DNA from: Brachyspira murdochii
GTDB lineage: Bacteria > Spirochaetota > JAAYUW01
NCBI GenBank assembly: GCA_020722965.1
Contig: DYJT01000003.1
Coordinates: 129,430-165,133 of the forward strand
DNA length: 35,704 nt
Direction of reading: 5' to 3'
Below, in pieces: positions 1 through 35,704 of this stretch (the stretch's first letter is position 1; each line of letters starts with the position of its first letter). The notes beneath the pieces were generated by a model, which was not told the origin of the DNA, made no database searches, and saw nothing but the letters and a program-made list of their open reading frames with translations. The position numbers and the translations under genes are program-made.

Positions 1-184
1 CCCAACCTCTTCCCCGACCACCTCCCCGATGCAAGATTAAAGATTTATCTATATAATGTAGATTGGGTTTGAAAATACCACAAAATAGTCATATTTTTTT
101 CTTAACCCAGATTTATTTGTTTAATTTAATTAACAACATTCAAAAAAACTCATGAAGTTTATCTCATTTTTTAATATTTTTAAT

Positions 185-224
185 ATAAAAAAAGGATTGC
201 CAGAATTTCCAGGCAATCCCTTTT
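185..224 (-). terminator. Rho-independent terminator of the ort-ora operon
   Basis: Read on the minus strand, a GGATTGCC/GGCAATCC stem with a short loop, extended by A-T pairs with one bulged base, is followed by a run of seven or more T. It begins about 20 bases after the oraE stop codon, where the end of the operon transcript is expected. On the plus strand the hairpin is followed only by a short TTTT, so it would act weakly in that direction. Confidence 0.85.
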
Positions 225-242
225 AATTAACTTTCAAATTAC

Positions 243-2432
243 TTATTTTGTTTTCATAAGCTTTTTTACGATAAAATCTGCAACATCTATGCCATGTGAA
301 CCTCTTCCAAAGCCTGCATCCATCCCACATTCAACTGCCATCTCATTTGTAACCTGAGTACCACCTGATATTAATATTACTTTATCTCTTATCCCTTTTT
401 CTCTACATACCTGATCGAGCTTTCTCATATTTATTCTATGAACATCTCCATGAGTTATGATTGTCGATGCAAGTATTGCTTTTGCACCTACTTCTATGGC
501 TGCATCTACAAGTTTTTCTACCGGAACAGAGGTTCCTAGATAATAGCATTTAAATCCCCATTTTTCAATTCCACCATGTTTAATATCAAGTATTTCCTGA
601 AGTCCCACCGAATGTTCATCTTCGCCCAATGTCGCACCAACAACTTTCAAATCATATTCTTTAACATATTTTTCTATAATATCATCTGCAAGATAGATGA
701 CTTTTTCAGGTATCTTAATGTCTTTAAGATTGACAAAATGATCTACTCTTCCTTTTACCAAAAGCATTGTTCCTTCTGCTGGATGTAAAACTCTTTTATG
801 GATTACCTGTGGATCATTTAAAGTCATTTTTTTTGCAATCTCAATTGCGGCAGCCTCAGCGGCTTCTTCAAAAGTTGGCAATACCATCTCCACTGTAACG
901 ATGCCATCTCCATGCCATTCAACTTCAGGTTTGATTATACCATTTTTCTCATCTTCAATTAATGATTTAACTCTATTTTCAACATTATCTTCGGGATCCA
1001 ATTCATCTATATATGAAATTTTTTCTGGTCTGCAGAGGGTACATCCATCAATGGCATCACAGGGTTTATTAAATTCTGCTGGAACATGATTTATCCCAAA
1101 ATGTGAACAAACAGGAGCGAAGTAATCATTTTTTCTTTCAATAATAGAGCCAGAAGCTACCCCTCCATTTTGTTCTCGAACTATACCATCCCCATTTCGT
1201 TCTGGATAATAACCTGAATCTACAAAGTAACCCTTCTCTACGGCAGCGAAATAACCACCAATTTCAATTATCTCTTCTAAAAACAATACTGCTCTTTCTT
1301 TTAGTTCTCTTACTATTTGTCCCAATGGTCCATCCAGATCTAATTTTACAAATTGTTTTATCCCATCAAGAGCATTAAACACCTGTTTGGTAGCGTCAAC
1401 AGCTCTAATATTATTCTGATGCCATGGAACATTTCTACCTTCATCTGGGGTAATCGTAGATTGTAAATCTGCGGATGTAAGAGTAGATATCAAAGTATCA
1501 ATGACATGAGTTATCTGTGCTTCGTCGGTATCAGATTCTACATATCTTGTATTTTGTTGAGCCCTAAACTTAAAATCGCTAAAAAAATCCCTTAATGCAA
1601 CTGCATATGGTAGATCATACCATAATTTTGGTGCTGGTGGAGCAGTTGGCGGTACAGTCGAAAGCCCAATGTTTTCACCTTTCATTCCAGACTTTAAAGA
1701 ATACATGCTATTGATTGCATGTTGAACCATCAATTCTGGTCTGACTTTCCATGCTTTTTTTGCCGTCGCATTTGCATTATGAGCACCATCTATCTGAAAA
1801 ATATTTGCATCAGCCATTATCTTTTTTGCTTCTGCCGCATCAACAAATGATCTATACATGTTGACATTACGATATAGGACATTGTATTGAGGATCCTGGT
1901 GAGCTCCCGCAATTCCTTCTTCAGCAAAGACAACTGCGACTTCTGGACCTGCGACACCAGAAACATAAGAATGGAAATTTATAGGTCTTCCTATCTCTTC
2001 TTCTATAAGATCAAGGGCTTTTCTGGTCGCTCTAATCTGTTTACGAGTTATCGGTACTCCTCCAACCCCTTCAGGAGTTCCTTCAATAAGGCCATCTATA
2101 TGGGATTGCCCGGTAGTCCTTATAACCATTATATGATCTGCTCCATGCCATGCAGCCATTCGCATTCTTCGAATATCATCTTCAAACCTTCCAGAGGCTA
2201 TCTCAGTTGTAATTACAGGCTGGGGCTGAGGATCTATGAAATCGAAATATTTTGCTGCTGGTAGAGGAACCGAATTTTTTAAACTTTCCGAATGATCATA
2301 AAAAACATGGTCCCCCAACTTCATATTTTTAACAGCCTTTCTCCAGACCCACCCTCTTTTTTTAGCCCTATAATTTTCCAGCCCTTTTAATATTTGGGCT
2401 ATATCTATCTTTTTATCTGGTTTAAGTTCCAT
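243..2432 (-). CDS. oraE: D-ornithine 4,5-aminomutase, E subunit (OraE)
   Basis: Catalytic subunit of the adenosylcobalamin- and PLP-dependent mutase that moves the terminal amino group of D-ornithine from C5 to C4, giving 2,4-diaminopentanoate. At 729 residues it matches the family. The N-terminal two thirds is the barrel part; the C-terminal third is the B12-binding Rossmann domain with the base-off signature D605-E-H607-x-x-G610. K618 lies 11 residues after H607. From memory, the Clostridium sticklandii enzyme has the same spacing between its cobalt-ligand His618 and PLP-binding Lys629, so both cofactor residues appear intact. The ATG follows an AGGAG site at good distance. It is the last gene of ortA-ortB-oraS-oraE, 18 bases after oraS, and a terminator follows. 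Parts of the gene are clearly richer in GC than the rest of the window. Confidence 0.95.
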   Translation of the reverse strand: MELKPDKKIDIAQILKGLENYRAKKRGWVWRKAVKNMKLGDHVFYDHSESLKNSVPLPAAKYFDFIDPQPQPVITTEIASGRFEDDIRRMRMAAWHGADHIMVIRTTGQSHIDGLIEGTPEGVGGVPITRKQIRATRKALDLIEEEIGRPINFHSYVSGVAGPEVAVVFAEEGIAGAHQDPQYNVLYRNVNMYRSFVDAAEAKKIMADANIFQIDGAHNANATAKKAWKVRPELMVQHAINSMYSLKSGMKGENIGLSTVPPTAPPAPKLWYDLPYAVALRDFFSDFKFRAQQNTRYVESDTDEAQITHVIDTLISTLTSADLQSTITPDEGRNVPWHQNNIRAVDATKQVFNALDGIKQFVKLDLDGPLGQIVRELKERAVLFLEEIIEIGGYFAAVEKGYFVDSGYYPERNGDGIVREQNGGVASGSIIERKNDYFAPVCSHFGINHVPAEFNKPCDAIDGCTLCRPEKISYIDELDPEDNVENRVKSLIEDEKNGIIKPEVEWHGDGIVTVEMVLPTFEEAAEAAAIEIAKKMTLNDPQVIHKRVLHPAEGTMLLVKGRVDHFVNLKDIKIPEKVIYLADDIIEKYVKEYDLKVVGATLGEDEHSVGLQEILDIKHGGIEKWGFKCYYLGTSVPVEKLVDAAIEVGAKAILASTIITHGDVHRINMRKLDQVCREKGIRDKVILISGGTQVTNEMAVECGMDAGFGRGSHGIDVADFIVKKLMKTK

Positions 2433-2450
2433 ATTTACTCCTATATTTTT

Positions 2451-2810
2451 TTATAAATTAAATAAAGTTTCACATGGGTAACCCTCAATAATCTTTTTAC
2501 CGGCAGAAATATAATCTATTCTTTCTTTTTTGCTGACTTTTAATATGACATTTCCGGCTCCATGTCCCAACAGGTCTTTCTTATGAAGTAGATCAACTAT
2601 CTTATTTGCATCCAGAGAATTAAAACCCATTCTTAACAAAACAGATCTCTCTATTGAAGGAGAGGTATATTTTCTTGCAAGTTCTATCATCGGATCAACT
2701 ATCTGCGTCGTTAATTCCCAGAATCGTTTTTTAAGTTGTTCATCTGACAATGACGCAAGGTGCTTTCTTCTAATTTCAAAATCATCTTTTCTCTCTAAAC
2801 CTGATTTCAT
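2451..2810 (-). CDS. oraS: D-ornithine 4,5-aminomutase, S subunit (OraS)
   Basis: Small partner (119 residues; the known clostridial subunit is about 120) of OraE. In the known enzyme it joins OraE in a heterotetramer needed for activity. The sequence is charged and helical, with no cofactor motif, signal peptide or membrane segment. The central stretch 'LRMGFNSLDANKIVDLL' fits the family as I remember it. The identification rests on size, sequence character and its place directly before oraE. A strong AAGGAG site precedes the ATG. Gaps to ortB (15 bases) and oraE (18 bases) support co-transcription and balanced expression of the two subunits. Confidence 0.9.
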   Translation of the reverse strand: MKSGLERKDDFEIRRKHLASLSDEQLKKRFWELTTQIVDPMIELARKYTSPSIERSVLLRMGFNSLDANKIVDLLHKKDLLGHGAGNVILKVSKKERIDYISAGKKIIEGYPCETLFNL

Positions 2811-2825
2811 TTTTAGCTCCTTGAT

Positions 2826-4265
2826 TTAAGATTTTTTGGATCTTTCAGATAATAGATTAAAAATATTCTCTTTAATCCATTTTGGTTCTTCATTTATATC
2901 ATTGGATAAAAATTCAAAATCTTCCTCAATCATCTTGTAATTTGGATAATTATCTATTAAATTTTCTAGATAAGATATTTTTAATTTTTTTAAATCAATT
3001 TCTTTATATTGAAAATCGCTAAGATTATTAGGTAGTACTATATTTTTACCATTTACAAAATTTTCAGAAGTTCCTCGTAATATTTTTATTCCATTTTTTT
3101 CAGCAAATGAAAGCTGTGCTTGAGGATGTTTACCTGCACCTGTATATTCAGTTTCCTGAACGACAATTATTTGATCTTGATCTAATTTCATGGCTAAATT
3201 TATCGCTCCTGCCAGTGAAGTATTTCCGGCTGGACCTCTTTCTATCCCTTCTAAAGCGGCAAGCATCTCTGTCGCATAAAAAACTTCACCCTGTGTTACC
3301 AAAAGATATTTGTCCATATATCGTAATGGTCTTGCAGCATTTCTCGGCGTATCTGCTCTATCAGGCCATTGAGCAAATGGAATACCAAAGCCAGTATGCC
3401 CTGTTGTAAAGGATTTTTTATTAAAATCTATATCAGAAGCCATATGTAGTCCACTTAAGTCTACGGAACATGCGATAAATTCTGTATTATTTTTGGATTT
3501 GAATTCAAGTTTATATTTTAATGCACCTCGTGCAGTACCTGTTAAATTGCCTCCACCAGCATGGGTAATTAAAATATAATCTGGATCTCTTCCTTCAAGT
3601 TGTCTTATCTGATTACATAATTCCCAGCCAAGTGTTTCAATACCAGCTATAGAATATGGAGTATATAAAGAGGCATTAAAATAACCTGTATCTTCTAAAG
3701 CAGAAAGAAGTGAATAAAATAACTCAGGACCGACTGATGACATGATGACTTCGGCTCCCATTGCATCACATATTCTTGATTTTTCTATAATTTCTGGTTG
3801 ACCAACATATTTCGAATCAAATACTTCCTGAATAATTATACATTTAAGTCCTCTCATAGCCGCCTGAGAAGCAACCGCTGCACCATAATTTCCGGAAGTT
3901 GCAGCGATAACCCCTTTATAACCCTTCTTCTTTGCCTCATAAACAGATAACGAAGCTCTTCTGGCTTTAAATGAACCTGAAGCATTTGCTGCTTCATCCT
4001 TTATATAGATCTTTGCCCCTTTCCCCTTTGGTGCATATTTACGAACAAGTTTAGTAATATTTGAAAGGTAATAGATTGGGGTATTACCAACCTTGCTCTG
4101 TTTTTGTATATCTGCTATTTCATGTATCGAGTAACCAACATCATCCATCATCATTTCATAGTCAAATGACATATCTGTAATCTTATATTTGTCATAATCT
4201 AGACCAAGAGCCTTCTTCATTATTTCATTTTTTCTACTCATAACTGCTTTATAGCTCTTATCCAT
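2826..4265 (-). CDS. ortB: 2-amino-4-ketopentanoate thiolase, beta subunit (OrtB)
   Basis: PLP-dependent subunit of the thiolase that cleaves 2-amino-4-ketopentanoate with CoA into acetyl-CoA and alanine, the last specific step of oxidative ornithine breakdown. The 479-residue protein has a fold-type II (threonine synthase/tryptophan synthase beta-like) core. The PLP lysine is K100 in 'SGSFKARRAS', and 'ATSGNYGAAVASQAA' and a glycine-rich 'THAGGGNLTGTA' follow as phosphate-binding loops. Unlike ordinary fold-type II lyases, OrtB acts in carbon-carbon thiolysis with the small OrtA subunit, which lies two bases upstream. An AGAGG site in the ortA end precedes the ATG, consistent with translational coupling. 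Confidence 0.93.
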   Translation of the reverse strand: MDKSYKAVMSRKNEIMKKALGLDYDKYKITDMSFDYEMMMDDVGYSIHEIADIQKQSKVGNTPIYYLSNITKLVRKYAPKGKGAKIYIKDEAANASGSFKARRASLSVYEAKKKGYKGVIAATSGNYGAAVASQAAMRGLKCIIIQEVFDSKYVGQPEIIEKSRICDAMGAEVIMSSVGPELFYSLLSALEDTGYFNASLYTPYSIAGIETLGWELCNQIRQLEGRDPDYILITHAGGGNLTGTARGALKYKLEFKSKNNTEFIACSVDLSGLHMASDIDFNKKSFTTGHTGFGIPFAQWPDRADTPRNAARPLRYMDKYLLVTQGEVFYATEMLAALEGIERGPAGNTSLAGAINLAMKLDQDQIIVVQETEYTGAGKHPQAQLSFAEKNGIKILRGTSENFVNGKNIVLPNNLSDFQYKEIDLKKLKISYLENLIDNYPNYKMIEEDFEFLSNDINEEPKWIKENIFNLLSERSKKS

Positions 4266-4267
4266 AA

Positions 4268-4582
4268 TTAACCTCTTTGCTCTGAATTTTTAATCTCTTC
4301 GATTTCTTTTTTAAGTTCTATGCTTATATTGATAAGATGAGGGACAAAATCCCCAAAGTTATGCTTGAAAGTTGGATTAACTTCGATTAATTTACCACTA
4401 TGTTTTCTTCCTATTCTACTAACTATGGTAACTTCATCGCCAATTTCGGCATCTTCCTGGAGAAAACCAGATATATGAACTATATAGGGAACCTTTTTTG
4501 TTTCTTCTGGTATCTTTGCAGTTCTTTCTTCAGGTTTTAAAAGTATCTTTTCAATCTTAACCCATTCACCCTTTTTAACCAT
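4268..4582 (-). CDS. ortA: 2-amino-4-ketopentanoate thiolase, alpha subunit (OrtA)
   Basis: Small subunit (104 residues, the usual family size) that works with OrtB in CoA-dependent cleavage of 2-amino-4-ketopentanoate. The sequence starts 'MVKKGEWVKIEKILLKPEER' and contains 'GDEVTIVSRIGRKHSGKL', a beta-rich pattern typical of OrtA. There is no membrane segment or cysteine cluster. It is the first gene of the operon: the AAGAGGTGAT ribosome site is close to ideal and a promoter lies just upstream. In clostridia ord commonly precedes ortA, but here the next gene upstream is pfk, 101 bases away with the promoter between, so ord is not directly linked on this side. Confidence 0.92.
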   Translation of the reverse strand: MVKKGEWVKIEKILLKPEERTAKIPEETKKVPYIVHISGFLQEDAEIGDEVTIVSRIGRKHSGKLIEVNPTFKHNFGDFVPHLINISIELKKEIEEIKNSEQRG

Positions 4583-4606
4583 AAAATCACCTCTTGAAAA
4601 TAAAAT

Positions 4607-4636
4607 ATCATACTAGTTTCAAAAAGTTAATGTCCA
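4607..4636 (-). promoter_or_regulatory. Promoter of the ort-ora operon
   Basis: On the minus strand TGGACA (5 of 6 to consensus) at 4631-4636 is followed after 18 bases by TATGAT (5 of 6) at 4607-4612. Transcription would begin near 4600, giving a leader of about 18 bases before the ortA ATG. I see no attenuator, riboswitch or clear palindrome in the 101-base gap. Confidence 0.6.
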
Positions 4637-4683
4637 TAATACTCTTGATTAACTTAACAGATTAAATTCTTTTTACAATAATT

Positions 4684-5877
4684 TTAAAAAATTCTTGATA
4701 ACTCTGATTCACTTATAGAACGAATCTCAGGTTTATACTCAATCGGCTTTCTTCCAAAATTATAACCCATCTTCTCATATAATGCTACTGTTTCCATGTT
4801 AACAGGTCTTTGCTGTCTTAATTTCCCAATAGGCATAGTTAAAATTTTATCTGATTTAACATCTGCGATTCCTACTCCAAATATTCCTCTTTTAACACAC
4901 TCAACCGCAGCTGCGCCATATTTTTGCCCTTGAGTAGCATCATAAGCATCGGATATACCAGCGCGAATAGTATGACCTAAATTTACAGATCTAACACTTG
5001 GAGTTTCTTGTACTCCTTTGATAAAAACACCATTTTTATCTAAAAATGCTTTTAAATCATCATCTTCTTTCAACTTTTTTTTAATGATACTGACAATATA
5101 TTCCCCTGCACCACCCAATTGAACATGTCCGAAATGATCGAGTTCTGTTGAAGATGTTATCAACTGGCCTGTTCTAATATCTTTAATACCTTCGGATACG
5201 ACTATCATGTACCATGATTTTTTTAATCTCGAATTTTCTAATCTTTCCTTATATTTTTCAACTATTATTTTATACATATAATCAACATCTACAGGTATTT
5301 CGGGTATAAGGATCATATCAGCTTGGCCTGCGACTCCCCCATATAATGCAGTATGTCCAACATATCTTCCAAAAACCTCGACGATCATAATTCTATCATG
5401 GGATCTTGCAGTTGTCCTTAATTCATAAACTGCATCTGCTATCTTATTTATTGCAGAAGAACCTCCTACTGAATATGGCAAAATATCTAAATCCATTGTC
5501 TTGGGAACCCATATAACTTTAAATCCTGAATTAGAAAGCTGTTCAAGAACCAGAGAAGTGTCATCTCCACCAGCGCCGATCAAGATTTCGATTTTTGATT
5601 CTTGAAGATTTTTCTTTACCTTTTCAAAACCATCAGGGATTGAATGTAATTTTACCCTTGAGGTTCCTAAAACAGTGCCACATTTTTTTGCCCTGTTATC
5701 TACTAGAGAACAAGGGATAATAATACCAGGATTTTTATCTAAATTATATAAGCCAAGATAACCATTTGGAATACCAAGAACCTCTATATTCTCGTTATTT
5801 GCGGCGAATACAACACCCCTTATAACCGCCTCAAGGCCACCACAATCTCCACCTCCAGTGAATAAACCAATTCTCAT
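4684..5877 (-). CDS. pfk: 6-phosphofructokinase, probably PPi-dependent
   Basis: Phosphorylates fructose 6-phosphate to fructose 1,6-bisphosphate in glycolysis (397 residues, PfkA superfamily). The donor-site residues are of the pyrophosphate type: G-G-D-D106 instead of GGDG, and P-K126-T-M-D-L-D instead of PGTIDND. In this family Asp and Lys at these two places (E. coli 104 and 124) go with PPi use and Gly with ATP use. Catalytic D129 and the second D131 are kept, but the Asn between them is Leu. The N-terminal loop reads 'GGGDCGGLEAVIRG' where most relatives have P-G-[LM]-N, and 'VEVFGRYVG' replaces VEVMGR. AGGAGG precedes the ATG. It lies 40 bases after pyrD as the last gene of that unit. 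Phosphofructokinase is certain; the phosphoryl donor is inferred. Confidence 0.85.
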   Translation of the reverse strand: MRIGLFTGGGDCGGLEAVIRGVVFAANNENIEVLGIPNGYLGLYNLDKNPGIIIPCSLVDNRAKKCGTVLGTSRVKLHSIPDGFEKVKKNLQESKIEILIGAGGDDTSLVLEQLSNSGFKVIWVPKTMDLDILPYSVGGSSAINKIADAVYELRTTARSHDRIMIVEVFGRYVGHTALYGGVAGQADMILIPEIPVDVDYMYKIIVEKYKERLENSRLKKSWYMIVVSEGIKDIRTGQLITSSTELDHFGHVQLGGAGEYIVSIIKKKLKEDDDLKAFLDKNGVFIKGVQETPSVRSVNLGHTIRAGISDAYDATQGQKYGAAAVECVKRGIFGVGIADVKSDKILTMPIGKLRQQRPVNMETVALYEKMGYNFGRKPIEYKPEIRSISESELSRIF

Positions 5878-5917
5878 CTTTGCCTCCTGAAGATTTATTT
5901 AAAATTTATTAAATATA

Positions 5918-6847
5918 TTAGTCAAAAATCCATGCCGATAATTTTTCTTTAATCTTTTCAACTGTCTTGCCATTTGACTCACAGTATTTTTGCAAAGATA
6001 ATAAAATTTCATAAGAAGTTAATGGATTAACGAGATTCATAGTTCCAATTTCGACTGCATCTGCACCAACAGAAAAAAATTCTAAAACATCGTTAAAATT
6101 GCTAATCCCCCCCATGCCGATGATTGGTAATTTGGTAGCTTTTCTAGCTTCATAAATATGATATAGAGCAATTGGCTTTATAGCAGGTCCAGAAAAACCA
6201 GCATAAATATTCTTGAATCGCGGTTTTTTCTTGTTTATATCGATTGATACACCCTTTAATGTGTTTATCATACTAATTATATCTGCTCCATTGTCTTGCG
6301 CAGATTTAACAAATGGTACAATATTTTGAACATTTGGAGATAGTTTAATTATAAGAGGGGTTTTTGTCTTTTTTCTTATCTTTGAAATCAATTTTCCCAT
6401 TGTCCTGGGATCCTGAGAAAAGGCAATTCCTCCCTTTTTTACATTTGGACAGCTTACATTGATTTCATAATAGTTGAAACAATTGGCTTGATCTGAAAGT
6501 TCGACAATATAAATAAAATCTTCGATTTTTTCGCCATTTATATTAATAATCACAGAACAACCTGAATTTTTTAACGATTTAAAATAATCTGAATATTTTT
6601 TTAATACTTGATCTATACCAATATTTGCTAGTCCTATTGAATTTAGCATCCCGCTATGGACCTCATATATTCGAGGGGGTTGATTCCCATCTTTTGGTTT
6701 TATAGTCGTACCTTTTATGGTTATACCACCAAGAAGAGAAACATCGAAAAATGTTTCGAATTCCTGTCCATAACCAAATGTTCCTGATGCTGTTAAAATA
6801 GGATTTTTCAAAATCAACTTCTGGTTTTTAACTTCCAATAATGACAT
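5918..6847 (-). CDS. pyrD: Dihydroorotate dehydrogenase, class 1B catalytic subunit (PyrD)
   Basis: FMN-containing barrel subunit that oxidises dihydroorotate to orotate, the fourth step of pyrimidine synthesis, and passes electrons to PyrK and on to NAD+. Its length of 309 residues is typical of class 1B. Visible signatures are 'NPILTASGTFGYG' near the N-terminus, 'NSIGLANIG', the substrate and base loop 'NVSCPNVKKGG' with the catalytic cysteine C133, and the FMN phosphate site 'GMGGISNFNDVLEF'. AGAGG precedes the ATG. It follows pyrK by 71 bases, and the adjacent PyrK subunit confirms the NAD-linked form rather than the quinone-linked class 2 enzyme. Confidence 0.94.
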   Translation of the reverse strand: MSLLEVKNQKLILKNPILTASGTFGYGQEFETFFDVSLLGGITIKGTTIKPKDGNQPPRIYEVHSGMLNSIGLANIGIDQVLKKYSDYFKSLKNSGCSVIININGEKIEDFIYIVELSDQANCFNYYEINVSCPNVKKGGIAFSQDPRTMGKLISKIRKKTKTPLIIKLSPNVQNIVPFVKSAQDNGADIISMINTLKGVSIDINKKKPRFKNIYAGFSGPAIKPIALYHIYEARKATKLPIIGMGGISNFNDVLEFFSVGADAVEIGTMNLVNPLTSYEILLSLQKYCESNGKTVEKIKEKLSAWIFD

Positions 6848-6918
6848 AAAATTCCTCTAGAATTTAAAATCCAGCTAATACATAACTGGTTTATTTTTTA
6901 CGATAAATTAATTTATGT

Positions 6919-7773
6919 CTATTCCAGTTGAATATCCTTATAATAAACTACTGGTCCATCTTCACAAAGATATAGATAACCATCATTTTTTTTTGATACA
7001 GCACAACCAAGACAGGCATGAAAACCGCAACCCATGAAAGATTCTAAAGAAAGAAATGATTCATAATTTTTTAATTCATTCCATCTTAAAAACGATTTTA
7101 GCATAGGATCCGGGCCACAAACTGCAAATAATGGGTTTTTAAACCTTTCAAGTAATTTATTAAATTCTTCGGTTTTCAAAACATCTATTGCATTGCCTAC
7201 TATTGCTTGACAACTGCAACCAGTAAGATAATCATCTGTATAGAAAAGCCTTTTTTCAAAGGAAAAGAAGATAGAAGAGAAAAAATATTTTAAATAATCT
7301 TCTGGTAATAAATATGATTCGTCGCGCATTCCATAAATCAAAAATAGATTTGGGAAATTAAGACTCTCTTTTAATGTTTTTGCATAAAAAATTAATGGAG
7401 CTATCCCAATCCCACCACCTATAAAAAAAGCAACATCAAAGGTAGAAAGCTTATCAAATTCAACAGGGAAGCCTTTACCCAAAGGACCTATCACATCTAA
7501 TTTACTTCCATTTTTCTTCGTAGAAAGTACTTTTGTTCCTTCTCCTTTTACCTGATATAGTATTCCTATTTCATAATCATCAATATAAAAAACCGAAAAA
7601 GGTCTTCTTAAAAATGGTTCCAATGATTGAGGCTCAATTTTAATATTGATAAACTGTCCTGGTTCGGCATTAAAATTTGTAGGTCTTGATATACCAAGTA
7701 AATAATAATTTTCATTTATCTTATCATTTTTAGTTATATATCCTTCAAAATCAGCAATTTTGCCTTTATTCAT
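6919..7773 (-). CDS. pyrK: Dihydroorotate dehydrogenase electron-transfer subunit (PyrK)
   Basis: FAD and [2Fe-2S] protein that carries electrons from the FMN of PyrD to NAD+. The 284 residues show an N-terminal ferredoxin-reductase-like FAD domain with 'RRPFSVF', an NAD-binding segment 'GGGIGIAPLIFYAKTL', and a C-terminal iron-sulphur cluster with four cysteines C249, C254, C257 and C270 in the C-x4-C-x2-C-x12-C pattern expected for PyrK. It sits between pyrC (33 bases) and pyrD (71 bases). The ribosome site (AAAGG) is weaker and farther from the ATG than for the neighbouring genes. Confidence 0.94.
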   Translation of the reverse strand: MNKGKIADFEGYITKNDKINENYYLLGISRPTNFNAEPGQFINIKIEPQSLEPFLRRPFSVFYIDDYEIGILYQVKGEGTKVLSTKKNGSKLDVIGPLGKGFPVEFDKLSTFDVAFFIGGGIGIAPLIFYAKTLKESLNFPNLFLIYGMRDESYLLPEDYLKYFFSSIFFSFEKRLFYTDDYLTGCSCQAIVGNAIDVLKTEEFNKLLERFKNPLFAVCGPDPMLKSFLRWNELKNYESFLSLESFMGCGFHACLGCAVSKKNDGYLYLCEDGPVVYYKDIQLE

Positions 7774-7806
7774 AAATATAAACCTTTAATCTTAAATTAT
7801 TGTTTT

Positions 7807-9144
7807 TTAAATTATTGTCTTTCTAAAAAATTTATTTCCAGTAGGATTGTATTCAAAAACAACAGAGCCATTTTTGAAAACTTGAGTGATTCTACCATAT
7901 AATTTTCTTCCCATATAAGGGGAGTATTTGGCTTTAGAATAAAAAAATGACCTGTTGATTTCTACATAATCTTCTGGATTAAATATTGTTAAATCTCCTA
8001 TATAGTTTTTAGCAATTTTCCCTTTTTTTTCAATATTAAAAGCTTTTGCTGGATTAGATGCAAATAAACTTACAAGGTCGGTCAGGGCAACCAAATTATT
8101 TCTTACGAACTCGTTGTAAAGCAAAAGAAATGAGACCTCCAATCCTGTTATGCCAAAAGGAGCAAGGTTAATATCTATATGCTTTTCTTTTTCAAGATGA
8201 GGTGCATGATCTGTAACGATGATATCTATCTTGCCATCAATAAAATATTCACGCAATTTATTCTGATTTTCAACACTTCTTAGTGGTGGAGAGACTTTGA
8301 ATACAGGATCTTTTGTTTTGCAAAATTGCTCATTTAATAGAATATGGTGTGGTGTTACATCGAAGGTAATATTTAAACCCTCCTTTTTTGCATCAAGAAC
8401 AAGATCAATAGATTTTGCGGTACTTAAATGAGTTAAATGAAGTCTGGAATTAGCCAATCTGTTTAATTCAATATCCCTAAAAACTATAGATGTTTCAGCG
8501 ACATCTGGAATACCTTCAAGTTTAAGCATCTTCGATATTTGCCCATAATTTATCACACCAGAATCGAAAAAATCATTTGAAATTGAGTGTTCCATTATTA
8601 TACAGTTATATTTTTTGGCAAGATTTAATGCTTCAAAAAGTAATTTGGGATCTTTTACCTCGGATCCATCGTCTGTAAAAAACTTGAAACCAACCTTTAC
8701 ATTTCTTTCAAAATCAACCAGTTCTTTCCCTTCTCTATTTTTAGTGATAGAGCTTGCCGGTATGATATCTATATATGAAGATAAGATTTCTATCTCTTTA
8801 AATTGTTCTTCGTTTTGAATTGCAGGATTAGTATTAGGCATAGCAATGCATGTTGTATAACCACCATTTAATGCTGCGAATGATCCGGTTTGCAAGTCTT
8901 CTTTATCGGTCTGACCAGGATATCTAAAATGAGTATGCAAATCTATGAAACCGGGAAAAACAAACAAATTATGTAGATCAAATATCTTAACATCATCATA
9001 CTTTGAAAAATATTCTGATTTATTTAAATCAATAGAGCTACTAATTTCTTTTATAATACCATTTTCTATTAAAATATCTTTTTTCTCACCTGAAAACTCC
9101 TGACTTTTATCAAAAAGTACACCGTTAAGCAAAAGAGTTTTCAC
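7807..9144 (-). CDS. pyrC: Dihydroorotase, type I (PyrC)
   Basis: Zinc amidohydrolase that closes carbamoyl-aspartate to dihydroorotate. At 445 residues it is a type I (long) dihydroorotase. Metal-binding features are D-L-H-T-H-F-R-Y-P-G near residue 70, 'FFTDDGSEV' (aspartate bridging position, as in Bacillus-type enzymes rather than a carboxylated lysine), a histidine in 'MEHSIS', 'LTHLSTAKS', and 'TDHAPH' with the catalytic aspartate. The start is GTG, overlapping the stop of the upstream regulator by four bases (GTGA), with a GGGGG ribosome site inside that gene, so the two are probably translationally coupled. A plain hydantoinase is less likely given the linked pyrK-pyrD. Confidence 0.93.
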   Translation of the reverse strand: MKTLLLNGVLFDKSQEFSGEKKDILIENGIIKEISSSIDLNKSEYFSKYDDVKIFDLHNLFVFPGFIDLHTHFRYPGQTDKEDLQTGSFAALNGGYTTCIAMPNTNPAIQNEEQFKEIEILSSYIDIIPASSITKNREGKELVDFERNVKVGFKFFTDDGSEVKDPKLLFEALNLAKKYNCIIMEHSISNDFFDSGVINYGQISKMLKLEGIPDVAETSIVFRDIELNRLANSRLHLTHLSTAKSIDLVLDAKKEGLNITFDVTPHHILLNEQFCKTKDPVFKVSPPLRSVENQNKLREYFIDGKIDIIVTDHAPHLEKEKHIDINLAPFGITGLEVSFLLLYNEFVRNNLVALTDLVSLFASNPAKAFNIEKKGKIAKNYIGDLTIFNPEDYVEINRSFFYSKAKYSPYMGRKLYGRITQVFKNGSVVFEYNPTGNKFFRKTII

Positions 9145-9797
9145 AATTCCCCCATTTTTTGCATCACCTTTATTTTACTTTCAATGACTCTATAAAACTC
9201 ATTGATATTCTTTACAGTTATTTCACCATTGCCAAAGGTCAATCTATTCATTCTTTCAAAATCTTTGAGTATTTTTCTAGCTTGATCAACATCTATTCCT
9301 GCCCAATTTGCAATACTATCAAACGTTTCCTTAAAAGTTATAGGCTCAAAGTAATTTTTAGAAACATTGTTTCTACATTCAGCCAACATGCAGAAAGTAT
9401 CCATTATCCTTAGTTCTGGATCCTTTAGCAAAAGAATCTTAACTCTTCTTTTAGCCTCATAAATTCTCTTTGAAAATGATCTAATCAGCTTTTCAATCCA
9501 TGATGGATTCGCTGTTAATAAAAAAGTGAAATTTTCCTTATTGAATTCGAGAACTTTTAAATCTGTGAGGGCTTCAACAGTTGCAGATCTGGCTTTTTTT
9601 TCTATAATAGCCATTTCGCCAAAAATATCTCCTGAACCAAAAACATCTAGTATCTTTTCCTTTCCTTCAATCAATTTGGTGACTTTAACTTTCCCTTCCT
9701 GAATCAAATAAAATGTTTCACCAGGTTCATATTCTGCAAATACTATATCACCTTTAGTATAAGTTTTACCAAATTTTAAAAACAGATCGGTTGTCAT
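9141..9797 (-). CDS. CRP/FNR-family transcriptional regulator
   Basis: A 218-residue one-component regulator: an N-terminal cyclic-nucleotide-binding barrel (about 1-115), a long dimer helix (about 115-135) and a C-terminal winged-helix DNA-binding domain (about 150-205, 'FDSIANWAGIDVDQARKIL' looking like the helix-turn-helix). The phosphate-binding cassette is canonical: F-G60-E61-M-A and R70-S71-A72-T. Real cyclic-nucleotide binding is therefore plausible, and no FNR-type cysteine cluster is seen. It overlaps pyrC by four bases and follows the CNBD/TPR gene by 12, so it probably shares their transcript. Whether it controls its own operon is unknown. AGAGG precedes the ATG. Confidence 0.9.
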   Translation of the reverse strand: MTTDLFLKFGKTYTKGDIVFAEYEPGETFYLIQEGKVKVTKLIEGKEKILDVFGSGDIFGEMAIIEKKARSATVEALTDLKVLEFNKENFTFLLTANPSWIEKLIRSFSKRIYEAKRRVKILLLKDPELRIMDTFCMLAECRNNVSKNYFEPITFKETFDSIANWAGIDVDQARKILKDFERMNRLTFGNGEITVKNINEFYRVIESKIKVMQKMGEL

Positions 9798-9809
9798 AAA
9801 TCTACCTCT

Positions 9810-10820
9810 TTATTGTAAAGAACCAAGTAATCTTTTAGCTTTTGAAGTAATCTCATCTGCGGGTTGTAATGAAATTATTTTGGCCAATAATTTTTTACAT
9901 CCATCTATATCGGATTTTTGCTTATATAACTCAGCCAACTCGTACAAAGCCTCTTTAACTTGAGATGACGATGAAAAATCGGTCAAGAACTTTTTCAATA
10001 CTTTCTCTGCGGAATCAAGACTTTTTAATCTTTTTAATATCTTAGCCATTTCAAGCATAGATTTAGATTTGTATTCTGTCGAGGTCGCTGGATCATCGTA
10101 AATTTGCTTAAAAAGTTTTAATCCTTCATCTAATTTTTCTGCTATAACGGCATTAACCGCTTCAAAGTATTTTTTCTCATCAACTGATGATTCATCTTTC
10201 GATTGTTGATTCTCTTCAATCGGCTGCTGAGTTGATGTAAGACTTTCCTTTAATGTCTGCTCGGTTTCATCCAATGAAGATTGATTGTAAATTAGGGATT
10301 CAATCGCATTCATCTGAGTCATTGCTTCTTCTTTATGTGGATTTTCTGGAAATAATTCTAATAGCCTTTTGAAACAATATTGAGCCTTTTTGTATTGTTT
10401 AATTTTAAAGTAATACATCCCATAATTATATAATCCTACATCAGGCAGAGATTCTGTCTGCCCGGTTAATTGATTAACCTTTTTTACTGTATCGCGTAAT
10501 TCTTTTGATAAAGCCTTTAATATTTTAAGTAGTAATTGTTCATTTCTACCATTTACCGCTAAAAATTCATTTTCATTCATCACAACAGCAACAACATCAG
10601 TGGCTGCCATGGCAGTTTCTTCTCTTGGATACTTACCCATTGCACTTTTCAATCCAAAAAATTCTCCTGGTTTTACAACATAAGCTTCTTCTTCCAATTT
10701 ATCGGGGGGTAGATAGCTAATTACTACTTGACCTTCTTTTAATATATAAATACTTTGATCGGTATCACCAGTAAAATAAATTATTGAATTTTTATTAAAC
10801 TTTTTTAATTGAGGTGACAT
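9810..10820 (-). CDS. Cyclic-nucleotide-binding-domain protein with TPR repeats
   Basis: 336 residues in three parts: an N-terminal CNBD-like barrel (about 1-115), one TPR-like helical hairpin (about 128-175, 'YGMYYFKIKQYKKAQYCFKR'), a polar linker rich in Glu, Gln and Ser (about 180-215), and a second TPR-like block to the C-terminus. There is no DNA-binding domain, signal peptide or membrane helix, so it is probably a cytoplasmic adaptor. Its phosphate-binding cassette is degenerate: at the place of F-G-E-M-A...R-S-A in the next gene it reads F-G-L-K-S...R-E-E-T, lacking the ribose-binding Glu. It may not bind a nucleotide. First gene of the unit, with its own promoter. Function unknown. 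Confidence 0.85.
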   Translation of the reverse strand: MSPQLKKFNKNSIIYFTGDTDQSIYILKEGQVVISYLPPDKLEEEAYVVKPGEFFGLKSAMGKYPREETAMAATDVVAVVMNENEFLAVNGRNEQLLLKILKALSKELRDTVKKVNQLTGQTESLPDVGLYNYGMYYFKIKQYKKAQYCFKRLLELFPENPHKEEAMTQMNAIESLIYNQSSLDETEQTLKESLTSTQQPIEENQQSKDESSVDEKKYFEAVNAVIAEKLDEGLKLFKQIYDDPATSTEYKSKSMLEMAKILKRLKSLDSAEKVLKKFLTDFSSSSQVKEALYELAELYKQKSDIDGCKKLLAKIISLQPADEITSKAKRLLGSLQ

Positions 10821-10839
10821 TTAATTCCCCTTTAAATAT

Positions 10840-10867
10840 ATCATAGTCAAAAAAATAAAAAAATCAA
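10840..10867 (-). promoter_or_regulatory. Promoter of the CNBD/TPR-crp-pyrCKD-pfk unit
   Basis: On the minus strand TTGATT at 10862-10867 and TATGAT at 10840-10845 are 16 bases apart. The -35 box overlaps the edge of the preceding terminator. The start would be near 10833, only about 13 bases before the ATG, with an AGGGGA ribosome site between. Confidence 0.5.
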
Positions 10868-10900
10868 AAAAAACGGGGAAGATTAATTTCCCCGTTTTTA
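10866..10900 (-). terminator. Rho-independent terminator after the SurA-like gene
   Basis: An AAAACGGGGAA stem pairs with TTCCCCGTTTT around a 6-base loop. The minus strand ends in a run of T (plus-strand A run at 10866-10873). It lies 28 bases after the stop of the SurA-like gene. The flanking A and T runs make it able to work in both directions. Confidence 0.88.
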
Positions 10901-10927
10901 ATAAATTTAAAAATAATTTTTTAATTT

Positions 10928-12001
10928 TTAGTCTTGTAAGAAATCAAGATTATAGTTTTTCTTGATCAAATATTCATCTCTATACTGCTGAACAAGGTTA
11001 TTTACCATTGTCTGGTATAATTGCATATTTAACATCTGCGCTATATACTGATATGCCTGTTCTGGTGACATATTAGCAAATTTCGATTTATATGTCTCAT
11101 AATATTGTTTAACCTGCTCAGGAGAAACAGGTTTAAATTGACCTTTTAATTTTTGCTGAACATAAAGTTCCATAACCTGTCTTTGATAAAGATAATCTAT
11201 CTGATTGGAAAATTTTTTCTCAAAGTCTGTTTTTTTTATCTCAAAGTTATACAAAAGATAGTTATTTATATAATTATTAGTAAAATCTTGTAGAAATAGA
11301 ACTGGTTGCTGATCGATTATTGCTCCCTGACCACTATCTTTTAAAGTTTGCTTATAATCTTCAAACAAACCATTAAAATCATCATAGGAAATTATAGTAT
11401 CGCCAATTTTTAAAACCCATGTTGTTTTTTGACCCTTTTCAAAATAATCGGGATTTCTTTGAATCGTTATATTTTCCTTTATTTTCTCAATTCTCTTTTT
11501 TAATTCACTTTGAAGTTTTTGCTGTTTTAAATATTCTTTTATCTGATTTGCTGCTGTTTCAAGCTTAACACCTTTAAATCTTTCTTTGTTTTTATCGTAA
11601 AAAGAAGCTATCTCATCATCTGTAGGGTCTTTAACACTTTCATAGATGATTTTCATTATGTAAAGATTAATTATTACCTGTTGTTTTGTAAAACTTAACA
11701 ATCTTGTGTTTTGTGAATCAAATTTATCTCTTTTAATTCTTTCCCAGAGTATTATTTCATTAATATAAATCTCGAGATAATCTTTCATCATCTTTTTGTC
11801 TTTTTTCAGTTTATCCCATTGATCTCTAGGTGCTGTAAGTTCGATAAATATATAAAATTTGGTTAAAAAATCATCTATAGTATATTTTTTACCATTAATC
11901 TCAACTACCCAGCTATTGTTATCCTGAGCCAGAAGATTCACAGAAAAAAAGAATAAAACTAAAACGATAAAAGCTAATATCAAAATCTTGTTTTTAAACA
12001 T
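10928..12001 (-). CDS. Secreted SurA-N-like chaperone domain protein, tandem halves, no PPIase domain
   Basis: An N-terminal signal peptide (positive 'MFKNK', then a hydrophobic stretch to 'LLAQ') sends it across the inner membrane. The rest resembles the N-terminal chaperone domain of SurA/PrsA proteins, present twice: 'SWVVEINGKKYTIDDF' (near residue 31) and 'TWVLKIGDTIISYDDF' (near 195), each followed by a helix rich in Y-I-N, then 'DDEIASFYDKNKERF' or 'PEQVKQYYETYKSKF'. No parvulin PPIase motif is visible. It probably acts as a periplasmic holding chaperone for secreted or outer-membrane proteins. I prefer the second of two adjacent ATGs because AAGGAAGG then sits five bases before it; the first ATG is at 12004. 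It has its own promoter and terminator. Confidence 0.75.
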   Translation of the reverse strand: MFKNKILILAFIVLVLFFFSVNLLAQDNNSWVVEINGKKYTIDDFLTKFYIFIELTAPRDQWDKLKKDKKMMKDYLEIYINEIILWERIKRDKFDSQNTRLLSFTKQQVIINLYIMKIIYESVKDPTDDEIASFYDKNKERFKGVKLETAANQIKEYLKQQKLQSELKKRIEKIKENITIQRNPDYFEKGQKTTWVLKIGDTIISYDDFNGLFEDYKQTLKDSGQGAIIDQQPVLFLQDFTNNYINNYLLYNFEIKKTDFEKKFSNQIDYLYQRQVMELYVQQKLKGQFKPVSPEQVKQYYETYKSKFANMSPEQAYQYIAQMLNMQLYQTMVNNLVQQYRDEYLIKKNYNLDFLQD

Positions 12002-12036
12002 CATAACCTTCCTTAAATTGGCAATAAACTAACTCT

Positions 12037-12065
12037 ATTTAACATACAAAAATACGCTTTGTCAA
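12037..12065 (-). promoter_or_regulatory. Promoter of the SurA-like gene
   Basis: On the minus strand a perfect TTGACA (12060-12065) is followed after 17 bases by TTAAAT (12037-12042). The start would be near 12030, giving a leader of about 26-30 bases with AAGGAAGG as ribosome site. Confidence 0.6.
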
Positions 12066-12098
12066 TACATAAAAGGTTAAATATTGTTAAAAACTGTC

Positions 12099-12656
12099 TT
12101 AATCTTCGCTAAATATGTAAGCTGAAAACCTATAAATAATGGTACCTGGAAGATTATAGGCATTTGTAGACAATCCTGCTTTGAGACATAGATGTTCAAG
12201 ATATGTTTTTAAATCCCAATTATATTCAATAGGTACTTGAGGTAAAAGTAAACCCGAATTATTTTGTCTTGTAATCATCAAGCCATCTCTTCCGATCTTA
12301 ATCTCATCGATTGAGTTAATTTTTTGCATCGGAGAAAGAATGGATATTTCAATATGGATTTTATCAAATTCATCTTTATGCAAATGGGCAAATCTGTAAT
12401 CATGAAAAGCAGCTTCTTTTGCCATTTTTTTTATACTGTTTACTAATGGTTCATACCCACGAATATAACCTATACAACCTCTTAAATCTCCCTGTTTTGT
12501 CAGTGTTACAAAGACACCATATAAATCATTACCATGGGGAGGGAAATAGTTTGATTCTATTTTTAAATTATATGGAACATCGAGTTCATCTGCAATAGCC
12601 TTTCTAGCAATTTGAAGATAATATTCTTTTTCTTTATCATCAAGATTCAACTCCAT
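12099..12656 (-). CDS. AMMECR1-domain protein
   Basis: 185 residues forming a single AMMECR1 domain. The family signature is 'LRGCIGYIRGYEPL' near residues 60-73, followed by 'AKEAAFHDYRF' and 'HIEISILSPMQKI'; near the C-terminus 'LLLPQVPIEYNWDLKTYL' matches the conserved end of the domain. The biochemical role is not established. In many bacteria the domain occurs beside Memo and radical-SAM genes (AmmeMemoRadiSam), but here neither partner is adjacent. It is cytoplasmic, with no signal peptide. GGGGAGG precedes the ATG and a near-consensus promoter lies in the 57-base gap after clpB, so it can be expressed separately from clpB. Confidence 0.9.
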   Translation of the reverse strand: MELNLDDKEKEYYLQIARKAIADELDVPYNLKIESNYFPPHGNDLYGVFVTLTKQGDLRGCIGYIRGYEPLVNSIKKMAKEAAFHDYRFAHLHKDEFDKIHIEISILSPMQKINSIDEIKIGRDGLMITRQNNSGLLLPQVPIEYNWDLKTYLEHLCLKAGLSTNAYNLPGTIIYRFSAYIFSED

Positions 12657-12678
12657 TTAAATCCTCCCCTTTTTGCAA

Positions 12679-12706
12679 ATTATAATCGATAAAATTAAAA
12701 TTTCAA
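12679..12706 (-). promoter_or_regulatory. Promoter of the AMMECR1-domain gene
   Basis: On the minus strand TTGAAA (12701-12706) and a perfect TATAAT (12679-12684) are 16 bases apart in the gap between clpB and the AMMECR1 gene. The start near 12672 leaves a leader of about 16 bases that still contains the GGAGG site. Confidence 0.65.
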
Positions 12707-12713
12707 AATATTA

Positions 12714-15317
12714 TTATTTAACTGGTTGTAAATTCTTTTTTTTATTAAAAACAAATCTTTCCATGTTATCTGCTGATTTTTCAATATCAATTTCTATAAT
12801 ATCATTTTCATGAAATTTACCTGCCAACAATTCAATAGATAGTGGATCTTCTATGTTTTTTTGAATATATCTTTTTAATGGTCTTGCCCCAAATTCTTTC
12901 AAAAATCCTTCCTGAACTATTTTGTTTACCACTTTTTCGGTCCACTGAATTGTGAACTTCTGCTTTTCGAGTCTTGAAGCTAGAAAATGCAATTGTATTT
13001 TTGTTATTTCTTTTGCTATTTGTGGATTTAACTTTTTAAATATTACTATCTCATCTACTCTATTTAAAAACTCGGGTTTAAAGTAGTTGAAAAGAAGAGG
13101 TTTTACGGTTTTTTCAATATTTTCATCGCTATCAGATTCAAGGATAAATTCCGAACCAATATTTGAGGTCATTATAATAATAGTGTTTTTAAAGTTTACC
13201 ACTCTACCATGATTATCTGTAAGTCTTCCATCATCCAGAATTTGAAGTAAAAGATTGAAGACATCAGGATGAGCTTTTTCAACCTCATCAAGTAAAATAA
13301 CCGAATATGGTTGTCTTCTAATTATTTCTGTTAAAGCACCTGCCTCTTCGTAGCCAACATAACCAGGAGGGGCTCCAATCAACTTGGATACAGAATGCTT
13401 TTCCATAAATTCACTCATATCCAGTCTTACCATCGCTTTTTCGGTATCAAAAAGATATTTTGCTAGGGCTTTTGCTGTTTCTGTTTTTCCAACTCCTGTT
13501 GGTCCAAGAAAAATAAAGGAACCGATTGGTTTGTTTTCATCGGCAAGCCCAGCTTTGCTTCTTCTAATCGAATTTGCAATTGCAGAAAGTGCATGATCCT
13601 GACCGACAACCCTTGTCCGTAGTTCATTTTCAATATTTAATAGTTTCTCTTTCTCGGATTCTAATAATTTAGAGATTGGAATATTTGTCCAGGAAGATAC
13701 TATTAGTGCAATATCATCTTCATCTACTATCTTTTTAAGCAGGCTTTTTGCATTTTCTGCTTCATCTTCCATTTCATCTAGTTTTGTTTGTAGTGATGGA
13801 ATTTCTCCATATAGAATTTTTGCCGCTTTTTCAAAATTTCCTTTTCTCTGTTCATTTTCTGCTTCTATCTTAAACTGATCTATTCTTAACTTAATCTCGT
13901 TTATATTTTTCATTATTTCCATATCTTTTTTCCAGGAAGCATTTAGGGTTTCAATCTCACCTCTTAATTTTTCAAGGATAGATTCTAGTTTTTTAAGTCT
14001 ACTTTTCGATTCTTCATCTTCTTCATTAATCAAAGCTCTTTTTTCTATTTCTAATCTTATAAGCTCTCTATTTTTCTTATCTATTGCTTCTGGAACAGAT
14101 TCCAGCTGAACTCTAATTCTACTACATGCTTCATCTATAAGATCTATTGCTTTATCTGGTAAAAAGCGATCTGTGATGTATCTATCAGATAGATAAGCTG
14201 CTTCAACAATGGCTTTATCTGTAATTTTTACTCCATGAAATAGCTCGTATCTTTCTTTAATTCCACGTAAAATTGCTATGGTGTCCTCTAAAGAAGGTTC
14301 TTTAATTATTTGTGGTTGAAACCTTCTTTCCAAGGCTGCATCCGACTCTATATATTTCTGGTATTCGTCTAATGTTGTTGCGCCAATACAATGCAACATC
14401 CCTCTAGCTAATGCTGGTTTTAACATATTTGCGGCATCGAATGATCCTTCTGTTTTACCCGCACCAACAATAAGATGTAATTCATCTATGAAAAGAATGT
14501 ATTTATTTTCATTTATTTCTAATTCTTTCAAGATTGCCTTTAACCTTTCCTCAAATTCTCCCCTGAACTTAGTTCCAGCTATAAGTGCAGACATATCTAA
14601 AGATAAGATTTCTTTATTTAATAATGAAGATGGAACGTCTGCCTTTACTATTCTCTGTGCAACACCTTCTACAATTGCCGTTTTACCAACTCCAGGTTCC
14701 CCTATTAGTACGGGGTTGTTTTTAGTTCTTCGGGAAAGTATTTGAATTATCCTTCTAATCTCTTCATCCCTACCAATTACTGGATCAAGTTTGTGAAGTC
14801 TTGCAAGTTTAGTTAAATTTATTGTATATTGATCGAGAACTTTCAGGTTTTTATCAGATGTAGCAGATGAAATTTTTTGTCCTTTTCTTGCCTCTTCATA
14901 AAATTTTTGGAAGGAATTTAAATCAATCCTTGCCTGATTAAGCAAAGGAGTAAGTTCTGATTCATTTGTCAAAATCGAATATAAAAAGTGCTCATTGCTG
15001 ACAAATTTGTCCCCTATTTTTTCAGCATCTTTTTCGGCATCTGCGAATATCTTATTGACTACATATGAGAGTTGAGGTTTACTTTCGCCATATACCTTTG
15101 GTAAAAGATTCAGTTTTTTTTCGACCTCTCTTTCTAAAAAGGATGGATCTACTGGAATAGATGAAAGATACTGTAAAAACAATGGATCTTTAGCCTTTAA
15201 TATACCATAAAAAAGATGAGATGCTGTTAATTCAGGATTACCACGAGAAATAGTTTCATTATAAGCATTATTTAATGAATCTGCTGCAAGCTCTGTCATT
15301 TTTTCAAAACTAATCAT
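12714..15317 (-). CDS. clpB: ATP-dependent disaggregase chaperone ClpB
   Basis: Hexameric AAA+ unfoldase that, with DnaK, pulls proteins out of aggregates after heat or other stress. The 867 residues follow the ClpB layout: N domain (about 1-145), first AAA+ domain with Walker A G206-EPGVGK-T213 and Walker B 'ILFIDELH', the long coiled-coil middle domain (about 400-525) that separates ClpB from ClpA and ClpC, then the second AAA+ domain with '[14 protein letters not shown]', '[15 protein letters not shown]' and the sensor region '[10 protein letters not shown]'. No ClpP-binding loop (IGF/L) is apparent. GGGAGGA precedes the ATG. No CIRCE-type operator is visible upstream, so heat-shock control is not shown by the sequence. 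Confidence 0.97.
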
Positions 15318-16358
15318 TAAATCCTCCCATAATATAATAATATAATCTTGCTGGATAATTACAATCCTTTTTATGCTCAGATAAGATAAAAAGGGTAAAA
15401 ATTAATATTTAACTATTTATAAGATTAAAGCCTACTAATACTTTAAAAATAGCTAAATGTAGAAACAAATTAAATACAAAAACAAATTAAATATACAAAT
15501 AGCTAACCAGATAGGAATATTTAAACAATTTCATTATTAAAAGTATTTATATTAATTTACTTCCAAAATGCAATATGCATTTATTATTTTGCAATTATTG
15601 TGCCATTGTCAATATTTTGAAATAATTTCGATCTTTCCTGGCTTTCTTATTTATAAAAAGGATAAAATTTGAAGTATTTACTACTATATCTATTTTTTGT
15701 CTATCAAAGTATATTTTATTTACATATGTATATTTTTGATACTATATAGCTTATTTAACTTATTTAAAATTATTGGCTTATTTGGTTATTTAACTAATTT
15801 ACTTGTTTAAATTATATAAATTTTTTATTTGACTGCTTAACTGGTTATTTTGTAATTTACTATATAATGCTTCCTATTAACTTACTAAAATATAGAAAAA
15901 TTCATCAAAATATTATGAGTTGTTTTAGCTCTTCAATATCTATCATAAGTATACCTTCTCGGGATCTTTGTCCCAAATAAAAAATTCAACCTATTACCTA
16001 AACTAATTTTAAATATTTTAATTTAATTTTATTATAACTGGATTTTCTTTCACCTACTTGATTTCTACTATATCATCTCCTTAATTAAAATTGATAATAT
16101 AAATAATTTCCTTTTTCTTATATTTTTTATATATAAACTCATTACTTTGTCAAGTCAACCTCAAATCCAGAAATAGAAATTTCGACCCAGACTCTTTCTC
16201 AACCATTTTTTATTTGGAATTAAATTCTATATTTGTTCTTTTTCAGTTTATTGAGATGTTCTTTGATTCACTATTTCTAACCAAACTTGATAACGCTTCT
16301 TTTTTTTCTTTTTTATTTATTGTAAATCAATATTTTTATGCTAATCATTAATAGATAA
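15318..16358. other. 1-kb gene-free AT-rich region with short degenerate repeats
   Basis: No open frame of 60 codons or more and no recognisable RNA gene. It contains a 14-base direct repeat (AAACAAATTAAATA at 15463-15476 and 15480-15493, 17 bases apart), a 9-base repeat (AATAGCTAA at 15448-15456 and 15498-15506) and a T-rich run of 'cTTATTTAACt'-like units between about 15750 and 15850. It lies between the divergent clpB and the first plus-strand glycan gene, so it must hold promoters for both, but only a weak clpB candidate is visible. No terminal inverted repeats or transposase remnant were seen. Confidence 0.6.
15337..15364 (-). promoter_or_regulatory. Possible clpB promoter
   Basis: On the minus strand TTGTAA (15359-15364) and TATTAT (15337-15342) are 16 bases apart just upstream of clpB. 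The start would lie about 13 bases before the ATG, right at the GGGAGGA site. The match is moderate and the region is AT-rich, so chance is possible; a second upstream promoter is not excluded. Confidence 0.3.
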
Positions 16359-17594
16359 ATGAAAAGATTAAACTTTATCCTTGTATCCTTTTATGGTTTC
16401 CCTTATACAGCAATTGCAGCATTAAGAGTTTCTCTTTTAGCCAACTTTCTTTCTGAAAAAGGACATAACATATTTTATATAAAAGCAGACAATAGATACT
16501 ACAATGATACAATTGATGACCGATTAAAACTAAATGAAAAAATAATTCAGATACCAATTTTTGTTGGAAATCGTAGAAATTCTGCAAATTTCAGAATTAA
16601 ATTTACCTTAGCAATATCAAAAGAAATTAAGAAAATAATTAAAAACCATAAAATTGATTTTATCTTTTTCTGTTCAGATCCATTTTGGTATCTACCATTA
16701 GGGGCTATATATAAAAAACTATACAAAATTCCTTATGTTATAGACTTTAGAGACATAATGTATAGACATCCTTTGTTTGAGTTAAATAAATACAAAGATA
16801 TTGGTAACAAAATATCTGATAAATTATTAGAAAAACTGTATATCAAACATGCCGCATTAATAATAGATGTAACAGAGGAAAACACTAAATTACATCAAAA
16901 AATCTATAGTAAATATAAGAACAAATTTATCACCATCAAAAATGGATATGATCCTGCTATTATAGAATTAACAGAAAATTTTGATAAAAATTACGAAACA
17001 AAAATAAAAAATGGATCAAAAAGTGATATGAAAAATGAATTAAAAAATGAACTTACAAAAAGAAAATTAAAATTAACAATAGCCGGCAAATTTGCATTTT
17101 ATAATCCCCAAGATATAGATAAAATAATTGAAATAGAAAAAATAGACCCTATTTTAGCTGAAAAATTGGAGGTTATCGCAATAGGAAAAGATAGTAGCAT
17201 TTTTAAGGAAAAGTCAAAAGATGCCAAAATTATATATTTTAACTTTCAACCACAGATACCACAAATTGATCTAATTAAGAAACTAAAAGAATCTGATATT
17301 CTTTTATTGAATAATTTTAGTAAAACAGCTTTAGGCACAAAGGTTTTTGATTATATAGGATTAAATAAACCTGTTTTTGCCTTTGTAAAAAAAGATTATG
17401 CTATCTGGAAATTACTTCAAGATTTTGAAAACTCATTCTTAATAGAAAATTCTGAGGATTTAATAAAATCGATATACAAAATTATAGATAAGAATATCAG
17501 ATTTTTAACTGAAAATAATGAAAAAATTACTCAATATTCAAGAAATTTCCAATTTGAAAAACTTAAAGAAATTTTGATAAAAACTTTTTCTTAA
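16359..17594 (+). CDS. Glycosyltransferase, GT-B fold (GT4-like)
   Basis: 411-residue protein with the two-Rossmann-domain layout of GT-B enzymes. The N-terminal half starts 'MKRLNFILVSFYGFPYTAIA' with a following helix (acceptor side, like other GT4-like proteins of this locus). The C-terminal half has 'GKFAFYNPQDIDK', 'IPQIDLIKKLKESDILLL' and 'GTKVFDYIGLNKPVFAF', the usual sugar-nucleotide binding region. Residues about 215-240 form a Lys/Asn-rich low-complexity linker between domains. Donor and acceptor are unknown; context suggests assembly of the cell-surface glycan. No good ribosome site precedes the ATG, which is unusual here. It is on the opposite strand to most of the locus, with an ABC exporter 213 bases downstream. 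Confidence 0.75.
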   Translation: MKRLNFILVSFYGFPYTAIAALRVSLLANFLSEKGHNIFYIKADNRYYNDTIDDRLKLNEKIIQIPIFVGNRRNSANFRIKFTLAISKEIKKIIKNHKIDFIFFCSDPFWYLPLGAIYKKLYKIPYVIDFRDIMYRHPLFELNKYKDIGNKISDKLLEKLYIKHAALIIDVTEENTKLHQKIYSKYKNKFITIKNGYDPAIIELTENFDKNYETKIKNGSKSDMKNELKNELTKRKLKLTIAGKFAFYNPQDIDKIIEIEKIDPILAEKLEVIAIGKDSSIFKEKSKDAKIIYFNFQPQIPQIDLIKKLKESDILLLNNFSKTALGTKVFDYIGLNKPVFAFVKKDYAIWKLLQDFENSFLIENSEDLIKSIYKIIDKNIRFLTENNEKITQYSRNFQFEKLKEILIKTFS

Positions 17595-17610
17595 TAATAA
17601 TAACGACAAT

Positions 17611-17795
17611 AAAAGATAAGGTTATATAAAAGATAAGATTATATAAAATATAAAATTAAAATAAAAGATATGATTATAATAAGAAACAAAATTATAATAA
17701 AAGATAATAAAAGATAAGGTTATAATAAAAATAAAAATAGGATTATAAGAAAGGATAAGATTAAAATTATAAAAGAAAAATAAAAGAATACCCCG
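17611..17795. repeat. Degenerate tandem repeats of about 17 bases
   Basis: The 213-base gap between the glycosyltransferase and the ABC exporter is built of diverged copies of AAAAGATAAGRTTATA. Clear copies begin at 17611, 17628, 17663 and 17709 (first and last identical over 16 bases), with weaker ones near 17736 and 17751. Almost no C occurs on the plus strand. Units are contiguous or separated by AT-rich filler, and there is no open frame. The repeats end about 12 bases before the exporter's GAGGA ribosome site. Confidence 0.7.
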
Positions 17796-17807
17796 TTAGA
17801 GGATTAA

Positions 17808-19697
17808 ATGAATATTTTAAAAAAAATAATTTCAACGATGTGGAAAGAAAACAAGGCAGTCTTTCTGATAAGCGTAATTTTTACGATACTATCGGCGATT
17901 TTCACGATGATGCAAGCAGAAATCGGTCAGGCATTATTCTCTGCAATAAATTCAACTTCTTCGAAAGAAGCTGAACTTGAAAAAACAAATATAATCGAAA
18001 CCGATATAAAAGACGAAAATCAAAAGAATCCATTCATAATACTTTTTAATAACCTTGATAAAATTAAAAACACGAAGGAATTTCTGACTTTTATATTCAT
18101 GCAAAAATCAATAGTTTTAATTATCTTTATAGCAATATTATTTATATTGTTTTATCTATTGCTTAAATTTTTTCTATATATGCAGGGCTATTTGCAGTCG
18201 TTGCTCGCTTTTAAAGCAAGTATTAATATGCAAAAACAGATGTTCGAAAAACTTTTAGCTCTTCCATCACTTTTTTTTAAACAGAAGGCAAAGTCTGGAG
18301 ATTTAATTACAAGAATAATAAGTGACATAAATAACATTAGAATTGCCTCTATGAACATATTCAACACACTTTTTTTTATCCCAATATTGGTGATATTTAG
18401 TGTTATAATGCTTTTTATTAAAAACCATCTTTTTACAACAATCTTAATGATATCCGGTATATTTGGAATAATTATTATAAATATGATTGCAAAACTTGTA
18501 AAACATCAAGTGATACAATCAAGTAAAAAACTTGCTGGAACCGCTAATTATATAAACCAAACGATCTATGGAATAGATGCCATAAAGGTGTTTAATACCG
18601 AAGAATATGAAAAAAGACAATTTTCAGGATTATTAAATCAATATTTTAAATCATATAAAAAACTTTTAAGACTTTCACTACTTGAAAAACCAATCACTGA
18701 AATTTTTGGGGTATTTATTTTACTTCTTATTTTAGGTTCAGGAGCATTACTTTTCTGGAAAGGGAAGTTAACCATAGATCAAATAATAGGTTTTCTTCTA
18801 TATCTAATAGTTTTAGCTCCAAATATTCAGAATATTTCAAGAATTTTATTTCAGTTAAATAATGCTGAAGGTGCAAATGAAAGACTTGAAGAAATTCTTG
18901 AAATGGAAGATGAATCAAAAAACTTTGGGAATAATAAATTAGATAATTTTTCAGGTAATATTGAATTTAAAAATGTTTATTTTTCATATTCAAAAAAAGA
19001 TAATGATAAAGAGCTTATGCATGCTCTATATGATATTTCAATATCCATAAATCAAGGGGAATTCATAGCCATTGTTGGACCGAGTGGCGCCGGAAAAAGT
19101 ACCTTTATAAACTTAATACCAGGTTTATTGCATCCGTTAAAAGGATCAATTTATTTTGATAATATCGATTATAGAGAATTAAAACTAAGTGAGATCAGGA
19201 AGTATATAGCATTAGTTCCTCAAGATGTAGTTCTATTCCCTGATACTTTATATAAAAATATTTTGCTAGGAAATTTAACTGCAAAAGAAGAAGAGGTCTA
19301 CTATTATAGCAAACTGGCTAATGCCGATTCTTTTATAAAAGATTTGCCTGATGGATATAATACTATTTTAGGCGAAAGAGGCTTAACGATATCCGGTGGG
19401 CAAAAGCAAAGAATAGCCATAGCAAGAGCCTTACTAAAAAACCCAAAAATTCTTATCTTTGATGAAGCAACATCTAGTTTGGATTCTGAATCAGAAGGGG
19501 CTATTCAAAATGCTATGGAAAATATAATGCATAGACAAACTTTGATTGTGATCGCGCATAGACTTTCAACTGTATTAAAAGCAGATAAAATTGTTGTTCT
19601 AGATAAAGGGAAAATTGTTGAGGTAGGAAAGCATACTGAATTACTTGAGAAAAATGGACTTTATAAAAACTTATATAATTCCCAATTTAAGAGTTAA
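17808..19697 (+). CDS. ABC-type exporter with fused membrane and ATPase domains; possible lipid-linked glycan flippase
   Basis: 629-residue half-transporter of the MsbA/PglK type. The N-terminal part has about six membrane helices (first near 18-38, second near 100-125); the C-terminal part is the ATPase with Walker A 'GPSGAGKST' (about 424-432), Q-loop 'LVPQDVVLFPDTL', signature 'TISGGQKQRIA' (about 527), Walker B 'ILIFDEATSSLD' and H-loop 'AHRLST'. All catalytic residues are present. It would work as a homodimer. The loop between helices 1 and 2 is long and charged (about 45-95). No Wzx flippase gene is seen in the window, so a role in moving a lipid-linked oligosaccharide is plausible, but lipid or drug export is equally compatible with sequence alone. 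AGAGGA precedes the ATG. Confidence 0.85.
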   Translation: MNILKKIISTMWKENKAVFLISVIFTILSAIFTMMQAEIGQALFSAINSTSSKEAELEKTNIIETDIKDENQKNPFIILFNNLDKIKNTKEFLTFIFMQKSIVLIIFIAILFILFYLLLKFFLYMQGYLQSLLAFKASINMQKQMFEKLLALPSLFFKQKAKSGDLITRIISDINNIRIASMNIFNTLFFIPILVIFSVIMLFIKNHLFTTILMISGIFGIIIINMIAKLVKHQVIQSSKKLAGTANYINQTIYGIDAIKVFNTEEYEKRQFSGLLNQYFKSYKKLLRLSLLEKPITEIFGVFILLLILGSGALLFWKGKLTIDQIIGFLLYLIVLAPNIQNISRILFQLNNAEGANERLEEILEMEDESKNFGNNKLDNFSGNIEFKNVYFSYSKKDNDKELMHALYDISISINQGEFIAIVGPSGAGKSTFINLIPGLLHPLKGSIYFDNIDYRELKLSEIRKYIALVPQDVVLFPDTLYKNILLGNLTAKEEEVYYYSKLANADSFIKDLPDGYNTILGERGLTISGGQKQRIAIARALLKNPKILIFDEATSSLDSESEGAIQNAMENIMHRQTLIVIAHRLSTVLKADKIVVLDKGKIVEVGKHTELLEKNGLYKNLYNSQFKS

Positions 19698-19703
19698 TAG
19701 AAT

Positions 19704-21167
19704 TCAAATATTAATTATTTCATCTACTATCTTTTTAATTTTATCTTCATTATTATCTTCAAAGAATATTTCTGAATTGTTTTTTGAAAATTGTAGTTTT
19801 CCAATGATATTTACAAACTCTTCAGGACTATCAACACAATAAGTATTTACATTTAACTTAATAAGGTCATTTAAATGAATTTTAGATAAATTATCAATAT
19901 TTAATAGTAAATTAGGCTTTTCTAAGGCAATAGCTTCAAAAGCACAGGTAGAATATACGGTAGAATGTATATCTGAAAATTTCATTACTTTATAAGCATC
20001 CAATTTTGAGGATATGCTTTGCATCAATATTAAAGATTCTGGAAGATCAAAAGAGGAATAATCCTTATTTAAATATCTTGGAATATAAATTATCAAAATC
20101 TGATCGCTAATAGAAAGAACCTTTTTTAAAAAATCGATTGACTTCGCTTCTACTGTCCATTGAGAAGTAAAAGCCACAATATATTTATATTTTTTTTTGA
20201 ATTTATCTATCTGGATTTTTATGGATTCACCCAGAACATATTCATTTTTTATATAATTTAAATAATAACTTCCAATAGGTATAATCCTTTTTTTATCTAT
20301 AAAATTTCCATTATCTATTTTTGAAGAAAAATAATTCCCAAAAGACAAGAAATAATCAGGAAAAAAAGAATCATCCATTTTTATTTCAATATTATAAGCC
20401 AAATGATTTTCATTAATAATCCCATGCTGAAATTCTATCGTTTTAATTCCATTAATTTTAGCCGTATAAATTGCTGCATAATTTAAATCTATATAATAAC
20501 AACTTAAAAGAATTGCCCTGGGTTTCCAAATTTTATAAAAAATTTTTAAAGTGTATATCAATTTTAATATATGAGAAATATGAGATCTATAATTAGTTTT
20601 AAAACCAAAATTATTTTGTATTTCTTTGAATAAAGATTCATTTTCAATTTTTAAATTTTTTTGTCTAATCTTTTTATTAAAAAAAAGGATCAAATCCCCA
20701 AAACTTTTAAAAAATTGTGAAGATACGGTATTTTTATATTTTAATTCACTTCTTTTATAATGAAAAGTTTTTAATGGAGTTTCAATAATAAGCACATTTT
20801 CCGAATCAACATTATTTATAAATGGTTCAAAAAGCTTATTTATCTGTCTGTCATCGATTAAACGATTTTCAAGAGTTGATGTAAAAATTACATATTTATA
20901 TTTACGAAATAAATAGTTAAAACCATATAAGATATTTACAAACCTTTTTAAATTATTCAAAATGTAATTTAAAAAAGTCTTAATCTTTTTTTCCTTAATT
21001 TTAATTACATTTTTCTTTTTATTTCTGAATGAATCGTAATCGATAGAATATTTCAACCTGATCGCTGGCCAGATAGAAATATTTGAAGTTTTAATTATGG
21101 ATGGATCTATTTTATTGCTATAAAGATAATTTTCAATTAAATATAATAAATTAGAATTCTTTTCCAT
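19704..21167 (-). CDS. Putative glycosyltransferase with QHG motif, candidate legionaminic acid transferase
   Basis: 487 residues; I do not recognise a specific family. It is soluble overall, very rich in Lys, Ile and Asn. The central segment 'TAKINGIKTIEFQHGIINE' (about residues 240-258) followed by 'PDYFLSFGNYFSSKI' resembles capsule, CDP-glycerol and Kdo-type transferases, in which a Q-H-G turn starts the second Rossmann domain. The C-terminal part has 'FSDIHSTVYSTCAFEAIALE', similar to the donor-binding segment of sialyl- and Kdo-type enzymes. It overlaps legF by 17 bases and is the last gene of the legionaminic acid set, so transfer of legionaminic acid from CMP is the natural guess (inference only). 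Its stop is six bases from the convergent exporter stop. Confidence 0.6.
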   Translation of the reverse strand: MEKNSNLLYLIENYLYSNKIDPSIIKTSNISIWPAIRLKYSIDYDSFRNKKKNVIKIKEKKIKTFLNYILNNLKRFVNILYGFNYLFRKYKYVIFTSTLENRLIDDRQINKLFEPFINNVDSENVLIIETPLKTFHYKRSELKYKNTVSSQFFKSFGDLILFFNKKIRQKNLKIENESLFKEIQNNFGFKTNYRSHISHILKLIYTLKIFYKIWKPRAILLSCYYIDLNYAAIYTAKINGIKTIEFQHGIINENHLAYNIEIKMDDSFFPDYFLSFGNYFSSKIDNGNFIDKKRIIPIGSYYLNYIKNEYVLGESIKIQIDKFKKKYKYIVAFTSQWTVEAKSIDFLKKVLSISDQILIIYIPRYLNKDYSSFDLPESLILMQSISSKLDAYKVMKFSDIHSTVYSTCAFEAIALEKPNLLLNIDNLSKIHLNDLIKLNVNTYCVDSPEEFVNIIGKLQFSKNNSEIFFEDNNEDKIKKIVDEIINI

Positions 21168-21858
21168 TTTTTATCTTATCATATATAAACTCTGCAAAAT
21201 AAAAATCGAACTGATCGTCTATATCTACCGATGAATATTTATCCATGACAAAAGCATAAATATTACTTGATAGAAAAAATGTTTTTACTTCAATGAAGCT
21301 ACTTGTTTTGCATATATAGATTGCACCATTTAATCTATAATATTTTGGAAGATCCTGGCTTCTTTTATTTTTTATATCTGGATTTAAAAAATTTATTAAA
21401 CTTAAATCTTCTGGTAAGATATTACTCCATAATGGGTTATGTTCATTTTCACAAACAGATATCACGGCATCAGCATTTTTATTATTTAAATATTCAATAG
21501 CACCATCAATATGAATATTATCTCTTAATGGAGAGGTGGGCTGAAGAAGGATTATATAATCGGGTAATGAAGGAATTTTAAATAACAAATCCAAAACGAC
21601 ATCTGTTGTTTTTGCCCTATCGGTAGCCAATTCTTCTGGCCTGATTAAATATTCAATATTTTCATTTTTTGCTATATTTATTATTTTAGGATCATCTGTT
21701 GTAACTATGATATTATCGATAAACCTGGATTTTTTTGCGTATTCGATAGTCCAGAGAATAAGAGGTTTACCATGGAAAATTTTGCAATTTTTATTTGGTA
21801 ATCTCTTGCTATTTTTTCTGGCAGGTATGATAGCCAGTATTGTTTTATTGTTTATCAA
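21151..21858 (-). CDS. legF: CMP-legionaminic acid synthetase (acylneuraminate cytidylyltransferase family)
   Basis: Joins CTP and a nonulosonic acid to give the CMP-sugar donor, the last activation step. The 235 residues have the family's N-terminal nucleotide-binding signature 'IPARKNSKRLPNKN' (11-24), then 'ITTDD'-like 'IVTTDDPKI', 'LATDRAKTTDVV' and 'ILLQPTSPLR'. The neighbours make legionaminic rather than neuraminic acid the probable substrate. The start is TTG, sharing a four-base TTGA overlap with the ptmE stop; an AGAGG site at suitable distance inside ptmE supports this start, and no close ATG exists. The 3' end overlaps the next gene by 17 bases. Confidence 0.88.
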   Translation of the reverse strand: MINNKTILAIIPARKNSKRLPNKNCKIFHGKPLILWTIEYAKKSRFIDNIIVTTDDPKIINIAKNENIEYLIRPEELATDRAKTTDVVLDLLFKIPSLPDYIILLQPTSPLRDNIHIDGAIEYLNNKNADAVISVCENEHNPLWSNILPEDLSLINFLNPDIKNKRSQDLPKYYRLNGAIYICKTSSFIEVKTFFLSSNIYAFVMDKYSSVDIDDQFDFYFAEFIYDKIKNGKEF

Positions 21859-22916
21859 ATTTTAAACCTCTCTATGACTTTTTTATATTCATCCCATTGT
21901 CCAATATCCCTCCACGAATTCTGACTAATAGGGTAAACACCTACTTTAAATCCACTACTTTTTGCTTTTGAAAGCAAATTAGTTGCGTGAAAAAATTTCT
22001 TAGATGGAATTAACTTTAAAATTTCCCTGTTAATTATATATATTCCTGTACTTATAAGGAAATTATATTCTGGTTTCTCAACTATATTTTCTAAGACTCC
22101 ATCCTCTTTAATTTCACAAATTCCATAAGGAATTTTATATGATTGCAGTGAAGCAATTAGGGTAATATCGTTCTTCTTGTTTTTATGAAAGTTTAGTATA
22201 TCATAAAAATCGGCATCTATTATAATGTCACAATTTGTTAGAACTAAGCAATCTGATTTTATTTTATTTTTAATAAGATACAAACTTCCTGCGGTACCTA
22301 AAGGCTCTTGTTCTTCAATAAAATTTAATTTATCATATGGTAAATCTAAAAGGTAGGATTTTATAATTGAAGATTTATAGTTCAATGAGATCCAAAAGTC
22401 TGACACCCCATATTGCTTAAAATTATCTATTACGATTTCTATTATTGTCTTATCTCCGATAGGTATTAATGGTTTAGGTAAGATTTTTGTAAAAGGTTCA
22501 AGCCTTGTCCCAAACCCCCCTGCCATTATAACTACTGGAATATTAATTTTCTCAATTGGATTAATCGATATTTGATTATTCTGAGATTCATTGATAAGTA
22601 TTTCTATTATTTTTTTCCCCTCATTCAAAACTGGTATATATTTTAAGTCTTTGCTTATCATATTATTTTTTATTTTCTCTTTATCAAAACCAGAAAAAAC
22701 AAAATATGGATTTTTATTGCATGCTTGCTCAACAAAGCCATCTAATTTACCAAATTTTAATATGTATCTTCTAATATCTCCATCCGTTAAAGAACCAATT
22801 AAACTTTTATTCTCATCGACGACAAATAATATCCTTTTCGCCGTCTTATCTAATTGTTTCATCGCCTCAATTATTGTTTTTCCTTTATCGATAAGTATAT
22901 CATTAAGAATATTCAT
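21855..22916 (-). CDS. ptmE: CBS-domain nucleotidyltransferase, PtmE-like glucosamine-1-phosphate guanylyltransferase
   Basis: Two N-terminal CBS motifs (about the first 115 residues, 'LIGSLTDGDIRRYIL') precede a sugar-1-phosphate nucleotidyltransferase domain beginning 'VVIMAGGFGTRLEPFTKILP' (G-G-F-G-T-R-L triphosphate loop, then PKPLIPIG). In Campylobacter the enzyme of this layout, PtmE, makes the GDP-activated glucosamine that feeds the GDP-based legionaminic acid route, so it fits the surrounding leg genes. I choose the ATG at 22916 because AAGAGGAAAAG lies just upstream and the protein then starts 'MNILNDILIDKGKT' as relatives do; a longer frame from 22952 adds 12 residues and would overlap legG by 50 bases. 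With the chosen start the overlap is 14 bases. Confidence 0.82.
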   Translation of the reverse strand: MNILNDILIDKGKTIIEAMKQLDKTAKRILFVVDENKSLIGSLTDGDIRRYILKFGKLDGFVEQACNKNPYFVFSGFDKEKIKNNMISKDLKYIPVLNEGKKIIEILINESQNNQISINPIEKINIPVVIMAGGFGTRLEPFTKILPKPLIPIGDKTIIEIVIDNFKQYGVSDFWISLNYKSSIIKSYLLDLPYDKLNFIEEQEPLGTAGSLYLIKNKIKSDCLVLTNCDIIIDADFYDILNFHKNKKNDITLIASLQSYKIPYGICEIKEDGVLENIVEKPEYNFLISTGIYIINREILKLIPSKKFFHATNLLSKAKSSGFKVGVYPISQNSWRDIGQWDEYKKVIERFKI

Positions 22917-24084
22917 CTTTTCCTCTTGAAAAAAAGAATTTTTTAGCTTCATAAGTATTTGGAATAGATTTTATTTTTTCAATTATCTTTTCAGATGCTT
23001 TTCCATCGCCATAGATATTCTTACAATGTTTAATCTTATCTTTAAACTCAGCTGAAATTGATTTAACTATAGCCCTTTTTATATCGACCTCATCAGCCTT
23101 GCAATCGATAATAGTTTCTCCCTTTAACCTTCCCTTTTGTCTTAGACCAATATTAACCGTAGGAATAGAAAAACTTGGTGCCTCTATTATTCCACTTGAA
23201 GAATTTCCGATAACCGCATCTACATATTTCATCGTGCTAAAATATAAAAGTTGCCCCATAGAATCAAATAAAACTGTATCTTCCGGAAATTCTTTTGCAA
23301 AATTTTCTATTTTTTGATTTATCAACCTTCCATCTTTATCGGCATTTGATTTTGTGAATATAAATAAGGAATCTTTAATATTTCGTAAGGCATTAAGCAA
23401 TGCATCTATCTGATTTTCTATATTTAAATCATCAGCTGTAGGAGAATTAAAAGTTATAAGAAAATTATATTTTGAAAATTTTTTACCTATTATTTTTTTT
23501 ACTTCTTCTTTTGAATAGAGATTTAATTCTTTAATAGAATCTAAACCCATTGCTCCGACACAAAAAACTTTTTCTGGATCTTCACCCATCTGTATTAAAT
23601 TTTTCCTATATTCTTCTAATGAAGTAAAATGGTAATGACTTAGTTTACTTATGGAATGCCTGATGTTGTCATCAAGAGATCCTTCGGTTATCTCCCCACC
23701 ATGAATGTGGCAAATCCTGACTTTTGAATAATAGCTAGCTATTGCAAAAGCAAATGTTTCAAATCGATCACCCAATAAAACCGTCAAATCTGGTTTTAAT
23801 CTTCTAATAATTTCAGAATAACTTATGAGAGCAAGTCCGATAGATTTAATTGTCCCTACTTCTGTATCTGAGCTTAGCAAGATTTCAGATTTTTCATCAA
23901 TATTGAAACCATCTTTTTCAATTTCCTTGACAGTATAACCAAATTCTAAAGATAAATGAGAACCAGAAACAACGAGTTGAAGTGTTAAATCCCTGTCATC
24001 TTTAATTTTTTTTATTAAAGGACGAAGTAAGCCATATTCAGATCTTGAACCTGTAAAAACACAAATTTTCCTTTTACCATTCAT
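22903..24084 (-). CDS. legG: GDP-sugar 2-epimerase, hydrolysing (LegG/NeuC family)
   Basis: Removes the nucleotide while inverting C2, giving the free 2,4-diacetamido-2,4,6-trideoxymannose used by the synthase. The 393-residue protein has the NeuC-type start 'VFTGSRSEYGLLRPLI', 'LLGDRFETFAFAIASY', 'CHIHGGEITEGSLDDNIRHS' and 'VIGNSSSGIIEAPSF', all hallmarks of the UDP-GlcNAc 2-epimerase superfamily. Neighbouring legB, legC and legH indicate a GDP-diNAc-bacillosamine-like substrate rather than UDP-GlcNAc, so I name it LegG rather than NeuC. The ATG overlaps the legI stop by four bases (ATGA). Confidence 0.87.
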   Translation of the reverse strand: MNGKRKICVFTGSRSEYGLLRPLIKKIKDDRDLTLQLVVSGSHLSLEFGYTVKEIEKDGFNIDEKSEILLSSDTEVGTIKSIGLALISYSEIIRRLKPDLTVLLGDRFETFAFAIASYYSKVRICHIHGGEITEGSLDDNIRHSISKLSHYHFTSLEEYRKNLIQMGEDPEKVFCVGAMGLDSIKELNLYSKEEVKKIIGKKFSKYNFLITFNSPTADDLNIENQIDALLNALRNIKDSLFIFTKSNADKDGRLINQKIENFAKEFPEDTVLFDSMGQLLYFSTMKYVDAVIGNSSSGIIEAPSFSIPTVNIGLRQKGRLKGETIIDCKADEVDIKRAIVKSISAEFKDKIKHCKNIYGDGKASEKIIEKIKSIPNTYEAKKFFFSRGKDEYS

Positions 24085-25097
24085 ATTACAATATTTTCAT
24101 CCTTTTCATAATCTTTTGTCGCTTTTTTTCCAATTAAAAAATCCCATAGAAATGGATCAAGTCCGTTAGCAGGTCTTTTTGTGGTAATATTATCCTCTGT
24201 AAAAATTTCTCCTTTTTTAATATCTTTTGATGCAACAATACTTTTTCTTACTATTTTTTTATTTTTCAACTCAGATATACTCGGTTTTTTTATTCCATCG
24301 CCTAAGGAAAGTTCAATGTTTCTTATAGATTTTACCATTAATGCAAATTCATCTGGATTTAAGGAGGCTTTATGATCTGGTCCATCCAGATTTTTATCGA
24401 GAGTAAAATGTTTTTCAATTACCTTTGCACCAAGAGCAACAGCTGCAATTGGTACCTCTATCCCTTGTGTATGATCCGAATATCCAGTATCAAGATGAAA
24501 TGCATCTTTTAAGGTCTTTATAGCCAAAAGATTGACCTCTTCATATGGAGCTGGATACTCAGAACTACAGTGTAACAAAGTTATATCATTATAATTTGTT
24601 CCATTTTCCACAAATACATTAATCGCATTCTCAATTTCACCTAAAGTAGACATCCCTGTTGACAATAAAATTTTTTTCTTTAATTTTCCAATCTTTTTTA
24701 AATATGGATAGTTTGTAATTTCTCCGCTAGGTATTTTCCATATAGGGATATCCATTTTAGAAAGAAAATCTATACTCATTAAATCAAATGCGCTGGACAG
24801 AAAAACTATCCCTTTATCCAAACAATATCTATTTAATTCTAAGAAATCCTCATAAGATAATTCAAGTTTCTTAAGCATTTGAAATTGATTGTCGATATTT
24901 TTTGTGTTTTTTTCCTGGTATTTTGCTAGAGGTGCTGATTTACTGACTAAAAGTTCGGTTTTAAATGTTTGAAATTTAATGGCATTTGCACCTATCATTG
25001 CTGCTGAATCTATTAACTTTTTAGCGAGATCTAAACTTCCATTATGATTCACACCAGCTTCCGCTATTATAAATGTTTTATCAAAATTCTTATTCAT
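24081..25097 (-). CDS. legI: Legionaminic acid synthase (NeuB/LegI family)
   Basis: Condenses phosphoenolpyruvate with the 6-deoxy-mannosamine derivative from LegG to form the nine-carbon legionaminic acid. The 338 residues show a barrel domain ('IIAEAGVNHNGSLDLAKKLI', 'IKFQTFKTE', 'IPSGEITNYPYLKKIG', 'LSTGMSTLGEIENAI', 'GYSDHTQGIEVPIAAVALGA' and 'IEKHFTLDKNLDGPDHKASL') and a C-terminal SAF antifreeze-like domain (about 275-335, 'IVASKDIKKGEIF'). These are diagnostic of sialic acid-type synthases; separation of LegI from NeuB or PseI rests on the neighbours. It overlaps legH and legG by four bases each, so the whole stretch is probably translationally coupled. Confidence 0.9.
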   Translation of the reverse strand: MNKNFDKTFIIAEAGVNHNGSLDLAKKLIDSAAMIGANAIKFQTFKTELLVSKSAPLAKYQEKNTKNIDNQFQMLKKLELSYEDFLELNRYCLDKGIVFLSSAFDLMSIDFLSKMDIPIWKIPSGEITNYPYLKKIGKLKKKILLSTGMSTLGEIENAINVFVENGTNYNDITLLHCSSEYPAPYEEVNLLAIKTLKDAFHLDTGYSDHTQGIEVPIAAVALGAKVIEKHFTLDKNLDGPDHKASLNPDEFALMVKSIRNIELSLGDGIKKPSISELKNKKIVRKSIVASKDIKKGEIFTEDNITTKRPANGLDPFLWDFLIGKKATKDYEKDENIVI

Positions 25098-25666
25098 TTT
25101 ACGATGCTCCCGGCTTTAATAAAACCTTCAATTACGCTAAGTTGCCTGGAGGTCGCATTGCTTCCGAAAAATGTATCTTTTTTTACTACTACTCCACCAT
25201 TTATAACTGCAGCCGTTGATATATGGCAATTATCTTCAATTATAGCATCATGTTCAATTAAAGCCTTTGAATTAATTATACAATTCTTACCTATCTTAAC
25301 ATTCACATTGATAAGAGCATGATGCATTACAATCGTTCCCTCATCAATACTAGAATACTTTGAAACATACGAAAATGGAGATATAATAACAGGTAGATGA
25401 AAACCTATATTTTTTAAGATTTCAAATAACTTTTTTCTTAAAAGATTAGACTCAATATGTCCAATTGTAATAAAGGCATTTTTATATTCTTTAAAAAGTT
25501 CTGGTAAAGAATCGTCTGAAGCTATTATTTTATAACCTAAAACACTTTGACCTACTTTTTCTTTTATATCAACAATTCCAGCTATTTTATACAATTTCGT
25601 AGACTCTATAACATCTATTACCGATCTGCAATGACCACCGCCACCAATTAAAACAATAGGCTGCAT
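25094..25666 (-). CDS. legH: Sugar N-acetyltransferase, left-handed beta-helix (LegH/PglD/NeuD type)
   Basis: 190 residues: a small N-terminal Rossmann-like part ('PIVLIGGGGHCRSVIDVIES') and a C-terminal left-handed beta-helix of hexapeptide repeats ('VKIGKNCIINSKALIEHDA', 'IIEDNCHISTAAVINGGV'), as in PglD and NeuD. The H-D pair in 'IEHDAIIE' fits the catalytic histidine region of PglD. In this context it should acetylate the 4-amino group made by LegC, using acetyl-CoA; O-acetylation of the finished sugar (a NeuD role) is the alternative. It starts two bases after the legC stop with an AGGA site and overlaps legI by four. Confidence 0.82.
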   Translation of the reverse strand: MQPIVLIGGGGHCRSVIDVIESTKLYKIAGIVDIKEKVGQSVLGYKIIASDDSLPELFKEYKNAFITIGHIESNLLRKKLFEILKNIGFHLPVIISPFSYVSKYSSIDEGTIVMHHALINVNVKIGKNCIINSKALIEHDAIIEDNCHISTAAVINGGVVVKKDTFFGSNATSRQLSVIEGFIKAGSIVK

Positions 25667-25668
25667 GA

Positions 25669-26823
25669 CTAAATCCTAACACTGCTGGGAATATTAACTA
25701 TAACATCTTCTAAGTGTGTTGCGACAGGAATATCTTCGCAGTGGAAATTCTTATAAGGTGGCAATGTTGGTATTAATTTCCAGACCGGTCTTGTTTGAAC
25801 ACCATTATTATTGCTATACTCTAAAAATTGATCTCTTTCTTTTCTATCTTTTAACATTATGACATTTAACCAATAATTTGATTTACAATCCTTTGGCTCA
25901 TTAAAAAATCTAATATTTATGCTTTCAAAAAATCCTTTGTAGATATTAGCTGTTTCTCTTTTATTTTCTATAATCTTATCAAAATATTCCATTTGAGCAC
26001 AGCCAAGAGCAGCATTCACATTTGGCATTCTTAAATTATATCCAACCATATCATGATAAAATTCCCATGGATGTTTAATTTTTGCCGTAGTGCTTAGATG
26101 TCTTGCTTTTTCTATAAGAGTCTCATCATCTGAAATAATCATCCCTCCTCCACCTGTTGTTACTGGTTTATTACCATTAAAAGACAAAATGGAAGCTTTA
26201 CCAAATGTGCCAGTATGTTTTCCTTTATAATAACTACCAAGAGATTCTGCTGCATCTTCGATTAAAGGAATATTATAACTTTCACAAATGCTTTTAATCT
26301 GATCAACTTTGGAAGGATGACCAAAAGTATGCATTGGCATAACAGCAGCAATTCTCTTTCCAGACTTACGATTAACTATATTTTCTCCTTCTTTTTTAGC
26401 ATATTTACTTAAAAACTTATTTAATGAATCAGCTGACATACCAAGAGTTTCTTCATCTACATCTATAAAAACAGGTTCAGCCATTGCATGTCTAATACCT
26501 GCTGCGGTTGCAGCAAAAGTTAAGGCTTGAGTTATAATTTCTTCTCCAGGTTTAATACCAAGAGCTAATAACAGCATTTGAAGTGCTGCTGTTCCATTGA
26601 CAATTGCTGCTGCAAATTTTGCACCAGTTGTTTTTTTTATATGTTCTTCAAAATCAATTACATATTGCCCGACATAAGAGACAAAAGTCGTCTCTACACA
26701 ATTCGAAAGGTATTCTTTTTCTTTACCTAAAAATCTTGGGGCATGTAGGGGAACAGGATTGTCTTTTGGATATAATTTTTTTATGAATTGAATAATATCT
26801 TCAAAAGTTTTGTTATCGTTCAT
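25669..26823 (-). CDS. legC: PLP-dependent sugar aminotransferase LegC
   Basis: DegT/DnrJ/EryC1-family aminotransferase that puts the 4-amino group on the 4-keto sugar made by LegB. The 384 residues include 'PLHAPRFLGKEKEYLSNCVE' near the N-terminus and 'TTFVSYVGQYVIDFE', which are characteristic of the LegC subgroup; 'EDAAESLGSYYKGKHTGTFG' provides the PLP-binding aspartate region and 'LSFNGNKPVTTGGGG' carries the PLP lysine (about residue 221). Full-length and apparently intact, unlike the second DegT-family gene at 33836-34288. AAGGGG precedes the ATG. A 91-base gap to legB contains a direct repeat and may hold an internal promoter. Confidence 0.9.
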   Translation of the reverse strand: MNDNKTFEDIIQFIKKLYPKDNPVPLHAPRFLGKEKEYLSNCVETTFVSYVGQYVIDFEEHIKKTTGAKFAAAIVNGTAALQMLLLALGIKPGEEIITQALTFAATAAGIRHAMAEPVFIDVDEETLGMSADSLNKFLSKYAKKEGENIVNRKSGKRIAAVMPMHTFGHPSKVDQIKSICESYNIPLIEDAAESLGSYYKGKHTGTFGKASILSFNGNKPVTTGGGGMIISDDETLIEKARHLSTTAKIKHPWEFYHDMVGYNLRMPNVNAALGCAQMEYFDKIIENKRETANIYKGFFESINIRFFNEPKDCKSNYWLNVIMLKDRKERDQFLEYSNNNGVQTRPVWKLIPTLPPYKNFHCEDIPVATHLEDVIVNIPSSVRI

Positions 26824-26881
26824 TTTTTGCCCCTTTTTACTCTTTTAGCATCTATGTTTTTATGTTTTTTAATCTTTAACT

Positions 26882-26909
26882 ATATTTTATATAATCATAT
26901 TTTATATAA
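26882..26909. repeat. Direct repeat in the legB-legC gap
   Basis: ATATTTTATATAA occurs at 26882-26894 and again at 26897-26909, 15 bases apart. It lies between the legB stop and legC start. It could be part of an AT-rich internal promoter or a regulator site, or simply low-complexity sequence. Confidence 0.4.
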
Positions 26910-26914
26910 AAAAT

Positions 26915-27913
26915 TTAAGTATTATAAATATCGGATTTATAGGTTTTATAGTTTTCTGGTTTATTAAACCAATCTATTGTCTGCTCGAGTCCCTGTTTTA
27001 AATTATATTTTGGTTTCCAATCTGTTAATCTCATAATTTTTTCATTAGAACCCAATAGCCTCTCGACTTCACTTTTTTCAGGTCTTATGCGAATATCATC
27101 GCTAATAATTTTAGCTTCTGGGTTGATAATATCTATAATCTCTTTAGCAAGTTGTCCAATTGAAATTTCTTTTCCTGTAGCTATATTTATCTCTTCTCCT
27201 ATCGTATTATCGCTTTTGGCAATTTCTATAAATCCAGAAACTGTGTCTTTAACAAAATTAAAATCACGGGTTGGATGCAGGCTACCTAATTTTATTTCTT
27301 TGACACCATTTAATAATTGAGTAATAATTGTTGGAATAACTGCTCTTGCTGATTGTCTAGGACCATAGGTATTGAAGGGTCTTACAATCGTAACAGGTAA
27401 ATTATAGCTTCGGTAAAAAGATTCAGCAACTTTGTCTGCTCCGATTTTCGATGCACTATAAGGAGATTGACCTTGTAAAGGATGTGATTCATCTATTGGA
27501 ACATATTTAGCGGTTCCATATACTTCAGAAGTAGATGTTACCAATATTTTTTTTACATTATTTATTCTTGCTGCTTGAAGCAAATTTAAAGTGCCTTTTA
27601 CATTTGTTTCAAAAAAACTTTCTGGAGACTTATAGCTAAAAGGAATTGCTATCAATGCTGCCAGATGAAAAATTATATCTATATCCTTTGTAGCATCTAC
27701 TAAAAGATAGGGATCTCTTATATCTCCTGGAAAAACTTCTATTTTTGAAATTATCTCTTTGTCTAATGTATCTAACCAACCCCAGCTGTTAAAAGAATTA
27801 TAAAACACAAAAGCTCTAACTATCGAACCCTCTTTAACTAACTCTTCGGTAAGATGGCTTCCAATAAAACCATCTGCACCAGTTACCAAAACCTTTTTAC
27901 CTCTAAGTTCCAT
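26915..27913 (-). CDS. legB: GDP-GlcNAc 4,6-dehydratase LegB (SDR family)
   Basis: Extended short-chain dehydrogenase that makes the 4-keto-6-deoxy sugar at the start of the legionaminic acid route. The 332 residues show the NAD-binding 'GADGFIGSHL' (11-20), 'VFYNSFNSWGWLD' (typical of the LegB subgroup), 'TSTSEVYGTAKYVP' and the catalytic Y-x-x-x-K in 'SPYSASKIGAD', followed by 'VRPFNTYGPRQSARAVIPT'. Its place before legC, legH, legI, legG, ptmE and legF makes a GDP-linked substrate likely (inference from the Campylobacter pathway). The ribosome site (AAAGGA) is 12 bases from the ATG, so translation may be weaker than for its neighbours. A perfect palindrome lies 24 bases upstream. Confidence 0.9.
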   Translation of the reverse strand: MELRGKKVLVTGADGFIGSHLTEELVKEGSIVRAFVFYNSFNSWGWLDTLDKEIISKIEVFPGDIRDPYLLVDATKDIDIIFHLAALIAIPFSYKSPESFFETNVKGTLNLLQAARINNVKKILVTSTSEVYGTAKYVPIDESHPLQGQSPYSASKIGADKVAESFYRSYNLPVTIVRPFNTYGPRQSARAVIPTIITQLLNGVKEIKLGSLHPTRDFNFVKDTVSGFIEIAKSDNTIGEEINIATGKEISIGQLAKEIIDIINPEAKIISDDIRIRPEKSEVERLLGSNEKIMRLTDWKPKYNLKQGLEQTIDWFNKPENYKTYKSDIYNT

Positions 27914-27935
27914 TTTATTATTTATTCCTTTACTA

Positions 27936-27957
27936 TAAATTTGTTTCTACAAATTTA
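27936..27957. repeat. Perfect 9-bp inverted repeat upstream of legB
   Basis: TAAATTTGT and ACAAATTTA flank a four-base loop. It sits 23-44 bases before the legB start, next to a TATAGT box (27931-27936 region, minus strand). No T-run follows, so it is not a typical terminator. It could be an operator or an RNA hairpin affecting legB expression. Confidence 0.5.
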
Positions 27958-28007
27958 GTTAATCTGAATATTTAATCAGCATAAAAAAAGAATATTTTCT
28001 AGTTATT

Positions 28008-28445
28008 TTATTTATTACCTATAAACATTATTTTCTTTTTTGTAAACACAAATAACTTAGCACCTAAATAATTTAATATAAAACCAGCAAGTATTCCAAT
28101 AACCTGGGCTATTACTTTTAATGGGAGTTTGAAAAGTAGTAGAATAAGATTTAAGACTGCAAGGTTTATAGCCAGGCCAAATAAAGATACAGCAACAAAT
28201 TTTATATAAGATAAAAAAGTAATTTTATTATTTTTACTATATTCTTTGAAAGACCAAAAATGATTTATAATGTAATTCTGGGTAACAGCAATTGAAAAAG
28301 AAATTATTGCACCTATGTTTGTAGAAAGATTTAATCTATCACAAAGGATGTAAAAAATAAGAAGATTTGTAATTGTTCCCAAACCACCAGTAATTGAAAA
28401 CCGAATAAAATTTTTGTTTAACAATGATTTTAATCTGATACGCAT
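28008..28445 (-). CDS. GtrA-family membrane protein
   Basis: About 145 residues with four predicted membrane helices (near 13-35, 40-58, 78-100 and 108-130) and positive ends, matching the GtrA/DPMS-like family. In known systems GtrA proteins are thought to help move or present polyprenyl-linked sugars during glycan decoration; the exact role is uncertain. Typical phrases are 'FSITGGLGTITNLLIFYIL', 'QNYIINHFWSFKEY' and 'QVIGILAGFILNYLGAKLF'. I start at the ATG at 28445; a TTG three bases upstream is also possible. No clear ribosome site. It lies between a glycosyltransferase (46 bases) and legB (94 bases), in the same direction. Confidence 0.82.
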   Translation of the reverse strand: MRIRLKSLLNKNFIRFSITGGLGTITNLLIFYILCDRLNLSTNIGAIISFSIAVTQNYIINHFWSFKEYSKNNKITFLSYIKFVAVSLFGLAINLAVLNLILLLFKLPLKVIAQVIGILAGFILNYLGAKLFVFTKKKIMFIGNK

Positions 28446-28494
28446 CAATTTTTTTAATCTTTTTTATTATTTTATTAACATATTTATCATTTAA

Positions 28495-29760
28495 TTAACT
28501 TAACTGCTTATTAAAAATAATCTCAGAAAGTTTCCTTGATAAAATTCTCCTACTATATTTATTTATCTGTTCATCAATAAATTTGAAATTGCTATATAGT
28601 ATACCATTTTTTTTCATATTAATTAAATCTATTAATGTTTTTTTTATTTTTTCGATATCATTAAAATCAATTATTATCCCGCTATCGGTTTCTTTTAAAA
28701 TATCCGAAATCTCCGAATCTATAGGTCCTAAAGCTAATATTGGTTTTTTTAACCTTAAATATTCAAAAAATTTACCTGTTAATATCCTTTTCGCATTGAT
28801 TCCCGAACCCAAAATTAAAAGCAAAACATCATATTTTATCAATTGGGAAAAAAGTAAATTATGTGGTATTCGATTTTTTATATTGACAATATTTTTTAAT
28901 TTATATTTTTTGATCCCTTTTCTTATAAAGTAAGAATTATGACCAATAAAATCAACTTTAATATTTAAATGATTTTCATCAAGTAACAATCTTAGAGATT
29001 TAAAAAGAGAATCAGGCTTTTTTAATCCGTAAATTGAACCAGCATAGGCTATTTGAAATATGGAACTATTATTTTCGTAATCTTTAAAATTTAAATTTTT
29101 ATAATCAGACTCATCAAATCCATTGTAAATAATTTCAATTTTAGTAGATGAAAATGGATAAAATTTAATAAATGATTTTTTCATCTCTTTAGAAATCGAA
29201 ATTATTTTATCTGCAAGGTAAAAAACCTTTTTCTCTAAAGATTTCTCATAAATCTTTCTTAGTGGCATATATTTAATAAAAGGATTAGATGTCCATTCGT
29301 CTCTAAAATCCGCTATCCAAAAAATTTTTGGGAAAATACTTTTCAACCATATCCCTATTAAATGAGAGGAAAATGGTCCTCCAGTGGTAAAGATAGTATC
29401 TATATTTTCCTGTAAAATTAACTCTTTTGATCTTAAAAATGCCTTTTTTGCCCAATAAATAGATGGATCTGGCCAAAAAAAATTTCTGCTTAGAAAGGAT
29501 ATTATTTGATTAATTTTAAGAAACTTAAATCTTGGTATTAAATTGGGCATATAAAAAGCTGGAACTCTAATTATTTTAACATCTTTTGGTATATCATTTA
29601 AAAGGCTAAAATCCTTTGCACCATAAGTTTTTTCTTCACAGGTTAAAATTATAGGATTAACTTTAAATTCCTGTAAATATTTAACAAATTTAACACTCCT
29701 TATTGCCCCAATAATTCCTGTTGGAGGGAAATAGAAGGAGATAAATAAGATTTGTTTCAT
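28495..29760 (-). CDS. Glycosyltransferase, GT-B fold (GT4 family-like)
   Basis: 421 residues. The N-terminus 'ILFISFYFPPTGIIGAIRSV' with 'KFVKYL' is the usual start of GT4-type enzymes, with a glycine-containing acceptor loop. The C-terminal domain begins near 'IYNGFDESDY' and contains 'IAYAGSIYGLKKPDSLFKSL', 'VDFIGHNSYF', 'DVLLLILGSGINAKRILTGK' and 'FFEYLRLKKPILALG', where E-x7-E-like acidic positions bind the donor. No membrane helix, so it is probably a peripheral cytoplasmic enzyme working on an undecaprenyl-linked acceptor. Sugar specificity cannot be read from the sequence. It starts 20 bases after the CapD-like gene. Confidence 0.8.
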   Translation of the reverse strand: MKQILFISFYFPPTGIIGAIRSVKFVKYLQEFKVNPIILTCEEKTYGAKDFSLLNDIPKDVKIIRVPAFYMPNLIPRFKFLKINQIISFLSRNFFWPDPSIYWAKKAFLRSKELILQENIDTIFTTGGPFSSHLIGIWLKSIFPKIFWIADFRDEWTSNPFIKYMPLRKIYEKSLEKKVFYLADKIISISKEMKKSFIKFYPFSSTKIEIIYNGFDESDYKNLNFKDYENNSSIFQIAYAGSIYGLKKPDSLFKSLRLLLDENHLNIKVDFIGHNSYFIRKGIKKYKLKNIVNIKNRIPHNLLFSQLIKYDVLLLILGSGINAKRILTGKFFEYLRLKKPILALGPIDSEISDILKETDSGIIIDFNDIEKIKKTLIDLINMKKNGILYSNFKFIDEQINKYSRRILSRKLSEIIFNKQLS

Positions 29761-29780
29761 AAATTTTAAACTCTTTAATA

Positions 29781-31697
29781 TTAACTTATAAATTTGTTAT
29801 TTTCTATATTACTAATCTTTTGCTCACTTTTTGAGTACTCTATAACAACATCACCAAGCCATTGTCTTATTTCTTTTCTAGAAAGTTTAAATAAATCATC
29901 GGGATCTGTATTTAAGATTATTTTTATTGAATCTTCGGGAATAATTATATTTTCGGGATTTATCTGAAAAATCTTTTTGTTTAAAGTTTTCATCATGGTT
30001 TCATTTGCTAAAAATAATTCTTCATATAATTTTTCTCCTGGCCTTAAACCTGTAAACTCTATCTTTATATCCTTTTGTGGTTCAAGCCCAAAAAACCTAA
30101 CGAGATTATTTGCTATGTCTAAGATTTTGTATTGTTTACCCATGTCAAGAACGAAGATATCTCCACCTCTGGAATAAGCTGCTGCATTAAGCATCAATGT
30201 GGCAGCCTCTGGAATAGTCATAAAATACCTTTTAATCTCAGGATGAGTGATAGTTATTGGACCACCAGATTGAATCTGTTCAATAAAAAGGGGTATTACA
30301 GAACCTCTACTTCCTATGACATTTCCAAATCTAACAATCGAAGTTGAAAGATTGTATTTATTAAAATAATTTAATGTCAAAATTTCAGCCGCCCTTTTAG
30401 TAGCTCCCATAATATTTACTGGATTAACAGCTTTGTCGGTAGAAACTAAAATAAATTTCTTTACCTTATATTTAACAGATAAATCAAGTATATTCTTGGT
30501 TCCATAAATATTATTAGCAATCGCCTCTGCTTCATTATATTCCATCAATGGAACATGTTTATGCGCTGCTGCGTGAAAAACAATATCTGGTTTATAATCC
30601 ATAAATATAGAATCTAGCAGTGGTAAATTTTTTATATTTGCTATTTTGTAGATAATTTTTTTATTTATAACATTTTTTTCACCATATTTTTCTAATTCTT
30701 TAATCAATTTATATATGGAATATTCACCTCTTCCAATAGCTATCAACTGATCTATATCGTATTTTAATAGTTGTTTACATATTTCACTGCCTATGCTTCC
30801 ACCAGCACCTGTTACCAAAATTCTTTGCCCATTAAAAAGTTCTGAAATAGCCTTTATATCTATTGAAATTTCCTCCCTTCCTATAAGATCTTCTACCGAA
30901 ATATCTCTAAGTGAATTAAGTAAAGGGCGATTGGTTGTTAATTCAAAAACCGAAGGTATTATTTTTACGCTTATGTCAGGGTAAACTTTTCTTATGGTAG
31001 AAGAAATTTTACCGATCTGTTCTGATGTTGCAGATGGTATTGCAATATATATTAAGTTGACTACATTATCGTCAATAACCTGCTTTAATCTATTTAATCC
31101 ACCAAATATTTTCTTCCCATTCAAAAGTTTACCTTTTTTCGATTTATCATCATCTAAAAATCCTATAACAGAATCTTCTTCACCTCTTTTTATAATCTCC
31201 GCAATCAGGTTTCTGCCTGCTTCACCTGCACCTATTATTAAAATCTTTTTTAATTCTTTATCCTTAGGTTTTTTAAATTCTCCATTTCTTCTTGAAAAAT
31301 AATCTCTATATATTGCTCTTATGAATATAGTTCCGCTTATAACAAAGAAAAAATTTATTATTGCCATAAGCCTTGAAGTCGATTTATTTAAAGCAAAAAG
31401 ATAGAAAAAATAAAAGATAGCAGCAATAAAATTACTCAAAACTAACCTATAAACATCATTTATATTCGAATATGCCCAGATAATCCTGTAAATTTTCATC
31501 ATAAAAAAAACTAATATATAAAAGAGTAGTTGAACACTTATATCTTTTATTCTGAAATGAGCTGCATTTTTAGTAAGATCAGGATAGAATCTAAGAAAAT
31601 AAGCGACAAGATAAGAACCTACGATTAGAATAATATCAAAAACAAGAAAAAAATTATTACTTATATTAAACTTTTTTTTATTATTTGTTTCAGTCAT
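29781..31697 (-). CDS. Membrane-bound nucleotide-sugar 4,6-dehydratase, CapD/WbpM/PglF type
   Basis: Full-length (638 residues) form of the family. Four N-terminal membrane helices (about 15-130), a first Rossmann part with 'LIIGAGEAGRNLIAEI' (about 153-168), and the catalytic SDR domain with 'VTGAGGSIGSEICKQL' (about 293-308), 'FHAAAHKHVPLMEYN' and 'STDKAVNPVNIMGATKRAAE', where a methionine replaces the usual tyrosine of the SDR Y-x-x-x-K, as in WbpM and PglF. The reaction would be UDP-GlcNAc to UDP-4-keto-6-deoxy-GlcNAc, the source of QuiNAc, FucNAc or bacillosamine. It follows the PglC-like transferase by 12 bases, as often seen, and AGAAGGA precedes its ATG. The final sugar cannot be told because no intact partner aminotransferase or reductase is beside it. 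Confidence 0.9.
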   Translation of the reverse strand: MTETNNKKKFNISNNFFLVFDIILIVGSYLVAYFLRFYPDLTKNAAHFRIKDISVQLLFYILVFFMMKIYRIIWAYSNINDVYRLVLSNFIAAIFYFFYLFALNKSTSRLMAIINFFFVISGTIFIRAIYRDYFSRRNGEFKKPKDKELKKILIIGAGEAGRNLIAEIIKRGEEDSVIGFLDDDKSKKGKLLNGKKIFGGLNRLKQVIDDNVVNLIYIAIPSATSEQIGKISSTIRKVYPDISVKIIPSVFELTTNRPLLNSLRDISVEDLIGREEISIDIKAISELFNGQRILVTGAGGSIGSEICKQLLKYDIDQLIAIGRGEYSIYKLIKELEKYGEKNVINKKIIYKIANIKNLPLLDSIFMDYKPDIVFHAAAHKHVPLMEYNEAEAIANNIYGTKNILDLSVKYKVKKFILVSTDKAVNPVNIMGATKRAAEILTLNYFNKYNLSTSIVRFGNVIGSRGSVIPLFIEQIQSGGPITITHPEIKRYFMTIPEAATLMLNAAAYSRGGDIFVLDMGKQYKILDIANNLVRFFGLEPQKDIKIEFTGLRPGEKLYEELFLANETMMKTLNKKIFQINPENIIIPEDSIKIILNTDPDDLFKLSRKEIRQWLGDVVIEYSKSEQKISNIENNKFIS

Positions 31698-31709
31698 AAA
31701 AATCCTTCT

Positions 31710-32303
31710 CTATTTAAATAGCACGGCATATATAGTTTTCAAAAGAATTGTTAAATCCATAAACATATTATTATTATCCGCATAATCTTTAGCTAAAATT
31801 AACTTTTTAGGCAAAAGTTCATTTATATATAGATCTTCATGGTTTTCCTTGTTTGCCAAAATCTTTTCTTCATATCTATATTGCAAAGAAGCATTATCTG
31901 TAATTCCAGGTTTTACTTTTGATAATATATATTCAAATTCAGGTTTATAAAATCTTGCATATCTTTCTACTTCTGGTCTTGGTCCAACAAGACTCATATC
32001 ACCTTTTAAGACATTGAAAAATTGTGGTAATTCATCGAGTTTTGTCCTTCTTAAAAATCTTCCAACCTTTGTGATTCTTGGATCATGTCCAGCAGTAACT
32101 AAAGCACCTTTTTTATCTGCATCTTTAACCATGGTACGAAATTTATACATTGTAAATTCTTTATAATCTTTCCCAAGCCTTTTCTGAGAGTAAAATATCG
32201 GTAAACCTGAATCAAAAAAAATCGCAAGACTTATGATTATAATTAGTGGAGAGAAAATAATTAAGGCTAAAAAGGAAGCAAAAATATCAATTAATCGTTT
32301 CAT
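31710..32303 (-). CDS. Polyprenyl-phosphate sugar-phosphate transferase, small PglC-like form
   Basis: Initiates glycan assembly by moving a sugar phosphate from its UDP-sugar to undecaprenyl phosphate at the inner membrane face. At 197 residues it is the minimal PglC form, lacking the extra membrane domains of WcaJ/WbaP. One hydrophobic re-entrant helix (about 5-30) is followed by 'FYSQKRLGKDYKEFTMYKF', 'KFRTMVKDAD', 'DELPQFFNVLKGDMSLVGPR' and 'PGITDNASLQYRY'. The acidic pair and the P-R-P motif of the active site are present. Its neighbours suggest a 6-deoxy-amino sugar (CapD product) as the first sugar. The 5' end overlaps the Wzy-like gene by 17 bases. Confidence 0.92.
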   Translation of the reverse strand: MKRLIDIFASFLALIIFSPLIIIISLAIFFDSGLPIFYSQKRLGKDYKEFTMYKFRTMVKDADKKGALVTAGHDPRITKVGRFLRRTKLDELPQFFNVLKGDMSLVGPRPEVERYARFYKPEFEYILSKVKPGITDNASLQYRYEEKILANKENHEDLYINELLPKKLILAKDYADNNNMFMDLTILLKTIYAVLFK

Positions 32304-33807
32304 GATTTATCAATTCCCTTTTTTCCATAAAACTTTTACTGTTAGAAGCAGTTAAAAAAGTAATATAACACAGGTAAATCCAGACAACAGGTCTTGTTAA
32401 CAAAGAAGAAACACTTATTGATGCGACTACAAAACCAATCAAAGAAGAAAAAGATAGGATATAAAGTCCTACATTTTTTATTTCTTTGTTATCTGAAAAT
32501 ATTTTTTTTACTAATTTAACTAAAAGAAAAAAATAAAAAATTACAAATAATAAAAATAATATTATTCCATATTCCACAAATAATTCCATCCAAAAATTAT
32601 GAAGATTTGTAATGTTTTTTGTATAATAATATTTATTTGAATATGTTTTCATCAATATTTCACTTGTTCCAGGTCCGCTTCCTAGAAAATAAGTATCTTT
32701 TAAGATTATAAAACCATTTAATATCAATCTGATTCTTATAGTGTCTGAGTAAATATCTTTAATTTGTTTGTTTAAAGATAATCTCAAAATATTAGATAAA
32801 ATTTTTATTTGTTTTCCAAAAAAGTTTGATTTCATTTCTACTATTTTTAACGATAGAATAGTCAATATAATAAATAAAGCAAAAAATATAACTAAAAACA
32901 TATTTTTTCTTGATTTATTATTTATTTTTTTAATAAGCAAATTTATTAAATAAATTATAAAAATAATACAGGAGATAATTAAATTGATAATTAATCCTAT
33001 TAAATTTGCTCTTGAACCAGTTTTATAAATTATGAAAAGAAAAAATACTATCGAGAATATTGATAACAAAGAAGATATTATGGTTTTTTTTATTTTTATA
33101 TTTATATAGGCAATCAGGAAAAAAGAACTAATATATAAGAAAGTAGCAAAATCATTTATATTCCAGCAAGTTCCATTTGGTATAGAAAAAATACCTTGTT
33201 TACCTAACCTTGAAAAAGAATATTGTACAGGGAAAAAGATTTCAAGAATCGAAACTAAAAATAGGAATATTGCTAAATAAAATAAAGAAAGACTTACTTT
33301 ATTCATATTTTCAGTAAGTTTGATATAAATAAACAAAATAAATATTATATTTGCATAAATAATAAATTGCAATTTATGTATTGCTTCCAATTTGTATTTT
33401 GACCAAAAAATAGCAATAAATGAATATATCAACCAAATTATCAAAAAAAGAAACAATAAAAAAGTAGTTTTAAGTTTTTTAATATAAATAAAATATGATT
33501 TTAAATCTTCTTCTTTTTTAATAAAAATAATAATAAGAAATAAAATCGATAGGATAATAAAATAATCAAAAAGATTGTTTAAGAATAAAAACTCTGTAAA
33601 ATAAATGAAAATAAGAAGAGTAAAAAGGTTTACGACAAGATATTTTAATTTAAACCTTTTATTGTTCAAAAATTCTAACAATAAGAATATTAGAAATATC
33701 AAAATATTAAAAATTCTTGTTAAGTTTAAATTTAATATGTTGAAAAGATTTAAAATTGAAATTATTGAAAATAAAACTAGTACTATTAATAATTTTATAT
33801 TATTCAC
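32287..33807 (-). CDS. O-antigen polymerase/ligase-like membrane protein (Wzy/WaaL)
   Basis: 506 residues, almost all hydrophobic, with about 11-13 membrane helices and a longer periplasmic loop near 345-400 holding 'RIRLILNGFIILKD', 'LGSGPGTSE' and 'NLHNFWMELFVEYG', the H-N-x-x-[ML]-E type pattern usual in Wzy_C/WaaL proteins. It would either polymerise lipid-linked repeat units or ligate glycan to its carrier in the periplasm; sequence alone does not separate the two. The start is GTG (33807) after a weak GAG site. This is the most AT-rich gene of the window (about 20% GC in sampled lines), typical of wzy genes. Confidence 0.8.
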   Translation of the reverse strand: MNNIKLLIVLVLFSIISILNLFNILNLNLTRIFNILIFLIFLLLEFLNNKRFKLKYLVVNLFTLLIFIYFTEFLFLNNLFDYFIILSILFLIIIFIKKEEDLKSYFIYIKKLKTTFLLFLFLIIWLIYSFIAIFWSKYKLEAIHKLQFIIYANIIFILFIYIKLTENMNKVSLSLFYLAIFLFLVSILEIFFPVQYSFSRLGKQGIFSIPNGTCWNINDFATFLYISSFFLIAYINIKIKKTIISSLLSIFSIVFFLFIIYKTGSRANLIGLIINLIISCIIFIIYLINLLIKKINNKSRKNMFLVIFFALFIILTILSLKIVEMKSNFFGKQIKILSNILRLSLNKQIKDIYSDTIRIRLILNGFIILKDTYFLGSGPGTSEILMKTYSNKYYYTKNITNLHNFWMELFVEYGIILFLLFVIFYFFLLVKLVKKIFSDNKEIKNVGLYILSFSSLIGFVVASISVSSLLTRPVVWIYLCYITFLTASNSKSFMEKRELINHETIN

Positions 33808-33835
33808 TATAATAACTCATTTTTAAAATATTTTC

Positions 33836-34288
33836 CTATAAATCAAAGCTATAAATATTATCTTTAATAAAATTTTCTATTCTTTTTACATCTTTTTCTT
33901 TAATTTTCTCATGCGTTGGTAGATTGATAATATTTTTGCATATTTTTTCCGCTATGGGACAACTTCCAATTTCATAACCGGAAAATTCAAGATTTTTAGT
34001 TATAGGATGGACCACAGAGACAAACCAATCTCCAATTTCAATCCCCTTTTTAATAGCATTGTTTAATATTTTTTCCTTATTTTTTACCAATAAGGGGTAT
34101 CTTAAATAAACGACATCATAATCTTTGGGAAATTCTCTAACCAAAATCCCTAATTTTTTCAACTCTTTACCATATATACTTGAAATGTATTTTCTGTGTT
34201 CAATAATTTTGTCTATATTATTTAACTTTCTTAAAAGTAGATTTTTCTGAAAATTTGCCATTTTTTTCTCATAATTAACATTTTGCAT
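33836..34288 (-). pseudogene. 5'-truncated DegT/DnrJ/EryC1 aminotransferase remnant
   Basis: The 150-residue frame matches only the C-terminal part of a sugar aminotransferase: 'NFQKNLLLRKLNNIDKIIEH' (the dimer and substrate helix), 'GKELKKLGI', and 'SCPIAEKICKNIINLPTHEK' near the end, ending with 'VKRIENFI'. Complete family members have about 370-400 residues. The missing 5' part would carry the PLP-binding lysine and aspartate, so this piece cannot be an active aminotransferase by itself. Only 17 bases separate it from the upstream glycosyltransferase gene, so the 5' half has been deleted rather than hidden in another frame. The ATG has no good ribosome site. It could have been a perosamine- or bacillosamine-type enzyme using the CapD-like product. 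Confidence 0.8.
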
Positions 34289-34305
34289 TATGTTATCAAT
34301 TTAAA

Positions 34306-35529
34306 TTATAGCATTTTAAATAAATCAATCAATTTTAAAGTTATCTTATCGTATGTATGATTTTCCAGGATAAATTTTTTACCATTAATTCCAAGTTCAT
34401 CTCTTTTTTCTTTAGGCATATCATAAAATTTCAAAACTGCTTCAGCGATAGCATCAGGATTTTCTGCTTCAACCTGAATACCACACTTTGCCTTTAAAAC
34501 AAGACTTTCTGAAGTGCTGATAGCTTCTAAAACAGGTTTTCCTGCATACATATAATCGAAAATCTTATTGGGTGAAACACCATAATTATATAATAATGAA
34601 TTTTTCCACCCAATGAAGCATACATCAAATTTTTTTAACATGCTTTGAACCTGAAATTTGGGTATAGAGTTTAAAAATATTATATTTTTATTATTTTTAG
34701 CCTTTTCCATTAATTTTTCTTTTTCAGAACCTTTACCAACTATTAAAAAATATATCTGATCAAAATTTTTATATTCTTTTATTATATTTGCCGCATCTAT
34801 AAAACTTTCTAGGGAATTTGCACTCCCAATTGTGCCAACATATCCTACAAAAAATTTATTCTCGGGGATTAACTTTTCTATATCTTCATCTAATTTTTCA
34901 ATTTTTTGCATTTCATCTAATGATATTCCATTTGGAAGATAGAAGAAATCTTTTTCAAAACCCTGATCTTTTAAATATTTTCCATATCCTGGTAAAACAG
35001 ATATTATTAAATCGCTTTTTTTAATTGACAGTATTTCAAAAAACCTTAATAATCTTATAAATAAATTTTTTTTAGAATAATTCCCTATTTCTGTTATGGT
35101 AAGTGGCCAGATATCTTTTACTTCGAAAATCAATTTGCTCTTATATTTTTTTGATAAAAAATATAATGGGAAAAATATAAAAGTTTGCATTGGAGAAAAA
35201 AATATATATTCTGGTTTATTTTTAAGTTTTTTTGGTAATAAAAAAAGTTTTAAAGTGAAAATTAGCCATTTCAATACTCTTTTTTTACTATTTGAATCTT
35301 TGTATTTTGGAACTTTGATCCAGCAATAATTAATATCATCTATCTTTTGAATTTCGAAATCTTTTTTTAATTGAGGTATATTTTTAAATAGATGAGAATA
35401 ACTTGCTGTTATAATAAAAACATTATAATTATTTTTAATCAATTCCTTAGCAATATAATAATGTCGAAATTCCATTCCATGATATGGTGAACCAGCATAT
35501 TCGTTTACTATCCATATAGTTTTATTCAT
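34306..35529 (-). CDS. Glycosyltransferase, WbuB-like (GT4 family)
   Basis: 407 residues. The N-terminal 'NEYAGSPYHGMEFRHYYIAK' is the start typical of WbuB-type enzymes, which in known O-antigen loci transfer N-acetyl-fucosamine or related 6-deoxy-amino sugars. Then come 'EVKDIWPLTITEIGNYSKKN' (acceptor domain), 'YLPNGISLDEMQ', 'VGYVGTIGSANSLESFIDAA' and 'NKIFDYMYAGKPVLEAIS' with the donor-binding glutamate positions. Soluble, peripheral to the membrane. GAGGT precedes the ATG. The exact donor is not shown, but a 6-deoxy-HexNAc made through the CapD-like dehydratase would suit. It is the first gene of the minus-strand glycan array visible here; the sequence upstream to the window end is AT-rich with no frame. 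Confidence 0.85.
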   Translation of the reverse strand: MNKTIWIVNEYAGSPYHGMEFRHYYIAKELIKNNYNVFIITASYSHLFKNIPQLKKDFEIQKIDDINYCWIKVPKYKDSNSKKRVLKWLIFTLKLFLLPKKLKNKPEYIFFSPMQTFIFFPLYFLSKKYKSKLIFEVKDIWPLTITEIGNYSKKNLFIRLLRFFEILSIKKSDLIISVLPGYGKYLKDQGFEKDFFYLPNGISLDEMQKIEKLDEDIEKLIPENKFFVGYVGTIGSANSLESFIDAANIIKEYKNFDQIYFLIVGKGSEKEKLMEKAKNNKNIIFLNSIPKFQVQSMLKKFDVCFIGWKNSLLYNYGVSPNKIFDYMYAGKPVLEAISTSESLVLKAKCGIQVEAENPDAIAEAVLKFYDMPKEKRDELGINGKKFILENHTYDKITLKLIDLFKML

Positions 35530-35704
35530 AATATTAACCTCATATTGTTAAAATATAATCTTTAAATTCGAATATTAAAAAAATATAATTTAATAAATTG
35601 TATTTATTTTTCAATCCTTTAATTGTTTAATCATCAATTTTAATATAATAGCTCAATTTAAAATTTCATTTTCAATAACCTTCTTTTTTATAAAATAAGT
35701 AAAT

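Follow-up and report, generated by a model that had tools for sequence, protein, structure and literature searches.

A predicted GT-B protein of an unnamed family at the end of a Brachyspira legionaminic acid operon: a probable transferase of CMP-nonulosonic acid

Bacterial sialyltransferases of families GT38, GT52 and GT80 use CMP-activated nonulosonic acids (NulOs) as donors, and few transferases are known for legionaminic acid (Leg). Information on the latter is very limited according to a 2024 paper (PMC11356810). The Pse and Leg-derivative transferases GtfS and TFUB4_00887 of Tannerella forsythia are described as enzymes of the GT-B type that are encoded in NulO loci, and the corresponding knock-outs are reported to lose the Pse or the Leg derivative (PMC6388019; PMC6120980), so that, on these accounts, a GT-B enzyme of broadly this sort can act as a NulO transferase. 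Both reportedly carry DXD, D/E-D/E-G and HP motifs, the last of which is given as the CMP-Neu5Ac binding motif of polysialyltransferase and PmST1 (PMC2169525). CMP-activated 2-ulosonic acids are, moreover, reported as the donors of the retaining Kdo transferases of families GT99, GT107 and GT140 (PMC12887879). Here we describe a protein, P0001, encoded in a 35,704-nt stretch of Brachyspira murdochii DNA (contig DYJT01000003.1; the window), which comes from a genome of 2.07 Mb. To judge from its sequence and a structural model, P0001 is probably a GT-B transferase of CMP-NulO from an unnamed family, most likely with CMP-legionaminic acid as its donor; with the T. forsythia enzymes it was compared by their published description only.

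The gene stands in the following surroundings:

16359..17594, plus strand: weak GT4-type glycosyltransferase
17808..19697, plus strand: MsbA-like ABC exporter, the convergent next gene
19704..21167, minus strand: P0001 (QHG protein, 487 aa), proposed GT-B CMP-legionaminic acid transferase
21151..21858, minus strand: legF, CMP-legionaminic acid synthetase-like (CTP_transf_3; PseF-like at 6.7e-44, under that model's cut-off)
21855..22952, minus strand: ptmE-like, CBS and nucleotidyltransferase (NTP_transferase) domains
22903..24084, minus strand: legG, NeuC-type 2-epimerase (NeuC/LegG TIGR03568, 6.3e-138)
24081..25097, minus strand: legI, NeuB-type synthase (NeuB/LegI TIGR03569, 1.7e-150)
25094..25666, minus strand: neuD/legD-type acetyltransferase (NeuD TIGR03570, 5.7e-49)
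25669..26823, minus strand: legC aminotransferase (LegC TIGR04181, 7.1e-153)
26915..27913, minus strand: legB 4,6-dehydratase (LegB TIGR04180, 1.6e-151)
28008..28448, minus strand: GtrA-like membrane protein, upstream of legB
28495..35529, minus strand: remaining surface glycan locus (GT4, CapD/PglF-like dehydratase, phosphoglycosyl transferase, Wzy/ligase-like, DegT fragment and a second GT1/GT4-type gene)

The leg operon of the window is complete. P0001 is the final gene of a legB-legC-neuD/legD-legI-legG-ptmE-legF series, each member of which has Pfam or NCBIfam support; its ORF runs from an ATG at 21167 down to 19704, and this start codon sits 17 nt inside legF, which bears out the description in the initial annotation of a 487-residue protein that overlaps legF and closes the leg set. 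It is not a chance ORF, because homologues of similar length occur in many phyla and the fold is predicted with confidence. The window's other glycosyltransferases match models of the GT4/GT1 type or of phosphoglycosyl transferases, families without a known use of CMP-sugars.

Does P0001 belong to a family that already has a name? As a query it had no match in Pfam, NCBIfam, PHROGs or PDB sequences, in keeping with the earlier statement that it could not be placed in one with a name, and no description of a QHG family was found in the open-licence PMC literature; within these libraries and papers, the family appears to be undescribed. Counting the window's own genome, 2 of 60 relatives have a homologue, as do, across the phylum, 6 of 392 genomes by single sequence and 13 of 392 by profile. 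A collection of species genomes, searched with two patterns, one of them containing I-E-x-Q-H, yielded homologues at 47 loci, both bacterial and archaeal, whose records carry the labels Spirochaetes, Thermotoga, Lachnospiraceae and other Firmicutes, Bacteroidetes, Proteobacteria, Planctomycetota, Pacearchaeota, Heimdallarchaeota and Thermoplasmatota, among others. Most of the homologues are 450-510 aa long, and the closest (locus L027) is 43% identical to P0001. The alignment used for the motif counts below, A6, has 41 rows: P0001 plus 40 loci, the other seven of the 47 (L029, L032, L038, L048, L056, L066 and L068) having been left out beforehand.

One homologue is plasmid-borne (Azospirillum, L012 11626-13209, NZ_CP039644.1) and annotated as a 'hypothetical protein'; its neighbours are neuB, acylneuraminate cytidylyltransferase, acetamidino-modification and amidotransferase genes. 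This homologue has two weaker relatives of its own, beyond which searches of phages and further plasmids with relatives as queries gave no match. Fusion to LegF was not seen among the homologues, and the domain fusion suggested by the 709 aa of L038 was discarded because the positions of neighbouring matches point to an over-extended ORF. A single 902-aa ORF in L011 (4139-6847) combines a QHG-type domain with a C-terminal portion resembling a GT4 glycosyltransferase; its start and the fusion need checking, because that genome is rich in long ORFs.

The AlphaFold2 model of P0001, made with A6 (pLDDT 90.2, pTM 0.90), confidently predicts a GT-B fold with two Rossmann-like domains over residues 88-487, and Foldseek and VIA matches to the model support this fold, which had been set beforehand as a check on the transferase reading. 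In the PDB, the best Foldseek match was TagF (1e-10), followed by NeuC and UDP-GlcNAc 2-epimerases; VIA placed UDP-GlcNAc 2-epimerases on top (Z 19), ahead of TarL with CDP-ribitol (16.7) and a polysialyltransferase with CDP (16.1). Could P0001 then be no transferase at all, but an epimerase-like enzyme that helps to make sugar nucleotides? We consider this very improbable: LegG already covers that step, the Epimerase_2 model (PF02350) has no match in P0001, and both its profile relatives and its aligned motifs belong to transferases. Since epimerases are a known branch of the GT-B fold, a match to them says little by itself, and, more generally, the structural neighbours of P0001 are ordinary GT-B relationships that do not on their own tell the substrate. 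A viral structure library likewise returned general GT-B matches only. Kdo-type transferases were not among the VIA matches listed, which proves nothing, and WaaA was among those of Foldseek. Residues 1-87 form a helical N-terminal region outside the fold matches, with a conserved W33..R37 pair (35/41 and 36/41 rows of A6, respectively).

Three motif positions stand out in P0001:

20421..20435, minus strand: Glu-Phe-Gln-His-Gly, codons 245-249 (E245, Q247, H248, G249), candidate catalytic motif, aligned with WHG of TagF
20073..20081, minus strand: Pro-Arg-Tyr, codons 363-365 (P363, R364), where 35 of 41 aligned members have K-x-H-P
19935..19952, minus strand: Ser-Thr-x-x-x-Glu, codons 406-411, candidate nucleotide-binding motif

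The first contains the Q-H-G that had been noticed initially (Q247-H248-G249). E245, Q247, H248 and S406 occur in all 41 rows of A6, T407 in 37 and E411 in 35; the conservation of I-E-x-Q-H in this alignment is partly circular, because one search pattern contains it, and, independently of that pattern, E, Q and H are kept in 7/7 rows of alignment A3 and in L018. K/R-x-HP is found in 35/41 rows (with a pattern that also admits N first and S last) at the place where P0001 has I362-P363. The HP histidine is also missing in L027, L028, L031, L033, L052 and L008, most of these proteins having x-PR instead, and the HP-less members except L052 group together in the tree at 91/90 support, a grouping that is provisional because several branches are long.

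As to named families, the initial annotation had been reminded of capsule, Kdo and sialyl-type transferases and had proposed a fold search against GT52, GT99, CDP-glycerol and Kdo transferase families. The CDP-glycerol transferases, together with the proteins of NF046086 (BFO_1060 family glycosyltransferases, NCBIfam), proved to be the closest testable relatives. Profile comparison of the P0001 family with CDP-glycerol transferases by hhalign (96.4%, E 1.1e-9) lays QHG on WHG, so that H248 aligns with His444 of TagF, and TagF and TarL (PF04464) share with P0001 both the GT-B fold and, in register, the S/T..E/D motif. Structure entry 3l7j, titled H444N, indeed has N in the WHG motif, i.e. at the His444 position, and another TagF mutant is altered at chain index 584, within the motif aligned to K-x-HP (its entry title reads H548A, which we take for a transposition of 584). 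This second active-site His ([K/R]-x-H) corresponds to I362 in P0001, although it is kept in 35/41 members. There is also a strong match to an NF046086-like set, made up of proteins that fall below that model's cut-off (98.3%, E 1.4e-14, 227 columns), where HP falls on HP and ST-E is likewise in register, but where D/E-E-G or a similar string takes the place of QHG. The NF046086 model itself, some of whose matches in carrier genomes lie near NeuB, is matched by 13/41 relatives but not by P0001, and its curated cut-off of 200 bits was passed in 0/47 genomes (35.8 bits for L027, 23.3 for L008). Loci L095-L098 encode NF046086-like GT-B proteins with RPHP, and the ELDEEG of L095 resembles the D/E-D/E-G of sialyltransferases.

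The other comparisons stood up only in part. P0001 has the two-motif layout of GT38, GT52 and GT80, with ~115 residues between the motifs (248 to 363; cf. E153/H278 of NmB-polyST as described in PMC2169525), but QHG stands in register where those families have D/E-D/E-G, and x-PR replaces the HP that 35/41 members do possess. The QxxxD nucleophile motif of the Kdo transferases (GT99/GT107/GT140) is missing as well: there is no such Q...D in P0001, and an Asp at Q247+4 occurs in 1/41 rows. The loss of the HP histidine speaks against the Leg-transferase reading, since this residue, reported as the CMP-sugar binder of polysialyltransferases and PmST1, is gone from the very subclade to which P0001 belongs. 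Among the PR-type loci, the pathway could be classified well in the window, L008 and L033; all three are of the Leg type, which is too small a number for conclusions on donor specificity.

This kinship raises the possibility that P0001 uses another donor, such as CDP-glycerol, CDP-ribitol or a UDP-sugar, and is a glycosyltransferase or polyol-phosphate transferase of a NulO locus in which a different enzyme attaches Leg. The profile homology and the TagF and TarL structural matches speak for this explanation, and SpsB, a TagB-domain protein of the Bacillus subtilis Leg locus, is reported to be dispensable for Leg transfer (PMC7439481). We nevertheless regard it as unlikely. The Glyphos_transf model (PF04464) is unmatched by P0001 up to E 1 and matched by only 2/41 relatives at E<=0.01, no CDP-polyol synthesis gene was recognised among the annotated genes of the window, and P0001 differs from TagF and TarL in genomic setting. 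Its family also stands beside NulO genes much more often than GT4 genes were seen to (among the matches listed).

How close is this company? When the Leg proteins of the window served as tblastn queries (E<=1e-6), a NeuB-type gene was detected within 10 kb at 30 of the 47 loci, a LegF-like gene at 26 and either of them at 33; restricting the count to loci that span 9 kb or more gives 28/37, 22/37 and 29/37, respectively. Most homologues thus sit beside NulO genes, as one would expect of the function proposed initially. NeuB lay within 10 kb of 9/150 GT4 (PF13439) genes among the matches listed from 46 genomes, and Fisher's test against this control gives p 9e-16 with 30/47 and p 6e-18 with 28/37. 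These values are to be read with the difference in detectors in mind: NeuB was detected at the loci by tblastn with LegI, and near the GT4 genes by Pfam's NeuB model. The control's 46 genomes omit those of L039, L048, L056, L059, L063, L064, L066 and L068 and include added spirochaete genomes. At 26/47 loci, a legI- or legF-like gene lies within 3 kb, on the same strand in 24 of the 26. A signature of Leg itself (a LegB of at least 55% or else a PtmE match) is present at 9/47 loci, and the QHG proteins are therefore to be seen as a NulO family rather than a Leg-only one. Both NeuB- and LegF-like genes are absent within 10 kb at 14/47 loci, eight of which are at least 9 kb long (L031, L036, L041, L050, L055, L056, L064 and L068). 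L068 begins at a contig end and contains legB and ptmE; L041, L050 and L064 fall on a long, well separated Bacteroidota branch, which may have another role and whose member L037 does have NulO genes. Co-occurrence with NeuB at the level of whole genomes (46/46 carrier genomes) was rejected as evidence, the background in the phylum being 327/392 genomes (83%).

The fold and the company of NulO genes together support the initial proposal of a legionaminic acid transferase, CMP-Leg as the donor being suggested by the operon. P0001 would be a cytoplasmic enzyme that takes the NulO from its CMP donor, most likely CMP-Leg supplied by the neighbouring LegF, and would add it to the growing surface glycan built by the same locus, presumably the acceptor, with the phosphoglycosyl transferase, the GT4 enzymes, the Wzy/ligase-like protein and the MsbA-like exporter as its partners. 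The catalytic residue would come from the invariant E-x-Q-H-G at a strand end in the N-terminal Rossmann domain, where H248 occupies the place of TagF His444; S406/T407 and E411 may hold the nucleotide, and R364 may replace the missing His of K-x-HP. Given that P0001 lacks the QxxxD nucleophile motif by which the retaining Kdo transferases are marked, its mode of transfer would probably be inverting.

Is CMP-Leg transfer, as originally claimed, the one step otherwise missing? Genome-wide it is not strictly the sole gap, because three MptE/Maf-like proteins are encoded elsewhere (G000:C23:70177-70710, G000:C33:4075-4626 and G000:C17:62287-62874), which makes flagellin a possible second destination for Leg. 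Maf4 of Campylobacter has been described as a putative legionaminyl transferase (PMC9298399), and it is thus conceivable, albeit improbable, even more so than use of another donor, that Maf-like proteins place Leg on flagellin and that P0001 is an accessory of the polysaccharide locus. The leg operon is, however, embedded in that locus and P0001 overlaps legF, whereas the one Maf-like gene with its surroundings read, on the window's own contig, adjoins a SurA/PpiC-like gene and not the leg genes. The MptE-like domain of Maf flagellin glycosyltransferases (PF01973) has no match in P0001. The two routes could also coexist. A second, divergent NeuB (35% to LegI) is encoded at L093 6332-7375 (G000:C38), with FtcD, PTA_PTB and HEAT-repeat proteins among its neighbours and no NulO pathway genes recognised within the surrounding 13 kb.

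The slot after legF is not always filled by the same protein. In G002, of the same genus, the order legC-neuD-legI-legG-ptmE-legF-QHG is followed by a gene of the Bac_transf type (identified by eye), one resembling a dehydratase and a relative of MsbA, and the QHG protein is of the HP type, ~28% identical to P0001 and placed in a distant clade of the tree. G003, of the same order, has a flippase after the leg operon and, four genes on, a 406-aa protein with DIQHGF and RLHP. In G001, again of the same genus, there is a single NeuB match of a weaker kind and no QHG match. An exchange of transferases at a constant operon position fits varying acceptors or linkages.

The enzyme kind is already known; what is new is the family and the variation of its motifs. 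Perhaps the QHG proteins constitute an unnamed, CAZy-level family of CMP-NulO transferases in bacteria and archaea, with members serving Leg, Pse or other NulOs, which joins CDP-polyol transferases and classical sialyltransferases, has a motif built on His where D/E-D/E-G would be expected, and whose P0001 subclade has an Arg for the HP His that would hold the phosphate and the NulO carboxylate; this we put forward tentatively, with slightly more doubt than conviction. Were it true, the motif set E-x-QHG, K-x-HP or x-PR, and ST...E would flag NulO transferase candidates among 'hypothetical protein' genes such as that of Azospirillum, enzymes for the synthesis of Leg glycosides would become available, and intermediate families linking sialyltransferases with teichoic acid polymerases would come to light.

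Two observations concern other parts of the window. Squeezed between the GT1/GT4-type gene and the Wzy/ligase-like gene is a 150-aa DegT/aminotransferase fragment (33836-34288), which covers only profile positions 216-357 of 360 and gives the impression of a truncated remnant. At its opposite end (243-4582), the window holds an ornithine degradation operon with ornithine aminomutase subunits and OrtA/OrtB-like genes, the OrtB identity being one that we take from a PALP match in this region.
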